Assembly: GCF_017355875.1 (NCBI RefSeq)
Contig: NZ_JAFEWC010000001.1
Coordinates: forward strand, 1,612,001-1,676,000
DNA from: Aridibaculum aurantiacum
GTDB taxonomy: Bacteria > Bacteroidota > Bacteroidia > Chitinophagales > Chitinophagaceae
DNA length: 64,000 bases
Reading direction: 5' to 3'
Part shown: positions 1 through 64,000 of the stretch, one piece after another
Position numbering within the stretch: position 1 is the first letter of the stretch
Layout: each line of letters opens with the position of its first letter
Made by a program: the position numbers and the translations under genes
The notes under the pieces: generated by a model
Database searches by the model: none
Seen by the model: the letters and a program-made list of their open reading frames with translations, nothing else
Told to the model about the DNA's origin: nothing

Positions 1-131
1 TTTGGTGGGGGAATAACAACGGTGAAGGGTGGACGATCATCCACCTGGCTTTTGAAATATTTCTTATCAAGCCAATGCTGGTACCATTTTTCTTCTGCCG
101 CCGACGGTATGTAGTTTTTGCTTAGTTCCAT
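1..131 (-). CDS. valS: valine--tRNA ligase, N-terminal fragment
   Basis: Reading leftward from an ATG at 131, the 43 visible codons give MELSKNYIPSAAEEKWYQHW and end in PFTVVIPPP, which runs into the first class I synthetase signature of ValS (PPPNVTG, cut by the window edge). The protein charges tRNA-Val in the cytoplasm. Only the N-terminus is present, so length and integrity cannot be judged. It lies 9 kb from a tRNA-Val gene, which is probably coincidence. Confidence 0.85.
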   Translation of the reverse strand, partial: MELSKNYIPSAAEEKWYQHWLDKKYFKSQVDDRPPFTVVIPPP

Positions 132-238
132 ATTTTCTTAAGGTGATCCGTAGTGGATGGAGGTTAAAGCTTTAAATACTGCTGTATCTTTTAGCTGGCG
201 GCAAATGTACAAAAATCGAAGAGTGGAAGGCGGGACAA

Positions 239-269
239 TAAAAAATCCCGCAGGCATGCCGGCGGGATT
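239..269 (-). terminator. Rho-independent terminator after the small lipoprotein gene
   Basis: The inverted repeat aatcccgc/gcgggatt (244-251 and 262-269) is followed on the minus strand by a T-rich run. It lies just beyond the stop of the 292-531 gene. Confidence 0.7.
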
Positions 270-291
270 CAAAGCAGATAGGTTTGGGTGA

Positions 292-531
292 TCAATAAAA
301 CATCATCTTACTATCCCACGAATACGCAGGTAGCGGGGCAGTTACTTCGTCCTGGTTGCCGCCCGGGTCCTTTACCTGCTGCATATCCAGTTTGCTGCAT
401 TTTGCATTAAATGCTTTGCAACAGCTAACAATAGTGGATATGCCTGTACAGGCAGATTTTATTTGATTAGAATGACAAGCAGTTATTGTACAACATAAAC
501 CCAGGGTGGTAATGTAAAGAAACTTTCTCAT
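292..531 (-). CDS. small putative lipoprotein, unknown function
   Basis: A 79-aa protein is read from an ATG at 531. The N-terminus MRKFLYITTLGLCCTITAC is a lipoprotein signal peptide with lipobox ITAC. The mature part has several cysteines (SACTG, SCCKAF, AKCSK). The open frame extends 10 codons upstream to 561, but the signal peptide makes 531 the better start. A terminator follows directly. I do not recognise a family. Confidence 0.5.
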   Translation of the reverse strand: MRKFLYITTLGLCCTITACHSNQIKSACTGISTIVSCCKAFNAKCSKLDMQQVKDPGGNQDEVTAPLPAYSWDSKMMFY

Positions 532-667
532 AGCCTTTGGTTTGTAATGCGAATGTATCAACGAAAGGAAAGCTCTATGGTTAATTTAGGTTAACCTTTC
601 TTGATTTTTTGAACGATCCGGTATTACAACGGGCTTTAGAGAAATATGTTACACCCTGTAAAAAAAA

Positions 668-793
668 TTAATGCAGTTTACCAGCCCACTCCAGGTAGGT
701 GATCAATGCAATCAATCCAAAAATGAAAATGAAGATCAGTGTGTTCCTTAAGCCATCGCTCATGTGGTGATGGTGGTGTGTAGAGTTCTCCAT
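668..793 (-). CDS. 41-aa His-rich single-span membrane protein
   Basis: This short frame runs from the ATG at 793 to a TAA at 668. It encodes MENSTHHHHHMSDG, then a hydrophobic span (LIFIFIFGLIALITYL) and the tail EWAGKLH. The His run may bind metal, but that is inference. No neighbour suggests a role. It could be a chance ORF, although the clean topology argues for a real small membrane protein. Confidence 0.45.
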   Translation of the reverse strand: MENSTHHHHHMSDGLRNTLIFIFIFGLIALITYLEWAGKLH

Positions 794-849
794 GGCAATT
801 AATATTTAACGTGATAAAAATGATACCGTTAGGGTGGCTTTTCATAGTT

Positions 850-868
850 AAAAGGCTAAGCCTTTTTT
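850..868. terminator. Short bidirectional hairpin, possible terminator
   Basis: AAAAGGC-TAA-GCCTTTT is followed by more T. It lies between divergent genes, so which transcript it would end is unclear. Confidence 0.35.
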
Positions 869-1031
869 ATCAACACTAAAACCTGGGAACATGTTCGTTA
901 AACCAAGAGCAAATACCTGCGCTTGCTGTGTTTGAAGTTATAAATCGTTTCAATATGAAACAAATCTTTTTCTGGGAATATTTTCTTTACCAGTTCTTCT
1001 TCATGCTACCTTTATCCTTTGAAATTGCCAG

Positions 1032-2393
1032 ATGTTTGCTATTGTAGATATTGAGACGACAGGTGGGTATGCCAGCGCTAATGGTATTACAGAAATTGCT
1101 ATTGCCATACATGATGGAACATCAATGGTGGATTACTATGAAACATTGATTAATCCTGACATGCCTATTCCGAGGTATGTACAGTCGTTGACAGGCATCA
1201 CAAACGCTATGGTTAGCCAGGCGCCTTACTTTGATGAAGTGGCGCCGCGTATCTATGAGCTGCTTCATGATAAGATCTTCGTAGCGCACAATGTAAATTT
1301 TGATTACTCTTTTATAAAGCACCATCTTGAAAGAGCAGGGCTATGCCTGGATTGTAAAAAGCTTTGCACGGTTCGCTTAGGAAGGAAAATATTGCCTGGA
1401 TATCCAAGTTATAGCCTCGGAAAATTATGTAGGAGCCTGGAAATAGAAATTGAGCAACGACATCGGGCTGGTGGCGACACGCTGGCAACGGTGAAGTTGT
1501 TTGAAAGAATGCTGCAGGCAGACGTGGAAGGCGAGTTGAAAGCGATGTTGAAAGGGCGCAATAAGAACAGTCATCTGCCTCCTAATCTTGCAGAAGAACG
1601 TGTTGCTGAATTGCCTGCATTGCCGGGTGTTTACTACTTCCACAACCAGAAGGGAAAGGTGATATATGTAGGCAAAGCCAAAGACCTGAAGAAACGTGTT
1701 ACCAGTCATTTTGCTAATAATAAACCGGGGAAGCAAAAACAAGATTTTCTTAGGGAGATATACAATGTTACCTACCAGGTGTGCGGTACTGAACTTATGG
1801 CCTATATACTGGAGAGTGTAGAGATAAAGCGGTTGTGGCCCATTTACAATAGAAGCCAGAAAGGATTTGAGCAAGCCTATGGTTTGTACATGTTTGAAGA
1901 CGGCAGAGGCTACCAGCGCCTGTTGATAGAGAAGAAGAAAAAGCACCTGCAGCCATTGTATACATTCAGCATGTTGCTGGATGGTCATAATATGATGAAG
2001 GCGTTGATAGAGCAGTTTGAGCTTTGTCCGCGGCTTTGTTTTATTGATCATTCGCCGGGGCCTAGTTTGGCTGAAGCGTTGGGTATAAGTTGCGAAGCTT
2101 ATAATGCAAGGGTTAAGTTGGCTGTCGATCACTTGAAGAATTCGATGCCAAGCTTTGCCGTGGTTGAGCATGTGGCGCTGCCTAAGAAAGAAAAACAGCA
2201 AAGTGTAATCGTGGTGGAGAATGGCCGTTTCTATGGAATGGGATACCTGCCTGCTAATGTATCTGTAACAGCACTGGATGAATTAAAACAACAAGTAACT
2301 CCGTACCCCGAGAATGGCTACATCCGCGGGTTGATATATTCTTACGCTTCAAAAAATCCTCATAAGAAGTACGAGTTCTTGCAGCAGCTGTAA
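1032..2393 (+). CDS. DnaQ-like 3'-5' exonuclease fused to a GIY-YIG nuclease
   Basis: A 453-aa protein with two nuclease modules. The N-terminal DEDDh exonuclease has FAIVDIETTGG (acidic pair), AHNVNFDYSF and the late HRAGGD motif by about residue 150. From about residue 195 a GIY-YIG domain follows, with GVYYF, IYVGKAKDLKKR and the downstream catalytic-type E in ILESVEIK. This arrangement is known from UvrC/Cho-related proteins (epsilon-exonuclease plus UvrC N-domain), so a role in DNA repair is likely but not proved. The C-terminal 200 residues have no domain I can name. It is a single gene followed by the tex transcription unit. Confidence 0.85.
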   Translation: MFAIVDIETTGGYASANGITEIAIAIHDGTSMVDYYETLINPDMPIPRYVQSLTGITNAMVSQAPYFDEVAPRIYELLHDKIFVAHNVNFDYSFIKHHLERAGLCLDCKKLCTVRLGRKILPGYPSYSLGKLCRSLEIEIEQRHRAGGDTLATVKLFERMLQADVEGELKAMLKGRNKNSHLPPNLAEERVAELPALPGVYYFHNQKGKVIYVGKAKDLKKRVTSHFANNKPGKQKQDFLREIYNVTYQVCGTELMAYILESVEIKRLWPIYNRSQKGFEQAYGLYMFEDGRGYQRLLIEKKKKHLQPLYTFSMLLDGHNMMKALIEQFELCPRLCFIDHSPGPSLAEALGISCEAYNARVKLAVDHLKNSMPSFAVVEHVALPKKEKQQSVIVVENGRFYGMGYLPANVSVTALDELKQQVTPYPENGYIRGLIYSYASKNPHKKYEFLQQL

Positions 2394-2580
2394 TTGATGC
2401 TGCTAATATTATTTTTTTCCTGCACTTGAGTGGGGATTATCTCATTTTTTGATTTGATGATTGGCTGGTACTTTCGCGGCGCTGTAACCATGGCGTTCAT
2501 TGGTGCAGATGCTTAAAGTGATAGGCTGGCGGGTCAAAAGATACAGCCAGGACAAAATGTAGAATAAAGAACTACCAGTT

Positions 2581-2640
2581 GAAGTGTGCGACGCAAGTAA
2601 AGATGAAAAGCGTGATGCAGCTGGTAACAAAATAAAAAAT
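2581..2640 (-). repeat. Dispersed intergenic repeat, copy A
   Basis: Read on the minus strand this is TTTTATTTTGTTACCAGC, a variable middle, then TTGCGTCGCACACTTC. It matches copies at 6206-6264, 12340-12400 and 61039-61098. It covers the apparent upstream extension of the tex frame, which supports starting tex at 2644. Confidence 0.5.
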
Positions 2641-2643
2641 GAA

Positions 2644-4899
2644 ATGAGAGAGTTTGCACAACAAATAGCACATAAGGTAAATGTGAAGCCGGCGCAGGTG
2701 GATGCTGTGCTGGAATTGTTTGAAGAAGGATCGACTATACCATTTATTGCGCGGTATCGTAAGGATAAAACAGGTGGCCTGGATGAGGTGCAAATAGCGC
2801 AGATACAGGATGAGGCGAAAGCAATGAAGGAGTTTGCTGAGCGCAAGACGTTTATTGAAAAAACGATCACCGAGCAGGGAAAGATGACGGAAGAACTGCA
2901 GGCGAAACTAGATGCTACTACCACCATTGCTGAGCTGGAAGATATTTACCTGCCTTACAAGCCGAAGCGTAAAACAAAAGCTACTGTGGCGCGCGAAAAT
3001 GGATTGGAGCCATTGGCGTTGCAACTGTTGGAACAGAAAGATTTTGATGTTGCAGCTACTGCAGCAGGTTTTCTTAATGATAATGTGAAGAGTGCGGAAG
3101 AGGCACTGCAAGGTGCACGTGATATCATTGCTGAGATAGTGAATGAAGATGCAACTGTACGTGCTAAGATGCGTAAATTGTTTGAAGAGCAGGCAACGGT
3201 GCAGAGTAAAGTGGTGCCTGAAAAAGAAGCGGAAGGGCAGAAGTATAAAGATTATTTTGACTTCAATGAACCTGTGCATAAGATGCCATCGCATAGGGCG
3301 CTGGCGGTGCTGCGTGGCTTTTTAGAAGGAGTGCTTCGCATAGGTATATCGCCTGAGGAAGAAGTGGCTATTGAGCAGGTGGAAGAGCAGTATATAAAGG
3401 GAATGAGCGTGTGCAATGAGCATATTCGTAAAGCGATAAAAGATGCTTACCGCCGCCTGTTGCAGCCTAGTCTGGAAAGCGAATTCAGAACTGCATTGAA
3501 GGCGCGTGCAGACGAAGAGGCTATCAATGTATTTGCTGAAAATCTTCGTCAGCTGCTGCTGAGTTCGCCGCTTGGAAGCAAAAGATTGCTGGCAATAGAT
3601 CCGGGTTATAGAACGGGTTGTAAGATTGTGTGCCTGGATGAAAAAGGTGACCTGAAGAATACTGACCTGATATACATTCACGAAGAAAAAAAGCTGCCTG
3701 CTGCAGAAAAAACCATTCGTCACCTGGTAGAGGTTTACCAGGTAGAAGCATTTGCAATTGGTGATGGTACTGCAGGCAGGGAAACAGAACAATTTATTCG
3801 TGGCCTGAACCTGGGGCTGCCGGTGTTTTTGGTAAACGAAGACGGTGCATCTGTATACAGTGCGTCTGAAACAGCACGTGAAGAGTTTCCTGATTATGAC
3901 GTGACGGTTCGTGGGTCAGTGAGTATTGGAAGAAGATTAATGGATCCGCTGGCGGAGTTGGTGAAAATAGATCCTAAGAGCATTGGTGTCGGCCAATACC
4001 AGCACGATGTGAACCAGTTTAGGCTTAAAGAAAAACTAGACCAGACAGTAGAAAGCTGCGTGAATTTGGTGGGAGTGAATTTGAATACTGCCAGTAAACA
4101 CCTGTTGAGCTATGTGAGTGGTATTGGTGGATCACTGGCTGAAAATATTGTGAAGCACAGGAAAGAGGTTGGCAAGTTTACCAGCAGGAAAGAACTGTTG
4201 AAAGTGCCAAGATTGGGTGGTAAAGCCTTTGAACAATGTGCTGGTTTCCTTCGCATAAATGAAGGAGAAAATCCATTGGATGGAAGTGCAGTGCATCCTG
4301 AAGCTTATGCCTTGGTAGAAGCAATGGCTAAAGACCTGGGAGTGGAAGTGAAGACGCTGATTGGAAATGAAGCACTGGTGAAGCAGGTAGATGCGAAGAA
4401 GTATGTAACGGAGCAATTTGGAGAGCTAACCATTCGCGATATATTAAATGAATTAAAGAAGCCAGGTCTTGATCCACGGAGCGAAGTACAGCAGTTTGAG
4501 TTTGCTAACATCTACAAAATAGAAGACGTAACAGTGGGAATGGTGGTGCCGGGTGTGGTAACCAACATTACGCGTTTTGGCGCATTCGTAGACATAGGTG
4601 TAAAGCAGGATGGGCTAGTGCACGTTTCAGAAATTTCGCACACTTATATAACTGATCCGAACGAAGCGCTGAAGCTGAACCAAAAGGTGCAGGTGAAAGT
4701 GACGGAAGTGGATGTGGCGCGTAAACGTATTGCGCTTTCTATAAAGCAAACGCAGGAAGCGCCGCAACGCCAGCAGCGCCCACAGCAATACCAGAGCAAA
4801 GGCAACTTCAATAACAAAGGCAACTTCAAAAAGCAAGAACGTGAGCCTGCAACTATGGATGATGCCCTGGCTGCGCTGAAGAAGAAGTTTGGAAAGTAA
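2644..4899 (+). CDS. tex: Tex-family RNA-binding transcriptional accessory protein
   Basis: A 751-aa protein from the ATG at 2644. It opens with the Tex N-domain (STIPFIARYRKDKTGGLDE). A YqgF/RNase H-like fold follows (LAIDPGYRTGCK), then helix-hairpin-helix segments (LSYVSGIGGSLAENIVKHRK) and a C-terminal S1 RNA-binding domain (GMVVPGVVTNITRFGAFVDI). The frame is open back to a GTG at 2584, but those 20 codons lie inside a dispersed repeat and do not look like Tex. The tail is rich in Q, N and K (about 720 onward), as in other Bacteroidota Tex proteins. Tex acts on nucleic acid during transcription and RNA turnover. The gene ends at a bidirectional terminator. Confidence 0.92.
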   Translation: MREFAQQIAHKVNVKPAQVDAVLELFEEGSTIPFIARYRKDKTGGLDEVQIAQIQDEAKAMKEFAERKTFIEKTITEQGKMTEELQAKLDATTTIAELEDIYLPYKPKRKTKATVARENGLEPLALQLLEQKDFDVAATAAGFLNDNVKSAEEALQGARDIIAEIVNEDATVRAKMRKLFEEQATVQSKVVPEKEAEGQKYKDYFDFNEPVHKMPSHRALAVLRGFLEGVLRIGISPEEEVAIEQVEEQYIKGMSVCNEHIRKAIKDAYRRLLQPSLESEFRTALKARADEEAINVFAENLRQLLLSSPLGSKRLLAIDPGYRTGCKIVCLDEKGDLKNTDLIYIHEEKKLPAAEKTIRHLVEVYQVEAFAIGDGTAGRETEQFIRGLNLGLPVFLVNEDGASVYSASETAREEFPDYDVTVRGSVSIGRRLMDPLAELVKIDPKSIGVGQYQHDVNQFRLKEKLDQTVESCVNLVGVNLNTASKHLLSYVSGIGGSLAENIVKHRKEVGKFTSRKELLKVPRLGGKAFEQCAGFLRINEGENPLDGSAVHPEAYALVEAMAKDLGVEVKTLIGNEALVKQVDAKKYVTEQFGELTIRDILNELKKPGLDPRSEVQQFEFANIYKIEDVTVGMVVPGVVTNITRFGAFVDIGVKQDGLVHVSEISHTYITDPNEALKLNQKVQVKVTEVDVARKRIALSIKQTQEAPQRQQRPQQYQSKGNFNNKGNFKKQEREPATMDDALAALKKKFGK

Positions 4900-4950
4900 T
4901 GCCTATGACGTGGAAGTAAATATAGATCCGCAGGAGGTTGTTGTTGAATA

Positions 4951-4991
4951 AAAAAAGTGGATAATTCACGTGGTGAGTTATCCTCTTTTTT
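4951..4991. terminator. Bidirectional terminator between tex and the glyoxalase-fold gene
   Basis: A long stem pairs aaaaaagtggataattcac with gtgagttatcctctttttt, with A-run and T-run ends. It serves the convergent genes ending at 4899 and 5012. Confidence 0.85.
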
Positions 4992-5011
4992 ATGCTGATA
5001 ATTTATTGACG

Positions 5012-5389
5012 TCAGATAATGTTATTCTTAGGCAGGGGTTCAGAGAACAGCAGCTTATTGTTAAATGGATCATTCACTTCCATGGTTAGCGCTTCCCAGG
5101 GAGCAACCTCCAGGCCGGGCCTGTTGTACTTATAGTTCTTTGCCAGCAACTGCTCGTGATAATCCCGAAGGCCGCCCGACGTTTCAATGAAAACCTTTGC
5201 ACCTGGTGTGCAATCACCATGATGTTCCGAAAGATGAAGCGTGATGTCTTCTAACCGGACCTCCATATAAACAGGTGAATGAGGCGGTTGATGTTGCCAC
5301 GCAATAGAAAAGCCGAGGAAATGCACGTAGAATTCTACTGCTTTATCATAATCAAAAATGCGGAAGATGGGGATGACCTTGTGCGGCAT
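5012..5389 (-). CDS. glyoxalase/bleomycin-resistance fold protein
   Basis: A 125-aa protein of VOC (glyoxalase) length. It has the paired beta-alpha-beta units of the fold: KVIPIFRIFDYDKAVEFYVH at the start, MEVRLEDITLHLSEH in the middle and ALTMEVNDPFNNKLLFSE at the end. The spread of H and E residues fits a metal-binding site, but the substrate cannot be told. Bleomycin-binding Ble-like proteins have the same size and layout. It stands alone, convergent with tex. Confidence 0.75.
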   Translation of the reverse strand: MPHKVIPIFRIFDYDKAVEFYVHFLGFSIAWQHQPPHSPVYMEVRLEDITLHLSEHHGDCTPGAKVFIETSGGLRDYHEQLLAKNYKYNRPGLEVAPWEALTMEVNDPFNNKLLFSEPLPKNNII

Positions 5390-5406
5390 AAGCGGGGTTT
5401 GTTATT

Positions 5407-5434
5407 GGTTCCTGGTTCCTGGTTTCTGGTTCCT
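5407..5434. repeat. Four tandem 7-bp units (ggttcct)
   Basis: There are three exact ggttcct units and one ggtttct unit in a row, just upstream of the glyoxalase-fold gene start (minus strand). Confidence 0.7.
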
Positions 5435-5499
5435 GTTTGGGTGTGGTTTGTTGTTTAGAACAAAAATATGTGCGGCAAATTTACAGGTGGTTCTGCCGG

Positions 5500-6147
5500 T
5501 TATTGAACATGTTGTTTTAGGATCTCGATAAACTGTGTTCTGGGTATCATGTTGGCTCCAAGTGATTCAAGATGTTCGGTATAAACCTGGCAGTCTATCA
5601 TCAAAATTCCTTCTTGCTGGAGTTGCTGTACGTACTTAATGAAAGCATATTTGCTTGCGTTGCTCTGGTGGCTGAACATACTTTCGCCAAAGAAGATCTT
5701 GCCCATTTTTATGCCATACAAACCGCCTACTAAAGTGCCATCTTTCCAGGCTTCGGCGCTGTGCGCTACTCCAAGGTGATGCAGTTTTGTATATGCACTT
5801 TCTACTTCAGCTGTTATCCATGTGCCTGATTGCCCGGTGCGGATAGAAGATTTGCAATGGTGTATTACCTGCGCAAAGGCAGTATTGGTTCTGAAGTCAA
5901 ATGCTTGTTTCTTGAGCAGTTGTTGCATGCTCTTGCTCACTTTAAGTTCACCAGGAAAAAGAACAAAGCGCGGGTCGGGACACCACCAAAGCGGCACTTC
6001 ATCTTCGTACCACGGAAATATGCCCTGGCGGTATGCCATCAGTAATCTTTCGGTGCTAAGATCGCCTCCAATGGCTAGCAGCCCATCTGGTAAGGCTTCT
6101 TCCACAGGAGGAAACCAGAGGCTGTTATCCAAGGCATATAATGGCAT
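5500..6147 (-). CDS. aat: leucyl/phenylalanyl-tRNA--protein transferase
   Basis: A 215-aa cytoplasmic enzyme that adds Leu or Phe from tRNA to N-terminal Arg/Lys, marking proteins for ClpAP. Family hallmarks are the start LWFPPVEEALPDGLLAIGGD, the block GIFPWYEDEVPLWWCPDPR and GGLYGIKMGKIFFGESMFS. The length is normal for Aat. The gene lies downstream of clpS on the same strand, so the transferase and the N-degron adaptor are encoded together. A dispersed repeat lies in the 135-bp gap between them. Confidence 0.95.
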   Translation of the reverse strand: MPLYALDNSLWFPPVEEALPDGLLAIGGDLSTERLLMAYRQGIFPWYEDEVPLWWCPDPRFVLFPGELKVSKSMQQLLKKQAFDFRTNTAFAQVIHHCKSSIRTGQSGTWITAEVESAYTKLHHLGVAHSAEAWKDGTLVGGLYGIKMGKIFFGESMFSHQSNASKYAFIKYVQQLQQEGILMIDCQVYTEHLESLGANMIPRTQFIEILKQHVQ

Positions 6148-6205
6148 AGATGATGTTTAGCAGTACCAAATACAATATTGGCTGATACTGTTGAAAGAAG
6201 TGTTA

Positions 6206-6264
6206 CTGTACAAGTGTGCGACGCAACGATGTAAATAAGAGCGGTAATGCTGGTTACATAAAAA
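6206..6264 (-). repeat. Dispersed intergenic repeat, copy B
   Basis: Minus-strand reading: TTTTTATGTAACCAGC, a variable centre, then CATCGTTGCGTCGCACACTT and GTACAG. It lies in the clpS-aat gap. It is nearly identical at both ends to the copy inside the island (12340-12400). Confidence 0.6.
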
Positions 6265-6282
6265 GAGAATAAATGAAAATGA

Positions 6283-6579
6283 TTATGCCATCACTTCTAA
6301 TGTGGCACTTATACCTCTGTCGGTAATGGCTTCTACCATTGGTTTAAGATCTTCGAAAGAACCTTGTTTAACAGCGTATTTTCCTTGTGTATGTATAAGT
6401 AAAGCGCATTGCTCTGCCTGCTCTTCTGAATGGCCGCAAACCTTAATCAAAGTTTCTATAACGAAGTCAAAAGTGTTTACATCATCGTTCCAAACAATGA
6501 TCTGGTACGTATCTTCCAGCGCTGTCAGTATATCTACTTCATGCTCCTCGTAAGGCTTTACAGCTGCATTTCTCCACAT
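6283..6579 (-). CDS. clpS: ATP-dependent Clp protease adaptor ClpS
   Basis: A 98-aa adaptor that hands N-degron substrates to the ClpA/ClpC chaperone. The core YQIIVWNDDVNTFDFVIETL carries the N-end residue pocket (NDD). CALLIHTQGKYAVKQGSFED holds the usual His-containing helix. Length fits the family. Being next to aat, it forms an N-degron unit with it. Confidence 0.95.
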   Translation of the reverse strand: MWRNAAVKPYEEHEVDILTALEDTYQIIVWNDDVNTFDFVIETLIKVCGHSEEQAEQCALLIHTQGKYAVKQGSFEDLKPMVEAITDRGISATLEVMA

Positions 6580-6674
6580 GGTATCGGGTTTTTGGCAAAG
6601 TTATTCGTAATATATTTATAACAATGGCGGGTGTAGAAATATTATAAACTCCCTTACATTTAAGCTATTAATTC

Positions 6675-8726
6675 ATGCGTCTTTTTTCCCGGCATATAAA
6701 ACAACCAAACAACCAATCTACAGGTGCTGCGCCGGTGATAAAAATTGATAGCATTTTTCGTGGTTTAGACTACCTGGTTGAATTTATAAAACGTATAAGG
6801 CCTGCGCATCCTCGCGATTTTGAACAAGCGGAATTGAAGTTCAAGGCGATGTTTTACCAGTTGCAACAGGATAAGGTTTTGTTGTTCTCCCTGCGCAAGG
6901 CTTTGCTTACACAGTTTCATAATGCTACCATAGTGCCTGCACTAACAGAAAGCGGTATGGTGAAATCGAGGGGTTTCATCCAGGAGATCTCGACCAAGAT
7001 GAAGCATAAATTCTTGCCGCCTTTACAGCGTCCAAATAATTTTTTATACGTAATCAATCATGTTTTTTATAAAAAGACGGATTATATATGGGTGCGGGGC
7101 ATAGACCCGGACCTATGGATCAATTTCTTTACCCTAGTAGGTTTCCAGTTCAATGTAAAAGAGCCGGCTATCATCAGCCAGTTGAATGAAGCTTTATTCA
7201 TACTTACGCAGCGTTGTGTGACACTGTCGCTTGAAAAAGATATAAAAGATAATGCGCCTGAAGTTGGACATGCAGATTTCCCTTTTATAAAACTGAACAT
7301 AGCAGTGCAAAATTATTTGCAGCTGTTTATGCAAGACGCTGGACCTCTGCAACTGGAAAAATATCTGAAGCAAATAAACCAGGCGCTGGTAGAGTGCAGG
7401 GGAATTGTGGAATATATAAATGACCAGCGAAAAGTAAATGGTACAAGTCTTTCGCAAACGTACCTGCTTCTTCGAATCGAGCAGCATCTTGAGAGAATGT
7501 TCATGATCACCGATGTTCTTGACCAGGATAAATCTTTTGATGCTGAAAGGTTTCTTAACTACTTCAAGCAGATCGTTTACTATGAAAAAAAGAAGACTAG
7601 CCTGCGTGAATTTGTAAGTGCGAATCTTGCTTTCATTGCCTACAAAATAACCGAGCACGGTGGTAAAAGAGGGGAGACCTATATAACCACTACGCGTTCG
7701 CAATATTGGTGGATGATAACATCGGCAATGGCTGGGGGTTTTATCATTTCATTTATTGCTGTTATAAAGAACCTGATTGGGAAAATGGCTTTGGCTCCTT
7801 TCTGGCAGGGCTTTGCTTATAGTGTCAACTATAGCTTTGGTTTCCAGTTGATGCATGAAACAAAGGCTACGCTGGCCACCAAACAGCCTGCTTATACTGC
7901 ATCGGCCATTGCTAGTTCGCTTGACCTTGAAAAGAATAAGGACCATCCTGATCTGCATGGACTGGTGATTATAGTAGCACGCACCATACGCAGCCAGTTA
8001 GCAAGTTTTATTGGTAACCTGGTTGTGGTTTTCCCAATGTCTTTTGGTTTGGCGGCCTTGTATTATTTTATTTCTGGTAGTTACCTGGTAAATGAGCAAG
8101 TAGCAGAAAAACTGCTGCGGGATAATCACCCGTTCTTTAGTTTCTCTATCATGTATGCGTGTTTTACCGGCTTCTTTTTGTTTGCCAGTGGACTGATAGC
8201 AGGATATGTAGAAAATGGAATCAATTACGGTAAGGTGGCGCTGCGTTTGCGTAACCACCCGGTGTTTAAAAATACGTTGGCGCCAAAGCGGTTGAACCGC
8301 CTTACAGCATATGTTGAAGATAATTTTGGCGCCCTGGTCGGTAATATAGCTCTTGGATTTTTCCTCGGTATGGCTGGTTTCTTTGGTGCTATTTTCGGAA
8401 TTCCTTTTGACATCAGGCATATTACTATTGCGGCCGGTAATACTTCTATTGCTTATTTCACTACAGGGAATGCACCTGGAACTGCTTACCTGCTTACTGT
8501 AGTTGGCGGTGTGTTACTAATAGGTTTATTCAACTTCCTTGTAAGTTTTTCGTTTGCCTTTTTTGTGGCGGTAAAAAGCCGCGGCGTTCGCCTACGCGAT
8601 TTTCCAGAACTGTTCGGTATTATGGCAAGGTTCTTCTATCATTATCCTAAAGATTTCTTTTACGCTCCTAAAGTGCCACGACAGGTAGCTGAAGTAAAAC
8701 AAAAGCTTTATAAGCAAAAAGAATAG
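6675..8726 (+). CDS. large membrane protein of the 'site-specific recombinase' (Gcr) family
   Basis: A 683-aa protein. The first 340 residues are soluble and helical. Residues from about 345 contain several hydrophobic spans (WWMITSAMAGGFIISFIAVI, LVVVFPMSFGLAALYYFISG, LLTVVGGVLLIGLFNFLVSF). This matches the family historically labelled site-specific recombinase Gcr (PF10136). I see no tyrosine- or serine-recombinase motif and the membrane topology argues against DNA recombination, so the label should not be read as function. It is not part of the adjacent island. Confidence 0.7.
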   Translation: MRLFSRHIKQPNNQSTGAAPVIKIDSIFRGLDYLVEFIKRIRPAHPRDFEQAELKFKAMFYQLQQDKVLLFSLRKALLTQFHNATIVPALTESGMVKSRGFIQEISTKMKHKFLPPLQRPNNFLYVINHVFYKKTDYIWVRGIDPDLWINFFTLVGFQFNVKEPAIISQLNEALFILTQRCVTLSLEKDIKDNAPEVGHADFPFIKLNIAVQNYLQLFMQDAGPLQLEKYLKQINQALVECRGIVEYINDQRKVNGTSLSQTYLLLRIEQHLERMFMITDVLDQDKSFDAERFLNYFKQIVYYEKKKTSLREFVSANLAFIAYKITEHGGKRGETYITTTRSQYWWMITSAMAGGFIISFIAVIKNLIGKMALAPFWQGFAYSVNYSFGFQLMHETKATLATKQPAYTASAIASSLDLEKNKDHPDLHGLVIIVARTIRSQLASFIGNLVVVFPMSFGLAALYYFISGSYLVNEQVAEKLLRDNHPFFSFSIMYACFTGFFLFASGLIAGYVENGINYGKVALRLRNHPVFKNTLAPKRLNRLTAYVEDNFGALVGNIALGFFLGMAGFFGAIFGIPFDIRHITIAAGNTSIAYFTTGNAPGTAYLLTVVGGVLLIGLFNFLVSFSFAFFVAVKSRGVRLRDFPELFGIMARFFYHYPKDFFYAPKVPRQVAEVKQKLYKQKE

Positions 8727-8975
8727 CGGGAACTACTATTAAGGCTTTAAATGTTAAATGTATGTTGCCGGTGTAACCTTTGGGTTGTTTAGCCATCTTA
8801 TGTGTGGTTTTTAGAATATTGGATATTATGGGGTTGGATTTCTATCCGGACCCCTATTTTTTTGTAGGTAATCAAACTCTTTCCCTTCTACATCTAATTT
8901 TTATATCCCTTTGCTTCAGATTATTGGGTGGAATAAATAGCAAGAAAAAATATCTGAAAAAGATGGAAAAATATT
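8727..8975. other. Intergenic stretch without a convincing gene
   Basis: A hydrophobic frame (TTG at 8780, ATG at 8828, ending 8983) overlaps the tRNA promoter and has no recognisable family. I treat the stretch as non-coding. Confidence 0.5.
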
Positions 8976-9006
8976 TTTGCTGAAAAAGATCCTGCTCCTA
9001 TATTTG
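8976..9006 (+). promoter_or_regulatory. Bacteroidota-type promoter for tRNA-Val
   Basis: TTTG (8976-8979), 19 bases, then TATATTTG (8999-9006) match the phylum's TTTG-N19-TAnnTTTG consensus exactly. Transcription would start about 45 bases before the tRNA. Confidence 0.75.
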
Positions 9007-9058
9007 CACTCCCAACAGCGAAAGAGCACAACACTTAAGCGGTTGAGAAACAAAAAAA

Positions 9059-9133
9059 GGGAGCATAGCTCAGTTGGTTTAGAGCATCTGCCTTACAAGC
9101 AGAGGGTCCGCGGTTCGAACCCGTGTGCTCCCA
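9059..9133 (+). tRNA. tRNA-Val (anticodon TAC)
   Basis: A 75-nt cloverleaf. The acceptor stem is GGGAGCA/TGCTCCC and the anticodon stem TCTGC/GCAGA encloses loop CTTACAA, giving anticodon TAC. The T arm is intact (GGTTCGAACCC), the discriminator is A and CCA is not encoded. Its 3' 42 bases also form the left attachment core of the mobile element, so the insertion left a functional tRNA. Confidence 0.97.
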
Positions 9134-9134
9134 C
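9092..9134 (+). repeat. Left attachment core (attL), tRNA 3' half
   Basis: Identical over 43 bases to 33853-33895. The match extends 5 bases further left with a single mismatch. Confidence 0.9.
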
Positions 9135-9144
9135 TTAATAATCA

Positions 9145-9176
9145 AGCAGTTAAGATAAAACTTGGCTGCTTTTTTT
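9145..9176 (+). terminator. Terminator behind tRNA-Val supplied by the element
   Basis: AGCAGTTAAG (9145-9154) pairs with CTTGGCTGCT (9161-9170) using two G-U pairs and is followed by a T run. It replaces the native terminator now stranded at 33901-33930. Confidence 0.65.
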
Positions 9177-9180
9177 GTTT

Positions 9181-9240
9181 ATGTGACCATGAATGTGACC
9201 ATAACAGGAATGTGACCACAAAGGCTAAAAATGTGACCAC
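9181..9240 (+). repeat. Four direct repeats ATGTGACCA(T/C), probable integrase arm sites (left)
   Basis: Copies start at 9181, 9193, 9210 and 9231, all in the same orientation. Two more lie at the right end (33704, 33716). Location beside both attachment cores fits arm-type sites bound by the integrase N-terminal domain. That role is inference. Confidence 0.6.
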
Positions 9241-9245
9241 GGAAA

Positions 9246-9740
9246 CTAAAAAAGCGGTACGATTTCAAACAATCCTTTCTTCTGAATTTTTGCTGTAAAT
9301 GCTATGGACTGGAACTCTGGTAATGCTTCGCAATAGTACCGGCTGTAAGGTTTGGCAAAACCTTCTTTTATCAAAACTTCATTAATGCAAGTTCCATCTT
9401 GCAAAAACACATAAGCTAACGTTCTGCCGTAACTATCATAACATCTTTTCTTCTCCATCTGAATTGTTACAATGCTGCCAATTGGTACAAGTGATGATAA
9501 AAATTCTTTAGACTGAATGCCCAATTGCAAAAGCAATTCACCAGGCAAATGTGTTTCTCTTTCATCTTGCAATAACTTTCTTGAACGTTTTATTTCAGGT
9601 GCATCAATACCAATCAAACGAATTTCTTCTTCCTCCTGGTTGAACATATTTTGAACAATTAAGCCATCACCATCGACAATTTCTGTTACTGTAAGATGTG
9701 TTTTTATTAAAGCCTGTCCGTATGCTTTTAGTTGCACCAT
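9246..9740 (-). CDS. thermonuclease (SNase)-domain nuclease
   Basis: A 164-aa protein with the staphylococcal nuclease fold. VDGDGLIV opens the barrel. RLIGIDAPE supplies the catalytic Arg, Asp and Glu, and DSYGRTLAYVF the second catalytic Arg. All active residues are present, so it should cut DNA or RNA with Ca2+. No signal peptide is visible, so it probably works in the cytoplasm, unlike secreted thermonucleases. It is the leftmost gene of the island and reads toward the attachment site. Its part in the element is unknown. Confidence 0.8.
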   Translation of the reverse strand: MVQLKAYGQALIKTHLTVTEIVDGDGLIVQNMFNQEEEEIRLIGIDAPEIKRSRKLLQDERETHLPGELLLQLGIQSKEFLSSLVPIGSIVTIQMEKKRCYDSYGRTLAYVFLQDGTCINEVLIKEGFAKPYSRYYCEALPEFQSIAFTAKIQKKGLFEIVPLF

Positions 9741-9823
9741 TTTGCACTGCTTATGCTTCTGTTAACCAATGTATTACGTGGTAAATTTGACTTATTAAAA
9801 TTACAACATAAATACTTTAAAAA

Positions 9824-10630
9824 ATGGCAAAGCAAACAGGTTTAGTGAAGTACTCCGGCACTATGGGTGGAGTAAGGCACTTTAAAATTAAAGGCTTGCA
9901 AGGCGACTTTGCAGGCATGGTTGGTGGACCTTCCGGAGAACAAATAAATACAGCTCCCGAGTTTGAAAGGACAAGGGAAAACATGAATGAATTTGGTGGC
10001 TGTGCCACAGCTGCAAAATCATTACGGGTTGGTCTTAGCCAAATCCTAAAGCAAATGAGTGACCCGCAAATGACTGGTCGCCTTACTGCTGTAATGAAGA
10101 AAATAAATTTGGAAGACGGAACTGAAGCAAGAGGTTATAGAGCTATTTTGATTTCTCAACAAAGGCAGTATTTGAAAGGTTTTGCTTTTGATAAAAGTGT
10201 AAGCCTTGATGGTGTTTTTGTAGCACCTTACACATTCTCAAATACTGTTGCTCGTGACGCTGCAACTCTTACAGTACCAGCTTTCAATCCAGCAAACTTG
10301 ATTAATGCACCAGCCGGTGCAACTCACTTTCGTTTGCTTGTAGCATTAGCTGCTGTTTCTGATTTCGCATACAATGACACTACCGGTGTCTACGAACCAG
10401 TGGATGCAGCAAATAATGAACTTTCAGCCGTTGCTTATTCTGGTTATATTGATTTGTCTGCTCCCGTTTCTACATCAACTGCAGTCACATCAACATTACC
10501 AGGTACACCTACTTTGTCTGCTGATGCAAGTGTTGTGTTTGCAGTAGGTATCGAGTTTTATCAGGCAGTTGGTCCTAATTATTATCTTTTCAATTCAGGC
10601 AATGCCTTAAAGATTGTGGATATTTTCTAA
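9824..10630 (+). CDS. uncharacterised 268-aa protein of a Bacteroidota island family
   Basis: The N-terminus MAKQTGLVKYSGTMGGVRHF and the block EFERTRENMNEFGGCATAAKSLRVG resemble a frequent but uncharacterised Bacteroidota family (my recollection, not checked). The N-terminal half (to about residue 120) is basic and helical. The second half is Ala/Thr/Val-rich with beta-strand patterns (TLTVPAFNPANLI, HFRLLVALAAVSDF, AVAYSGYIDLSAPVSTSTAV). There is no signal peptide, membrane span or known catalytic motif. It is one of only two plus-strand genes in the island and ends at a strong terminator. I assign no function. Confidence 0.75.
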   Translation: MAKQTGLVKYSGTMGGVRHFKIKGLQGDFAGMVGGPSGEQINTAPEFERTRENMNEFGGCATAAKSLRVGLSQILKQMSDPQMTGRLTAVMKKINLEDGTEARGYRAILISQQRQYLKGFAFDKSVSLDGVFVAPYTFSNTVARDAATLTVPAFNPANLINAPAGATHFRLLVALAAVSDFAYNDTTGVYEPVDAANNELSAVAYSGYIDLSAPVSTSTAVTSTLPGTPTLSADASVVFAVGIEFYQAVGPNYYLFNSGNALKIVDIF

Positions 10631-10657
10631 GCGTTAAAGTGAAAACACTCCATTTAC

Positions 10658-10684
10658 AGCCTCGGTTTCTTCCGGGGCTTTTTT
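10658..10684 (+). terminator. Rho-independent terminator of the 268-aa protein gene
   Basis: AGCCTCGG (10658-10665) and CCGGGGCT (10672-10679) form an 8-bp stem with one G-U pair, followed by a T run. Confidence 0.75.
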
Positions 10685-10726
10685 ATGTTCTCTCCTTTCT
10701 TCCCTGTTAAGAGGCGGCTCATAGTG

Positions 10727-10757
10727 CTTTTATCCCTTCCTCATCCTTGCTATGAGC
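10727..10757. ncRNA. 8-bp hairpin upstream of structured element copy 1
   Basis: GCTCATAG (10727-10734) pairs with CTATGAGC (10750-10757). It may be the first stem of the structured RNA that follows, or an independent site. Confidence 0.4.
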
Positions 10758-10802
10758 ATGAAATGACAATATAACTGCGTAGGCAACCAAAAGCAGCACG
10801 GA

Positions 10803-10939
10803 ATAGGCATTTCCAAAAGGAAACGGAATAAATGAAAGCCTTGTGGGTGGGCAATGTGTTTATGCCGTAGTCTTTTGGAAACCCGAAGGGTTCATGCCTA
10901 TGGAGTGGGCTAACTTTGCTTTAGCAGTGAATTGGAAAA
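10803..10939 (+). ncRNA. Conserved structured element, copy 1
   Basis: P1 is ATAGGCAT/ATGCCTAT (10803-10810, 10894-10901). P2 is TTCCAAAAG/CTTTTGGAA (10811-10819, 10872-10880). P3 is ACGGaATAAATG/TGTTTATgCCGT (10823-10834, 10857-10868). A small hairpin ACCC-GAA-GGGT lies between the 3' strands of P2 and P1. Downstream, TAACTTTG (10911), 13 bases and TTGGAAAA (10932) recur with identical spacing in copy 2. Three G-U pairs in P3 and below favour the plus strand as the RNA. It is not a family I recognise, and no protein frame explains the pattern. Confidence 0.7.
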
Positions 10940-11099
10940 GTAATATGCTACTTCTTCATGAAATGTTCCATCACTTTCCAAAGTAATTCCAGCAAAGGAA
11001 TAATGAATGGTAAACACTTGTAAAATAGCTTCCGGTTACGCCGCTTTTTTTTGTTTTTCTTCCTGGACATAATATGCGCTTTAGTGCGGCATCTGTCCT

Positions 11100-12150
11100 A
11101 TATGGAGCGGCGCTCCACAAATGTGTAATTCCTTGCTGAAAGCAGAAAGGACAATGAAACGCACTCCCTTCACTTCAATCCTGGTCGAATGTTCCCTTGC
11201 TTTTTCTTCCTTGTGGGTGGGCAAAAAAGGTAATACAGCCTTGAGCCAAAAGAAGCAGAGCCGTGGCGGGGAGTAACCGCCACTGTAGCCTGGAAGCGTA
11301 GCGTGCCGTGAAAGACACCGTAGAGAGGTACGAACGAAGGTGGCTGCGTGTGCCTGCCGCAGTGGTGGCAAGGAAGCCGTGAAACGGCGATTGACAGCTA
11401 CGTTTTACGCAAGGGTTTGGCGTGTGTTTTTGATTTCCTTCAAGGCTTTGTGTTGTGGGTCAAAAACCATGACAAACACGTAGCTGCGGCAGGCAAGCAA
11501 GGCACGCAAAATTATTGGCAGCGGGTGGACTTTGCTATGCTGAAATGAATGCAGGACGTAGTGTAGCGGTAATGAAACCCAGTGAGTATTGTAGCGCAGG
11601 TTTTGCGAAATGGAATGTGCTTCCCGCCGTGTGTTGGCTTTGTGTTATTGCTGGTGGGAAGCCATGAAATGTAGCATCAGGATAGCTACGAACGTGGTGT
11701 AATGGTAGCGGAACGAAGGACGTAATGAATGAAGCGTAGCGAAAGGACACAAGTAGCTGCCGTGACGAATGCTGTAGGAGCAGCAAGATGTGTGACAAAA
11801 TGCGTAGTGCAACGAAGCACCCGAAGGGCAAAGCAGGTGTGCCAATACCTTAAAGTATATAAATGGCTTTATTGGCACTGCTGCTTTGTTTTGGCGCATA
11901 GCTTGCCGACTAAGCATGAGGAACACCTTATTACCTTGCAGCGTGGGTGTGGTTCAGGGTCTGGGGATTAGGTTCTGTGCGGTGGGAAAAGAAGCCTGGC
12001 AGAAAGCTGACGACGATGAACGAATGAATGTAGTGAAACGAAATGAGTGAGTGAAGAGGTGTGAGCTTGTGCGGTGGGTTTAATGGGTGGGTAAAAGCAT
12101 TTGGCTGCGAAGCATAGATTTTGTGTGCAAGGGCAGCTATATGCTTTGTG
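11100..12150 (+). ncRNA. About 1.1-kb hairpin-dense region, candidate giant structured RNA
   Basis: The region lacks a plausible protein gene but is full of pairings. TGCCTGCCGCAG (11351-11362) is fully complementary to 11484-11495. Inside it nest AGCTACGT (11396-11403 with 11478-11485), GTTTTTGA (11426-11433 with 11460-11467) and hairpin GCCGTgaaACGGC. GTGGCGG/CCGCCAC lies at 11263-11283. GCTTCCCGCC (11619-11628) pairs with 11653-11662 through one G-U. CAAAGCAG plus GTGCCAATA (11829-11847) pairs with 11870-11888 as a 17-bp interrupted stem. The plus strand is rich in G and A, and the G-U favours that strand. The limits are approximate. It could also hold the element's origin. Confidence 0.6.
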
Positions 12151-12177
12151 TGGCAGTTGCTTTGTTATCTTTAAAAT

Positions 12178-12321
12178 GTGATAAAACAGTTAATCAAATT
12201 ATACAGGCAGTTCTTTGATGTGCCCGACTACATCAGGGATGGAGTTGTATTGTTCAGGTTAATGGTTTTTGTTGTTATGTCGCTATTAATAGGTATTCAG
12301 ATTGGTTATTATCTTTTCTAA
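12178..12321 (+). CDS. 47-aa small membrane protein, unknown function
   Basis: Read from a GTG at 12178, the frame gives MIKQLIKLYRQFFDVPDYIR and then a hydrophobic helix (LMVFVVMSLLIGIQIGYYLF). An amphipathic start followed by one membrane span is a common small-protein layout. It lies at the 3' edge of the structured region, before the convergent porin gene. I recognise no family. The start codon is uncertain. Confidence 0.45.
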   Translation: MIKQLIKLYRQFFDVPDYIRDGVVLFRLMVFVVMSLLIGIQIGYYLF

Positions 12322-12339
12322 TTGTTGCTTAATGGTTTG

Positions 12340-12400
12340 CTGTACAAGTGAGTGACACAACGATGATGCTATGAAATACTTCTGCCGGTTACATAAAAAA
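12340..12400 (-). repeat. Dispersed intergenic repeat, copy C (inside the island)
   Basis: Minus-strand reading TTTTTATGTAACCGGC, a divergent centre, then CATCGTTGTGTCACTCACTT and GTACAG. Its ends match the chromosomal copy at 6206-6264. It sits directly behind the porin gene. Confidence 0.55.
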
Positions 12401-12403
12401 GAA

Positions 12404-13630
12404 CTAAAAATAGGTTGATAGTCCAAATTGTATCGCTCCTATTCTTGATGGTGGATTACCTAATAAATCTCTTTGCTTGCTGTATTTGTAGTTAAATCTG
12501 AATACTGTTTGTGGTGTTGGTCGCCAAGAAAAACCTGCTGCTATTGCTTCAACGTTATCTGTTATGTTTCCTCCGGTTGATTTAAATGTTCCTTTGTTCC
12601 AATCTACGTGTTCTAATCTTACACTTACATTGAATACAGATTTGTCAAAACCTAATAATGGCTTCTTGTAAACAGGTTGAACTATGTCTATAAACCCACC
12701 ATGTTGTTTCCTTCCGAATTGTTCTGTATATGTATCAGGAATGTCTACTCGTACCATTGCATACTCTGCATTTATGTAAGTATTTAAACGTGGAATTGTT
12801 GTATTAAAATCTACTGCATACACATCTACTCTTCGCTTCTTATCGAGCACTAATCCGTCTTCCTGAAACTTGTTATAAATGCCTCCCATGTATGATAAAC
12901 CTATCTCTCCAATCTTCCGGTTTCTTAAAGCAAACTTGCCTGTAAATAACATCGTACCATTAAAACTTTCTTCAAACCTATCGGGGTTATTTTTAGTAGC
13001 GGGTAAGAATGTTTTGTTTTCCGGATTGTCTATAATGCTCTCATCGAAACCGTTGCTTAGATATGCTTCATAAGCATACACCCAATCGCTTGTATACTTC
13101 TTGCCGTACAAACCAAAACCTACGTTGCTGAATGTTGCCGGTAACATTTGGGTTGCTGATATTGGTCTGTCTACAAATTCCCATTTAGGTCCATCGTGGT
13201 TTTGATTGAATGCTCCTATTGGGTTCATGATTATACCACCTCTGAAGTTCAGTAATGGTGCTATCTCTAAATCAACTGATGCAAACTCAATATTGATTTC
13301 TTTGGCTCCGTCTTCAAACTCTATTTCTGTTAAGAACTTTAATCGTTTGTAGATTGTTGATGATACAAATAATGTTAGTCTTCTGAATTTGAATTGGTGT
13401 CCTTCTGTTACTCCATTTTCTCCTACGTACTGGTAATTGCCTTCAACATACCCACCTAATGAAACCGGTAATTTGCCCGGTTGTATAAAGGGACGGTCAT
13501 AAACTGCATCCATGTTGAGTTTAAGACTACCCGTATCATCGGTAGTTGACCGTAGTAGTTCAGGGTCTATTTGTGCTGTTGAAGTGTAGGTTATAAAGCA
13601 GAGTAGAAATAGTATGTTGAGTTTCTTCAT
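12404..13630 (-). CDS. outer-membrane porin, OprO/OprP-like
   Basis: A 408-aa protein with signal peptide MKKLNILFLLCFITYTSTAQ. It is then rich in alternating aromatic/polar beta strands typical of phosphate-selective-porin-like barrels (SLGGYVEGNYQYVGENGVTE, FKFRRLTLFVSSTIYKRL, FRFNYKYSKQRDLL) and ends in an aromatic residue (LSTYF). The substrate is unknown. Its ATG overlaps the stop of the Rieske gene by four bases, so porin, Rieske and di-haem genes form one operon. Confidence 0.75.
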   Translation of the reverse strand: MKKLNILFLLCFITYTSTAQIDPELLRSTTDDTGSLKLNMDAVYDRPFIQPGKLPVSLGGYVEGNYQYVGENGVTEGHQFKFRRLTLFVSSTIYKRLKFLTEIEFEDGAKEINIEFASVDLEIAPLLNFRGGIIMNPIGAFNQNHDGPKWEFVDRPISATQMLPATFSNVGFGLYGKKYTSDWVYAYEAYLSNGFDESIIDNPENKTFLPATKNNPDRFEESFNGTMLFTGKFALRNRKIGEIGLSYMGGIYNKFQEDGLVLDKKRRVDVYAVDFNTTIPRLNTYINAEYAMVRVDIPDTYTEQFGRKQHGGFIDIVQPVYKKPLLGFDKSVFNVSVRLEHVDWNKGTFKSTGGNITDNVEAIAAGFSWRPTPQTVFRFNYKYSKQRDLLGNPPSRIGAIQFGLSTYF

Positions 13631-14076
13631 GATTGCTTTCTTAAATCAATAAATATTTCTTTGTCGTTTACAGTAACCGGAAACGTTCTAAGGTTTGTAC
13701 TTGCAGGACCATTAGTAACTTGTCCTTTGTTGTTAAACTCACTGCCATGTGCCGGGCATTGCAAGTAATCGCCTGATGCCTGTAATTCTGCTCCCTGGTG
13801 AGCACACTTCATCCATAAGGCGGAGTATTGCTTTTCATTGAAACGATAGACACAAATAGGGTACTTTAAAGCATCGTTACGAATAATGAGAAATGACCTG
13901 TAAGCTGTATTGCCTTTGTCTTTGATAATAAAATCTTCGGTAGTAAGTGTAAGACCGTCTTTACCGAGTGTGCCCGTTGTATTAACCAATGCTGAACAAC
14001 TGCTTAGTATTGTTGGTATAGCTGCCATTGATAAACAGGCAGCACAACTGTTCTTAATAAAATCTCTTCTCTTCAT
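13627..14076 (-). CDS. Tat-exported Rieske [2Fe-2S] protein
   Basis: A 149-aa protein. The N-terminus MKRRDFIKNSCAACLS is a twin-arginine signal, and LSSC is a lipobox, so it should be folded before export and anchored by lipid. The cluster ligands are CAH (CAHQG) and CPAH (CPAHGSEF), giving the two Cys and two His of a Rieske centre. It lacks a partner cytochrome b or a molybdenum subunit nearby. It lies between a di-haem oxidoreductase and a porin, so electron transfer with the di-haem protein in the periplasm is the natural guess. Confidence 0.85.
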   Translation of the reverse strand: MKRRDFIKNSCAACLSMAAIPTILSSCSALVNTTGTLGKDGLTLTTEDFIIKDKGNTAYRSFLIIRNDALKYPICVYRFNEKQYSALWMKCAHQGAELQASGDYLQCPAHGSEFNNKGQVTNGPASTNLRTFPVTVNDKEIFIDLRKQS

Positions 14077-14089
14077 GGTTTAATGCTGC

Positions 14090-15289
14090 TTATAGTGATT
14101 TAAGGAACTTTATCAATTGGTCTTTTTGTGTTGCATTTAACTGGTCGAAACGTTGTTTGCTTTTCAATGCTTCACCTCCATGCAATGCAATAGCTTGTTC
14201 TATGCTTCTTGCCCTCCCATCGTGCATTAAGAATAATTGTCCGCCTTGTGAATTTTGAGATAAGCCTAAGCCCCATAAAGCCGGTGTTCGCCATTCTGCC
14301 GGTAGTGCTGTACCTTCTGTATAGCCATCATTAAGAGCTGAACCCATATCGTGGAGTAGCATATCAGTGAAGGGGGAAAAAGTTTTATTAGATAGCGCAG
14401 CTATTTGATGGTTGCCTGTTTGCATCTCGGGAGTGTGGCACTTGCCACAACTAATATTTATAAAGTGCTGTCTGCCTGCCTGAACATCGGGGTCGTTCTG
14501 ATTTCTTTGTATTGGTGCTTTTAGTGTTTGCAAATAAAATACTACATCCTGTACGGTCTGATTGGAAACTTCGGGGTCTGCATCTTGTCCATTGTAGGTG
14601 CTGAAGTGTTCATAGGTGGAGTTAATACCCATGTCCTGGTTGTAGGCATTTACTGTTTGTTGCAGCAGGTCGTAGACCGCTGACTTTTTACCAAATCTTC
14701 CAATGTACTTGCCATTACGTGATATAGAGCCGGGGCGAAGTAAAGAATACTGGGGAACTGTAATCCAAGTAGGACGACCTGAAATGCCGTCTCCATCAGC
14801 ATCGTTTTCATCTGCTAAGGCTAATAGTGTTGCATCGGAAACGGCTTCAAAGAAGCCTAAACCTGTGTTTGCAGGTGGGGTAAAGCTGGATGAGGTAGCA
14901 CCCGCCGGTATTTGTTCTGCCTGAAAGCCAATTATAGAACGGTGCTGTAATTGTGGACCTCCAAGGTGCAGGAAGTTGTTTCCTAAAGTGTCGCTTTGTC
15001 CAAACCTTGTAAGTGTTGTAAAGGGATGTCCTTTGCCGTCACCGGCATGACAACTGCCGCAGGAGTTGTTGACGAATAAAGGACCTAAGCCGTTTGCCTG
15101 GTTAAAGATTTCATCATTAAATGCTACATCACCTCTTAGGAACATCCTGTTTTGCTCTGATGTTAAGCCTTCAATCGGACCATCTAAGATTTCATCGTCT
15201 TTAGGTAGTTTGGGTAAAATCTTAGAGCATGAAATGTAAGCGAAAACAAAGGCTGCAAGGGATGCTACAATAAGTAATTGTCTTCTCAT
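14090..15289 (-). CDS. di-haem oxidoreductase family lipoprotein (DUF1111/DHOR)
   Basis: A 399-aa protein with lipoprotein signal (FAYISC) and two c-type haem motifs, NSCGSCH near residue 76 and ISCGKCH near 280. Conserved DHOR blocks include RFGQSDTLGNNF, GRPTWITV and LLHDMGSALNDGY. The family is related to MauG/di-haem cytochrome c peroxidases. The substrate is unknown. It is the first gene of the trio. A palindrome overlapping its promoter suggests metal-dependent control. Confidence 0.85.
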   Translation of the reverse strand: MRRQLLIVASLAAFVFAYISCSKILPKLPKDDEILDGPIEGLTSEQNRMFLRGDVAFNDEIFNQANGLGPLFVNNSCGSCHAGDGKGHPFTTLTRFGQSDTLGNNFLHLGGPQLQHRSIIGFQAEQIPAGATSSSFTPPANTGLGFFEAVSDATLLALADENDADGDGISGRPTWITVPQYSLLRPGSISRNGKYIGRFGKKSAVYDLLQQTVNAYNQDMGINSTYEHFSTYNGQDADPEVSNQTVQDVVFYLQTLKAPIQRNQNDPDVQAGRQHFINISCGKCHTPEMQTGNHQIAALSNKTFSPFTDMLLHDMGSALNDGYTEGTALPAEWRTPALWGLGLSQNSQGGQLFLMHDGRARSIEQAIALHGGEALKSKQRFDQLNATQKDQLIKFLKSL

Positions 15290-15311
15290 TTTCAGGAGCT
15301 TTAAATATATT

Positions 15312-15352
15312 TTTAGACGAGCCTAAATTTATTGTTAGGTAAATATATCAAA
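15312..15352 (-). promoter_or_regulatory. Candidate promoter with a DtxR/MntR-like palindrome
   Basis: On the minus strand TTTG (15352-15349), 17 bases and TAAATTTA (15331-15324) resemble a promoter with a slightly short spacer. Overlapping it is TTTAGACGAGCCTAAA on the plus strand (15312-15327), symmetric at 12 of 16 positions. Its TTTAG/CTAAA half-sites resemble those of DtxR-family metal regulators. The regulator is not in this window. Confidence 0.45.
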
Positions 15353-15410
15353 GTTTAACCTGAAATAGAAGCAGATTTTGGAAAAAAGGAGCAAACTGAA
15401 GAAAAGAGAA

Positions 15411-17390
15411 CTACACTTTTATTTTCTGGATGCGAACAGCATTCAGGATGGCTAACAGTGCTACTCCTACATCTGCAATTACTGCTTCCCACAGGGTGGC
15501 AACGCCACCGGCTCCTAAAATAAGTACAATGATTTTTACAACCATTGCTAAGATGATGTTCTGCCAAACAATGTTTCTTGTAATCTTTCCTATTTTGATT
15601 GCTGATACAATTTTTGAAGGCTGGTCGTTCTGAATTACTATGTCTGCTGTTTCTATTGTTGCATCACTTCCTAAACCTCCCATTGCTATGCCTGCATCTG
15701 CTAAAGCAACTACCGGTGCATCGTTCACTCCATCACCTGCGAATGCTATTCGCCTTCCTTCGTTCTTTAGTTGTTGTACTTTTTCTACTTTGCCTTCGGG
15801 TAGTAAGTCGCCAAATGCTTTATCTATTCCAATGCTCTTTGCCACCTGATTGACCACACTTTGCTTGTCGCCCGAAAGCATCACGGTTTGGATATTCAGT
15901 TTATGCATTTCTTCAATTGCCTGCTTTGCATCTTCTTTAACTTCATCTGCTATTGTAATGTAACCTGCATAAGCATTGTTTACTGCTACTACTACTATTG
16001 TATTAACTTCCTGTTCTAACTCTTCAGGATAATTAATACCGAACTTCTTTAACAGCTTTAAATTACCTGCTAATACTTCCTTGCCTTCGACACTACCTTT
16101 TAAACCATGACCTGATATTTCTTCAACACCTTCTACTTTTACATTGTCTTTTGCAGTACCTGCATATTCTGTTACTGCTTTAGCAATTGGATGTGTTGAG
16201 TTTTGTTCTAATGCTGAAGTGAGTTTTACAAGTTCCTCTTTGCTTATGTTGTTTGGTACTACCTGTTGAACTTTAAAAACACCTTTGGTTAGTGTTCCTG
16301 TTTTATCCATCACTACGGTATTAATCTTAGTCATCACATCTAAGAAGTTGCCACCTTTAAAGAGTATTCCATTTCTTGATGCTAAACCAATTCCTCCAAA
16401 ATATCCTAATGGTATCGACACTACTAATGCACATGGACAACTGATAACTAAGAATACTAATGCTCTATAAAACCATGTTGTAAATACATAATCATCTACA
16501 ATCAAATAAGGAACTAAACATACTGCAAGTGCTAAGAAAAATACTATTGGTGTATACACTTTAGCAAACCTTGAAATAAACAATTGTGTCTGTGATTTTC
16601 TTGCTGTTGCATCCTGCACCATTTCTAAAATCTTACTTAGCTTACTATCTTTGAATAGTGCGGTTACTTTTACCTCTGATACTGTATTTAAGTTTATCAT
16701 TCCTGCATAGATAGCTTCGCCCTTGTATTTTGTATCTGGTTTACTTTCTCCTGTTAATGCGGCTGTGTTGAATGATGCATTTTCAGATAATAGTTCTCCA
16801 TCTAAGGCAACTTTTTCTCCTGGCTTTACCTGTATGCTTTCACCTAATTCAATTGCTGATGGATTTATAACTGTAGCCTGTCCATTTCTTAATACTGTTA
16901 CTTCATCAGGTCTTATGTCTAATAATGCCTTTATATTCTTCTTTGCATTATTTACTGCGGCATCCTGAAACCATTCGCCTATCTGGTAGAATACCATTAC
17001 GGCAACACCTTCTTCATACTCTCCGATTATAAATGCACCAATTGTTGCCACACTCATTAATACAAACTCGTTGAAGAAGTCGCCACGTTTTGATTTGCGG
17101 AACGCCAAGTTTAATACACTTCTGCCTGCAAGGATGTAAGCTATAAGGTTGATGATTAATGATGGAATATTAGGCAACTCTATATGAAAGCCATACTCTA
17201 ATACAAGCAATACGATGAGTATTGCTAAAGCTAACAACAAGTCCCAATGCGCTTTCCATCCTGGCTCTTCTGCTCCATGATTGTGACCATCATCAGCAGA
17301 ATGCTGATGTTCTTCGTTTTTGTCTGTTATCTTTTCAAGCTGGTCTAACTGTAAGTCTTTAGCTTGTTCGTTGTTATGATTGTGTTCCAT
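15411..17390 (-). CDS. heavy-metal-translocating P-type ATPase (Zn/Cd/Pb type)
   Basis: A 659-aa inner-membrane pump that exports divalent metal. The N-terminus is His-rich (MEHNHNNEQ, EEHQHSADDGHNHG) rather than a CxxC domain. The core motifs are complete: LTGES, transmembrane CPC (SCPCALVV), DKTGTLTKG, HP (STHPIAKAV) and GDGVNDAPV. The frame extends to 17432, but the ATG at 17390 avoids overlapping the upstream gene and begins the His-rich tail. CPC plus the czc neighbours favour Zn/Cd/Co over copper. It is the last gene of the efflux run. Confidence 0.9.
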   Translation of the reverse strand: MEHNHNNEQAKDLQLDQLEKITDKNEEHQHSADDGHNHGAEEPGWKAHWDLLLALAILIVLLVLEYGFHIELPNIPSLIINLIAYILAGRSVLNLAFRKSKRGDFFNEFVLMSVATIGAFIIGEYEEGVAVMVFYQIGEWFQDAAVNNAKKNIKALLDIRPDEVTVLRNGQATVINPSAIELGESIQVKPGEKVALDGELLSENASFNTAALTGESKPDTKYKGEAIYAGMINLNTVSEVKVTALFKDSKLSKILEMVQDATARKSQTQLFISRFAKVYTPIVFFLALAVCLVPYLIVDDYVFTTWFYRALVFLVISCPCALVVSIPLGYFGGIGLASRNGILFKGGNFLDVMTKINTVVMDKTGTLTKGVFKVQQVVPNNISKEELVKLTSALEQNSTHPIAKAVTEYAGTAKDNVKVEGVEEISGHGLKGSVEGKEVLAGNLKLLKKFGINYPEELEQEVNTIVVVAVNNAYAGYITIADEVKEDAKQAIEEMHKLNIQTVMLSGDKQSVVNQVAKSIGIDKAFGDLLPEGKVEKVQQLKNEGRRIAFAGDGVNDAPVVALADAGIAMGGLGSDATIETADIVIQNDQPSKIVSAIKIGKITRNIVWQNIILAMVVKIIVLILGAGGVATLWEAVIADVGVALLAILNAVRIQKIKV

Positions 17391-17397
17391 AAATAAA

Positions 17398-18012
17398 TTA
17401 TTGTATAAAAAATGAAATGATACCAGTAGCAACTAAAGTCACTCCTGTTATTATACCTGCATTGTGTTCTATTGAATGCCAATTCAATTTTAGTAAGCCC
17501 TTGTAAGCGTAGCGAACAAGCAGCATCATGCCTGTTGTTGTAATTACTAAATACATAAGGGCAATAAGCACTACAAGCCACCCGGCTTGTGTGCCTGCTA
17601 ATAGAAAATATGCTTCAATCTCCATACATGGAGAAAGGAACATTGCTATTGTCAAAGCTGTTATTATTGCTTTTTTAGACTTCTTTCTTTTTAATTCACT
17701 ATCTACATGAAAATGCTTGTGCCTGTGATGCCGGTAAATGAATATTAAGCCTATAGATATAAGTATAACAGGAGCTATTATGTTTGTGAAGTGGGTTACT
17801 CTATCATCGAGCTTAGCACCTAATACACCTAACAAGACACCGATAAGGATTGTACTTACGCCATGTGCTAAAGCACAAATCAGTGTAACTTTTGTAACCT
17901 CTTGTATTGACCAATGCTCTTTCCTCCCTATAGCAATTACAGGCAACCAATGATTAGGTATTACTGCATGAAGCAAACTGATTATTAAAGCACCTGTAAT
18001 TATTGAAATCAT
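17398..18012 (-). CDS. NicO/RcnA-like membrane metal exporter (putative)
   Basis: A 204-aa protein with about six hydrophobic spans. The first carries HAVIPNHWLPVIAI and the third ALAHGVSTILIG; such His-in-helix signatures are seen in nickel/cobalt transporters of the NicO/RcnA/HupE type. A His-rich loop (YRHHRHKHFHVD) follows. Its position between metal efflux genes supports metal export. The exact family is uncertain; sulfite exporter-like or urease-accessory-like permeases are alternatives. It overlaps the methyltransferase gene by four bases. Confidence 0.6.
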   Translation of the reverse strand: MISIITGALIISLLHAVIPNHWLPVIAIGRKEHWSIQEVTKVTLICALAHGVSTILIGVLLGVLGAKLDDRVTHFTNIIAPVILISIGLIFIYRHHRHKHFHVDSELKRKKSKKAIITALTIAMFLSPCMEIEAYFLLAGTQAGWLVVLIALMYLVITTTGMMLLVRYAYKGLLKLNWHSIEHNAGIITGVTLVATGIISFFIQ

Positions 18013-18611
18013 AATAGTCTTCTTACTGTTCTTTTGTATTCGGTATAAACTGTGCCATGTTGTTTTATTAAGAACTCTTCTTCCAATCGTATTTGAATTT
18101 GTATGACGATGTAAGATGTAGCAGCTACAAAGAATGTAACTGTATCAGGAATGATTAAAAAGATACCTATGGTGCTAAGTATCATTCCTAAAAAAATAGG
18201 GTTACGTGATAAGCTGAAAAAACCATTTGTTATCAATTCTGTTCTGTTCTTTTCATCTATACCTATTCTCCAGGATTGCTTCATGTGGTATTGTGCAATT
18301 ACTATCCAGATAAGTGAAGCATGAATAATGAATAAGCCTGTGTATTGCAACCAATCTTTTTGAAGAAATGGAATTGGATTTAGGTATATATATGTGTTTG
18401 CAGATAAAGAGAATAACAGGACTGCTATAACAAGCAGCCCTGTTAACACTTTCATTATTGTTCCTATGTAATCATGTGCATTATCACTTTTACCGAAGGT
18501 TACAGGATTAATGCCTGTCTTCTTATAAACTCTTATACTTGGCAGAACGAAAGTGATAAGTAGGTACACAAGTAAGAAAAGCGGCAGATAGTATTTTAGG
18601 TATTGTAACAT
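18009..18611 (-). CDS. isoprenylcysteine/phospholipid methyltransferase-like membrane protein
   Basis: A 200-aa protein with four to five membrane spans and the C-terminal ICMT/PEMT signature: NGFFSLSRNPIFLGMILSTI followed by RLEEEFLIKQHGTVYTEY. Such proteins bind S-adenosylmethionine at the membrane. The family is often found inside czc-type operons, where its role is unknown. It is translationally coupled to the NicO-like gene and starts 9 bases after czcB. Confidence 0.75.
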   Translation of the reverse strand: MLQYLKYYLPLFLLVYLLITFVLPSIRVYKKTGINPVTFGKSDNAHDYIGTIMKVLTGLLVIAVLLFSLSANTYIYLNPIPFLQKDWLQYTGLFIIHASLIWIVIAQYHMKQSWRIGIDEKNRTELITNGFFSLSRNPIFLGMILSTIGIFLIIPDTVTFFVAATSYIVIQIQIRLEEEFLIKQHGTVYTEYKRTVRRLL

Positions 18612-18620
18612 AGAAATAGT

Positions 18621-19859
18621 TTAGTGTTCGTGTCCTCCTGTATTTGTCATTTTGGCTAAGGCAAAGAATGCGCCTTTAGTAATAATCTTTGTTTGTGGTG
18701 GAAGGTCTTTTAATAGTTTGACCTCGGTATACCCTACGTCTGTTGCGCCCTTAATAACTGCTATTCTTTCAAAATTTGTTGTTGCATGACTTTCACCTTC
18801 TTTATGTCCTGCCTCTTTTTCTTCATGACCTTCTTCCTTTTCGCCTTCCTCATGATGTTCTTCTTCTGCCGTTGTTAATACAAAAATGTAATCCTGTCCT
18901 TGTGAGTTTACAATTGCCTCTGTTGGTACAGCAGGAACAACGTTAGTGCCTATACTTATTACTGCGGTTATATTCATGCCTTCAATCAATCCTGTTTTAT
19001 CACCCATCACCACTGCATGAATTGGAACTGTTTTCGTTTCATTTGCAAAGGCTGTACCTATCGAATATATCTGTGCATCATACTCTTTGCCTGGATTGTT
19101 AGTTAAGGTGAAATGTATTGTTTGGTTTGCATGAAGCCTTGGCAAGTCTTTCTCAAAAACAAATAAGTCGAGGTGCAACCTTGAATTGTTTACTATTTCT
19201 GCAAGAGGTGTTGAAGGGTCTACATTGGAACCAATTTGAGCAATTACATTGCTTACTGTGCCACTTATAGGGGCTGTAATGGTAAGGGTAGTAATAATGT
19301 TTCCTCTACCTACACTGCTTGCAGATATACCCATTGCACTCAACTGCTTTTGCAGCGAATTTCTGGTTACCCTTAGCGTTGCCAATTCTGTTTGTACTCT
19401 TTGTACATTCTTCAATGGTGCTGCATCACCAGCTACCAGTTCTCTTTGCCTTTTATATTCAATTTCTGCAAGGCTAATTTGTGCATTTACTGTCTGTAAT
19501 TGTTGTTGCAGGTTAGCAACATCAGGATTTACAATTGTAGCTACAACCTGTCCTTTCTTTACGTATTTGCCGGGATGGATAAGCAATGTTTTTATCACTC
19601 CACTGTTAACAGATGTAATGAAAGCCTTGTTCTCATTTGGAACAGATAACATACCATTTGCCTTGATTGATGTTTGCAGGTTTTTAAGCTCAATTGTACC
19701 TAATTGTATACCTGCTGTTTTTATCTGTTCTTCAGTAAGAGAAACAATGGTGCCTGGTGCTTCTTCGTGGTGCTCTTCTTCCTTTACTGTTTCCGTCTTC
19801 TTGTTACCACAAGAGGCAAGCAGGTTTAGGATGGTTATTATTAAAAATAATTTCTTCAT
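18621..19859 (-). CDS. czcB: RND efflux periplasmic adaptor (CzcB-like), lipoprotein
   Basis: A 412-aa membrane-fusion protein linking the RND pump to the outer-membrane channel. It has lipobox LLASC, paired lipoyl-like half-motifs (GVIKTLLIHPGKYVKKGQVV and APISGTVSNVIAQIGSNVD) and a central coiled-coil hairpin (QQQLQTVNAQISLAEIEYKR). A His/Glu-rich insert near residues 335-360 (EEEHHEEGEKEEGHEEKEAG) could buffer metal. It starts 5 bases after the pump gene. Confidence 0.9.
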   Translation of the reverse strand: MKKLFLIITILNLLASCGNKKTETVKEEEHHEEAPGTIVSLTEEQIKTAGIQLGTIELKNLQTSIKANGMLSVPNENKAFITSVNSGVIKTLLIHPGKYVKKGQVVATIVNPDVANLQQQLQTVNAQISLAEIEYKRQRELVAGDAAPLKNVQRVQTELATLRVTRNSLQKQLSAMGISASSVGRGNIITTLTITAPISGTVSNVIAQIGSNVDPSTPLAEIVNNSRLHLDLFVFEKDLPRLHANQTIHFTLTNNPGKEYDAQIYSIGTAFANETKTVPIHAVVMGDKTGLIEGMNITAVISIGTNVVPAVPTEAIVNSQGQDYIFVLTTAEEEHHEEGEKEEGHEEKEAGHKEGESHATTNFERIAVIKGATDVGYTEVKLLKDLPPQTKIITKGAFFALAKMTNTGGHEH

Positions 19860-19864
19860 TTCAG

Positions 19865-22800
19865 TTATTTATTTAAATAGAAGTTTAGTTGTATTGCTGA
19901 TTGGTTGTACTGGTTTAGTACCTCCAAATAGTTTCTCTGAATGTCTATTGCTTGTGTTAGGTATTGTGTTAGTTCAGCGAAATTTATTTCGCCTCCACGA
20001 TAAGCAAGGTTTGATGACTTTATGATTTTTTCAGCCTGTGCAAGTCCTGTGCTTTCATAGTATGTAAGCAGTTCCAAATCTTTTTGAAGCTGTATGTACG
20101 CCTGGCTGTAGTTTGTTCTTAATGCTTGCCTTTCGTAATCAAGTATACTTTGCTGGTAGCTTCGTTCTAACTCCGCTGCTCTTACTCTATTCTTATATGT
20201 TTTAGAAGCAAAAAGTGGAATACCTACACTAACTGAAAAACCTGAAAAGGGATTAGACAAACCGTACAACCTTTGAGAAAAAAACCTTCCTTCAAAGTTT
20301 GGTTTTCGGTTCTGCTGTTGAACATTCAATTCTGCCTGTGCAATAGAAATGTTTTGTTGCTGTAATTGTAATTGAGGATGTGTATTAAAAGTCGTATCTA
20401 AAAAATCTACCTGTATTCTTTGAACTGTTGTGGTATCAGGCAGGTAAATGCCTGTAGTATTAAGAACCCTTTTTAAGACTTCCTGCTGTGTTTGAATATC
20501 TCTTTGTAACAGGCTTAGTTGTACCGTTGTTTCTCTTGCCCTTGCCATTGCAGAAAGGCTGTCAAGCCCTGCACTCTCACCTGTCTTAACCCTTAGCACT
20601 GCTGCTTTAGCTAATGATGTGTAAATGCTATCTAATCTTTGCCAAAGAAGCTGCTTGCTCTGCAAGTACCACAAGTTGTAATAGGTCGCCTGCAATTCTC
20701 TTCTAATTTCTAATGCTCTTATCTGTTTTGAGATTTCAACTGACTTTACCTGTTCCTGCAACAAGTTCCTTCTTGCCCTGTATACGGATGGCAGTTCAAT
20801 GCTTTGTGATAAGCCTATTTTAAGAATGCCTTTCGGGTCTTGTGGGTTAATGTCTTCGTTCTCTATGAAAGCTCCTGTTCTTGGGATGTCAAGCCATGTG
20901 CCCTGCAATGTTCTGCTGCGCTGTATTTGCAAATCACTTGCTCTTATCTGAAGGTTATTTCTTAACGCTGTATCAAATGCAGCATTGAATGAAATACGAT
21001 TGGCTGCACCCGGACTTTGAGCAAATATTGATTGAGAAATAAAGACTGCTAAAAGTAGTGTTACCACTTTTGGTAACGTTGTATTTAATTTCATCTTTGG
21101 TTTTGTAAAGAGGATATATAGTATAGGTATAACAACTAAGGTGAGTAGTGTAGCCGTTACTAAGCCACCGATTACTACGGTAGCCAATGGTCTTTGTACT
21201 TCTGCACCTGCACCTGATGAAATAGCCATCGGCAAAAAACCTAATGAAGCAACTGCTGCTGTCATCAATACGGGTCTAAGCCTGATTTTTGTTCCTTCTT
21301 TTACTCTTGCTATTATATCATCCCATCCTTCTTTTTCTAACTGGTTGAATGTTCCTATAAGTACTATACCATTTAAAACTGCTACACCAAACAATGCAAT
21401 AAAACCTACACCTGCTGAAATGCTAAAAGGCATACCTCTAAGCAGTAGTGCAAACACACCACCTATTGCCGACATTGGTATAGCTGTAAAGATTAGTGTT
21501 GCCTGTTTTGCAGAATGGAATGTGAAGTAAAGCAGAATGAAAATTAATAGCAGTGCCGCAGGTACTGCAATCTGCAATCTTGCAGATGCTTTCTCTAAGT
21601 TTTCAAATGTTCCACCATAAGTAAAGTAATAACCGGCAGGCAGTTTGAATGTGCTTAGTTTGGCTTGTATGTCTTTTACTACTGATTGTACATCCCTGTC
21701 TTTTACATTAAAGCCTACTACAACTCTTCGCTTAGCATCTTCACGACTAATTTGTGCAGGACCTTCTTTGAACTCAACAGAAGCAACTTGGTTTAAAGGG
21801 ATTTGATTACCTCCCGTTGTTGGTATGTATAAGTTGGCAACATCTTCAATTGATGAACGATAGGTTGTATCAAGTCTTACTACTAAATCAAACTTTCTTT
21901 CGTTCTCAAAAACAACTCCTGCTGCCTGACCTGCAAAGGCTGTACTCACTACCTTATTTATGTCTTCTATGTTTAAACCGTAGTTTGCAATCCTGCTTCT
22001 ATCGTATGTAATGGTTATTTGAGGTAAGCCTTCAATTCTTTCGATTTGTGGTTCTGTTGCTCCTTCCACTGATTGAATTACTTTGCCTATTCTTGGTGCT
22101 AAAGCAGCTAATGTATCTATGTTCTCCCCAAATATTTTAATAGCTACATCTTGCCGTACACCTGTCATCAATTCATTAAAACGCATTTGAATTGGTTGGT
22201 TGGCTTCAAAGAAAATACCTGGTATTGCTTCCAGTTTCTCTAACATCATTTCAGCTAATTCCTTGTAATCTTCGGTTGTTGTCCATTCGTCTTTGTCTTT
22301 AAGAACAATGATTAAATCACTTGCTTCAGGTGGCATCGGGTCTGTTGGTACTTCTGCACTTCCTGTTCTGCCAATTACTTCTTTTACTTCAGGAAATGCT
22401 TTTATTATTCTTGATGCCTGCATTGATGTTTCAATACTCTGGGACAATGAAGAGCCCTGGGGTAAGATGCAGTGAAAGGCATAATCGCCTTCTTCTAATT
22501 GTGGTATGAACTCACCACCCATACGGGTGAAAATGACAATAGAAATGATAGTTAGAACGGCTGCAGCCGTGATAACAATGTACTTCATTCTGATAGCTGC
22601 ATTTAGAACCGGAGCATATAACTTCTGAAAGAAGTTTATCATTCTATCTGAAAAGGTGACCTTATGACTTATCTTCTTCGATAAGAAGGCGGCTGAAATC
22701 ATTGGTATGTATGTAAGCGAAAGAATTAATGCACCTAAGATGGCAAAGCCTACAGTCTGCGCCATTGGTCTGAACATCTTGCCTTCAATGCCTACGAGGG

Positions 22801-24190
22801 TTAGTATTGGTATATAAACTATAAGGATAATGATTTCACCGAATGCTGCACTGCTTCTTATTCTGGATGCTGATTGATATACTTCTTCATCCATTTCTTT
22901 TTGAGTAAGTACTTTATTTGATTTTCTTGTAGCTAAGTGGTGCAGGGTTGCTTCAACAATGATTACTGCACCGTCTACTATTAAACCAAAATCAATAGCG
23001 CCTAAGCTCATCAGGTTTGCTGATACTCCAAATACATTCATCAATCCTAAAGCAAATAGTAAGGCTAATGGAATAGCTGAAGCAACAATTAACCCTGCCC
23101 TTAGATTTCCTAAAAACAGTACTAATACAAATATTACAATCAATGCCCCTTCAACAAGGTTGGTTTCAACTGTTGATATTGCCCGGCTTACAAGTGAGGT
23201 TCTATCTAAGTAAGGTTCTATTAGTACATCAGGTGGAAGTGACTTTTTTATAACTTCCATTCTTTCTTTTACACGGGCTACTACTTCTGCACTGTTGCTA
23301 CCTTTTAGCATCATAACAATACCACCTACAACCTCGCTTTCACCGTTTCTTGTCATTGCTCCATAACGTGTAGCATGACCAAAACGAACATCAGCAACAT
23401 TGCTTATCATGGTAGGGATGCCGTTTGTATTCTTGACAACTATTCGCCCTATGTCTTCCAAAGAAGTAACTAAACCAATGCCTCTTATGAAATAAGCATT
23501 TGGCTTTTTGTCTATGTATGCACCGCCTGTATTGGCATTGTTCTTCTCAAGTGCTTCAAAAATTTCTGCAACACTTACATTTAATGCTTTTAACCTGTTG
23601 GGGTCTACAGCTACTTCATACTGTTTCAACATTCCGCCGAAGCTGTTAACTTCTGCTACTCCGGGTGTTCCGTAAAGCTGCCTTGCAACTATCCAGTCCT
23701 GCATTGTTCTTAGGTCGCTGGAAGTATACTTGTGTTCACTGCCCTTTTTAGGATGTAAGACGTATTCAAATATCTGCCCTAATCCTGTGCTTACTGGTGC
23801 TAACTCCGGCTTGCCTAAACCTTCAGGTATCTGGTCTTCGGCTTCCTTTAGTCTTTCATTTATAAGTTGCCGTGCAAAGTATATGTCTACATCATCGCTA
23901 AAAACAACGGTGATTACTGAAAGACCAAACCTTGAAATAGAACGAACTTCTTCAAGGTCGGGAAGGTTGGCAATACTTTGCTCTATGGGGTAGGTAATAA
24001 ATTGCTCTACCTCCTGGCTTGCCAAGGTTGGAGCATTGGTAATTATCTGAACCTGATTATTTGTAATATCCGGCACTGCATCTATCGGCAGTTTTGTTGC
24101 ACTCCATACACCCCATGCAATGAGGGCTATTGTCATTACGCCAATGACAAGTTTGTTTTTTATACTGAACAGTATAATCTTATCTAACAT
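19865..24190 (-). CDS. czcA: CzcA-type heavy-metal RND pump fused to a TolC/CzcC-like channel
   Basis: A 1441-aa fusion. Residues 1 to about 1035 are a complete HME-RND transporter with the CzcA proton/metal signature DFGLIVDGAVIIVE in TM4, which points to Zn/Co/Cd/Ni rather than Cu/Ag. Residues from about 1059 form an outer-membrane efflux protein with long coiled-coil repeats. The joint contains a signal-peptide-like stretch, VVTLLLAVFISQSIFAQ, ending at residue 1058. The precursor may thus be cut so that pump and channel reach different membranes. No stop or frameshift lies at the joint. Similar fusions exist in other Bacteroidota. Confidence 0.92.
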   Translation of the reverse strand: MLDKIILFSIKNKLVIGVMTIALIAWGVWSATKLPIDAVPDITNNQVQIITNAPTLASQEVEQFITYPIEQSIANLPDLEEVRSISRFGLSVITVVFSDDVDIYFARQLINERLKEAEDQIPEGLGKPELAPVSTGLGQIFEYVLHPKKGSEHKYTSSDLRTMQDWIVARQLYGTPGVAEVNSFGGMLKQYEVAVDPNRLKALNVSVAEIFEALEKNNANTGGAYIDKKPNAYFIRGIGLVTSLEDIGRIVVKNTNGIPTMISNVADVRFGHATRYGAMTRNGESEVVGGIVMMLKGSNSAEVVARVKERMEVIKKSLPPDVLIEPYLDRTSLVSRAISTVETNLVEGALIVIFVLVLFLGNLRAGLIVASAIPLALLFALGLMNVFGVSANLMSLGAIDFGLIVDGAVIIVEATLHHLATRKSNKVLTQKEMDEEVYQSASRIRSSAAFGEIIILIVYIPILTLVGIEGKMFRPMAQTVGFAILGALILSLTYIPMISAAFLSKKISHKVTFSDRMINFFQKLYAPVLNAAIRMKYIVITAAAVLTIISIVIFTRMGGEFIPQLEEGDYAFHCILPQGSSLSQSIETSMQASRIIKAFPEVKEVIGRTGSAEVPTDPMPPEASDLIIVLKDKDEWTTTEDYKELAEMMLEKLEAIPGIFFEANQPIQMRFNELMTGVRQDVAIKIFGENIDTLAALAPRIGKVIQSVEGATEPQIERIEGLPQITITYDRSRIANYGLNIEDINKVVSTAFAGQAAGVVFENERKFDLVVRLDTTYRSSIEDVANLYIPTTGGNQIPLNQVASVEFKEGPAQISREDAKRRVVVGFNVKDRDVQSVVKDIQAKLSTFKLPAGYYFTYGGTFENLEKASARLQIAVPAALLLIFILLYFTFHSAKQATLIFTAIPMSAIGGVFALLLRGMPFSISAGVGFIALFGVAVLNGIVLIGTFNQLEKEGWDDIIARVKEGTKIRLRPVLMTAAVASLGFLPMAISSGAGAEVQRPLATVVIGGLVTATLLTLVVIPILYILFTKPKMKLNTTLPKVVTLLLAVFISQSIFAQSPGAANRISFNAAFDTALRNNLQIRASDLQIQRSRTLQGTWLDIPRTGAFIENEDINPQDPKGILKIGLSQSIELPSVYRARRNLLQEQVKSVEISKQIRALEIRRELQATYYNLWYLQSKQLLWQRLDSIYTSLAKAAVLRVKTGESAGLDSLSAMARARETTVQLSLLQRDIQTQQEVLKRVLNTTGIYLPDTTTVQRIQVDFLDTTFNTHPQLQLQQQNISIAQAELNVQQQNRKPNFEGRFFSQRLYGLSNPFSGFSVSVGIPLFASKTYKNRVRAAELERSYQQSILDYERQALRTNYSQAYIQLQKDLELLTYYESTGLAQAEKIIKSSNLAYRGGEINFAELTQYLTQAIDIQRNYLEVLNQYNQSAIQLNFYLNK

Positions 24191-24271
24191 TATATAACCT
24201 TTCTAAACGTGAAATAATACACGCCTAAACAGCCGAACAGGCTGAAAAGCATTCTGGTAAAAATGAGAAGG

Positions 24272-24589
24272 TTATACTAAGCGGGGGGGCTGCCAAATAG
24301 GTAAGACAATTTCTATGACTTCCTTTGGAAGGAAACTTGTCTCGTGACTTTGAGAGTAGGTAGGTACTTTAGTTACAATTGCAAGAGTATGGTTAATTGA
24401 GAAACCTGCACAGCAGGCACAATGACAAAAAGGAGAGCAAGCATCCTCTTCCTGATGGTCTGGCTGGTCTGCCGTCTTCGTTATTTCTGTCTTTGCTTTT
24501 GGGTCTTTAGGGGCAGCACCGGTATCAGCACAAGGCATGACGCTAAGTGCTAAGACAAGAAAAGCCATTATGAAAGCAAAGAATTTCAT
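24272..24589 (-). CDS. DUF6660-like small Cys/His protein leading the czc operon
   Basis: A 105-aa protein from the ATG at 24589. It has a hydrophobic signal (MKFFAFIMAFLVLALSVMPC) and a cysteine cluster DACSPFCHCACCAGF. This resembles the DUF6660 family, which I recall at the head of Bacteroidota czc operons. It is likely periplasmic and metal-binding, though its role is unknown. The frame is open to 24790, but upstream codons have no signal-like character and overlie a promoter. Confidence 0.7.
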   Translation of the reverse strand: MKFFAFIMAFLVLALSVMPCADTGAAPKDPKAKTEITKTADQPDHQEEDACSPFCHCACCAGFSINHTLAIVTKVPTYSQSHETSFLPKEVIEIVLPIWQPPRLV

Positions 24590-24595
24590 CGGGTG

Positions 24596-24628
24596 CAAAG
24601 GTAACGCTCCTGAACAATTAAAGACAAA
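24596..24628 (-). promoter_or_regulatory. Promoter of the metal efflux operon
   Basis: On the minus strand TTTG (24628-24625), 21 bases, then TACCTTTG (24603-24596). The mRNA would begin close to the start codon at 24589, suggesting a very short leader. Confidence 0.55.
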
Positions 24629-24667
24629 TGAATATTTGTAGCGTTGTTGCAAGGGGTTTCTGAAATT

Positions 24668-24691
24668 AAAAAAGCCCCCTAAAAAGGGAGC
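24668..24691 (-). terminator. Terminator facing the metal operon
   Basis: On the minus strand GCTCCCT-TTTT-AGGGGGC (one G-U pair) is followed by six T. It would end transcripts coming from the Argonaute side before the czc promoter. Confidence 0.65.
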
Positions 24692-24907
24692 TGTGAAAGA
24701 TAACAACGATGCTGACGAACCAGTTGGTGCAAGTACATGCCTGAAGCCGGCAAATGAAACACACGAACATAAGTGCGACGGTGCTGCCAATGAAAGGAAT
24801 AATGAGGCGGTGTAGTAAGGCTAAGTGAGTAAGCATAACCGATGAAACGTGCAGACTTGGACATAACGTAAATTTTAAATGATGAAAATAAAATGACGCT
24901 ATGCCTA
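24692..24907 (+). ncRNA. G/A-rich non-coding stretch next to element copy 2
   Basis: No convincing gene lies here. The plus strand has the same G/A-rich, hairpin-prone character as 11100-12150 (for example GCCGGC and short GAA-loop hairpins). It may be part of the same RNA as the element that follows. No long perfect stem was found. Confidence 0.3.
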
Positions 24908-25071
24908 AATTGCCGTCATTCCCAAGCCAAAAGGAAACGGAATAAATGAAGGCTTCTGTGTGTGGAATTGTGTTTATGCCGTAGTCTTTTGGCTGTCCGG
25001 CTCTGGCTTAGTTTGGATTTATGCAACTGCCGGGACGGCAATTAACTTTGTGGAAGATTTTATTTGGAAAA
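24908..25071 (+). ncRNA. Conserved structured element, copy 2
   Basis: P1 is AATTGCCGTC/GACGGCAATT (24908-24917, 25034-25043), unrelated in sequence to P1 of copy 1 but perfectly paired. P2 is AGCCAAAAG/CTTTTGGCT (24925-24933, 24986-24994). Its two outer pairs differ from copy 1 by compensatory changes (TT/AA to AG/CT). P3 and its 52-base hairpin interval are almost identical to copy 1. TAACTTTG (25043), 13 bases and TTGGAAAA (25064) follow as in copy 1. Transcripts of the minus-strand Argonaute unit would run antisense through it. Confidence 0.7.
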
Positions 25072-25108
25072 CTCGTACTCGATAGCTGGTATACTTTTAG
25101 GTTGGAGC

Positions 25109-25687
25109 TTATTCCTGCCTTACTAAAGTACCTTCCACTTCGTTAGTACAGCTATTGTAAATGTCAATAGGGGCAAGGTTAGCGTATACTATTTTTAACG
25201 TTTTTTCATCTAACATTTCAAAGGAACGAGCATTATTCATTTTTTCAATTGTATTGAGATAGCACTTAGTAGAATACTTGTTCACAATACTGAAGTTCGC
25301 ATCTAAAAGAATAAACCTCGGTTCGCCGCTTCTTCGTGTATCGATAATAGAAATATTTTCAGGAATGCTATACTCTGCCCAGTTTTCATTTTGGTGTTCA
25401 TCATGCTTGTTTATTGACGAAAATATATTTCTATAGCAATGTGATGCACCTGGATTTAAAATATATTCATAGCCTTCAACCTCACCCTTCAATCTATAGC
25501 CATCACCTTCGGTTGTTCTTTGCCACATCATTATTCCACCTTCATCATGAGACGGACCTAAAATTAGACCTCCTTTAGTGCCATTAATTGCCCAGCCTTT
25601 GGCAACATAGTCTTCCATTGTTGGAAGTGAAAAAAACATATCATAGAAATACATGTGACAGCTATAAATTGAGGTTATGAAAATCAA
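25109..25687 (-). CDS. putative lipoprotein downstream of the Argonaute, unknown function
   Basis: A 192-aa protein starting 10 bases after the Argonaute stop, apparently from TTG at 25687. The first residues MIFITSIYSC look like a short lipoprotein signal with lipobox IYSC; the frame stays open upstream into the Argonaute gene, so a longer signal is possible. The rest is soluble, with tryptophan- and glycine-containing beta patterns (GWAINGTKGGLILGPSHDEG, MMWQRTTEGDGYRLKGEVEG). I recognise no domain. Tight spacing suggests co-expression with the Argonaute, but a surface lipoprotein is an odd partner for a cytoplasmic nucleic-acid binder. Confidence 0.6.
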   Translation of the reverse strand: MIFITSIYSCHMYFYDMFFSLPTMEDYVAKGWAINGTKGGLILGPSHDEGGIMMWQRTTEGDGYRLKGEVEGYEYILNPGASHCYRNIFSSINKHDEHQNENWAEYSIPENISIIDTRRSGEPRFILLDANFSIVNKYSTKCYLNTIEKMNNARSFEMLDEKTLKIVYANLAPIDIYNSCTNEVEGTLVRQE

Positions 25688-25697
25688 AACAATTGTT

Positions 25698-27764
25698 TTA
25701 CAAAAACCAAAGGTTATTCTTACCGTACTCCGGTATCACACCGTCCTGAAAATAAGGTGCTATCTGTGCGACCATTTCAGGGTACTTGGTTGTTACGGGT
25801 AAGTTCTGCTGCCTGATGGATTTCCAATACATCCGGCTGAACTGGTATACCTGATTGATAAGTTCTCTCATAACTTTTGCATCTCTTAGCCGGTTCTTCT
25901 CATTACAATTGATGGTTAGCTTTACCGGGAAAGGGTAACCATCTGCGGAACTGAAAGTTCCATCAGGATAACGGGTGTTGTTGAACAGCAGGTATTTGTC
26001 CTGACCGATATTTATATAAGTGCCGCTAACAGGCATCAGTCCTTCCCATTCGGTATCAAAGGCAACAATGTCTTCAGCCTCTGTTTTGTTAACCGTGATG
26101 ATATAGATAGGAATTTTCCTGTCAAGTTCAAGATTGTCTAACGCCTTTTCTATTGGTTCCAGTTCTTTGCGGCTAAGCTCTTTGTAGAAGTGAATAATTA
26201 AGCGGTCGGGTGCATTGTTGATGGCTGCAAAATCTTTTACTGTTTCTTCTATCTTACCTGCAAGCTGGTCCGTCTGGTGCTTCATGAAATAATCGAAGTT
26301 GTTGAAGCCTCCGGTATTATCGAAGCTAAAGGCACTACCTAAGTATTGCACCTGGTCTTTTTTATGACGAAACGCACCTATGCCTACAATCAGTTCATTC
26401 TTTATTGGTGTATCTAATCGCCAAGGGATACCATCTAACTTAGCTAACATTGCCACTGCTATGTTGGTTAGGCTGTAGGTGTAATTCTTACCCTGTTCAA
26501 TGAGTTTAGCAGGGTCGATGACTTGTGATGTTATATCCCTTTTTAACAACAGTTCTTTTACCCTGTAGTATAGGATGTGCTTGCTCTCATCATCTACGTT
26601 TTTACTGTGTGGAGTAATGTAAATAGCAATGTATTTTACATCAGGGTTAAAGGTTCTTTTAGTACTTAGTATATCTTCAATTTCAGGTAAAGGATTGTCT
26701 TTGTCGTTGAAAATTACACTGAAATTTTTTTCGGTATGAAACAGTATTCGTGCATAATCATACAAGCCTTTGAACCAGCCAAAGCCACTTTTAAAATAGG
26801 TGTCTAACGTCTTTGCAGTTTCTACATCATCCTTATGCATGACAAAGAACAGGTGAACTTTCGACCAAGGACTTTTCTTGAATGGCTTGAAATCTCTTAT
26901 ACCATACTTCGGTACTTTCCCGGTGTTGTTGCCTCCAAAAGTTAGTTCGTTGCTTTCAAGTTCAGTCTCATTTATTCTGCCCTGGCTAACTTTTATAAAG
27001 CTGTCGGTGTTAAGTGGTATTACATCTCTAAACTCTTTCTTCAACAAAAAGTGTTTAGCAAACTGTTGAATTTTATCGAGGTACTTGTCGTAAGGATTGT
27101 CCCGTTTGTTTTCGGGCACAGGTAAATTCAGGTGACGGCGCAGCCTGTTATTTATAAGAGGGTACGCTGTCTCAAAATGGGGTTCAGGCAACTTCTCCAA
27201 ATCTTCAAAGCGTAGCAGCTTGTTATCCTGCACCGTCCAATTGAAATCACTTTGTGAAACATCATGAGTTAGTACCTGTATATTTTGCTTGCTTACTCTC
27301 GACCTACCATCATAAGAAACCAGTAGTTCGGGATGGTTGCTTACATGGCAGAGCTGAACCTTTATAGAGAACTTCTCATACACTGTAAATTGTTCTGTTG
27401 ATTGTTTGGTTGACTTAACCCACACCTGTGTTTCGTTGATGAAGCCTGTTTTTACCAGTTGCTTCTTTGTCTTTTTGAAATGGTAGTTGATAATCCTGTT
27501 GTAGTATTTTTTGATTAAGTCAGGGTTTTCATTTTTAAAATCCATTTCCAAACCAAGAAAGCCCGTTCGAGGATAATCGAAAGTTGTGTAAATTTCCTGT
27601 ACGGTGGTGCTTGCATCAGGAAATAAATTATCGATACGTTTCGGGAATAGCGATTTGTGGAGCTTACAAAAAGAACCTTCTTCGTTTGTGCTAAAGTAAA
27701 AGGTCGGCTTTCTCTTCGGAAAGTCGAATGTGAGGATGTTGAACATCAAAATTGGCTTGTTCAT
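25698..27764 (-). CDS. long prokaryotic Argonaute (pAgo), probably catalytically inactive
   Basis: A 688-aa protein with the N/PAZ-like, MID and PIWI layout of long pAgos. The MID pocket for a guide 5' end looks intact: Y399-x3-K403, Q414 after TS and K442 in LAKLDG. PIWI starts near 460. The first catalytic Asp position reads VGIGAF (G463) instead of GxD, and the second reads IIHFYKELS (525-531) instead of HRDG, so slicing is unlikely. The C-terminus NNLWFL is hydrophobic, as in other Agos. Such proteins use small nucleic-acid guides against plasmids or phage, often through partner proteins. A hairpin upstream suggests its own transcription unit. Confidence 0.85.
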   Translation of the reverse strand: MNKPILMFNILTFDFPKRKPTFYFSTNEEGSFCKLHKSLFPKRIDNLFPDASTTVQEIYTTFDYPRTGFLGLEMDFKNENPDLIKKYYNRIINYHFKKTKKQLVKTGFINETQVWVKSTKQSTEQFTVYEKFSIKVQLCHVSNHPELLVSYDGRSRVSKQNIQVLTHDVSQSDFNWTVQDNKLLRFEDLEKLPEPHFETAYPLINNRLRRHLNLPVPENKRDNPYDKYLDKIQQFAKHFLLKKEFRDVIPLNTDSFIKVSQGRINETELESNELTFGGNNTGKVPKYGIRDFKPFKKSPWSKVHLFFVMHKDDVETAKTLDTYFKSGFGWFKGLYDYARILFHTEKNFSVIFNDKDNPLPEIEDILSTKRTFNPDVKYIAIYITPHSKNVDDESKHILYYRVKELLLKRDITSQVIDPAKLIEQGKNYTYSLTNIAVAMLAKLDGIPWRLDTPIKNELIVGIGAFRHKKDQVQYLGSAFSFDNTGGFNNFDYFMKHQTDQLAGKIEETVKDFAAINNAPDRLIIHFYKELSRKELEPIEKALDNLELDRKIPIYIITVNKTEAEDIVAFDTEWEGLMPVSGTYINIGQDKYLLFNNTRYPDGTFSSADGYPFPVKLTINCNEKNRLRDAKVMRELINQVYQFSRMYWKSIRQQNLPVTTKYPEMVAQIAPYFQDGVIPEYGKNNLWFL

Positions 27765-27873
27765 AAATAATAAAATTTTTAGTTGTTACCGTAAATTTAC
27801 TAAAAACATTAGCAGAACTACGCAAAGAAGTGCAGAATGCTGCAAATGTGGAAAAGGTGTGCGGAAAGACGAA

Positions 27874-27895
27874 AGGCGAACTATGTAGTTCGCCT
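27874..27895. terminator. Palindromic hairpin between helicase and Argonaute genes
   Basis: AGGCGAACTA-TG-TAGTTCGCCT is a perfect 10-bp inverted repeat. On the minus strand T-rich sequence follows, so it may terminate the replication operon before the Argonaute gene. Confidence 0.5.
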
Positions 27896-27976
27896 CCCAA
27901 AGGATTTTAAATATAGGTAAGAAATAATAGAAGTGCAGGTTTTAGGAAGTTCAGGAGATTAAGGAAATCAAGGAAA

Positions 27977-29707
27977 CTACTCCTTAGTGTCCTCCGTTTC
28001 CTTAGTTTCCTTAAACATCAGGTTTAGATAATGGTCTTTCTTTTCGTGATGCAGCAAACCTTTTTTTGAAAACTCACCAATGTATCCTTCAGCAGTTTTT
28101 TCGGGAATTTTCATTTTGGTCGCCACTTTTAAATATCCTTGCCTGTTAAACTCTTTTGGTAATGCATCTAAGAACTTTTCTTTTTGATTTTTTCTTTTAG
28201 GCAATTGTGCTTCTGCCGGCAATTCTGAAAATACTTTTGCAGAATGGATAACAAGTGTTTTTACAATTCCCATCGCTGTTTGAAAGTCTCTTTCCTCACA
28301 CACTAATCTTGATGGCATTTCTCCAGTTTCCATCAGTCTTAATACTGAAAGTATCATTGCAATACGAAAGGCTATTAAGCCAAGGCGACGAACAGTTGCC
28401 ATATAGTCTAAGCCTTTTAAGGTAATATAGGTTTGCTGTACCTGCTGGAAGAATGTGTTGAATTGTTGTTGCTGGTCAATTGTAAGTGAAAAATGAATTT
28501 CAGGGCTGGCTTGTAGTGATTGGAAGAAATGAAAGAACTGCTCACCTAATGCATTAAAGTAATCGTCTAAGCCGTTATCAGTAGAGAAAGTGAAGACATC
28601 TTTCCATACCGGCTTTACATTCATGAAATAGAATATGAACCGACTAAACAAACCATTCTCTGCATTTGGTATTAGACTGGAAACCTGTTTTGGCGTTCCT
28701 GAAAGCACTGCCGAAAGGCAGGGCAAAGGAATATCTACATACTCACGGTCGGTGCGGCGGTAATAGGAAATTGTTTCGTGGTGAAAGGCTTTTCTAAAGC
28801 CGTCACTATAGTTGCCATAATCACTTTTAAACGCCTGGGCTAAAGTATCGCCTTCAGTTTCAAACAGTAACCCTCTACCATCGTTCTCAAACAACAATTG
28901 AAATACACCGGTGGTGCTATTGTTGGCAGGTATCAGTAACATCTTCTCTGGTGGCTTGGCTGGTTTTTCTGCTGTTGCATCTTTCCCCTTCTTCTCGTTG
29001 TAATCCATCATCTCTAATTCGTGCTGTTGCTTCATCAGTTTAGCCTGGTCACGAAAGTGCTTATGTATGGGTGCTACTATTTGCTTGCAATGAACTAACC
29101 TTCCTTTACCTGCTGATGCCTGTGCTGTAATAAATAAGTAAAGGTTTGCAAACACTTTCTTGCCATCGTAGATGCTAAACAGTTTTGGAAAGCAGGCACT
29201 CATTGCCACGATAGAGCCTAATAATAAAATATCTTTTTCTTCTGCTGATGTTGCGATAGCAACAACCTTTTGCAGAAATTCAGGTAATTGAGGAAACAAG
29301 GTATTTGGCAGGGTTGGAACCTGGTCCTGTAGTTGACCGGTTGCTATATTGATGCCTGCTTGTTTGGCATAATAGAAAAATGTTTTCAATGTTATTCCCT
29401 GACCTCTTGATTTCAAGCAATTGTCAAATTGCGTATCACATTCATTTTTGCTGTAGTCAGCATAATAGCAACTGATGCGGTGGAAGTAATTGCGACCGTG
29501 TTCTCCGAAGGCATCGGCGAAGGCGAAGCCTATGTTACGCCAATCTCCATAAGCTGATGCAATATCAAGTTTGTTTTCTTCTATCTGTTTTATTACGTGT
29601 TCTATCTCTGATACATCTTCACCCGTTGCTAATTCCTGTACCTGTATTTCTTCCTTTGGTTCTTCTGGAAGCAACCATTCAGAAGGTTTGAATATTTTCC
29701 GCTCCAT
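27977..29707 (-). CDS. primase C-terminal/DUF3987 helicase-like replication protein
   Basis: A 576-aa protein. Residues about 35-115 match the PriCT-2 type primase C-terminal domain (YGDWRNIGFAFADAFGEHGR, FHRISCYYADYSKNECDTQF). A DUF3987 ATPase-like region follows, with a Walker-A-like ASAGKGRLV, LLFETEGDTL and the motif VLSGTPKQVSSLI. The C-terminal 80 residues are basic with a winged-helix look. Such proteins act with VirE_N primases to start replication of excised islands. It begins 2 bases after the primase gene. Confidence 0.8.
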   Translation of the reverse strand: MERKIFKPSEWLLPEEPKEEIQVQELATGEDVSEIEHVIKQIEENKLDIASAYGDWRNIGFAFADAFGEHGRNYFHRISCYYADYSKNECDTQFDNCLKSRGQGITLKTFFYYAKQAGINIATGQLQDQVPTLPNTLFPQLPEFLQKVVAIATSAEEKDILLLGSIVAMSACFPKLFSIYDGKKVFANLYLFITAQASAGKGRLVHCKQIVAPIHKHFRDQAKLMKQQHELEMMDYNEKKGKDATAEKPAKPPEKMLLIPANNSTTGVFQLLFENDGRGLLFETEGDTLAQAFKSDYGNYSDGFRKAFHHETISYYRRTDREYVDIPLPCLSAVLSGTPKQVSSLIPNAENGLFSRFIFYFMNVKPVWKDVFTFSTDNGLDDYFNALGEQFFHFFQSLQASPEIHFSLTIDQQQQFNTFFQQVQQTYITLKGLDYMATVRRLGLIAFRIAMILSVLRLMETGEMPSRLVCEERDFQTAMGIVKTLVIHSAKVFSELPAEAQLPKRKNQKEKFLDALPKEFNRQGYLKVATKMKIPEKTAEGYIGEFSKKGLLHHEKKDHYLNLMFKETKETEDTKE

Positions 29708-29709
29708 TG

Positions 29710-30627
29710 CTATAAATATTTAGGATTGATGTAAATGTTCGGGTCATGTGGTAAGAAGCAGGCTCTTGAACAATCACTGCCCGAGGTGTCTAATTGTAAA
29801 CTGTAGGTGAGCTGTAAGTAATTGCTGATGCTTTTGAAATAAACACTGTGTGTTGCCTTCGTTGTGTCTATAGGAATTATCCATTTAAGACCATCACCTG
29901 AAGGGGAAACAAACAACAGTTCTGTTTCAAAATATTCATCCTGCAATAGCCTGTCAACCCATTCGCCGGCATTGCTGATGTGGTCAAGGTCGACAGTAAG
30001 TAAACCTGAATGCTTTTGTAATGCATTGTCTGCACGTTTAGAAAAGATGCCTGAAAAGGTAACGTAGTCAAAGTGTGCTGCCTTGTAGTCTTTGGCTGCC
30101 TTCTTATCATTTATTGAGCGAAGCGAAATTGTTTGCTTTGCAAACTTGTCACTCCTGATGATTTTGTAAACGTCGATAAGTGTAACTGCCTTTTCGGGAA
30201 TGGTATTTTTTATCGGAGCAAGAAAATAGCTGAAGCATGGCAAAGGCAGTTGTGCAGGCTCTTTTACTTCTGGTCGAACAATGATGTTTCCCCTGTTGTA
30301 GAAAGAATACTCTTCGCCTAAGTGTAAATGCAATTCTTCATTCAGCTTTGCAATAAGGTCCTGCTCTTGCAACTTGTAATGCAGTGTTGCAAAGTCAAAA
30401 ACATTTCCATTGAAGTCTGATAGTTCAGCATCCTTATGTACTGCCAAATTATTTTCAATAGATATAAGCAGCGTTGACTTATCGTTGTTAAATGGGTTCA
30501 AAGCAGGTTGGCAGTCCCTTCCCGAAAGGGAAAGGACTGTGCCTGGATAATACTGCTTTAACACGTGGGCATAGATATTAAGCCCGTAATGTGTCTTGTT
30601 GAGGATGGCTTCTTTACTTAGTTCCAT
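29710..30627 (-). CDS. VirE_N/BT4734-type primase-like protein
   Basis: A 305-aa protein. The N-terminal 100 residues look like a degenerate CHC2-type primase zinc domain without the cysteines (PALNPFNNDKSTLLISIENN). Residues about 130-300 match the BT4734/VirE N-terminal domain of Bacteroidota mobile elements (LLTVDLDHI, FVSPSGDGLKWIIPID, DTSGSDCSRACFLPHDPNIY). It probably primes replication with the downstream DUF3987 protein. It overlaps the preceding HTH gene by 14 bases, so it is one operon. Confidence 0.8.
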   Translation of the reverse strand: MELSKEAILNKTHYGLNIYAHVLKQYYPGTVLSLSGRDCQPALNPFNNDKSTLLISIENNLAVHKDAELSDFNGNVFDFATLHYKLQEQDLIAKLNEELHLHLGEEYSFYNRGNIIVRPEVKEPAQLPLPCFSYFLAPIKNTIPEKAVTLIDVYKIIRSDKFAKQTISLRSINDKKAAKDYKAAHFDYVTFSGIFSKRADNALQKHSGLLTVDLDHISNAGEWVDRLLQDEYFETELLFVSPSGDGLKWIIPIDTTKATHSVYFKSISNYLQLTYSLQLDTSGSDCSRACFLPHDPNIYINPKYL

Positions 30628-30910
30628 GACCTGCTGATTTAGAATTTGAATAATTCGCTTCCAGCAGTTGTTCTACATCAGCCACCTTGTAGTAAAACTT
30701 TCCATTGATGCGGCTGTATGGTAACGTACCATTATCCCGTAAGGTTTGTAATGTCCGTTTGCTTAGATGCATTGTTTGCATTACTACCTGTCCATCTATC
30801 CATGTTTCGTTGAAGTTGTCAAGTTTTGACTTTTTCAAAGAGAGGATGTAGGCTTTAATTACAGCAAAGTCCTGACTTAGCTGTATGAGCATATTTAGTA
30901 CTTCGTTCAT
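30614..30910 (-). CDS. small helix-turn-helix protein (excisionase-like), second copy
   Basis: A 98-aa protein whose C-terminal half is a MerR/excisionase-type winged HTH: QVVMQTMHLSKRTLQTLRDN, then GTLPYSRINGKFYYKVADVE. The N-terminal 40 residues are helical. Paired small HTH proteins like these are standard next to integrases in Bacteroidota islands, where they regulate excision or replication genes. It starts 2 bases after the first HTH gene. Confidence 0.8.
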   Translation of the reverse strand: MNEVLNMLIQLSQDFAVIKAYILSLKKSKLDNFNETWIDGQVVMQTMHLSKRTLQTLRDNGTLPYSRINGKFYYKVADVEQLLEANYSNSKSAGHGTK

Positions 30911-30912
30911 GA

Positions 30913-31206
30913 TTATGCTCCTCCTTTTTTGGTTAGGTAATCACTTGCATTATTCTGCATCTCCTCTTTGGTGGTGTTGCGGTTGCGAAGCAACCACTGG
31001 TCCAGCTCCAGCCGTAGGAAATAGATTTTCTTCCCGTTGGGCTTGTAGTGAGGTATGGTATCATCACTTGTCAACTTGTACAAATGACTTGGCGAAAGTT
31101 CCAGGTATGAGCAGGCTTCATTTAAATTGAGCACTGATTTCTGTAACTGTGCCTGGCTTTGGATAAGCCTTTCTAACTTGTCGAGACGTTTTAATATTTC
31201 GTCCAT
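30913..31206 (-). CDS. small helix-turn-helix protein (excisionase-like), first copy
   Basis: A 97-aa DNA-binding protein with HTH_17 signature: LNLNEACSYLELSPSHLYKL, then HYKPNGKKIYFLRLELDQWL. A coiled-coil-like N-terminus (LDKLERLIQSQAQLQ) may dimerise it. It heads the operon that continues through the second HTH protein, primase and helicase. A perfect 18-bp palindrome lies 30 bp upstream of its start and may be the site it or a partner binds. Confidence 0.82.
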   Translation of the reverse strand: MDEILKRLDKLERLIQSQAQLQKSVLNLNEACSYLELSPSHLYKLTSDDTIPHYKPNGKKIYFLRLELDQWLLRNRNTTKEEMQNNASDYLTKKGGA

Positions 31207-31235
31207 TTTGAAACGATTGAAATTGTTATCAAAAG

Positions 31236-31253
31236 GACTTTAGCGCTAAAGTC
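31236..31253. promoter_or_regulatory. 18-bp perfect palindrome, candidate operator
   Basis: GACTTTAGCGCTAAAGTC reads the same on both strands and sits 30 bp before the first HTH gene. A dimeric regulator is the likely ligand. Confidence 0.5.
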
Positions 31254-31406
31254 ATCTTTGTTTTCTCAAAGACTTTGTAAAGGAAGTTAGAGGTGGGTGG
31301 AAGTTTGAAAGTGGAAATTTGGAAATCCTTGTAACTGTTGTAAGAGAAGCAGTTATGAAAAAGAGTGGAAATTTGATTTGGTAATTTGGCAGCAAATTAC
31401 CGCAAT

Positions 31407-32426
31407 TTAGCAGGTGGGTAAAGCCGCTAACCAGTAGTATTTTTCTATAAATGCGGCTAAGCCGTCAGGGTCGTTTTTCCAGATATTGAATTGTTTTATT
31501 GTTGATGCGGCGTAACGGTGGTCTAAAAACTTTCTTACGTCCAAAGGAGTAATTTCTTTGCGCTTCTGTAAGTTCATCTTGTTGAAATATCCCTTTCGGA
31601 TTAACACATAATAAACTGCAGCTAACTCTTGCAACTGTCCGTGAATATTTTTGAAGTTTCGGTTGTTGTCAATCAGGTCGTGACTGTAAAGCTCTTCTTC
31701 AAAACTTGCAAACCTGTCCGGGTTCTTAATCATTACGTCAAAAGGCAATACTCCTTTTTCTTCAGGTCGAAAGTCTAATTTATAAACCGGTAAAGATTTT
31801 TCTTCAGGTTCCACTTTTATTTGAACAGACGTTGCAGGAAGTTTTACTTCATCAGCTTTAGTAAGTACTGGCTTATCAATCACAGCTTCACTAAAATAAT
31901 ACTGTCGTATTTCCTCTTCGGTTAACTGGTCTTCACTTAGCAGGTGTGCATATATATTTTGAAATTCAAGGTAGATGTGAATAAGATGGAACTTTAGAAG
32001 CTGGATAATATAAGAATTATCACGAAGGTCTTCGTAGTTTGTAGTGTTTGAAGTGGTGTTGATGGCTTCCCGTGTGTAGCCGTTTTCTTTTATTACCTGC
32101 TGTGCTTCTTTCAGCTTAGGCTTCAGCTTTTTGTTTATAGTATCATTGACCCAATACTTCTTACCGTTATCGTTAGCCCTCGAGATAAGAGAATGAATAG
32201 AATTAAAATAGCTGATAGCAGCGTTTTCCATTAGAAAGGCATAGTACTTTCTTTTGTTGTTTACCGGCTTTGGAAAGGTTACTTTAAATAAGGGTTGGAA
32301 CTGGTAGTGCTCTTTCTGAACCTCCTGTAATAGTTCAAGATACTTTTGCTCTGAAACCTGCCCCTGCATCCAGGGGCGAAGGTTCAGAAATAATATTTTA
32401 TTGAATACCTCTAAGCCATTACTCAT
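31407..32426 (-). CDS. uncharacterised integrase-coupled protein
   Basis: A 339-aa mostly helical protein without signal or membrane spans. Blocks such as YYAFLMENAAISYFNSIHSL and LLKFHLIHIYLEFQNIYAHL suggest a helical bundle. The C-terminal part (DVRKFLDHRYAASTIKQFNI) recalls the RteC-type proteins that control excision of conjugative transposons, but I cannot confirm this. Its ATG overlaps the integrase stop (ATGA), so the two are translated together. Confidence 0.65.
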   Translation of the reverse strand: MSNGLEVFNKILFLNLRPWMQGQVSEQKYLELLQEVQKEHYQFQPLFKVTFPKPVNNKRKYYAFLMENAAISYFNSIHSLISRANDNGKKYWVNDTINKKLKPKLKEAQQVIKENGYTREAINTTSNTTNYEDLRDNSYIIQLLKFHLIHIYLEFQNIYAHLLSEDQLTEEEIRQYYFSEAVIDKPVLTKADEVKLPATSVQIKVEPEEKSLPVYKLDFRPEEKGVLPFDVMIKNPDRFASFEEELYSHDLIDNNRNFKNIHGQLQELAAVYYVLIRKGYFNKMNLQKRKEITPLDVRKFLDHRYAASTIKQFNIWKNDPDGLAAFIEKYYWLAALPTC

Positions 32427-33679
32427 ACTGCCTTTAAGACTGATTGATTGAAAGTAGTTAATGCATTTGCATACTCTAAAATTACTTCATCTTCAAAGCT
32501 ATCTAAATAATTTTCTGTAGTGGCTACGCTGCTATGACCTAAAGCATCTTTTATAAATGATGTTGGAGCTCCTTTGCGCTTCATAACTGTAGAGAAAGTA
32601 TGACGGGCTGCATAAGTACCTGTTTTGTTTTCAATGCCTAAATCTTCGCATATTTCATACATTCTTTTATTAACCCACTTAATAAAGCGCTGGCAACGGT
32701 TCTTAATTGTTTTGGCAGATAGACCAGCTTCAAGGATTGAAAACAAGTAAGGGTTTTGTGGGTCTGTATTTTTATATTTTTCGATGATGGCAAGAGCTCT
32801 GGAATTGAGACCGACTTTTATAGGACGCAAATCTTTCTTTTTGGTTCTGATAGTTTTTTGCCTGTAGAAAGTAAGATAGTTGCCGCTGATATTGCTTGGC
32901 TTTAAAGCAATAATATCAGCGAAATTTATCCCGCTACATAAATAAGAGAAAATCCAAAAATCAACTGCTTTCTGTTGGTCTGCTTTCTCGGGGGTGTAAG
33001 TAAGTATGTGATTAATGTCAAAATCTTTCAAAGCCTTCTTTACATTCTGCCCTGTAGGTATTTCATAACTTTTGAAAGGATAAGCATCCCGAGAAAGAAA
33101 CTTGTCTTTGATTGCCTTATTAATTATGGACCTAAGGTTTCTCATGTAAATGCTGATAGTACTTAGAGACTTGTTTTCGCTACGCAGGTGCTTTTCGTAA
33201 GACTGCAAGAACGCCGGAGTAATATCCTGTATCTGAAGATTTTTCTTAAACTCGTTAATTGAGTTGATGGTAGTTTGATAAGTGCCGGCAGTACCTACCT
33301 GGTCATTTGCTTTTAACAGGTTTATTGAAGTGGTGAACCAGTCGGTTAACATTCTGCTGGTGGTAGCGGTGGGAGTGGTTACAATGCCTTTTATAAACGC
33401 ATCTTCAAAAGTTACAAAGGAAAAAGGTTTGATGGTTGCAACTACATCTTCTGCCTGCGACTGTAGCGCATTCAGCTTTTTCTTGATTTCCTTCAAATCC
33501 TCATCACGAAGTTTTGCACTGTTGAGCTTTGCCCAGTCTTCTTTGGTAACATGAAATTTTGTAGCGTACCTTCTTTTGTGGGGCTTCTGGTAGATGTTGA
33601 GTTTTATCAGGCATTTGCCATCAGAATTTGGGCGGGAAGCATCTAAAAAAAAGCTAACGAAAACTTGTGGCTGTTCCAT
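32423..33679 (-). CDS. int: tyrosine-type site-specific integrase
   Basis: A 418-aa recombinase with an arm-DNA-binding N-domain (RYATKFHVTKEDWAKL), a SAM-like core-binding domain (about 110-210) and a catalytic domain. Catalytic residues seen are Arg in the LCSGINFADI context, degenerate here as in many Bacteroidota integrases, Lys in YRQKTIRTKK, HTFS in YAARHTFSTVMKR, GH in ALGHSS and the nucleophile Tyr in TTENYLDSF. The first Arg is replaced or shifted (SGIN). The gene reads inward from the right attachment site, so it is the integrase for this element. Confidence 0.9.
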   Translation of the reverse strand: MEQPQVFVSFFLDASRPNSDGKCLIKLNIYQKPHKRRYATKFHVTKEDWAKLNSAKLRDEDLKEIKKKLNALQSQAEDVVATIKPFSFVTFEDAFIKGIVTTPTATTSRMLTDWFTTSINLLKANDQVGTAGTYQTTINSINEFKKNLQIQDITPAFLQSYEKHLRSENKSLSTISIYMRNLRSIINKAIKDKFLSRDAYPFKSYEIPTGQNVKKALKDFDINHILTYTPEKADQQKAVDFWIFSYLCSGINFADIIALKPSNISGNYLTFYRQKTIRTKKKDLRPIKVGLNSRALAIIEKYKNTDPQNPYLFSILEAGLSAKTIKNRCQRFIKWVNKRMYEICEDLGIENKTGTYAARHTFSTVMKRKGAPTSFIKDALGHSSVATTENYLDSFEDEVILEYANALTTFNQSVLKAV

Positions 33680-33703
33680 ATTTCTAAGCGTTTAATTAAG
33701 TGA

Positions 33704-33725
33704 ATGTGACCACGAATGTGACCAT
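33704..33725 (+). repeat. Two direct repeats ATGTGACCA(C/T), probable integrase arm sites (right)
   Basis: Copies at 33704 and 33716 have the same orientation and the same 12-bp spacing as the first two left-end copies at 9181 and 9193. Confidence 0.6.
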
Positions 33726-33852
33726 AAAGTTACTAATAAATGCTAAAGAAAGTAGCAAAAAAGGAAACTATTTTTCCACAAATAATTGATAATTAAGCAG
33801 TTAAAGTAATAAAGGAAGACAAAGGAAAACAAGAGAAAGTTAGCAACTCTGT

Positions 33853-33895
33853 CTTACAAGCAGAGGGTCCGCGGTTCGAACCCGTGTGCTCCCAC
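33853..33895 (+). repeat. Right attachment core (attR), tRNA remnant
   Basis: The 43-bp duplicate of the tRNA-Val 3' half. No 5' half is present, so this is not a functional tRNA. Confidence 0.92.
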
Positions 33896-33900
33896 AGAGA

Positions 33901-33930
33901 AAGAGTTAGAGAAATCTAACTCTTTTTTTA
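33901..33930 (+). terminator. Native tRNA-Val terminator displaced by the island
   Basis: AAAGAGTTAGA-GAAA-TCTAACTCTTT is followed by more T. It follows the tRNA remnant directly, as expected of the original tRNA terminator. Confidence 0.75.
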
Positions 33931-34077
33931 TGCTTAATTTTTTCAACCACTATTTGTAGTTGCTTTTTCTGAAGAGGCAATTTATCATACCCATATTTGA
34001 CTGTAACTCCAATCGTGTATTTCTTCATCAGGACAAATTATTGGCTATTACCTTTAAGACATAATCTGTTTTAAACT

Positions 34078-34641
34078 ATGACTTATTGCGAAGCAGTAAC
34101 CAGTATGGAGCCGGGGAATGTTCATATTCATTACCATAATGAGCAATATGGTTTTCCTATACATGACGACAATGAACTTTTTGCTCGACTTGTTTTAGAG
34201 ATCAACCAGGCTGGTCTTAGCTGGACAACCATTCTAAAAAAGAAAGAAAACTTTTACCAGGCGTATAGCCAATTTGATATAGCCGCTGTTGCAGAATATG
34301 GTGAAGAAGATGTAAAACGTTTGCTGGCTGATGCAGGGATTATCCGCAACAGGTTGAAGGTGCAGGCAGCTATTTATAATGCACAGCAGATACTTGCACT
34401 ACAGCAGCAGTATGGTTCGTTTGAACAATGGCTCAATCATCATTACCCGCTTAGTAAGAATGAGTGGATAAAGATTTTTAAAAAGACTTTCAGGTTTACG
34501 GGAGGAGAGATCGTGAACGAGTTTCTTATGAGCACGGGCTATTTAGAAGGAGCTAATATACCATCGTGTGCGGTATATGCAAAGGTGCTTGAGAGCAAGC
34601 CTATGTGGCAAAAGTGTAGGGTTGAAAATGAACTAGTTTAA
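34078..34641 (+). CDS. tag: DNA-3-methyladenine glycosylase I
   Basis: A 187-aa base-excision repair enzyme that removes 3-methyladenine from DNA. Tag-family features are the early Trp/His/Tyr-rich block (HYHNEQYGFPIHDDNELFAR), GLSWTTILKKKENF and the late FTGGEIVNEFLMSTGYLEGA. Near the N-terminus the family's first zinc Cys is present (TYCEAV). It is the first gene right of the island and overlaps the next convergent gene by 9 bases. Confidence 0.88.
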   Translation: MTYCEAVTSMEPGNVHIHYHNEQYGFPIHDDNELFARLVLEINQAGLSWTTILKKKENFYQAYSQFDIAAVAEYGEEDVKRLLADAGIIRNRLKVQAAIYNAQQILALQQQYGSFEQWLNHHYPLSKNEWIKIFKKTFRFTGGEIVNEFLMSTGYLEGANIPSCAVYAKVLESKPMWQKCRVENELV

Positions 34642-34941
34642 CTGTAGAGCAGGCAGCCTGTAAGTCTGGCCATCATACATAAACAATTCATCTATTTCAA
34701 TTGTCCAGTATTTGAAAAGTGGAGACTTGGTTAAATACTCAGTTACTTGTTCTTTGCTTTCTGCGCTAAGTAAGATCCAGCTCCTGTAGCTTTCCATGCT
34801 TACAGCATAAGAGTCAATCACGCCTTTGTTGATAAGAAAGTTGATGTAAGTACGATGCGGCGGAACATACGTCATGAACTCATCGTCCATGAAAAAATTT
34901 ATGGTGACCAAGAACTTTCTTAATGATAAAATGTCTTCCAT
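34633..34941 (-). CDS. YciI/muconolactone isomerase-like small protein
   Basis: A 102-aa protein with a ferredoxin-like alpha-beta pattern: KFLVTINFF, a helix with YINFLINKGVIDSYAVSMES, RSWILLSAESKEQVTEYL and a final strand WTIEIDEL. This resembles YciI and muconolactone isomerase-type dimeric barrels, but no catalytic residue can be assigned. It lies 12 bases after mtaB and may be cotranscribed with it. Confidence 0.5.
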   Translation of the reverse strand: MEDILSLRKFLVTINFFMDDEFMTYVPPHRTYINFLINKGVIDSYAVSMESYRSWILLSAESKEQVTEYLTKSPLFKYWTIEIDELFMYDGQTYRLPALQLN

Positions 34942-34953
34942 GACCTTTCATTT

Positions 34954-36225
34954 TTAAATTTTCCAATCTATTATTTCATTTACCCAATCCTGCCGGTGCG
35001 GCGTAGTCACCTTTATGTAGTTATCTGTGTAGCCCTCCATCATACCGTTCTTATCATTGGCTTCAAACAACACTTTCCGGGTATCACCTATATGGCGGCG
35101 GGTATGTTCGGACATCTTCATAAAACTTAAGTTTCTCAACTTTTTGTTCCTGTCATTCCTCACATTCATATGTATTACATTTTTCATGCCTGAAGCAAGT
35201 GTATTTTCTCGTTCACTGTAAGTGAATGTGTGTAAATAACTTACATCTAATTCATGCAAGAAATCATACGTCTCCTGAAAGTGTTCATCTGTTTCGCCCG
35301 GAAAACCAACTATTACATCAACACCAATTGCACAATGAGGCATAAGCTGTTTGATTTGCGCAACTCTTTCAGCATATAATTCTCTCCTGTAGCGCCTTCT
35401 CATCAATCCAAGAATGGTATTGCTGCCGCTTTGTAGCGGAATATGAAAATGGGGCATAAAGCTGCGGCTTTTGCTAACAAAATCTATGATGTCATTTGTC
35501 AACAAATTGGGTTCTATGGAAGAAATGCGGTACCGTTGAATTGCCTCAATTTTATCTAATTCCTGTACTAGCTGGTAAAATGTTTCTTCATGTTTTTTGC
35601 CTTCTGGACCTTTTCCAAAATCGCCCAGGTTAACGCCTGTTAAAACAATTTCTTTTACTCCTGTAGCGGCTAATTGATGTACGTTTTTTACCACGTTTTC
35701 TACCGTATCGCTCCGGCTTTTTCCACGCGCCATAGGTATGGTACAAAATGAACAGTTGTAGTCGCAGCCGTCTTGTACTTTTAAAAAAGTGCGGGTTCTG
35801 TCATTTATAGAATGGGATGAAATAAAACCAGAAACATCCGCCACATCGCAGCTGCAGATCTTTGTGCTGTCGCCTTTCGTTAGTTCTTTCAGGTGCTGCG
35901 CAATATTGAATTTTTCAGCCGCACCCAGTACAAGGTCAACTCCCTGGATGCTGGCAATCTCTTGTGGCTTTAGCTGTGCATAGCAACCGGTTATCACAAC
36001 CATGCTTTCCGGTGCACGACGCTGAATTCTGCGAACCAGCATGCGGCATTCTTTGTCAGCATTATCTGTAACAGAACACGTATTAATAACATATACATCG
36101 GCTTTATCATTAAACTCCCGTTTCTCAAAGCCTTCTTTCTCCAATAAGCGGGATAGGGTAGAGGTTTCGGAAAAATTTAGTTTACATCCGAGTGTATGAA
36201 ATGCTACTGATTTTGTCTGTTCCAT
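34954..36225 (-). CDS. mtaB: tRNA t6A37 methylthiotransferase MtaB
   Basis: A 423-aa radical-SAM enzyme that converts t6A37 to ms2t6A in tRNA. It has the three-Cys UPF0004 domain (LGCKLNFSE, NTCSVTDNADKEC, TGCYAQ), the radical-SAM CxxxCxxC (CDYNCSFC) near residue 153 and a C-terminal TRAM-like segment ending in VNEIIDWK. The combination of LGCKLN and length fits MtaB better than MiaB or RimO. Confidence 0.9.
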   Translation of the reverse strand: MEQTKSVAFHTLGCKLNFSETSTLSRLLEKEGFEKREFNDKADVYVINTCSVTDNADKECRMLVRRIQRRAPESMVVITGCYAQLKPQEIASIQGVDLVLGAAEKFNIAQHLKELTKGDSTKICSCDVADVSGFISSHSINDRTRTFLKVQDGCDYNCSFCTIPMARGKSRSDTVENVVKNVHQLAATGVKEIVLTGVNLGDFGKGPEGKKHEETFYQLVQELDKIEAIQRYRISSIEPNLLTNDIIDFVSKSRSFMPHFHIPLQSGSNTILGLMRRRYRRELYAERVAQIKQLMPHCAIGVDVIVGFPGETDEHFQETYDFLHELDVSYLHTFTYSERENTLASGMKNVIHMNVRNDRNKKLRNLSFMKMSEHTRRHIGDTRKVLFEANDKNGMMEGYTDNYIKVTTPHRQDWVNEIIDWKI

Positions 36226-36335
36226 AAGAGGCGCAAAGATAGCTGACTTGCTTCACTTGCTCTTTTTGAAGCAGCATGTACTTACCTGCGTCCACCATTT
36301 TTCCGCATGTAGTTCATCCACTTTAACTTTCAGTT

Positions 36336-36779
36336 ATGAAGATGAAGAAACTACTCCCGATCCTGTTTTTTGTGATGCTGGCTGTTATCACTCTTATAAT
36401 TAAACAATATAAAGAAGCGCCACCAGTAGCAAGTGAAACATATTCTAACATAAAAGCATCGTCACAAGCACCGGCAAGTAAAGAAAGTTCTAATTCTGCC
36501 GGTTTCGACCGGACGCAGGAGTTGTATTTTACAAAGCATGCAAAGTGCAGGATGGCGTGCAGGAAGATCACACAAACGGAGGTGCGGCAAATACAGGCTG
36601 AAGGAAAAGTGAACTATAATAAGAGTAGGCTCGATGATCCCAAAGGGCCAACTTATGCCATAGAAGGAACTACAGATGATGGTCAGCGGGTAAGGATCAT
36701 TTTTGCGCCAAAACAAAAGCACACATCTGTAGTTACGGTTATCGACCTGGAGAATGAATATGCTTGTCCAAGTTGTTAA
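36336..36779 (+). CDS. DUF4258-domain membrane-anchored protein
   Basis: A 147-aa protein with an N-terminal membrane anchor (LLPILFFVMLAVITLIIKQY) and a DUF4258-like domain: YFTKHAKCRMACRKITQTEV, then YAIEGTTDDGQRVRIIFAPK. DUF4258 resembles RNase-toxin-like BrnT folds, but the His/Arg residues here have no proven activity. The tail carries two Cys (CPSC). It lies between convergent core genes. Confidence 0.65.
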   Translation: MKMKKLLPILFFVMLAVITLIIKQYKEAPPVASETYSNIKASSQAPASKESSNSAGFDRTQELYFTKHAKCRMACRKITQTEVRQIQAEGKVNYNKSRLDDPKGPTYAIEGTTDDGQRVRIIFAPKQKHTSVVTVIDLENEYACPSC

Positions 36780-36786
36780 CCAGCTA

Positions 36787-37437
36787 CTAGCTTACTGCCT
36801 TTAGTTGCGAAATAGTTTTAATTGGATCAGGCGATTTGAAAACAGTATTACCGGCCACTAAAACTGTAGCTCCGGCTGCCACAATGGAAGCGGCATTCTC
36901 TACTGTTACTCCTCCGTCAATTTCTATATCAACATTAAGCCCTTTCTCATCTGTTAACTGGCGCAACTGCTTTATGCGGTTGATCGTTTGCGGAATGAAA
37001 GCCTGTCCGCCAAAACCTGGGTTCACACTCATGATACAAACCTGGTCCACGTCATGAATGATATCTGTAAGGAAATTAATAGGAGTGTGTGGGTTGATAG
37101 CTACACCAGCTTTCATTCCTAAGGATTTAATTTGCTGCAAATTCCTGTGCAGGTGAATGCAGGCTTCTATATGAACTGTAAGAATATCAGCACCGGCATT
37201 TTTAAATGCTTCAGCATATTTCTCCGGTTCCAGTATCATCAGGTGCACATCGCAAACCTTGTTTGTTGCCTTTCTTATTTGTTCTATAACAGGAAGACCA
37301 AAGCTTATGTTTGGTACAAATCGTCCATCCATCACATCCAGGTGAAAATAGTCAGCCTCACTTTCGTTCAGCATTTTACATTCTTCTCCTAAATGTAAAA
37401 AATTAGCGGCAAGTAAAGAGGGGGCTATGATTGGCAT
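36787..37437 (-). CDS. rpe: ribulose-phosphate 3-epimerase
   Basis: A 216-aa TIM-barrel enzyme of the pentose phosphate pathway that interconverts ribulose-5-P and xylulose-5-P. Signatures are IIAPSLLAANF at the start, HLDVMDGRFVPNISFG with the metal-binding His and Asp, VNPGFGGQAFIP and the phosphate-binding DGGVTVENAA/GATVLVAGN. Full family length. Confidence 0.97.
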   Translation of the reverse strand: MPIIAPSLLAANFLHLGEECKMLNESEADYFHLDVMDGRFVPNISFGLPVIEQIRKATNKVCDVHLMILEPEKYAEAFKNAGADILTVHIEACIHLHRNLQQIKSLGMKAGVAINPHTPINFLTDIIHDVDQVCIMSVNPGFGGQAFIPQTINRIKQLRQLTDEKGLNVDIEIDGGVTVENAASIVAAGATVLVAGNTVFKSPDPIKTISQLKAVS

Positions 37438-37491
37438 GATAAGATGATTTATTAATTCTTCCTGTGCAATGATTAGTTAGAATATTGAGCC

Positions 37492-38292
37492 TTAACTATT
37501 CAACCGGTTAAGGGCTTCGCGTGCTTCGGTTAATGTTTTATCCAATCCCAAAGAACGTTGATAATTGGTGATTGCTTCTTGTTTATTACCCATTGCTTCC
37601 AATGTTTTTGCTTTCCAGTAATATGCATCAGCATACAAGTTATTTACGGTTATAGCACGATCAAATACCTGCTGTGCTTCGTTGTATTTCTTTTGTTCAT
37701 AATAAACAAATCCTTTCTCAAGGTAAGCTTCCATGTAGGTGTAGTTATTATTGATGCACCTGTCGAAAGCTGCAATGGCTTGTGAAGCCTGCCCTGTACG
37801 TGCATAATAAATACCTGCAATAAAGTCGCAATGAGCAATATTTTCTCTATCCATTGCCACCCGGCTTACTGCCTGGCAAATCTGCAGGCTACGGCTGTCT
37901 TTCATTTCGGCATATAGATTAGCCAGGTGCAACTGCGACTCCAGCGAAGGATAAATATTGATGGCTTTTTCATAACTGCGGATGGCGGCTGAAGTATCCT
38001 TCATGCTTTCCTGCAGTTGGCCTTTGGCGAACCACAACCCATTATTCAGGCTGTCTCGTATTATCATGCTGTCTACCTGAGCAAGTGCATCACCATACCT
38101 GCCCAGGCTGTCCAAGGCATTTACAAGTTGCATGCGAATAGGAGCACTATCAGGGTGTAACTGCACTTGCTTGTTAAGTGACTCTACTAGTTGAAGGTGT
38201 ACTGCCTGTGATTTTGAATTTTCTTCGCTGGTGCTTTCTTTACAGCTAAAGAAGATTAACCCAATTAGTACCAGGAATAGCCAATTTTTCAT
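37492..38292 (-). CDS. TPR-repeat lipoprotein
   Basis: A 266-aa protein from the ATG at 38292. It has a lipoprotein signal (MKNWLFLVLIGLIFFSC) followed by tandem tetratricopeptide repeats (GNGLWFAKGQLQESMKDTSA-like units through ADAYYWKAKTLEAMGNKQEA). The frame is open to 38337, but the signal peptide sets the start. It probably scaffolds a complex at the membrane; the partner is unknown. Confidence 0.8.
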   Translation of the reverse strand: MKNWLFLVLIGLIFFSCKESTSEENSKSQAVHLQLVESLNKQVQLHPDSAPIRMQLVNALDSLGRYGDALAQVDSMIIRDSLNNGLWFAKGQLQESMKDTSAAIRSYEKAINIYPSLESQLHLANLYAEMKDSRSLQICQAVSRVAMDRENIAHCDFIAGIYYARTGQASQAIAAFDRCINNNYTYMEAYLEKGFVYYEQKKYNEAQQVFDRAITVNNLYADAYYWKAKTLEAMGNKQEAITNYQRSLGLDKTLTEAREALNRLNS

Positions 38293-38558
38293 GGGGCAAA
38301 TGTATATGTTCAATGTGATTTGCATCTCTAATGACAAGGGAGATAGAAATAATGCAAAGCAAAAGTAGAATGGAGGCGAGTGTTAAACATGCACAGATAC
38401 AGGTGTATTTTCTACAATACTGCGAGGTGAATATTTATATGTTTATTTCATTTTATGTATAGGTGCTTCATGTTGTTTATGTGTTTAGCTGGAAGAACTG
38501 TTGGATGGTAGCTAGTTGTGGTGGCATGGCAATTGCCTTTATGTACAAAAATCTATTT

Positions 38559-38741
38559 ATGAAAAGAAATACAATAATCGCTGCAGCATTGGCTGTAGCC
38601 GGAGCTGGGGTTGCTACTTATTTTATAAGGAAAAACAGGTCATCTAATTCTATGCCTGAAGCCGGCAATTCACCTGCTTCTAAATCTCATCATATCACAA
38701 ATGCATTTTCAAAGGCTAAGAGCCGTGCAGTGAACGTTTAG
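38559..38741 (+). CDS. 60-aa single-span protein
   Basis: The ATG at 38559 gives MKRNTIIAAALAVAGAGVAT, a membrane anchor, then a basic, Ser/Asn-rich tail. The upstream 32 codons of the frame look non-coding. Unknown function. Two hairpins follow. Confidence 0.5.
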   Translation: MKRNTIIAAALAVAGAGVATYFIRKNRSSNSMPEAGNSPASKSHHITNAFSKAKSRAVNV

Positions 38742-38749
38742 TTTTGTAG

Positions 38750-38773
38750 GAAAAAGAAGAAAGGTTCTTTTTC
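38750..38773 (+). terminator. Hairpin GAAAAAGAA/TTCTTTTTC after the 60-aa gene
   Basis: A 9-bp stem with a 6-base loop at 38750-38773, close behind the stop. Its ends are A/T only, so it may be a weak terminator. Confidence 0.4.
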
Positions 38774-38780
38774 TTGAATC

Positions 38781-38810
38781 AATAAAGCCAGCTCATGAGC
38801 TGGCTTTATT
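38781..38810. terminator. Perfect 30-bp palindrome, bidirectional terminator
   Basis: AATAAAGCCAGCTCA/TGAGCTGGCTTTATT sits between the convergent genes ending at 38741 and 38828. Confidence 0.75.
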
Positions 38811-38827
38811 AATATAGTTACTTAACA

Positions 38828-39142
38828 CTATTCTGCAGGTGAAGAATTCTTAGGCTTACGACCTCTTTTCTTAGGACCTTCTGTTGAAGCAGGCTTTGAT
38901 GCTTTTGATCCAGGTTTGCGGCCACGTTTTTTTGGAGCAGCATTATTGGATGTTTCAGCATCAGAAGATGATTTAGCAGGACGTCCCCTACGAGATGGCG
39001 TTTCGCCGCCACTTGTAGTTTGCGAGCTGCTTGCACCACTTTCTACTCGTATGTACAATGTAGCATTAGCAAATAATTTGCGCATACCATCGGCAAAATC
39101 AGGTGTTAAATCTTCAACTTTTAAAACAAGATTTGTTTCCAT
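38828..39142 (-). CDS. AT-hook DNA-binding protein
   Basis: A 104-aa protein. The first 45 residues form a small folded part (LVLKVEDLTPDFADGMRKLF). The tail is low-complexity with three AT-hook cores: RRGRPAK, KKRGRKPGS and KKRGRKPKN, separated by Ser/Ala/Thr. AT-hooks bind the minor groove of AT-rich DNA, so a nucleoid or architectural role is likely. Such eukaryote-like tails are known in Bacteroidota and myxobacteria. No operon partner. Confidence 0.75.
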   Translation of the reverse strand: METNLVLKVEDLTPDFADGMRKLFANATLYIRVESGASSSQTTSGGETPSRRGRPAKSSSDAETSNNAAPKKRGRKPGSKASKPASTEGPKKRGRKPKNSSPAE

Positions 39143-39403
39143 TAAATTTTGATTTGGGGATTAAAAATAATATTCGAAGCTATGGGATTAATTTAAATTA
39201 ATGTCATTTATTTCTTTTTTAATTCGTTTATTTCATTTATATGTGCGACAAAAATCCTTACAAACGATCGTCTATATAATCCTACGTCAATAATTTACTC
39301 TTGGTCTTGGGCAGGTATAACTAATGCTCTCATCAATATACAAAAGGCCCAGTTGAGTTCATAACAATTCGTAATTAGATTTGTTGCTAATAATATAGGT
39401 TTC

Positions 39404-40387
39404 ATGAACGAGATAAAATGGGGTATTATAGGTTGTGGAGATGTTACTGAAGTAAAGAGTGGTCCTGCATTCAATAAAGTGCCTAATTCTTCATTGCATG
39501 GGGTAATGCGAAGAGATGCTATAAAAGCTGAAGATTATGCAAAGCGGCATAATGTTCCTGTTTGGTATACTGATGCTGAAAAGCTGATAAATGACCCGGA
39601 CATAAATGCAATATATGTGGCTACGCCTCCTCTTTATCATGAAGAATATTGCCTGGCCGCATTACAGGCAGGAAAACCTGTTTATGTAGAAAAACCAATG
39701 GCCATTTCTAAACTTGCTGCTATAAGAATGAAGCATGCCGCAGAAAAAAGTGGAATTAAACTGTCTGTTGCACATTATCGCAGGCAATTGCCATTATTCC
39801 TAAAAATAAAAGAACTACTACAAGAGCAAGTTATTGGTGAGATAAAGATGGTGAACTTAATGATGCTGCAACCTCACAATGCACCATTAATCACTCAAAC
39901 ACATGATAACTGGCGTGTTGATCCAACCATTTCCGGTGGTGGTTTATTTCATGATCTTGCTCCACACCAACTTGATCTTATGTTGTATTTCTTTGGAAAT
40001 GCAATAAACGGAAGTGGTGTTTCTTTAAATCAAGGAGGTTTTTACAATGCAGCTGATATGGTACATGGGCACTTATTATTCCCAAAGAATATATTGTTCC
40101 AGGGAACCTGGTGTTTTACTGTGCCCCCAGCCGAAACAAAAGATCATTGCGAAATAATTGGCAGTAAAGGCAAGTTAAGCTTCAGCATTTTCAACCATGA
40201 AAAGCTGTATGTAACTATAGTCTCCGACGTAAAAGAATACCATTTTGAAAATCTTCCACATGTTCAGCAACCCATAATAGAAAAAGTAGTTCAGTACTTT
40301 TTAGGCAATGCTGGTAATCCTTGCTCTGCAAGCGAGGGTGTGGCAGTAATGGAAATGATGGAAATGTTCACGGGAAATGGCCAGTAA
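39404..40387 (+). CDS. Gfo/Idh/MocA-family NAD(P)-dependent oxidoreductase
   Basis: A 327-aa sugar-dehydrogenase-type enzyme. The Rossmann start is KWGIIGCGDVTEVKSGPAF, the EKP motif (YVEKPMAISKLA) follows near 95, and GGGLFHDLAPHQLDLMLYF carries the catalytic-type Asp/His region. The substrate cannot be told from sequence. It is a single gene. Confidence 0.9.
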   Translation: MNEIKWGIIGCGDVTEVKSGPAFNKVPNSSLHGVMRRDAIKAEDYAKRHNVPVWYTDAEKLINDPDINAIYVATPPLYHEEYCLAALQAGKPVYVEKPMAISKLAAIRMKHAAEKSGIKLSVAHYRRQLPLFLKIKELLQEQVIGEIKMVNLMMLQPHNAPLITQTHDNWRVDPTISGGGLFHDLAPHQLDLMLYFFGNAINGSGVSLNQGGFYNAADMVHGHLLFPKNILFQGTWCFTVPPAETKDHCEIIGSKGKLSFSIFNHEKLYVTIVSDVKEYHFENLPHVQQPIIEKVVQYFLGNAGNPCSASEGVAVMEMMEMFTGNGQ

Positions 40388-40506
40388 TGATTTCACCTAT
40401 TGCCTTACAAGGTGAATAATTTTCTATTCAATTAACAGACAAAAGCCAACTTCTACCCATCAATACTAATAGAAGTCGACTTGATTTTACAACATCATAT
40501 ATGAAA

Positions 40507-41439
40507 TTAAATAGCTCCAGCTGCCTGTAAAGAGGTGACAATTTTATTGAATGTCTCCTCCTGTGTTAGTTGTTGTGGTTGGAATGTTTCTCCAATCAGT
40601 TGCTCATATAGTTCTATATATCTTTTGCTGATTGTTGCTATCCATTCTTCATCCATTTCTGGAACTGTCTGCCCTTCTTTACCCATAAAATCATTTGCAA
40701 TTAGCCATTCCCTTACAAATTCTTTACTTAGTTGTTTTTGAGGTTCTCCTTTTTCAAGTTTCTCTTCAAAACCATCAGCATAGAAATACCTGGATGAATC
40801 GGGTGTATGAATCTCATCCATTAAATAAATGATATCGCCTATTTTGCCGAACTCATATTTGGTATCCACTAATATAAGTCCCCGCCTGGCAGCTAATTCC
40901 TTGCCTCTTTCAAATAAAGCCAGCGCGTAATTTTCCAATTGCTCATATTCGTCGGCAGGTACAATTCCTCTTGAAATAATTTCTTCTCTAGAAATGTCTT
41001 CGTCGTGTCCTATTTCGGCTTTGGTTGTGGGAGTTATGATAGGAGAGGGGAAGTGCTGGTTTTCTTTCAAACCTTCAGGTAATGGAACACCGCACAACAT
41101 GCGCCCACCACCTTTGTAGGTGCGCCATGCATGGCCTGTAAGGTTTCCTCTTACCACCATTTCTACTTTATATGGTGTACAGCGTTTACCAATAGCGGTG
41201 TTAGGGGCAGGGGTGTCGTAAAGCCAGTTTGGACATATATCAGATGTTTGATGTAGCATATAAGCCGCTACCTGGTTCAATACTTGTCCCTTGTAAGGAA
41301 TGGGTTTTGGTAGAATAACATCGAAAGCAGAAATGCGATCACTGGCTATCATTACCAGCCATTCTTCACCAATGGAATATACATCCCGTACTTTTCCTTT
41401 ATAATAATTTACCTGCTTTGGAAACTGCAAATTGTTCAT
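40507..41439 (-). CDS. purC: phosphoribosylaminoimidazole-succinocarboxamide synthase
   Basis: A 310-aa enzyme of purine synthesis (SAICAR synthase) read from the ATG at 41439; the longer frame to 41478 adds residues that do not look like PurC. Signatures are YKGKVRDVY at the nucleotide site, [27 protein letters not shown] and LVDTKYEFG. About 300 residues is the fungal/Bacteroidota long form. Confidence 0.95.
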
Positions 41440-41563
41440 GCCCGCAAAAATAGGTATCACGGTACAGTGGCTATACAATATAAATCAACCGGTGTGGACA
41501 AATTAAATTTTCAAAGGAAAATAACAATTCCTATTTTGCCTCATTAACTAAAAACTGCTACAT

Positions 41564-44473
41564 ATGAGAGTTAACTATCGCTACTTAGCAATGTTGCTAA
41601 TGGCCGGTATGTTTTCGATTGCTGCCCTGGCCCAAAACATCACCATCACAGGTACGGTAACATCCGGTACTAATAATGAAAATGTTTCGGCTGTGTCTGT
41701 CCTGATAAAGGGCACTGGCGTAGGAACATACACCAACGAAAGAGGCCAATTCCGCATTACTACTTCTCAACGTCCACCCCTTACGCTTGTTTTCTCTTCT
41801 GTAGGTTTCTCTACTAAAGATGTAACGGTGACCTCTTCTACCGGAGATGTTGCTGTAAGCCTGGAGCCTTCGGTTATGCAAGCAGAAGGTGTAGTAGTAG
41901 CGGCTACACGTACACCCGAAAGAGTGTTGGAAGCCCCGGTGACTGTAGAAAGAGTAAGTACAGCCACCATTCGTAATGCTGCTGCTCCTAACTACTACGA
42001 CATCCTTACCAACCTTAAAGGAGTAGACGTAACCACTTCTAGTTTCAACTTTAAAACCATCAGTACCCGCGGTTTCAACGGTAGTGGTAATCTTCGCTTC
42101 AACCAATTGGTAGATGGTATGGATAACCAGGCGCCTGGATTGAACTTCTCTGTGGGAAGTATCATCGGGTTAACTGAGCTTGATGTAGAAAGCATGGAAC
42201 TACTGCCAGGTGCATCATCTGCACTATATGGTCCGGGTGGAATGAACGGTACTTTACTTATTAATAGTAAGAACCCATTCCGTTACCAGGGACTTAGCTG
42301 GCAAGTAAAGCAAGGTGTGAACCATATAGATAATGCACAACGTGGCGCAGCTCCATTCTTCGATTGGTCACTACGTTGGGGTAAAAAAGTGTCTGAAAAA
42401 TTTGCATTTAAAATAGGTGGTCAATTTATACAAGCACAAGACTGGCAGGCACGTGATATGAGGAACCTGAACAGGAATAACGTGTTCAGCTCCATAAAAG
42501 AAGGCGATCGAATGAGCGATCCTAACTACGATGGTGTGAATGTATTTGGTGATGAAGCAAGTGCCAGCATGCAGGCATTTGCTCAACTCGCTCGTCTTAC
42601 TGTACAGGCACAAGGTGGAACTCCTGCGCTTACAGCCTTGGATGCTCAGATAGCAGCTGGTATGACACCACAACAAATAGCTGGTGCATGGATGGCAAAT
42701 CCTGGATTAGCTCCTTTAGCTAGTGCTTTACCTTTTCTTATTCCTACAAGTAGTGTAGCTAACAACCCTTACAGGACAACTTTTGGTAATCAACTGGTGA
42801 GCCGGACTGGTTACGAGGAGCGTCACCTGGTAGATTATAATAGTTATAATGTTCGCCTGAGCGGTGGCTTGTACTACAAGATCACACCTTCTGTAGAAGC
42901 TTCGTTGTTAGCACACTTTGGTACAGGTACTACAGTTTATACAGGTGCAGACAGGTATTCTTTACGCAATTTAAAAATGGGACAATACAAACTGGAAGTA
43001 AAAGGTTCTAACTGGTTTGTGCGTGGTTATACTACCCAGGAAAATTCAGGAGATTCTTATACAGCTACCACTGCTGCTGTTGCTATCAACAATTCATGGA
43101 AAGGAAACCAGCAATGGTTCCAGGAGTATGCAGGTACATATAGTGCTGCAAGATTAGGATTGCTTCCTGGCGTTCCAACCATGTTGCCAAATGCTAATGC
43201 ACACTCTGTAGCACGTGCAAGAGCTGAAACTGGCAGGCTGGCTCCGGGAACAGAGGCATTTCAAAATGCTTTTAATAATGCAGTGAATACGCCAATAAGC
43301 AAAGGCGGTGCGCAGTTTGATGACAGGACAAATCTTTACCATGCTGAAGGCCAGGTAAACCTTTCTCAATATGTACAGTTTGTAGAGGTATTGGTTGGTG
43401 CCAATGTACGTCGCTACGAACTTAATTCTAACGGAACCATTTTTGCCGACACTACCGGCAAAATAGGTATCAACGAATATGGTGGTTACATCCAGGCACA
43501 GAAGAACTTGTTGAAAGACAGGGTAAGGCTAACTGGTTCTATCCGCTACGATAAAAATCAGAATTTTGAAGGTCGCTTTACACCAAGATTAACTGCTCTC
43601 TTCAAAGTAGCACAGAATAACAACATCCGTGTTTCGTACCAGACAGCATATCGTTTCCCTTCTACACAAGATCAATATATTAACCTGCAAACTCCTGCGG
43701 CAAGATTGATTGGTGGATTGCCCCAGTTCAACACTTACTTCAACTTTGAAGGAAGACCTGCATACACTGCAGAAAGTATCGTGAACTTCAGGAATTCCGG
43801 AAATCCTAATGATTTAAAGGCAGCTACTTTTACAGGTGTAAAACCAGAAAGAGTACAGTCAATTGAAGTAGGCTACAAATCATTGATAGCTAAAAAACTT
43901 TTTGTTGATGTATACGGTTACCATAGTCGTTATGAAGATTTCATTGCCCGTGTAGCAGTGGGTAGGGGAGAAAATCCTTTACTGGGTGCTGTTGGTTCAG
44001 TTGTTAATCCTTTAACTACTACTAACTATTCTTTTGTTACCAATTCATCCACGCCAATTAAAGCAATTGGTTATGGTATTGGTGTGGAATACAGCTTCTA
44101 TAAGAACTTCCTTGCATCTGGAAACTTCTACAGCGACCAGTTGCAGGATGTACCTGCTGGTCTTGTTACTTTCTTCAATACACCTAAGTATCGTGCTAAC
44201 CTTGGTGTTTCTAACAGCGATGTTTACAAGGGATGGGGCTTCAACGTGATATACAGGTGGCAGGATAAGATAAACTGGGAAGGAACTTTCGGCTCAGGAG
44301 AAGTGCCTGCTTACAAAACTGTTGATGCAATGATCAGTTACAAGTTCACAAACATTAGGAGCATTGGTAAAATTGGTGCTACGAACTTGTTCAATAAGTA
44401 CTATAGGTCTGCATTTGGTAACCCGCAGATCGGTGGATTGTACTACATCAGTTTTGGTTATAACATCTTTTAA
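41564..44473 (+). CDS. TonB-dependent receptor with carboxypeptidase-like N-domain
   Basis: A 969-aa outer-membrane importer. A signal peptide (LLMAGMFSIAALAQ) is followed by a CarboxypepD_reg-like domain (about 26-110, ITGTVTSGTNNENVSAVSVL), the plug (about 115-240, VVAATRTPERVLEAPVTVER) and a large beta-barrel ending in FGYNIF. No SusD partner follows, so it is not a standard SusCD glycan pair; the ligand (siderophore, cofactor or peptide) is unknown. A strong terminator follows. Confidence 0.88.
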   Translation: MRVNYRYLAMLLMAGMFSIAALAQNITITGTVTSGTNNENVSAVSVLIKGTGVGTYTNERGQFRITTSQRPPLTLVFSSVGFSTKDVTVTSSTGDVAVSLEPSVMQAEGVVVAATRTPERVLEAPVTVERVSTATIRNAAAPNYYDILTNLKGVDVTTSSFNFKTISTRGFNGSGNLRFNQLVDGMDNQAPGLNFSVGSIIGLTELDVESMELLPGASSALYGPGGMNGTLLINSKNPFRYQGLSWQVKQGVNHIDNAQRGAAPFFDWSLRWGKKVSEKFAFKIGGQFIQAQDWQARDMRNLNRNNVFSSIKEGDRMSDPNYDGVNVFGDEASASMQAFAQLARLTVQAQGGTPALTALDAQIAAGMTPQQIAGAWMANPGLAPLASALPFLIPTSSVANNPYRTTFGNQLVSRTGYEERHLVDYNSYNVRLSGGLYYKITPSVEASLLAHFGTGTTVYTGADRYSLRNLKMGQYKLEVKGSNWFVRGYTTQENSGDSYTATTAAVAINNSWKGNQQWFQEYAGTYSAARLGLLPGVPTMLPNANAHSVARARAETGRLAPGTEAFQNAFNNAVNTPISKGGAQFDDRTNLYHAEGQVNLSQYVQFVEVLVGANVRRYELNSNGTIFADTTGKIGINEYGGYIQAQKNLLKDRVRLTGSIRYDKNQNFEGRFTPRLTALFKVAQNNNIRVSYQTAYRFPSTQDQYINLQTPAARLIGGLPQFNTYFNFEGRPAYTAESIVNFRNSGNPNDLKAATFTGVKPERVQSIEVGYKSLIAKKLFVDVYGYHSRYEDFIARVAVGRGENPLLGAVGSVVNPLTTTNYSFVTNSSTPIKAIGYGIGVEYSFYKNFLASGNFYSDQLQDVPAGLVTFFNTPKYRANLGVSNSDVYKGWGFNVIYRWQDKINWEGTFGSGEVPAYKTVDAMISYKFTNIRSIGKIGATNLFNKYYRSAFGNPQIGGLYYISFGYNIF

Positions 44474-44495
44474 TTCAACTGTTTTTTAAATAAAG

Positions 44496-44525
44496 AACCT
44501 CTTGCAACTGCAAGGGGTTTTTTTA
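44496..44525 (+). terminator. Terminator of the TonB-dependent receptor gene
   Basis: AACCTCTTGC (44496-44505) pairs with GCAAGGGGTT (44510-44519) through one G-U and ends in a T run. Confidence 0.8.
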
Positions 44526-44547
44526 TGCAAACGTATTCGAAACCAAT

Positions 44548-44580
44548 ATTGGGATTGTATACCATAAACGTATATTTTTG
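44548..44580 (+). promoter_or_regulatory. Candidate promoter of pdhB
   Basis: ATTG (44548-44551), 21 bases, TATTTTTG (44573-44580). The -7 element fits the TAnnTTTG consensus; the -33 element is off by one base. Confidence 0.4.
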
Positions 44581-44629
44581 CCCATCTTTTTAATAAGCTT
44601 AATCTTTTAGACTAATACCTACATTACAT

Positions 44630-45613
44630 ATGCGACAAATTGCCTTTAGAGAAGCCCTTCGCGAAGCTATGAGTGAAGAAATGCGCAAAGACGACAGAAT
44701 ATTCCTTATGGGAGAAGAAGTGGCGGAATATAATGGCGCCTACAAGGTTAGCCAGGGTATGTTGGCAGAATTTGGTGCTAAGCGTGTAATTGATACACCG
44801 ATTGCTGAACTTGGTTTTACTGCTATTGCAGTAGGTGCAGCACAAAATGGCTTGCGTCCTATTGTTGAATTCATGACATGGAACTTTGCTGTACTGGCAT
44901 TAGATCAAATTTTGAATACTGCCAGTAAAATGCTTGCTATGAGTGGCGGCCAGGTAGGATGTCCTATCGTTTTTCGCGGACCAAACGGAAGCGCCGGACA
45001 ATTGGGTGCTCAGCACTCAACTGCTTTCGAAAGCACCTTAGCTAACATACCTGGTTTAAAGGTGATTTCTCCATCCACACCTTATGATGCAAAAGGATTG
45101 TTGAAAGCAGCCATTCGCGATAACGACCCTGTATGCTTTATGGAAAGCGAGGTGATGTATGGTGATAAAGGTGAAGTGCCTGAAGAAGAATATATAATTG
45201 AAATAGGTAAAGCTGACATCAAGCGTAAAGGAACAGATGTAACCATTGTTTCTTTCAACAAAATGATGAAAGTAGCACTTGGTGCCGCAGCTGAATTAGA
45301 AAAAGAAGGTATCAGCGCAGAAGTTATTGACTTGAGAACCATTCGCCCGCTTGATTGGCATACTATAGTAGAAAGTGTGAAGAAGACCAACCGTCTTGTA
45401 ATAGTAGAAGAGCAGTGGCCGTTTGCTTCTGTAAGTTCTGAGATTGCCTATAGAATACAAAAAGAAGCTTTTGATTACCTGGATGCGCCTATCCGTCGTA
45501 TCACCAGTGCTGATGCTCCTATGCACTACGCACCAAACCTGGTAGAAGCTTATCTTCCTACTATACCTCAAACAGTAAAGGTGGTAAAAGAGGTGATGTA
45601 CGTAAAGAAGTAA
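44630..45613 (+). CDS. pdhB: pyruvate dehydrogenase E1 component, beta subunit
   Basis: A 327-aa subunit of the pyruvate dehydrogenase complex, which with E1-alpha decarboxylates pyruvate using thiamine diphosphate. Signatures are MGEEVAEYNGAYKVSQGM, TPIAELGFTAIAVGAA, the potassium/loop segment FRGPNGSAGQLGAQHSTAFE and the C-domain DLRTIRPLDWHTIVESVKKT. E1-alpha is not adjacent. Single gene with terminator. Confidence 0.95.
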   Translation: MRQIAFREALREAMSEEMRKDDRIFLMGEEVAEYNGAYKVSQGMLAEFGAKRVIDTPIAELGFTAIAVGAAQNGLRPIVEFMTWNFAVLALDQILNTASKMLAMSGGQVGCPIVFRGPNGSAGQLGAQHSTAFESTLANIPGLKVISPSTPYDAKGLLKAAIRDNDPVCFMESEVMYGDKGEVPEEEYIIEIGKADIKRKGTDVTIVSFNKMMKVALGAAAELEKEGISAEVIDLRTIRPLDWHTIVESVKKTNRLVIVEEQWPFASVSSEIAYRIQKEAFDYLDAPIRRITSADAPMHYAPNLVEAYLPTIPQTVKVVKEVMYVKK

Positions 45614-45632
45614 TTACTGAAACATATCAACA

Positions 45633-45662
45633 AAAAAATCCCGGTTTTAGCCGGGATTTTTT
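45633..45662. terminator. Bidirectional terminator after pdhB
   Basis: AAAAATCCCGG-loop-CCGGGATTTTT with flanking A and T runs. Confidence 0.85.
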
Positions 45663-45719
45663 ATTACGTGCTCCTTTTCTTCCTGGTTAGCAACAGCCAC
45701 GTTTCAGTATCACATCCCA

Positions 45720-45932
45720 TTAATTACTAACGCCCTCTTCCTTACTCTTTGCTGGAGTTTTTATTATCCAAACAGTAACAGCTAATCCCAATACTATCAT
45801 TACTAGTCCTGCCAGTACGCTGGTAATGGTTGATACATATCCTGGTGTAATTGAACTTACAACTACAAGGACTACCAATATCATTAACAGGTATATGTGT
45901 GTCTTAAAAACGGAAAAATATCTACGTGCCAT
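45720..45932 (-). CDS. 70-aa membrane protein with two spans
   Basis: Starts MARRYFSVFKTHIYLLMILV, with hydrophobic helices at about 12-33 and 38-60 and the charged tail TPAKSKEEGVSN. Unknown function; plausible because of the clean topology and a shared bidirectional terminator. Confidence 0.55.
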   Translation of the reverse strand: MARRYFSVFKTHIYLLMILVVLVVVSSITPGYVSTITSVLAGLVMIVLGLAVTVWIIKTPAKSKEEGVSN

Positions 45933-46184
45933 ATGGTGTATAAGACAATATCCAAGCCATTATCCTGAAGGGCTAGTTCTCAATGATTTATAAAATATGC
46001 GGCTGATTTGTTGTGAAGAATAATTTCCGCACTCTTCAACAACCTATAATAGATATAGCTTATGTAATTGCTTTTAAACGTGACCTAACACAGTAGTTCT
46101 CAAACTTTTATTTTAACTGCTTGCAACACAAAGCTGCATCTTCTACATCTGCTAATCACTTATCTTAGCAACCCCTATTAAAGA

Positions 46185-47357
46185 ATGAGCAAGAAAACAA
46201 TGGCAACAATACTTATTGTAGATGATGAACGTGCTATACGTAAAACACTTACAGAGATACTCGGATTCGAAGGATATAAAGTAGATGAGGCCGCAGACGG
46301 TGAAGAAGGTCTAAAGAAATTTCAGTCGACTACATATGATGTGGTATTGTGCGATATCAAAATGCCAAAGCTTGATGGGATTGAATTTCTTTCGAAAGCT
46401 ATAGAATCTAATCCTGATGTGCCTATCATCATGATCAGTGGACATGGAAATATAGAAACAGCTGTAGAGGCAGTAAAAAAAGGTGCTTACGATTATATCT
46501 CAAAGCCACCAGACCTTAACCGGCTGTTGATCACTATCCGCAATGCAATGGATAGAAATGTACTTGCTAAAGAAGCTAAGGTTTTAAAGCGTCGTGTAAG
46601 CAAGGTGCAGGAAATGATAGGGGAGAGTGAGCCGATCAAAAAAATAAAGGAGACGATAGAAAAAGTAGCGCCTACAGATGCTCGTGTGATGATAACCGGA
46701 GAGAACGGTAGCGGTAAAGAACTGGTAGCACGCTGGATACATGAAAAAAGTAATCGTGCAGATGGTCCGCTGGTTGAGGTGAATTGCGCAGCCATACCAG
46801 GTGAGCTGATAGAAAGCGAATTGTTTGGTCATGAAAAAGGTTCGTTTACATCAGCTATCAAACAACGCATAGGCAAGTTTGAACAAGCCAATGGAGGTAC
46901 ACTTTTCTTGGATGAAATAGGGGACATGAGTTTGAGCGCACAGGCTAAAGTGCTACGTGCATTGCAGGAAGGAAAGATAACAAGGGTAGGTGGAGAGAAA
47001 GAAATTGCGGTGGATGTACGCGTAATAGCGGCCACCAATAAAGACCTTTTGCAGGAAGTAGAAAATAAAAACTTCAGGCTCGATCTATATCACAGGCTAG
47101 GTGTGATACTTATAAATGTCCCTTCACTGAATAATCGTAAAGATGATATCCCTTTGCTGGTTGAACGTTTCCTGCAGGATATAGCTGAAGATTATGGCCA
47201 GGCCAGGAAAGAAATAGATAGTAAAGCAATTGAAGCATTACAGCAGCATAATTGGTCGGGTAATATTCGTGAACTACGCAACGTGGTGGAGCGTCTGGTT
47301 ATTCTTTCAGGAAAGACAATTACAGCTGATGATGTAAAAGCATATGTATCTATCTAG
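46185..47357 (+). CDS. sigma-54-type response regulator lacking an HTH domain
   Basis: A 390-aa protein. The receiver domain (about 6-120) has acidic DDE, phosphoacceptor Asp in VVLCDIKMPK and Lys in YISKPPD. The AAA+ domain (about 145-375) has Walker A GENGSGKE and Walker B GGTLFLDEIGDM. The loop that contacts sigma-54 reads GSFTSA instead of GAFTGA. The protein ends at DDVKAYVSI with no Fis-type HTH, so it may act without specific DNA binding. No histidine kinase is adjacent. Confidence 0.85.
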   Translation: MSKKTMATILIVDDERAIRKTLTEILGFEGYKVDEAADGEEGLKKFQSTTYDVVLCDIKMPKLDGIEFLSKAIESNPDVPIIMISGHGNIETAVEAVKKGAYDYISKPPDLNRLLITIRNAMDRNVLAKEAKVLKRRVSKVQEMIGESEPIKKIKETIEKVAPTDARVMITGENGSGKELVARWIHEKSNRADGPLVEVNCAAIPGELIESELFGHEKGSFTSAIKQRIGKFEQANGGTLFLDEIGDMSLSAQAKVLRALQEGKITRVGGEKEIAVDVRVIAATNKDLLQEVENKNFRLDLYHRLGVILINVPSLNNRKDDIPLLVERFLQDIAEDYGQARKEIDSKAIEALQQHNWSGNIRELRNVVERLVILSGKTITADDVKAYVSI

Positions 47358-47384
47358 TTGTCGTAATAAAGAAAGGATCTATAA

Positions 47385-48260
47385 TCACTCGCGGGCATAA
47401 TCTAGAATGGCTTTCATTGAATTAAGTGTGCGTGCATTAGCAGGCTTATTATGTACTTGTGCTGCCTGTATTCCAGATATTACTACTGATTTATCGGGAA
47501 ATGCGGATGCTATATAGGAAAGGTATTCCTGCGCGTCTTTATTAGTAAGATTGGTAAGCAGGTGAAAATGAAAAGTCGTTACTTCTTTATTTTCTGCAAA
47601 ATGCTTTAGCTCTTTCAGCTTTATGTTGCAGCCGAAATAGGTAACTCTCTTACCATTCTTTTTCAGCAGGTAATGGATAAATAGTAGCGGTAGTTCGTGG
47701 TATTCTTTTTCAGGCGTAAATAAAACTATATTTTCTTTTCCTGTATTGCGTACAGGTGGAAGGCTGTCAATAGCAGCGATTATCTTGTTGCGTAAAATGC
47801 TACTGGAGAAATGTTCCTGCGCAGGCACAAGATGTTCAGTTATCCATAACACACCTACACGCTCCAGGTATGGATATATCACTTTCAAAATTGCATCTTC
47901 AGTATTCAAAGTATCGAACACATGAGAAGATACTTTTTCGAACGTCTCATCGTCGGATAATACGGCTGCTTCCAATAATTCTTTTACATAAAAATCTGTG
48001 GTAGGGCCTTGTTGGTTTTCCTGCATTGCCAGGGTTGAAAGCTCACCATCATTCATCTTTGCAAGCTTTGAAATCTTTACCCCTGAATGGTACAGGTAAG
48101 AGATTCTAAGAATCTGTCTTAGCCTTTCTGCATCATAAAACCGGTGATTGCTTTCTTTCCTGTCTGGTAGGCAAAGCTGGTAACGTTGCTCCCAAATACG
48201 CCACGTATGAGCTTTTATACCGGTTAAATTTTCTATATCTCTTATCGTAAAATGATTCAT
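47385..48260 (-). CDS. MerR-family regulator with B12-binding domain (CarH/LitR-like)
   Basis: A 291-aa regulator. The MerR HTH lies at 1-75 (FTIRDIENLTGIKAHTWRIW). A four-helix part follows with W139-x9-E149-H150, the motif that holds adenosylcobalamin in CarH. The Rossmann B12 domain has H188 in KEYHELPL, the place of the lower-axial His, although the usual Gly is Pro. It could be a light- or B12-responsive repressor; the sensing activity is inference. No carotenoid genes are nearby. Confidence 0.8.
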   Translation of the reverse strand: MNHFTIRDIENLTGIKAHTWRIWEQRYQLCLPDRKESNHRFYDAERLRQILRISYLYHSGVKISKLAKMNDGELSTLAMQENQQGPTTDFYVKELLEAAVLSDDETFEKVSSHVFDTLNTEDAILKVIYPYLERVGVLWITEHLVPAQEHFSSSILRNKIIAAIDSLPPVRNTGKENIVLFTPEKEYHELPLLFIHYLLKKNGKRVTYFGCNIKLKELKHFAENKEVTTFHFHLLTNLTNKDAQEYLSYIASAFPDKSVVISGIQAAQVHNKPANARTLNSMKAILDYARE

Positions 48261-48408
48261 GCTATTAAAGGTAATTATCTCTTGTTAAAGCTGCAGCATA
48301 CATAGGTGATTGCCATCATTTTACGAGCGGCTATTTAAGAAAACTTTTATTTGGCCGGAACGGATACAAACTTTATAATGCTACATTTGTCCACTTCAAA
48401 AACTACTT

Positions 48409-49917
48409 ATGGGTTGGATTATTTTTATTATTGGAACGATAGGCTGGCACCTGGGAATGTATGGAATGTTTAAGAAAGCAGGCATAGAACCCTGGAAAGC
48501 ACTTGTTCCATTTTATAATACATGGTGTATTGTAGAGAAAACCAACATACGAAAGATCTGGTTCTGGTTGCAATTCATACCCATTGCAGGACAATTCATC
48601 ACGATCTGGATCACGATCATTTTTGTAATGCATTTTGGAAAGTTCAACCTCCTTCACCACGCAGCTACTGTATTTTTTCCTTTTATTTATTTCCCCTATT
48701 TAGGATTTAGTAAAGATGTAAAATACGCGGGTCATGATGTAGTGCGACGCTACCAAAAAAGTGGCAGCCGCGAGTGGATTGATGCAGCAGTGTTTGCTGT
48801 GGTAGCCGCTACTATCATTCGTACTTTCATTTTTGAAGCTTATACCATACCTACAGGTAGTATGGAGAAGACACTGCTGATAAATGATTTCCTTTTTGTA
48901 AATAAACTAAGCTATGGACCACGTATTCCACAAACGCCAATTTCCTTTCCGTTTGTGCATAATGTAATGCCGTTTACTACTACCACGCCTTCTTATACAA
49001 AAGCAGTACAGATACCTTATACACGTCTGCCAGGCTTCGGTCCTGTAAAACGTAATGATGTAGTGGTTTTTAATTTTCCTGCAGGCGATACCATTATCAA
49101 CCTTCCGCAGTTTGGTTCAAAGCAACCGTATTACGATGTGCTGCGCGCTTCTCCTTACAATGGCAATCGAGATGCACTGATGGCTGATTATCCTATTCAT
49201 GTTCACCCAATGGATAAAACAGATAACTACATAAAACGCTGTGTGGCTATTGGGGGTGAAACATTAGAGATAAGAGACGGAAGAGTGTTTATCAACGGAC
49301 AGCCGAATGAAATTCCACCAGGCTCGCAAACAGAATATATAGTGGAAACCAACGGCCAGTTCTTTACCGAAGAGTTTCTTACCCAGAAACTAAAGATTAC
49401 TGAAGAGAACGCAGCCGATATTATACAGGCTTACCAGGGTAAAGCAAATTCTTACATCATGAACCTTTCGCCTGCTGATGTAGAATTGGTGAAGAAGCTA
49501 CCAAATTTTAAATCTATAGAACCTGCATTCGACGTAGTGCCTGGTTCAGTATTTCCATATACAGCAGGACTTAATTGGACCTTTGATAACTACGGACCGG
49601 TATATGTTCCAAAAGCAGGAAGCAGCATTACGCTTACGCCGGCTAACATTGATCTTTATAGAAGAGTAATCTCTGTGTATGAGAATAATGAATTGGTAGA
49701 AGCGAATGGGAAATACTTCATCAACGGACAGGAGACAACTAGTTACACATTCAAGTACAACTATTACTGGATGATGGGAGATAACAGGCATAGGAGCCAG
49801 GATAGTCGTAAATGGGGTTTTGTGCCTGAAACGCATGTTGTGGGTAAGGCCTCACTTATCTGGTTTAGTTGGGATAGAGGTCCCCGCTGGAACCGCTTGT
49901 TCAAAACAATTAAATAA
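48409..49917 (+). CDS. lepB: signal peptidase I with an N-terminal membrane extension
   Basis: A 502-aa inner-membrane serine protease that removes signal peptides. The first 110 residues hold three or four spans (WIIFIIGTIGWHLGMYGMFK, WFWLQFIPIAGQFITIWITI) not found in E. coli LepB. The catalytic part has YTIPTGSMEKTL (Ser), NYIKRCVAIGGE (Lys) and YYWMMGDNRHRSQDSRKWGF. A long insert separates the last two boxes, common in Bacteroidota. Confidence 0.93.
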   Translation: MGWIIFIIGTIGWHLGMYGMFKKAGIEPWKALVPFYNTWCIVEKTNIRKIWFWLQFIPIAGQFITIWITIIFVMHFGKFNLLHHAATVFFPFIYFPYLGFSKDVKYAGHDVVRRYQKSGSREWIDAAVFAVVAATIIRTFIFEAYTIPTGSMEKTLLINDFLFVNKLSYGPRIPQTPISFPFVHNVMPFTTTTPSYTKAVQIPYTRLPGFGPVKRNDVVVFNFPAGDTIINLPQFGSKQPYYDVLRASPYNGNRDALMADYPIHVHPMDKTDNYIKRCVAIGGETLEIRDGRVFINGQPNEIPPGSQTEYIVETNGQFFTEEFLTQKLKITEENAADIIQAYQGKANSYIMNLSPADVELVKKLPNFKSIEPAFDVVPGSVFPYTAGLNWTFDNYGPVYVPKAGSSITLTPANIDLYRRVISVYENNELVEANGKYFINGQETTSYTFKYNYYWMMGDNRHRSQDSRKWGFVPETHVVGKASLIWFSWDRGPRWNRLFKTIK

Positions 49918-49990
49918 TTATCTTTAAAGCGGAATGGGTCCTTGTTGGTACAAACCAGCAAGGCCTTTTTGTCTAATCAACTTTGAGCCA

Positions 49991-50476
49991 ATGAAAAAAC
50001 AAGATTATACTTTCAACTTCGAGGTATACGATACCATCAATGATTTGAAAGAGGAAGATAAATGGTTGCTGAATGAAGCACGTGAAGTAACACACCATGC
50101 ATATGCACCTTATTCAAATTTCCAGGTGGGCGCTATAGCCCGTTTGAATAATGGAGAAATAGTAGCCGGTAGTAACCAGGAAAACGCGAGTTTCCCTGTA
50201 GGTCTATGTGCTGAAAGAGTTTTGCTTGCTGCTGCTTCTTCTTTATTTCCTAAAGTACCTATTGATACACTTGCTATTAGTTATCACAACGAAAAGGGGG
50301 ATAGCGATCATCCCATATCGCCTTGCGGTATTTGTAGGCAAAGCTTGGTTGAATATGAATCAAGAGTAGGTCATCCTATCAGGTTAATCTTAGGGGGAAT
50401 GGAAGGAAAGGTGTTTGTAATAGAAAAGGCCGAGATGTTGTTACCATTAAGTTTTACATCAAAAGATATGAAATAA
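49991..50476 (+). CDS. cdd: cytidine deaminase
   Basis: A 161-aa zinc enzyme of pyrimidine salvage from the ATG at 49991. Zinc and proton-shuttle motifs are GLCAERVLL and PCGICRQSL; the substrate block is YAPYSNFQVGA. The frame extends upstream to 49934 but those codons do not match the family. It follows lepB by 73 bases and ends at a terminator. Confidence 0.93.
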   Translation: MKKQDYTFNFEVYDTINDLKEEDKWLLNEAREVTHHAYAPYSNFQVGAIARLNNGEIVAGSNQENASFPVGLCAERVLLAAASSLFPKVPIDTLAISYHNEKGDSDHPISPCGICRQSLVEYESRVGHPIRLILGGMEGKVFVIEKAEMLLPLSFTSKDMK

Positions 50477-50496
50477 GAGCTTGAGTTAGTAAGCGC

Positions 50497-50528
50497 AAAG
50501 CTGGTGGTTTTTACTGCCAGCTTTTTTT
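50497..50528 (+). terminator. Terminator after cdd
   Basis: AAAGCTGG (50497-50504) and CCAGCTTT (50517-50524), then T. Confidence 0.75.
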
Positions 50529-51048
50529 ATTTCATCAATTGGTTGTAGATGAAATAACTCTCATCATCGAAGCATACAAAGGTGATTTTCTCAATAGCTG
50601 AAGGATGTTGTTCTATGAATTGCCGCACCGTTCTTACGGCAATGATGGCAGCTTCCTGTTTTGGATAACGATATATGCCTGTGCTGATGTTTGGAAACGC
50701 CACAGTTCGCAGGTTGTTTTCCATAGCCAGTGTGAGTGATTTTGTATAACAACTAGAAAGTAGCGCAGCTTCGTTATGGCCACCACCCATGTAGACAGGA
50801 CCTACCGTATGTATCACCTTCTTTGCCGGAAGATTGCCTGCTGTAGTGATAACCGCATCACCTGTTTTACATCCAGCCTGCCGGTTTCTAATTTGTATAC
50901 ATTCTTCCAGGATTGCTGGCCCGCCTGCCTTATGAATGGCGCCATCCACACCACCTCCACCTAGTAATGAATTATTGGCAGCATTTACTATTGCATCCGC
51001 TTCCACTTTTGTTATATCTCCTTTCAATACTTCTAGTAGTGTATTCAT
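50527..51048 (-). CDS. macro-domain ADP-ribose hydrolase (YmdB-like)
   Basis: A 173-aa macro domain. VLKGDITKVEADAIVNAANN and LLGGGGVDGAIHKAGG form the ADP-ribose pocket, and FPNISTGIYRYP the phosphate loop. It probably hydrolyses O-acetyl-ADP-ribose or ADP-ribosyl groups. It starts directly after the ogt stop, the last gene of a three-gene operon. Confidence 0.92.
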   Translation of the reverse strand: MNTLLEVLKGDITKVEADAIVNAANNSLLGGGGVDGAIHKAGGPAILEECIQIRNRQAGCKTGDAVITTAGNLPAKKVIHTVGPVYMGGGHNEAALLSSCYTKSLTLAMENNLRTVAFPNISTGIYRYPKQEAAIIAVRTVRQFIEQHPSAIEKITFVCFDDESYFIYNQLMK

Positions 51049-51540
51049 CTAAAAAAGTGTTTGTACGCCATTCGCAATTTTATTCTCATGATCCAACAGC
51101 CATTTCTTTCGCCAAAGGCCACCTACATATCCCACCAGTGATTGGTTGCTTCCAATTACCCTATGACAGGGAATGATAATGCAAACTTTGTTTTTACCAT
51201 TGCTGCTTGCCGCGGCTCTTATTGTTTTTACATCGCCCATACGCCTGGCCAATTCTGTATAGCTAATGGTTTTGCCAAAGTTGATGTTCATTAAATGCGC
51301 CCAAACTTTAATTTGAAATTCCGTTCCTAGTTGGTGCACCGGGATGGTAAAACTTCTTCTATGACCATTGAAATATTCAATGATTTCCTCTAAGCACGTG
51401 TGCAGTATTGGATGGTCATTTGGCGGTTGCAGGTCATCCTCGTTATCTACGAAAGTTACTTCCTGCACAAAATGTTCTGTGGCGGCAATCCTCAGCAAGC
51501 CAATAGGAGACTGGTAATATGTAAGGTAAGTGGCTTCCAT
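51049..51540 (-). CDS. ogt: methylated-DNA--protein-cysteine methyltransferase
   Basis: A 163-aa suicide repair protein for O6-alkylguanine. The acceptor motif is IIIPCHRVIGSNQ and the asparagine-hinge/HTH region is YTELARRMGDVKTIRAAASS. Its ATG overlaps the last base of the csaA-like gene, so it is coupled. Confidence 0.95.
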   Translation of the reverse strand: MEATYLTYYQSPIGLLRIAATEHFVQEVTFVDNEDDLQPPNDHPILHTCLEEIIEYFNGHRRSFTIPVHQLGTEFQIKVWAHLMNINFGKTISYTELARRMGDVKTIRAAASSNGKNKVCIIIPCHRVIGSNQSLVGYVGGLWRKKWLLDHENKIANGVQTLF

Positions 51541-51869
51541 TATCCGATCAGTAAACCATTTTGAACAGGCTTATTAGGTTGCAATAAAACGACTTCGTTA
51601 TGCTCATCGTATACGCCCAGCACCAGGCACTCGCTGATGAAGTTGGCTATTTGTTTAGGCGGAAAGTTTACTACAGCTACCACTTGCGTTCCAAGTAATT
51701 GTCCCTTGGTATAATGCGCTGTTATCTGTGCAGATGACTTCTTAATACCAAGAGGTCCAAAATCAATATGCAATTGATAAGCAGGTTTTTTTGCTTTAGG
51801 GAAATCTGTAACTTCAACAATTGTTCCTGTGCGGATGTTTATCTTTTCGAAGTCTTGCCAGGTTATCAT
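51540..51869 (-). CDS. csaA: CsaA-like tRNA-binding domain protein
   Basis: A 109-aa OB-fold protein. INIRTGTIVEVTDFPKAKKP, KSSAQITAHYTKGQLLGTQV and FISECLVLGVYDE follow the CsaA/EMAP-II-type tRNA-binding domain. CsaA has chaperone-like activity in some bacteria. It heads the operon with ogt and the macro-domain gene. Confidence 0.9.
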   Translation of the reverse strand: MITWQDFEKINIRTGTIVEVTDFPKAKKPAYQLHIDFGPLGIKKSSAQITAHYTKGQLLGTQVVAVVNFPPKQIANFISECLVLGVYDEHNEVVLLQPNKPVQNGLLIG

Positions 51870-51902
51870 TCAATCATTTTAAAAATTAAATTTAACTACA
51901 TT

Positions 51903-52313
51903 ATGAAAAGAAAAGCCACAGCTGTTTGGAATGGTTCAGGAAAGGAAGGAAACGGAAAATTGACCAGCCAGAGCACAGTGCTACAGGATGCTCAGTATTC
52001 TTATAAAACCCGCTTTGAAGATGGTGTAGGCACCAATCCTGAAGAGCTTATGGCAGCAGCGCATGCAGGTTGCTTTAGCATGAAACTTAGCTTTGTATTG
52101 GGTGCGGCAAATTTCACTCCTGAAAAAATAGAAACTGATTGCGAGATCACGCTAGATAATGGTGCCATCACTACATCTCATCTTACTGTACGTGCTACTA
52201 TACCAGGCATCAGTGCTGAAGAGTTTGAAAAATGTGCACAGGAAGCAAAAGAAAATTGTCCTGTAAGTAAAGCATATAACATGAACATTACCATGGATGC
52301 TTCATTAGCTTAA
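51903..52313 (+). CDS. OsmC/Ohr-family protein
   Basis: A 136-aa protein from the ATG at 51903 (the open frame upstream to 51768 lies in the neighbouring gene). Two redox Cys are present in AAAHAGCFSMKLSF and AKENCPVSKAY, as in peroxide-reducing OsmC proteins. It likely reduces organic hydroperoxides. Divergent from csaA; terminator follows. Confidence 0.9.
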   Translation: MKRKATAVWNGSGKEGNGKLTSQSTVLQDAQYSYKTRFEDGVGTNPEELMAAAHAGCFSMKLSFVLGAANFTPEKIETDCEITLDNGAITTSHLTVRATIPGISAEEFEKCAQEAKENCPVSKAYNMNITMDASLA

Positions 52314-52331
52314 TATAATATCTATGTATAC

Positions 52332-52367
52332 AAAAAGAGGTTACAGGCGAATTTGTAACCTCTTTTT
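52332..52367. terminator. Bidirectional terminator after the OsmC gene
   Basis: AAAAAGAGGTTAC-loop-GTAACCTCTTTTT at 52332-52344 and 52355-52367. Confidence 0.85.
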
Positions 52368-52386
52368 TATTTGCAGCTATGCAATC

Positions 52387-53259
52387 TTATTCATCCAATA
52401 GTTTACTCAACGCCATTAATTCATCGTACTTGTACTGGAACTTAGGATTCTCAAAACATTTAGCCAGCTCTTCCAGCTGCAATTGAATGATGCGTTTATG
52501 GCTCATTGGCTGGAAGTAAAACGGTGTAATTGGAACAGAGATTCGTTTGAAATAGGACTCGATGTCTTTGTGCGAAAAGATCTGCCCGGAAATGGCATCT
52601 ATATAAAAATGGATCTTATGTTGCGGGTTGATGCTTCCTTCGTACTGGTCGTAATCATTGTGGAAGTAAGCCAGGATAAATTGCTTAGGAATATTGATGG
52701 CTTTTACATTAATATCCAGCAGCTCGCATAGCAATAAGTATAGCACACCATTGCTCAATGCATTTCCCTTTTTGCTTTCAATCACTTTGTGAATAAAGAA
52801 ATCATCAGGGTTGTTGTAACCCATCTCCACACCCTTTAGGTTGTAATAATTATAAACAATGCTGGAGATAACATTTGCCTGCTCAAGCGATGTAAGAAAG
52901 CTGTTTAATTCAAGCCAGACATTCCTTCTTATTCTTTCCAACTCTTGTAATACTGGCGCTGTAGCAAGATCGGGATATTGATATTTTGCTACGAGTAAAG
53001 AACCAAACAACAGATCGTGGTAAGGATTACTCTTCCAATCGGTGAAGTCTTTAGTAAGATCATTGTAATGCAGCTTATGAATAAGCATTTCAATCCTTTC
53101 CTGCACCTCCTCGCTAAGGGTGTTTTCCCAAAGGTTTTCAAGGTTTGGAATAATGCCCCGCCCATAGTCAACTATCCTGTCAGAAACAGTAGAGAAAACC
53201 TCCTGGTCAGGATCGTCGAGAAGATTGAATAGTGCTGATATTTCTTTTGTCTCCTGCAT
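52387..53259 (-). CDS. SirB1-like transglutaminase-core protein
   Basis: A 290-aa protein from the ATG at 53259; a longer frame to 53298 is possible. An N-terminal helical repeat-like part precedes the Transglut_core2 domain: YNLKGVEMGYNNPDDFFIHK, NALSNGVLYLLLCELL and INIPKQFILAYFHND. In this family the catalytic Cys is usually at NALSN position or absent, so activity is doubtful. Role unknown. Confidence 0.8.
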   Translation of the reverse strand: MQETKEISALFNLLDDPDQEVFSTVSDRIVDYGRGIIPNLENLWENTLSEEVQERIEMLIHKLHYNDLTKDFTDWKSNPYHDLLFGSLLVAKYQYPDLATAPVLQELERIRRNVWLELNSFLTSLEQANVISSIVYNYYNLKGVEMGYNNPDDFFIHKVIESKKGNALSNGVLYLLLCELLDINVKAINIPKQFILAYFHNDYDQYEGSINPQHKIHFYIDAISGQIFSHKDIESYFKRISVPITPFYFQPMSHKRIIQLQLEELAKCFENPKFQYKYDELMALSKLLDE

Positions 53260-53442
53260 ATAGTGGAATGGATGGTTTAGCAAAAACAATTGTTGCATTG
53301 ACTAATCCATCCTTATCAAACTACGGATTTTTTCTCTAGATGGTCAACCAATAGTTATTCAACAACTGTTAATTTCTTTTGTTCTTCTTGAACCGTTGGC
53401 AGGAGGAATTCTTAGGCTTATGCTACGTAAAAAGAAAAAATT

Positions 53443-53472
53443 ATGCCGTTTCAGTTTTATATGAAACGGCAT
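53443..53472 (-). terminator. Terminator of topA
   Basis: ATGCCGTTTCA-loop-TGAAACGGCAT, 11-bp stem, T-rich on the minus strand beyond it. Confidence 0.75.
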
Positions 53473-53524
53473 AAACATGATGTTATACTAGTGGAAGATG
53501 CCATCAATTTTGTGGCAACTATTC

Positions 53525-56107
53525 CTAGCTTTCTTTCTTAGATGCTTTTTTAGGAGCCGCCTTTTTTGCTGCAGCTTTTTTAGGCGCAGCTTTCTTAGCA
53601 GTTGCTTTTTTAGCAAAAGCATCAGGCACCTGTGCTTCAATCATTCGCTTAACTTCATCAAGCGATATGGTAGCTAATTCTTCAGGCGTGTATTTTCCTT
53701 TGTCTTCTTTGGAAGTGATCTTCAACATCTTTTTTCCAAAGCGAATGAAGGGCCCCCATCTACCATTCTCTATTGCTATCTTTTCTGATGGCCAATGCTG
53801 GATAAATCGGTTAGCTTCTTTTTCCAGTTTCTTTTCTATCAGCTCCTCACAATCTTTCTGTGTAAGATTGTCAAAATTGTAAGCACGAGGAACATTGATG
53901 AACAGGTCATTCCATTTTATAAATGGACCGAAACGACCTTTACCTTTTGTAACAGGTTTCTCTTCGTACATAGCAATGGGCGCATCTGCTTGTTGCTTTT
54001 CATTTATCAGGCTGATTGCACGTTCCATATCTACTGTCAGCGGGTCTTCACCTTTTGGAAGCGAAACAAAATCTTCGCCCCAGCGCACATAAGGACCAAA
54101 GCGCCCCATATTTACAGCTACCTCTTTGCCTTCATATTCACCTAAAGTAAGCGGCAACCTGAAGAGATCCATTGCTTCTTCATAAGTGATCGTCTCGATG
54201 CTTTGCGTAGGTTTTAATTTTGCAAAGCGTGGCTTCTCTTCTTCGTCTGCATTGCCAATTTGAACCATTGGGCCAAACCTACCCATTCGGGCAATTACCT
54301 TTTTGCCAGTTTGTGGGTCTACACCTATTTCTCTTTCTCCTTTAGCGCGTTCTGCAGTTTCAAGCGTTACCTCTATATGATTATGAAAAGGCTTGTAGAA
54401 GTCGTCAATCATACTGTTCCACTGCACTTTTCCTTCTGCTATTTCATCAAATTCCTGTTCTATGCCAGCGGTAAAACCATAATCCATTACCTGCTTGAAG
54501 TGTTGCTTCAAAAAGTCTGTTACCACCATTCCAAGGTCAGTAGGAAATAGTTTGCCTTTTTCAGCACCGGTATTTTCTGTTTGTACCTCTTTATTTATTT
54601 CGTCATTCTTCAGGCGTAAAATATTCACCTGCCTCTTTACCCCTTCCTTATCACGCTTCTCTACGTAATTTCTTTTAATGATGGTAGTGATAGTTGGCGC
54701 ATAAGTAGACGGACGGCCAATACCTAATTCCTCCAGCTTTTTTACAAGCGAAGCTTCCGTATAGCGAGCAGCGGGGCGTGTGAATTTTTCTGATGCACGC
54801 ATTTCTTTCAGGTCAAGCTTTTGGCGTGCAGTAAGTGGTGGTAGAACACCTTCTGTATCTTCCTCGTCCTCTTCGTCCTTGCTCTCCAGGTATACCTTTA
54901 AGAAACCATCAAACTTCATTACCTCACCGGTAGCGGTTAGTTGGTCTTTGTTGGTAGAAATATCTATGCGTGCAGTTGTCTTTTCAAATTCTGCATCACT
55001 CATTTGCGATGCAATGGTACGCTTCCAGATGAGCTCGTAAAGCCTGCGGCCTTCCTCATCATCAATGGAGCTGTTTTCCATATAAGTAGGCCTGATGGCT
55101 TCGTGTGCTTCTTGGGCACTTTCATTTTTGTTCTTGTACTTGCGTGGCTGGTAATACTTGTTGCCAAAGCTGCGCTGCACCTCGTCCTGTATTGCTGCCA
55201 TGGCTGTTTCGCTCAGGTTGATGCTGTCGGTACGCATGTAAGTGATCTTACCACTTTCGTACAAGCGTTGTGCTATCAGCATGGTTTTGCTTACGCTATA
55301 GCCAAGTTTGCGGCTTGCTTCCTGCTGCAGTGTTGAAGTAGTGAAAGGCGCTGCAGGCGAACGTTTGGTAGGCCGAACGGTTACATCGGCTACTGTATAT
55401 TCTGCACCTTTACAGCTTTGCAGGAATTTTTCTGCAGTTTCTTCTTTCTCAATTTTTGAAGGTCCTTCTGCTTTAAATGTAACAGGCCTTCCATTGATAT
55501 CATTAGCAGAAAATAGTGCTTCTATTTTATAGCTGCTTTCTACCTTGAAGTTGTTGATCTCTCTTTCTCTTTCTACCACCAGTCTTACAGCTACACTCTG
55601 CACACGGCCTGCGCTAAGGCCACCCTGCATACCGATCTTCCTCCAAAGTACGGGGCTAAGTTCAAAACCCACCAACCTGTCGAGCACACGGCGCGCCTGC
55701 TGTGCATTTACCAGGTTCATATTTATGGTACGAGGGTTTTCTACAGCACGACGTATTGCTGGTGCTGTGATCTCGTGAAATACAATACGTTTAGTAGATC
55801 GGGGGTCCAGTCCTAGTTCTTCCGCTAAGTGCCAGCTTATGCTTTCACCTTCGCGGTCCTCATCCGATGCTAGCCAAACCTCCTTCGATTTTCTTGCCAG
55901 TTGCTTTAGCTCATTTACCACCTTCTGCTTCTCGTCGGGTACTTTATACCTTGGCTGGTAATTGTTGTTCAGGTCAATCCCCATGTCATCCTTTTCCAGG
56001 TCGCGGATGTGGCCATAGCAGCTCTTAACTTCAAAATCTTTCCCCAGGATCTTCTCTATGGTTTTAGCTTTTGCCGGCGACTCTACTATCAATAAATTCT
56101 TACTCAT
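53525..56107 (-). CDS. topA: DNA topoisomerase I
   Basis: An 860-aa type IA topoisomerase that relaxes negative supercoils. The Toprim domain starts at LLIVESPAKAKTIEKILG, with acidic ASDEDREGE; the active Tyr is in GKITYMRTDSINLS. Zinc-finger cysteines are missing; instead there are repeated WGPFIRFGKK-type C-terminal repeats and a Lys/Ala tail (AKKAAPKKAAAKK) that probably binds DNA. This C-terminal layout is typical of Bacteroidota TopA. Confidence 0.96.
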   Translation of the reverse strand: MSKNLLIVESPAKAKTIEKILGKDFEVKSCYGHIRDLEKDDMGIDLNNNYQPRYKVPDEKQKVVNELKQLARKSKEVWLASDEDREGESISWHLAEELGLDPRSTKRIVFHEITAPAIRRAVENPRTINMNLVNAQQARRVLDRLVGFELSPVLWRKIGMQGGLSAGRVQSVAVRLVVEREREINNFKVESSYKIEALFSANDINGRPVTFKAEGPSKIEKEETAEKFLQSCKGAEYTVADVTVRPTKRSPAAPFTTSTLQQEASRKLGYSVSKTMLIAQRLYESGKITYMRTDSINLSETAMAAIQDEVQRSFGNKYYQPRKYKNKNESAQEAHEAIRPTYMENSSIDDEEGRRLYELIWKRTIASQMSDAEFEKTTARIDISTNKDQLTATGEVMKFDGFLKVYLESKDEEDEEDTEGVLPPLTARQKLDLKEMRASEKFTRPAARYTEASLVKKLEELGIGRPSTYAPTITTIIKRNYVEKRDKEGVKRQVNILRLKNDEINKEVQTENTGAEKGKLFPTDLGMVVTDFLKQHFKQVMDYGFTAGIEQEFDEIAEGKVQWNSMIDDFYKPFHNHIEVTLETAERAKGEREIGVDPQTGKKVIARMGRFGPMVQIGNADEEEKPRFAKLKPTQSIETITYEEAMDLFRLPLTLGEYEGKEVAVNMGRFGPYVRWGEDFVSLPKGEDPLTVDMERAISLINEKQQADAPIAMYEEKPVTKGKGRFGPFIKWNDLFINVPRAYNFDNLTQKDCEELIEKKLEKEANRFIQHWPSEKIAIENGRWGPFIRFGKKMLKITSKEDKGKYTPEELATISLDEVKRMIEAQVPDAFAKKATAKKAAPKKAAAKKAAPKKASKKES

Positions 56108-56348
56108 TCAGGAAAATTATATTATGTATCCACCTTCTGGTCGATGTTTTACAGCAGCCGTTTTGGTTAAAAATGAGGATCATGTCTCTACATACAACAT
56201 CGGGATCAAATGTCAAATCAACTGCTAATGGTACATCAAACCGAAGTGGTGCAATATTACAGCATCTCGTTAAACAACAAAATAATTGATATGAATGCCG
56301 GAGATAATAGGTAGAGTGGTCAATTTCCGGTGAAAACACAGCAAATAT

Positions 56349-57230
56349 TTAATGAGTCGCTTCTTCTTTTACAATGGCAGAAAGGAATTTTATGATCTTT
56401 TCGCTGATGTCGTTGTCGCGGTACACATTGCTGTGCCCAAGCCCTTTGGTTATCTCAAAGTTTAGATGAGGCAACTGCAGATCAATCAGGTGCTCCATAT
56501 CGGCAAAAGGCGTAATGGTGTCTTCACGGTCATGTATCCAAAGGGTGGGAGTGGTAAGATGCTGCACGACCCGTGCTACCGAATACCATTCAGCAGGGTA
56601 ACCGCCCATTTCCATTATTATCTTATCAAATGCTGCGCGTACACGTTTGCTCACTGGGATGTACTTAAAGAAACCTTCTATAGCACGGGTAGACTCGGTA
56701 GCAGGAGCGATCAGCACCAGTCGTTTGTGCAGGTTGTAGGGCATTTTTTCTACAGCAAGGGCCACCGCTAATCCGCCCAGTGAATGCGCCATTATGCCAT
56801 CAACCGGGCCAAAGCGCCTGCAAATCTCCAGGATGGTGTCGCGGTACATAGCGGCATTGATGGTTTTGCCGGAACTCAATCCATGTGCAGGTGCGTCAAA
56901 GGCAAGTACTTCAAAACCTTTTTCCAGCAGTGGCTCAATGTATCTATCAAATTTATAGCTATGGCTATCAAACCCATGGCAGATCAATATTTTATGACCA
57001 TTGCTTACCGCTGGCCACCACTGAAATCCATGAATTGTTTCGCCATTGAAAATAAAGTTGACCTTGTTTGCTTTTTCGAATATGGGAGGCGCCTGGTAAT
57101 TTTTTCTTTTACTATAAGGGGTGCAAAAAATGCGAAAAGCTTCTTCTGCTGCTTTATGTGGCGAAAAAAGTCCGAGCAGCTTCAGTTTGTTCGTGTAAAA
57201 ACCGAGCACAATTCTTTGTGTTAACTTCAT
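56349..57230 (-). CDS. alpha/beta hydrolase
   Basis: A 293-aa enzyme. HGFDSHSYKFDRYI carries the oxyanion His-Gly, AHSLGG the nucleophile Ser, HDREDTITP the acid and GLGHSNVY the final His. All triad residues are present. Substrate unknown. Divergent from the DUF2520 gene. Confidence 0.88.
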   Translation of the reverse strand: MKLTQRIVLGFYTNKLKLLGLFSPHKAAEEAFRIFCTPYSKRKNYQAPPIFEKANKVNFIFNGETIHGFQWWPAVSNGHKILICHGFDSHSYKFDRYIEPLLEKGFEVLAFDAPAHGLSSGKTINAAMYRDTILEICRRFGPVDGIMAHSLGGLAVALAVEKMPYNLHKRLVLIAPATESTRAIEGFFKYIPVSKRVRAAFDKIIMEMGGYPAEWYSVARVVQHLTTPTLWIHDREDTITPFADMEHLIDLQLPHLNFEITKGLGHSNVYRDNDISEKIIKFLSAIVKEEATH

Positions 57231-57255
57231 CCTTCTGTTATTAAATCAAAATTAA

Positions 57256-58020
57256 ATGAAAGTAGTCATCATAGGGTCTGGTAATGTAGCCTGGGTATTG
57301 GGGAAGAAAATGAAGCAGGCAGGAGTGGAGATAATACAAGTGTTGAGCAGGAATAAGGAACAGGGACAGCAGTTGGCAGGTATTCTTTCTACGGCATTTG
57401 CATCCACCTATTCTGAATTGAGCAAGAAAGCAGATTTATATATGATAGCAGTTTCCGATACTTATATAAGTAGTGTAGCTGCTCAATTGAAACTAAAAAA
57501 CAAGATCATTGTTCACACGGCAGGGTCGGTTTCTAAAACTGTACTGCAATCAACTGCCACCGCTACCTGCAGTTATGGAGTGCTGTATCCTTTACAAACT
57601 TTAAATAAAGAAGCGCAGCTGGTGCCGGAGGTGCCGGTATTGATTGATGGAGTAGATGAAAATACCATTCAGCAGTTAACTCAGTTTGCTGCTATTTGGT
57701 CTGAGAGTGTGGCAGTTGCAGATGATGATCAACGTTTAAAAATGCATATAGCAGCAGTTTTTTCCAGCAACTTCACCACCTTCATGCATGTAATGGCTGA
57801 TGAATATTGTACTGCTGAAGGATTGAATTTTAAAATGCTGCTGCCGTTGATAGAAGAAACCAGCAGTCGCTTAAAAATGCATCGACCTGTAGAGGTACAG
57901 ACAGGCCCGGCTATAAGGAAGGATATTCCAACAATCAATATGCATATAGACCTGCTAAGCAGTTACCCACGGCTCCAGGGAATGTACCGGCTGATAAGCG
58001 CTAGTATATTAGACCAGTAG
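57256..58020 (+). CDS. DUF2520 Rossmann-fold oxidoreductase-like protein
   Basis: A 254-aa protein with an N-terminal NAD(P)-binding fold (VVIIGSGNVAWVLGKKM) and the helical DUF2520 C-domain (AAVFSSNFTTFMHVMADEY). Such proteins resemble ketopantoate reductase or F420-dependent reductases; the substrate is unknown. It opens a run of co-oriented genes through maf. Confidence 0.85.
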   Translation: MKVVIIGSGNVAWVLGKKMKQAGVEIIQVLSRNKEQGQQLAGILSTAFASTYSELSKKADLYMIAVSDTYISSVAAQLKLKNKIIVHTAGSVSKTVLQSTATATCSYGVLYPLQTLNKEAQLVPEVPVLIDGVDENTIQQLTQFAAIWSESVAVADDDQRLKMHIAAVFSSNFTTFMHVMADEYCTAEGLNFKMLLPLIEETSSRLKMHRPVEVQTGPAIRKDIPTINMHIDLLSSYPRLQGMYRLISASILDQ

Positions 58021-58133
58021 CTGCCGAACTACATAGAAGAAATTCTGTTGTAAGGGTAGTTTTCAACCTGCTTTAGTATTTGGATAGTTTTTGCGAGTGC
58101 ATTCCAATACTTTTGCAGCTCAAATAAGGATGT

Positions 58134-58469
58134 ATGTATACGATCAAATTCAATTTTGAAGAAAAGGGGAAGGAGCCGGTAACCCTTTCAGGCATAACGG
58201 CAGATCAAAGTTTGCTGGAAGTAGCACTAAAGAATAATATAGAACTTCATCATAACTGCGGTGGCGTTTGCGCCTGCAGCACCTGTCATTTATATGTAAT
58301 GAAAGGTGAGGATTTCCTGGAGGAGCTTACTGATAAAGAAGAAGACTTTATAGATCGTGCAGTAAACCCTCGACTGAATTCAAGGCTTGGCTGCCAGTGC
58401 GTTCTGCTGGATGGTGAAGGTGAAGTAGAAGTTACTTTACCTGACCAGACCCAATTCCTAGGAGAATAA
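58134..58469 (+). CDS. fdx: adrenodoxin-type [2Fe-2S] ferredoxin
   Basis: A 111-aa ferredoxin. Cluster ligands are in HNCGGVCACSTCHLYV and LGCQC. It is the ISC-type ferredoxin that supplies electrons for Fe-S assembly. iscX follows 67 bases later, but the rest of the isc genes are absent here. Confidence 0.92.
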   Translation: MYTIKFNFEEKGKEPVTLSGITADQSLLEVALKNNIELHHNCGGVCACSTCHLYVMKGEDFLEELTDKEEDFIDRAVNPRLNSRLGCQCVLLDGEGEVEVTLPDQTQFLGE

Positions 58470-58536
58470 AATAGCTTTTTCTTGCTGCTTAGCAGCAGGC
58501 TTACAACAAACATCAATACACGATAAAGAACAAATT

Positions 58537-58776
58537 ATGGCACAATATGAACCACCCATTCATTGGAATGATTATGAAGACATAGCACTTAAGCTATATG
58601 AAAAATTCGGAGACGAGTTCAATGAAGGAAAGATCTACAGGGTAAGGTTTACTGACCTGCTGGAGTGGGTGCTTCAGTTACCCAATTTTGTCGGTACCCG
58701 CGAACAAAGCAACGAAGGTCACCTGGAGATGATACAAAGCTCGTGGGTGTACGAGTGGCGCGATAACCAGAAATAA
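58537..58776 (+). CDS. iscX: IscX Fe-S assembly protein
   Basis: A 79-aa acidic protein with the IscX pattern: IHWNDYEDIALKLYEKFGDE, RFTDLLEWVLQLPNFVG and a C-terminal WVYEW. IscX binds IscS and iron and modulates cluster assembly. Full length for the family. Confidence 0.92.
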   Translation: MAQYEPPIHWNDYEDIALKLYEKFGDEFNEGKIYRVRFTDLLEWVLQLPNFVGTREQSNEGHLEMIQSSWVYEWRDNQK

Positions 58777-58908
58777 TGGGTGGCAGATGAGCGGCTTATA
58801 ATAGATAGAAGCCGCTTATCGCCATTCGCACCTTCACTTCTACATGTTGCAATAGGTTTTTGCACCTTCTGCTTGCTGCTGTACAGTTGCTGCTCATTAA
58901 ATTAGATA

Positions 58909-59433
58909 ATGATGAATTTGCTGGAATTATTCAAACCTATTACTACACTAGTGTTTGATGTGGATGGCGTGCTAACGGATGGCAGGCTTACGTTACTTCC
59001 CGGTGGAGTGATGGCCAGGACCATGAATGTAAAAGATGGTTATGCGCTTCAGCTTGCAGTAAAGCGGGGTTATAAGGTAGTTATCATTTCAGGTGGTGCC
59101 TCGGTAGAAGTGATAGACAGGCTGAATAAGCTAGGAATAAAGGATGTGTATATGCAGGTGACGGATAAGATCACTGTTTTGCAAAACTTCCTGGCTGAGA
59201 ATAATATTAGCTGGCAGGAAGTGATGTACATGGGTGATGATATTCCCGACTTGGAGGTGATGGAAAAAGCAGCCCTTGCCTGTTGCCCATCAGATGCGGT
59301 TCCGGAAATAAAAGAGGTAAGCGCCTACATATCGCCCCAGGCTGGCGGCTATGGCTGCGGCCGCGATGTAATAGAAAAGGTACTGAAGATTAGAGGCCAT
59401 TGGAAAGAAGACACTCATATTCCATCGCGCTAA
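58909..59433 (+). CDS. kdsC: KdsC-type HAD phosphatase
   Basis: A 174-aa HAD enzyme without a cap domain. VFDVDGVLTDGRL is motif I, ISGGAS motif II and YMGDDIPDLEVM motif IV. KdsC removes phosphate from KDO-8-phosphate in lipopolysaccharide synthesis. KDO genes are not adjacent, so related HAD activity remains possible. Confidence 0.88.
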   Translation: MMNLLELFKPITTLVFDVDGVLTDGRLTLLPGGVMARTMNVKDGYALQLAVKRGYKVVIISGGASVEVIDRLNKLGIKDVYMQVTDKITVLQNFLAENNISWQEVMYMGDDIPDLEVMEKAALACCPSDAVPEIKEVSAYISPQAGGYGCGRDVIEKVLKIRGHWKEDTHIPSR

Positions 59434-59480
59434 AGTCGTAACATGTATATCAATTTATTTGCTTCACTTAAACAAACTGT

Positions 59481-60419
59481 TTGAAATTAATAAAGGCTTT
59501 TCTAAATCTGGTGCGCTGGCCCAACCTGGTGTTCATAGCCATTACACAGCTTTTGTTTGTGTATGCTATCATACATCCTATATTTTCCAATGCAGGGCGT
59601 GTGGCTAACATCAGTGGAATCAACTTATTTCTCCTTATTGTTTCTTCAGTATTCATAGCGGCAGCTGGTTATATCATCAACGATTACTTCGACCTGGATA
59701 TAGACCTTATAAACAAACCTGATAAACTGGTTGTGGCAAAGGTAATCCACCGCCGATGGGTGATCGTGTGGCACCTGGTGCTAAGCATCATCGGTATACT
59801 TATCGGTTTCTATATCGATCTCACTACCAATGTTCGTTTTTTGGGAATTTTCAACCTGGGATGCGTACTGCTGCTGTTTGTATACTCTATTTCTTTAAAG
59901 AAAAAACTGCTGGCCGGGAATGTATTGATATCGCTTCTTACTGCATGGGTCATACTGGTAGTTACCTGGAGTGAAAGTAGCAACCTGCTTACATCAGCAG
60001 CCATAGGATCTTATACAGAAAAAGTTACCCGCATCACATTTCTATATGCTGGCTTTGCTTTTGTAATATCATTGATCCGCGAGGTAGTAAAGGATATGGA
60101 AGACATAGAAGGCGACCGCCGGTATGGTTGTACTACTATGCCTATAGCCTGGGGAATTATAGCTACCAAAGTATTTGTAGCGGTATGGTTAGTGGTATTG
60201 ATAGCAGCATTAAGTATAGTGCAGTTTTATGTACTACAATTCAAGTGGTGGTGGAGTGCAGCTTATTGCATTCTTTTCATCATTGTTCCATTGTTGTATG
60301 TATTCAGAAAGCTTTTTCCTGCTACTACCAGTGCCGATTATCATAAACTAAGTTCATGGATAAAATTGGTCATGTTCACCGGCATCTTGTCCATGATTTT
60401 TTTTAGGCTGTATTTATAA
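59481..60419 (+). CDS. UbiA-family prenyltransferase
   Basis: A 312-aa membrane enzyme with about eight spans. The prenyl-diphosphate motif is INDYFDLDIDLINKP and the second Asp motif REVVKDMEDIEGDRRYG. The start appears to be TTG at 59481 (MKLIKAFLNLVRWPNLVF). Homologues in this cluster are often called geranylgeranylglycerol-phosphate transferase-like; the substrate is not certain. Confidence 0.85.
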   Translation: MKLIKAFLNLVRWPNLVFIAITQLLFVYAIIHPIFSNAGRVANISGINLFLLIVSSVFIAAAGYIINDYFDLDIDLINKPDKLVVAKVIHRRWVIVWHLVLSIIGILIGFYIDLTTNVRFLGIFNLGCVLLLFVYSISLKKKLLAGNVLISLLTAWVILVVTWSESSNLLTSAAIGSYTEKVTRITFLYAGFAFVISLIREVVKDMEDIEGDRRYGCTTMPIAWGIIATKVFVAVWLVVLIAALSIVQFYVLQFKWWWSAAYCILFIIVPLLYVFRKLFPATTSADYHKLSSWIKLVMFTGILSMIFFRLYL

Positions 60420-60431
60420 AACACTGCAACT

Positions 60432-61037
60432 ATGGTTAGAATTATTTTGGCTTCTCAATCTCCGAGACGCAAACAACTATTAGACTGGGCGGAAGTTCCT
60501 TATACGGTGGTGGCGCGTTCTACTGATGAAACTTATCCTGAAGGGATGCCTGTAGAAGAAATACCGATTCATATAGCGCGTCAAAAAGCAAATGAGACCA
60601 ATAGCTACCTGGATGCAGCTTATCATAAACAATACAGCGATAAAACAATCCTTGCTGCCGATACCATTGTAGTGCTCGATGACCAGGTGATAAACAAACC
60701 CACCAACAGGGCAGATGCTATCCGTATGCTTACCCTGCTTTCCGGCCGTACTCACAAGGTTATTACTGGTGTTGTCATTCATACCGATCATTACCAGGTG
60801 GCATTTTCCGAAACTACCGAAGTTGAATTTTACGAGCTTACTGCCGACCAGATCGAGTTTTACATAGACAAGTTCAAGCCTTTTGATAAAGCTGGTTCTT
60901 ACGCCATACAGGAGTGGATAGGTGTTATTGGCATCAAGCGCATCAATGGTGATTTTTACAATGTTATGGGACTACCAATTAGCCGTGTAGTACGCGAACT
61001 GGATAACCTGGAAGAGCCTCCTGCACAGCCAGAGTAG
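60432..61037 (+). CDS. maf: Maf-like nucleotide pyrophosphatase
   Basis: A 201-aa enzyme. RIILASQSPRRKQLLDWAEV is the Maf start; ILAADTIVVLDDQVINKP and GSYAIQEWIGVIGIKRINGD hold conserved acidic and Gly residues. YhdE-type Maf hydrolyses dTTP/UTP. It begins 12 bases after the prenyltransferase gene. Confidence 0.93.
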   Translation: MVRIILASQSPRRKQLLDWAEVPYTVVARSTDETYPEGMPVEEIPIHIARQKANETNSYLDAAYHKQYSDKTILAADTIVVLDDQVINKPTNRADAIRMLTLLSGRTHKVITGVVIHTDHYQVAFSETTEVEFYELTADQIEFYIDKFKPFDKAGSYAIQEWIGVIGIKRINGDFYNVMGLPISRVVRELDNLEEPPAQPE

Positions 61038-61038
61038 T

Positions 61039-61098
61039 TTATTTTGCCAGCTTCACCGCTGTGGTGAATCATTGTTGCGACGCTCCGTTTATCTGCAG
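61039..61098 (+). repeat. Dispersed intergenic repeat, copy D
   Basis: TTATTTTGCCAGC, a variable centre with ACCGC, then AATCATTGTTGCGACGCTC and CTGCAG. It lies directly behind maf, in the same orientation to the upstream gene as copies B and C. More divergent than those. Confidence 0.4.
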
Positions 61099-61240
61099 TG
61101 CTTGTGGCAGCAGTAGTTTAATGCGCATTTTTATAACTAACACTGCTATCATCTAGCAGGCTAATGCAGCCTTAGCTATACTTCATCGTATTATTTTATT
61201 ACATTAGGTGTAGCTGCAGGTAAAGCATCAGCCACACGCT

Positions 61241-62542
61241 ATGACAGAGCGATTGCTACAATTCATCTGGCAATTCCAGTATTATAATACTGGTTCGCTG
61301 TCCACCGAAGAAGGACAGTTGCTAAAGATCATTCACCAGGGGCAGTTCCACAGCAATCAGGGACCAGATTTTATAAATGCAAAAGTGGTATTAGATAATA
61401 CTACATGGGCAGGCAACATAGAATTGCATATTCGTTCTTCAGATTGGATACGTCACCGTCATTCTGCAGATAAAAACTACAACAATACCATACTGCACGT
61501 AGTATGGCAGCACGATGCAGTTATCAAACATGCTGATGGTTCAGTTATACCTACACTTCAATTACAGCATCGTGTTCCAAAGCTCATGCTCCAGCATTAC
61601 GATGTACTGCAACAAAGCAATCATTTTGTTCCCTGCGATCGATTTCTTCCGGCGCTCACCGAACTCAAGTGGGGTGTTTGGAAAGACAGGCTACTAGTGG
61701 AGAGACTTCAGCGGAAGTCAGCATATGTATTGGAGCTTTTACAGGCAGCACAAAATCATTGGGAAGAAGTTTTCTGGTGGATGCTGGCCCGCAACTTTGG
61801 CTCAAAGATCAATGCAGATTGTTTTGAAGCAGTTGCTCGTTCACTACCGGTCGCAACATTAGGTCGTCACAAAAACCAGATTCACCAGCTGGAGGCTATG
61901 CTGCTGGGGCAGGCAGGTTTGCTGTCACGCTCTTTCACTGATGATTATATGGTCATGCTTAGCAAAGAATACCAGTTCCTGCAGAAAAAGTATAAGCTGG
62001 TTCCTTCTGCTATTACGCCAAATTTTCTGCGCATGCGGCCTGCTAATTTTCCTACTATCAGGCTTGCGCAACTGGCCATGCTGGTACACCGTTCTTCGCA
62101 CTTATTTTCTTCAGTGTTGGAGGCAGTTGATGTAAACGGCTTAAAGAAATACTTAGATGTTACCGCAAATGATTACTGGCACTATCATTACCTGCCTGAT
62201 GAACCAACACCTTTCAAGCCCAAACAATTGGGACAACAAATGGCGGAGAATATCATCATCAATACCATTGTTCCTGTAGTTTTTAGTTACGGTGTCTTTC
62301 ATAAAAATGATGCACTGAAAGAAAAAGCTGCTGTATGGTTAACGCAGGTACAGCCTGAAGAGAATGCTATAACTAAACACTGGAAAGCCAAAGGTGTTAC
62401 CAACCTGCATGCAGCCGATAGTCAGGCGCTCATCGAGCTCAAAAATAATTATTGCACTCACCGCAGGTGTCTTTCCTGCTCTGTTGGTAATTCAGTTCTT
62501 AAAGCTGCTGATGGGCAAAACAAGATTTCAGTGGTGCGGTAG
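61241..62542 (+). CDS. DUF2851 family protein
   Basis: A 433-aa protein typical of Bacteroidota. LLQFIWQFQYYNTGSL and FHSNQGPDFINAKVVLDNTT match the family start; NIELHIRSSDWIRHRHSADK may be a metal or nuclease-like block (inference). A Cys cluster near the end (THRRCLSCSVG) resembles a metal site. Function unknown. Confidence 0.85.
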   Translation: MTERLLQFIWQFQYYNTGSLSTEEGQLLKIIHQGQFHSNQGPDFINAKVVLDNTTWAGNIELHIRSSDWIRHRHSADKNYNNTILHVVWQHDAVIKHADGSVIPTLQLQHRVPKLMLQHYDVLQQSNHFVPCDRFLPALTELKWGVWKDRLLVERLQRKSAYVLELLQAAQNHWEEVFWWMLARNFGSKINADCFEAVARSLPVATLGRHKNQIHQLEAMLLGQAGLLSRSFTDDYMVMLSKEYQFLQKKYKLVPSAITPNFLRMRPANFPTIRLAQLAMLVHRSSHLFSSVLEAVDVNGLKKYLDVTANDYWHYHYLPDEPTPFKPKQLGQQMAENIIINTIVPVVFSYGVFHKNDALKEKAAVWLTQVQPEENAITKHWKAKGVTNLHAADSQALIELKNNYCTHRRCLSCSVGNSVLKAADGQNKISVVR

Positions 62543-62879
62543 CTTCCAGGTAATAACTGTTGAAATAGAAATAACGTTTCTTTCACCTACAGAAGCTTCA
62601 CCTATTTTCTCGTTTTAAAAACTTCCTGGGCATATTAAAAAAACGTGATCCTTCAGCCACTAAACCATATGATGATCACTATCTATATGCTTGTTGCTGA
62701 TAATTACGATACAGAAGTTTCAGAAGGAAAAATGTGTATTTGAAGGAATTGCTTCATTACACTGGCCACTTTAGTGCTGCAAAAACGAACTATCAGTAAA
62801 CCAGTTTGTTTACTCTTTGCAGCCATAAAGTATTCATACTTAAATTGCCCTAAATTTACAAGCAACTAATAATTACAAA
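62543..62879. other. Intergenic stretch with no gene seen
   Basis: AT-rich; no convincing frame, RNA or strong inverted repeat was found. Confidence 0.5.
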
Positions 62880-63698
62880 GTGAAGAAGATCGTCATTGCC
62901 ATTCTTTGCACAATATCCCTTACTAATCTTACCGCTCAAAATCGTGATGCCCGGCAGGAAAAAAGAGAAGAACGCAGAGAAAAGATCAGCCAACTCATAA
63001 AACAGGAAGAAGAAGGTGCTTTGATATTCAATAAGCAAAGCATATTTGGTATCAAGTTATCTACTGACGGATACGGCGCTTTTTATGAATTTGGAAAATT
63101 GAAGACGCCAACTAAAACCACCCTCTATTCATTTGAACTAGGTGAGCGCAAGCATCCTAAAGAAGAAAAGGTTCCGCAAAATTTTGCTATTCCAATAGGC
63201 AATCCATACATCTATGGTAAGGTGAACAATTTTTATTTTGCCAAGCTTGGTGTTGGTCAGCAGCGCCTTATAGGTGGGAAGGGAAATAAAAACGGTGTTG
63301 CCATTTCTGCTATCTATGGTGGCGGGTTTAGTGCAGGACTGTTGAAACCTTATTATTTAGAGGTAGATGGTGCTGGTGGCAATAGGAGAGACATTAAGTT
63401 CGACGGCGGCAACGATTCAGTCTTCTTGTCTGCGCAAAATATCTATGGCGCATCCAGTTTTGGTAAAGGCTGGAACGAAATTAAGTTTGTTCCGGGTGTG
63501 TATGCAAAAACAGCCTTACGTTTTGACTATGGTCGTTTCAATGAAACGGTAAGTGCTATAGAGGTTGGATTGAATTGGGATTTTTACACCCAGCGTATGC
63601 CAATACTGTTATGGCGTGAAGGTTTCCCTGATGTGAACAAACCGCGCAACTTCTTTTTTAGTGCTTACGCTTCTATCGTCTTCGGAAGGAGAAAGTAG
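62880..63698 (+). CDS. putative outer-membrane beta-barrel protein
   Basis: A 272-aa protein from GTG at 62880. The signal peptide is MKKIVIAILCTISLTNLTAQ. A charged linker (RDARQEKREERREKISQLIK) precedes alternating strands (FGIKLSTDGYGAFYEFGKL, VAISAIYGGGFSAGLLKPYY) and an end FFFSAYASIVFGRRK. It looks like a small barrel, without a named family. Confidence 0.65.
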   Translation: MKKIVIAILCTISLTNLTAQNRDARQEKREERREKISQLIKQEEEGALIFNKQSIFGIKLSTDGYGAFYEFGKLKTPTKTTLYSFELGERKHPKEEKVPQNFAIPIGNPYIYGKVNNFYFAKLGVGQQRLIGGKGNKNGVAISAIYGGGFSAGLLKPYYLEVDGAGGNRRDIKFDGGNDSVFLSAQNIYGASSFGKGWNEIKFVPGVYAKTALRFDYGRFNETVSAIEVGLNWDFYTQRMPILLWREGFPDVNKPRNFFFSAYASIVFGRRK

Positions 63699-63829
63699 CT
63701 TACTTTTGCGCCGAGATAGAGAAGGGTGTTGAAAACCTATTTCACCTCTTATAAAATGAAGGCAAAAGCCCTCATCCCAACGACTGCTATATTATTTGCC
63801 AGGTATCACAGCTTAATGATAATTTTCGC

Positions 63830-64000
63830 ATGCAAGAGCTACCCATAGTACAGAAGATAGACGAGACAAAAATGAAAGTGAAGAAGCCTGATTGGCTGCG
63901 TGTAAAACTGCCTATAGGTGAAAGTTATAAGCATGTTCGCGGGCTGGTAGACACGCATAAACTTCACACCATTTGCGAAAGCGGCAACTGCCCAAATATG
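63830..64000 (+). CDS. lipA: lipoyl synthase, N-terminal fragment
   Basis: The first 57 codons from the ATG at 63830 give [20 protein letters not shown], then [20 protein letters not shown] and [10 protein letters not shown]. The last block holds the first cysteines of the auxiliary [4Fe-4S] cluster of LipA. The gene continues past the window edge. It makes lipoyl groups for complexes such as pyruvate dehydrogenase (pdhB at 44630). Confidence 0.9.

Follow-up and report, generated by a model that had tools for sequence, protein, structure and literature searches.

A covarying hairpin family of Bacteroidota mobile elements as a probable single-stranded-DNA promoter

Introduction

What is the hairpin that occurs twice, about 14 kb apart, in the window (the whole 64,000-nt stretch of Aridibaculum aurantiacum DNA analysed here), and does it work as RNA or as DNA? 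A preliminary description of the window took it for a structured RNA with compensatory base changes, giving folded DNA in brackets as an alternative. The evidence below makes it probable that the element is a single-stranded-DNA promoter, which would switch on protective genes as a mobile element enters a new cell.

Single-strand promoters have been sought elsewhere. A survey of leading regions (PMC11541004) describes, in its relevant passages, a search for new ones with TTGACA/TATAAT boxes, and PMC12826799 searched using known Frpo sequences; the string 'bacteroid' is absent from the main texts of both. Among the matches listed in our literature search, whose scope lay outside preprints and most subscription journals, no description of a Bacteroidota single-strand promoter was found.

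Results

Two copies of one hairpin

We found that the two copies have a common core of 66 nt with 83% identity, and that the genome carries four copies of the element. The parts of the two window copies are as follows.

10774..10928, plus strand: copy 1, whole hairpin (DNA fold)
10774-10778 and 10781-10786 / 10916-10921 and 10924-10928, plus strand: copy 1, outer stem P0 (DNA fold)
10803-10810/10894-10901, plus strand: copy 1, P1, ATAGGCAT/ATGCCTAT, 8 bp (fold)
10812-10820/10871-10879, plus strand: copy 1, P2 (fold; family core 10812..10879)
10823-10826/10865-10868 and 10828-10833/10858-10863, plus strand: copy 1, P3 with A.G mismatch and internal loop (fold; family core)
10874..10877, plus strand: copy 1, TTTG in the 3' strand of P2, proposed -33 box (sequence)
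10911..10918, plus strand: copy 1, TAACTTTG, proposed -7 box between P1 and P0 (sequence and fold)
24886..25065, plus strand: copy 2, whole hairpin (RNA and DNA folds)
24886-24894/25057-25065, plus strand: copy 2, P0 (RNA and DNA folds)
24908-24917/25034-25043, plus strand: copy 2, P1, AATTGCCGTC/GACGGCAATT, 10 bp (fold)
24997-25001/25029-25033, plus strand: copy 2, side hairpin (fold; within the P1 span 24908..25043)
24925-24934/24985-24994, plus strand: copy 2, P2 (fold; core 24925..24994)
24937-24940/24979-24982 and 24942-24947/24972-24977, plus strand: copy 2, P3 (fold)
24988..24991, plus strand: copy 2, TTTG in P2, proposed -33 box (sequence)
25043..25050, plus strand: copy 2, TAACTTTG, proposed -7 box (sequence and fold)

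The sequence and pairing first described for these copies are real: the P1 stems are unrelated in sequence yet perfectly paired (8 and 10 bp), and the outer pairs of P2 are TT/AA in one copy versus AG/CT in the other. Folding with more flank gave one long hairpin, in the order P0, loop, P1, P2, internal loop, P3 and tip. The limits originally drawn (10803-10939 and 24908-25071) contain the core, but the element reaches further out, to P0, whose 5' arm in copy 2 paired with other bases in a wider DNA fold. P3 holds one A.G mismatch. The tip is variable and takes up insertions, such as the long hairpin of L016 and the repeat found in loci L013 and L027. The motif TAACTTTG-N13-TTGGAAAA noted downstream of the hairpins is present in both window copies (TAACTTTG starting at 10911 and 25043) and its TAACTTTG part lies inside the P0-bounded element, between P1 and P0, but N13-TTGGAAAA is not a feature of the family, since TAHHTTTG-N10-16-TTGGAAAA occurs in 2 of the 108 elements described below.

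A family across one class of Bacteroidota

An exact 22-mer of the core was found in 24 genome contig stretches, and 23 of these 24 have the hairpin core, far beyond chance. The match in L024 (SAR324) was set aside as an unrelated coding match without the core. A covariance model built from the core and run as the preliminary description had proposed found further homologues with covarying stems, at 142 places in 66 of 244 genomes and in 42 of the 101 genera of Chitinophagaceae, the taxonomic family of the window. With a broader covariance model, 34/395 genomes of the phylum were matched, of which 25 lie outside this family and all in the same class. The working set within the family comprised 108 distinct elements from 60 stretches, and the outside set 24 elements from 20 stretches.

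In line with the earlier remark that no family of this layout was known to its author, no Rfam family matched the hairpins at threshold. At the gathering threshold, the window and five further loci gave no Rfam match except tRNA (one tRNA in the window), and a permissive search with copy 1 only gave three weak minus-strand matches, all outside the core. A blastn search of two elements against a plasmid collection gave no match.

Covariation and the strand that folds

Among 38 diverse cores, we found both-sided changes in 73 cells versus a shuffled mean of 22.2, 92.3% paired cells versus 42-48% in slid versions, and a covariation score of 0.310 versus 0.048-0.109 in slid versions; further pair types did not exceed the shuffles (19 versus 17.7; 141/500 shuffles). 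The covariation strongly supports the earlier claim of selection on a folded strand. The plus strand was the more stable one in 98/108 elements with DNA parameters (minus strand in 9/108), in 84/108 with RNA parameters (minus strand in 23/108) and in all 24 elements outside the family.

The plus strand had first been chosen on the basis of three G-U pairs. That the plus strand folds better was borne out, but the G-U argument fails across the family: the core stems contain 7 G-U versus 11 A-C among 646 cells, so that G-U makes up about 1.2% of pairs. Like the structured RNAs of Rfam, the element has covarying stems; unlike them, it does not retain G-U pairs on the RNA strand. Longer folds contained 14 GT and 8 AC single mismatches, and 141 A.G versus 8 C.T, the A.G excess being largely the conserved P3 mismatch. 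With stems that are nearly purely Watson-Crick, and a strand preference due mainly to A.G mismatches, the element looks more like folded DNA than RNA.

A non-coding RNA of the plus strand, ending near the TAnnTTTG box, was the reading of the first description. It would agree with the better folding of the plus strand and with the slight lean of single mismatches toward GT. Against it, G-U does not exceed A-C in the core stems, the plus strand has few upstream boxes (TAHHTTTG occurs 5 times in the 400 nt to the left of 104 elements), and neither the orientation of the genes nor that of the relaxase, given below, would be explained; such an RNA is very unlikely.

Proposed promoter boxes and their helical spacing

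The main sigma factor of Bacteroidota recognizes TTTG at -33 and TAnnTTTG at -7, according to the relevant passages of PMC7366714 and PMC6847099; the second narrows the -7 box to TAHHTTTG, the -33 box being much less evident there. In the 85 nt 3' of the core, a strict TAnnTTTG was present in 56/108 elements versus 3.9% of 2018 random windows, and a looser -7 box in 90/108 versus 10.1%; several of the variants are GAnnTTTG, and 18/108 elements were without even the loose box. At the mirrored position, a possible site for an ordinary promoter driving the left gene, the strict box occurred in 0/108 and the loose box in 2/108 elements. In 104 elements, TAHHTTTG occurred 52 times on the plus strand 0-49 nt right of the core, and on the minus strand never within 100 nt of it. 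At the P2 anchor, TTG is found in 94/100 elements, kept although the surrounding P2 pairs change.

The helical distance between the -7 box and the P2 anchor next to TTG was taken in the 80 elements where the fold allowed it, and was 19-21 in 62 of them (median 20). The linear distance from anchor to box ranged from 8 to 93, and its best 3-nt bin held only 20/80. In a diverse subset, the helical distance was 19-21 in 20/27 versus 8/27 for the best linear bin. The window copies have linear distances of 34 (copy 1) and 52 (copy 2) and helical distances of 22 and 20, respectively. Outside the family, the predicted helical path was 18-22 in 9/19 elements and the linear path fell in one 3-nt bin in 13/19; hence, folding need not create the spacing there. 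The arrangement typical of Frpo, a hairpin with both boxes at promoter spacing, is thus present within the family when the Bacteroidota consensus is used, and weaker outside it.

Genes beginning beside the element

We found a minus-strand ATG ORF of at least 70 aa starting 30-250 nt left of 84/105 elements (median 126 aa), versus 14/106 on the mirrored side (median 30 aa); the other 21/105 were without a left ORF of 70 aa. Outside the family, a left ORF was present in 21/24 versus 6/24 on the mirrored side. Minus-strand ORFs of at least 70 aa also end 30-250 nt right of 51/106 elements, as gene arrays would give, which is expected under other readings too.

When left ORFs were assigned by BLAST to ten reference families drawn from the same set and named after Pfam, 82/108 were placed: DUF6943 (22), a small protein ending in -LPF (18), RadC (17), SSB (10), DUF6876 (7), GIY-YIG (4), and one each of DUF932, DUF6934, PRTRC_E and ParB. 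At several loci the leftward order is element-SSB-DUF932-element-RadC. SSB genes are frequent in plasmid leading regions, according to the relevant part of PMC11541004, from whose main text RadC is absent; no mention of DUF6943, DUF6876 or DUF6266 was found in the literature searched. DUF6943 was linked to HsdS by fold search alone, with no match at E 0.001 or better, and sequence profiles gave no link.

Beside the window copies, two minus-strand genes are relevant.

24679..24864, minus strand: 61-aa ORF ending in -QLPF, starting 56 nt left of the copy 2 core, proposed promoter target
9246..9740, minus strand: Staphylococcal-nuclease-like gene (PF00565), the next larger minus-strand gene left of copy 1

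The 61-aa ORF matched neither Pfam nor a reference family. Copy 1 has no minus-strand ATG ORF longer than 22 aa starting 30-250 nt to its left.

Small proteins of this kind lie by other elements too (L009 5539-5769 and relatives), and their tail is like the -DLPF of the SSBs at sister elements. In total 32/108 left ORFs, SSBs included, end in -LPF; eight aligned small proteins were themselves selected by that ending. The small protein has no Pfam match and its AlphaFold model is poor (pLDDT 57). Perhaps these proteins bind the partners of the SSB tip.

Many elements (45) have a member of a plus-strand protein family of about 250-268 aa on their left (9824-10630 in the window). Its initial identification as DUF6266 was dropped because Pfam gave no match, and for the same reason it is treated here only as a conserved neighbour. 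At L017, a 570-aa gene (1735-3447) starts right of the element, the left gene being a DUF6943 relative; the start of the 570-aa protein presumably resembles SIR2-type proteins.

Since minus-strand genes begin just left of a structured, covarying element, we considered a 5' leader RNA of these genes, riboswitch-like or protein-regulated, with its promoter right of the element. The minus strand, which would be the transcribed leader, is the better folder in few elements under either parameter set, lacks TAHHTTTG near the core, and has the same scarcity of G-U; the helical place of the plus-strand box would also be left unexplained. Hence, a leader RNA is highly unlikely.

The gene-element-gene arrays in one orientation and the strand-specific hairpin could also suggest a recombination hairpin, for example an integron attC or a transposon end. 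Integron attC sites carry complementary R boxes on both arms, with AAC/GTT. By eye, the 5' side of the loop opposite TAAC of the conserved 3' box is variable and not complementary to it. Moreover, the genes on either side of the element diverge in L010, L011 and L017, so that elements do not simply follow genes, and a recombination hairpin would leave the kept promoter box and helical distance unexplained; its probability is very small.

Relaxase orientation

We searched 58 of the 66 genomes with the element for a PF03432 relaxase, and 46/58 have one. A relaxase lies within 40 kb of 63/142 elements, on the opposite strand in 63/63 and on the 5' side in 54/63; the other 79/142, which include the elements of the 8 genomes outside the search, have none within that distance. 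Counted per contig, the relaxase is on the opposite strand in 47/47, on the 5' side in 40/47 and on the 3' side in 7/47. In control pairs more than 100 kb apart, the opposite strand was found in 17/34. Outside the family, pairs judged by eye had the opposite strand in 14/15 (one on the same strand), the 5' side in 11/15 and the 3' side in 4/15. Adjacent elements were on the same strand in 32/32 pairs.

According to the relevant passages of PMC11541004, relaxosome genes are typically found close to oriT, on its lagging side. This puts the elements on the leading side, with the plus strand as the one that would be transferred. With the relaxase as the marker of oriT and the lagging side, the element lies, as Frpo does, in a leading region with genes directed toward oriT. 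The window's own island is without a relaxase, and no PF03432 relaxase was found in its genome at E 1e-5. Together with the lack of an ORF at copy 1, this may reflect mobilisation of the window copies in trans, another relaxase type, or decay of these copies into relics.

The RNA reading was taken first; the G-U count, with the orientations of genes and relaxase, then ranked it below DNA. Folded single-stranded DNA fits the element better than structured RNA because the -7 box stands at a fixed helical distance, genes start on the opposite strand and G-U is almost absent. Of the original interpretation, the folded strand and the bracketed alternative of folded DNA stand, and 'structured RNA' is not the best reading.

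A proposed promoter in the transferred strand

We propose that, during conjugation, the T-strand that reaches the recipient is the plus strand, which folds there into the hairpin. Folding would place the P2 TTG (-33) about 20 bp from the TAnnTTTG (-7) between P1 and P0, so that RNA polymerase with the Bacteroidota sigma-A could bind the folded boxes and start in P0. The polymerase would then run leftwards along the single strand into the adjacent minus-strand gene (SSB, RadC, DUF932, DUF6943 or others), and this expression would precede second-strand synthesis, which the transcript could also prime. With a loop next to it, the -7 box might resemble a promoter already opened, and the A/T-rich part of P3 would occupy roughly the position of an UP element. 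In double-stranded DNA the promoter would be off, since the boxes of most family copies are then mis-spaced and point away from the gene. Together, these facts fit a promoter confined to the folded T-strand and directed at the neighbouring gene, like Frpo of E. coli plasmids.

Transcription from Frpo/ssi runs toward oriT. The relevant passages of PMC11541004 describe Frpo/ssi, on F-like and IncI plasmids, as likewise a folded T-strand with promoter boxes in the leading region, with an SSB gene among its targets and several copies per element. Its boxes are TTGACA/TATAAT, in another phylum, versus TTG/TAnnTTTG in the Bacteroidota element; unlike Frpo/ssi, the latter has a sequence-conserved P3 and internal loop, with side hairpins and bulges of varied length. 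The EGeRS of pLS20 plasmids are also foldable sequences ahead of establishment genes, as the relevant part of PMC8708921 reports; they are much longer than ssDNA promoters, and such a role for them is disputed there from the nicked strand. In the Bacteroidota element, unlike EGeRS, the relaxase orientation fits an ssDNA promoter.

The same logic of a folded T-strand would apply to a single-strand initiation site, for second-strand priming or another DNA-processing step, that serves chiefly DNA conversion rather than gene expression. In genome G194, two elements about 1 kb away from a relaxase are without a left ORF longer than 53 aa, and Frpo also serves primer RNA synthesis (Masai and Arai 1997, by its title as cited in PMC11541004). 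However, most elements directly precede a gene start, and several loci have separate elements ahead of separate genes or operons; DNA conversion as the main job is thus a slight possibility at best.

Beyond the promoter itself, we favour with moderate confidence a broader view: that a family of ssDNA promoters for the Bacteroidota sigma-A, class-wide or wider and with a box spacing that arises only on folding, drives conjugative establishment islands that include undescribed counter-defence genes, with DUF6943 as half of an HsdS specificity subunit and the tiny basic proteins that carry the SSB-tip ending -LPF. If this is true, the covariance model would mark leading regions across one of the major bacterial groups of gut and soil, the transferred strand could be read from sequence alone, and the elements would point to the genes that each mobile element uses first against host defence. 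It would also open to test the way in which a DNA hairpin is read by a sigma factor that lacks a TATAAT box.

The island and its other features

Both window copies lie in an integrated island.

9087..33895, strand not assigned: integrated island with a 48-nt tRNA 3'-end repeat at both ends
32423-33679: tyrosine recombinase of the island

The island contains HTH_17 genes, BT4734-like_N and DUF3987 proteins, an Argonaute and metal-efflux genes. The cargo between the copies (12404-24190) includes an AcrB-type protein fused to an outer membrane efflux domain, an HlyD-type protein, an E1-E2 ATPase, a di-haem oxidoreductase and a Rieske protein. Next to the prokaryotic Argonaute (25698-27764; PADLOC pAgo, E 1.8e-263) is a 192-aa gene without a match (25109-25687), its end lying just right of copy 2.

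A conserved region of about 750-950 nt with no credible long ORF lies at 11207-12154. It has no match in Rfam and has 71-80% identity at the main matches in 11 other loci. In 10 sequences, both-sided changes were found in 40/126 predicted pairs; G-U made up 6.3% versus 1.0% A-C of cells in the plus fold, and 5.5% versus 0.5% in the best minus fold, whose energy was weaker than that of the plus fold. Perhaps this region is a large non-coding RNA, on either strand.
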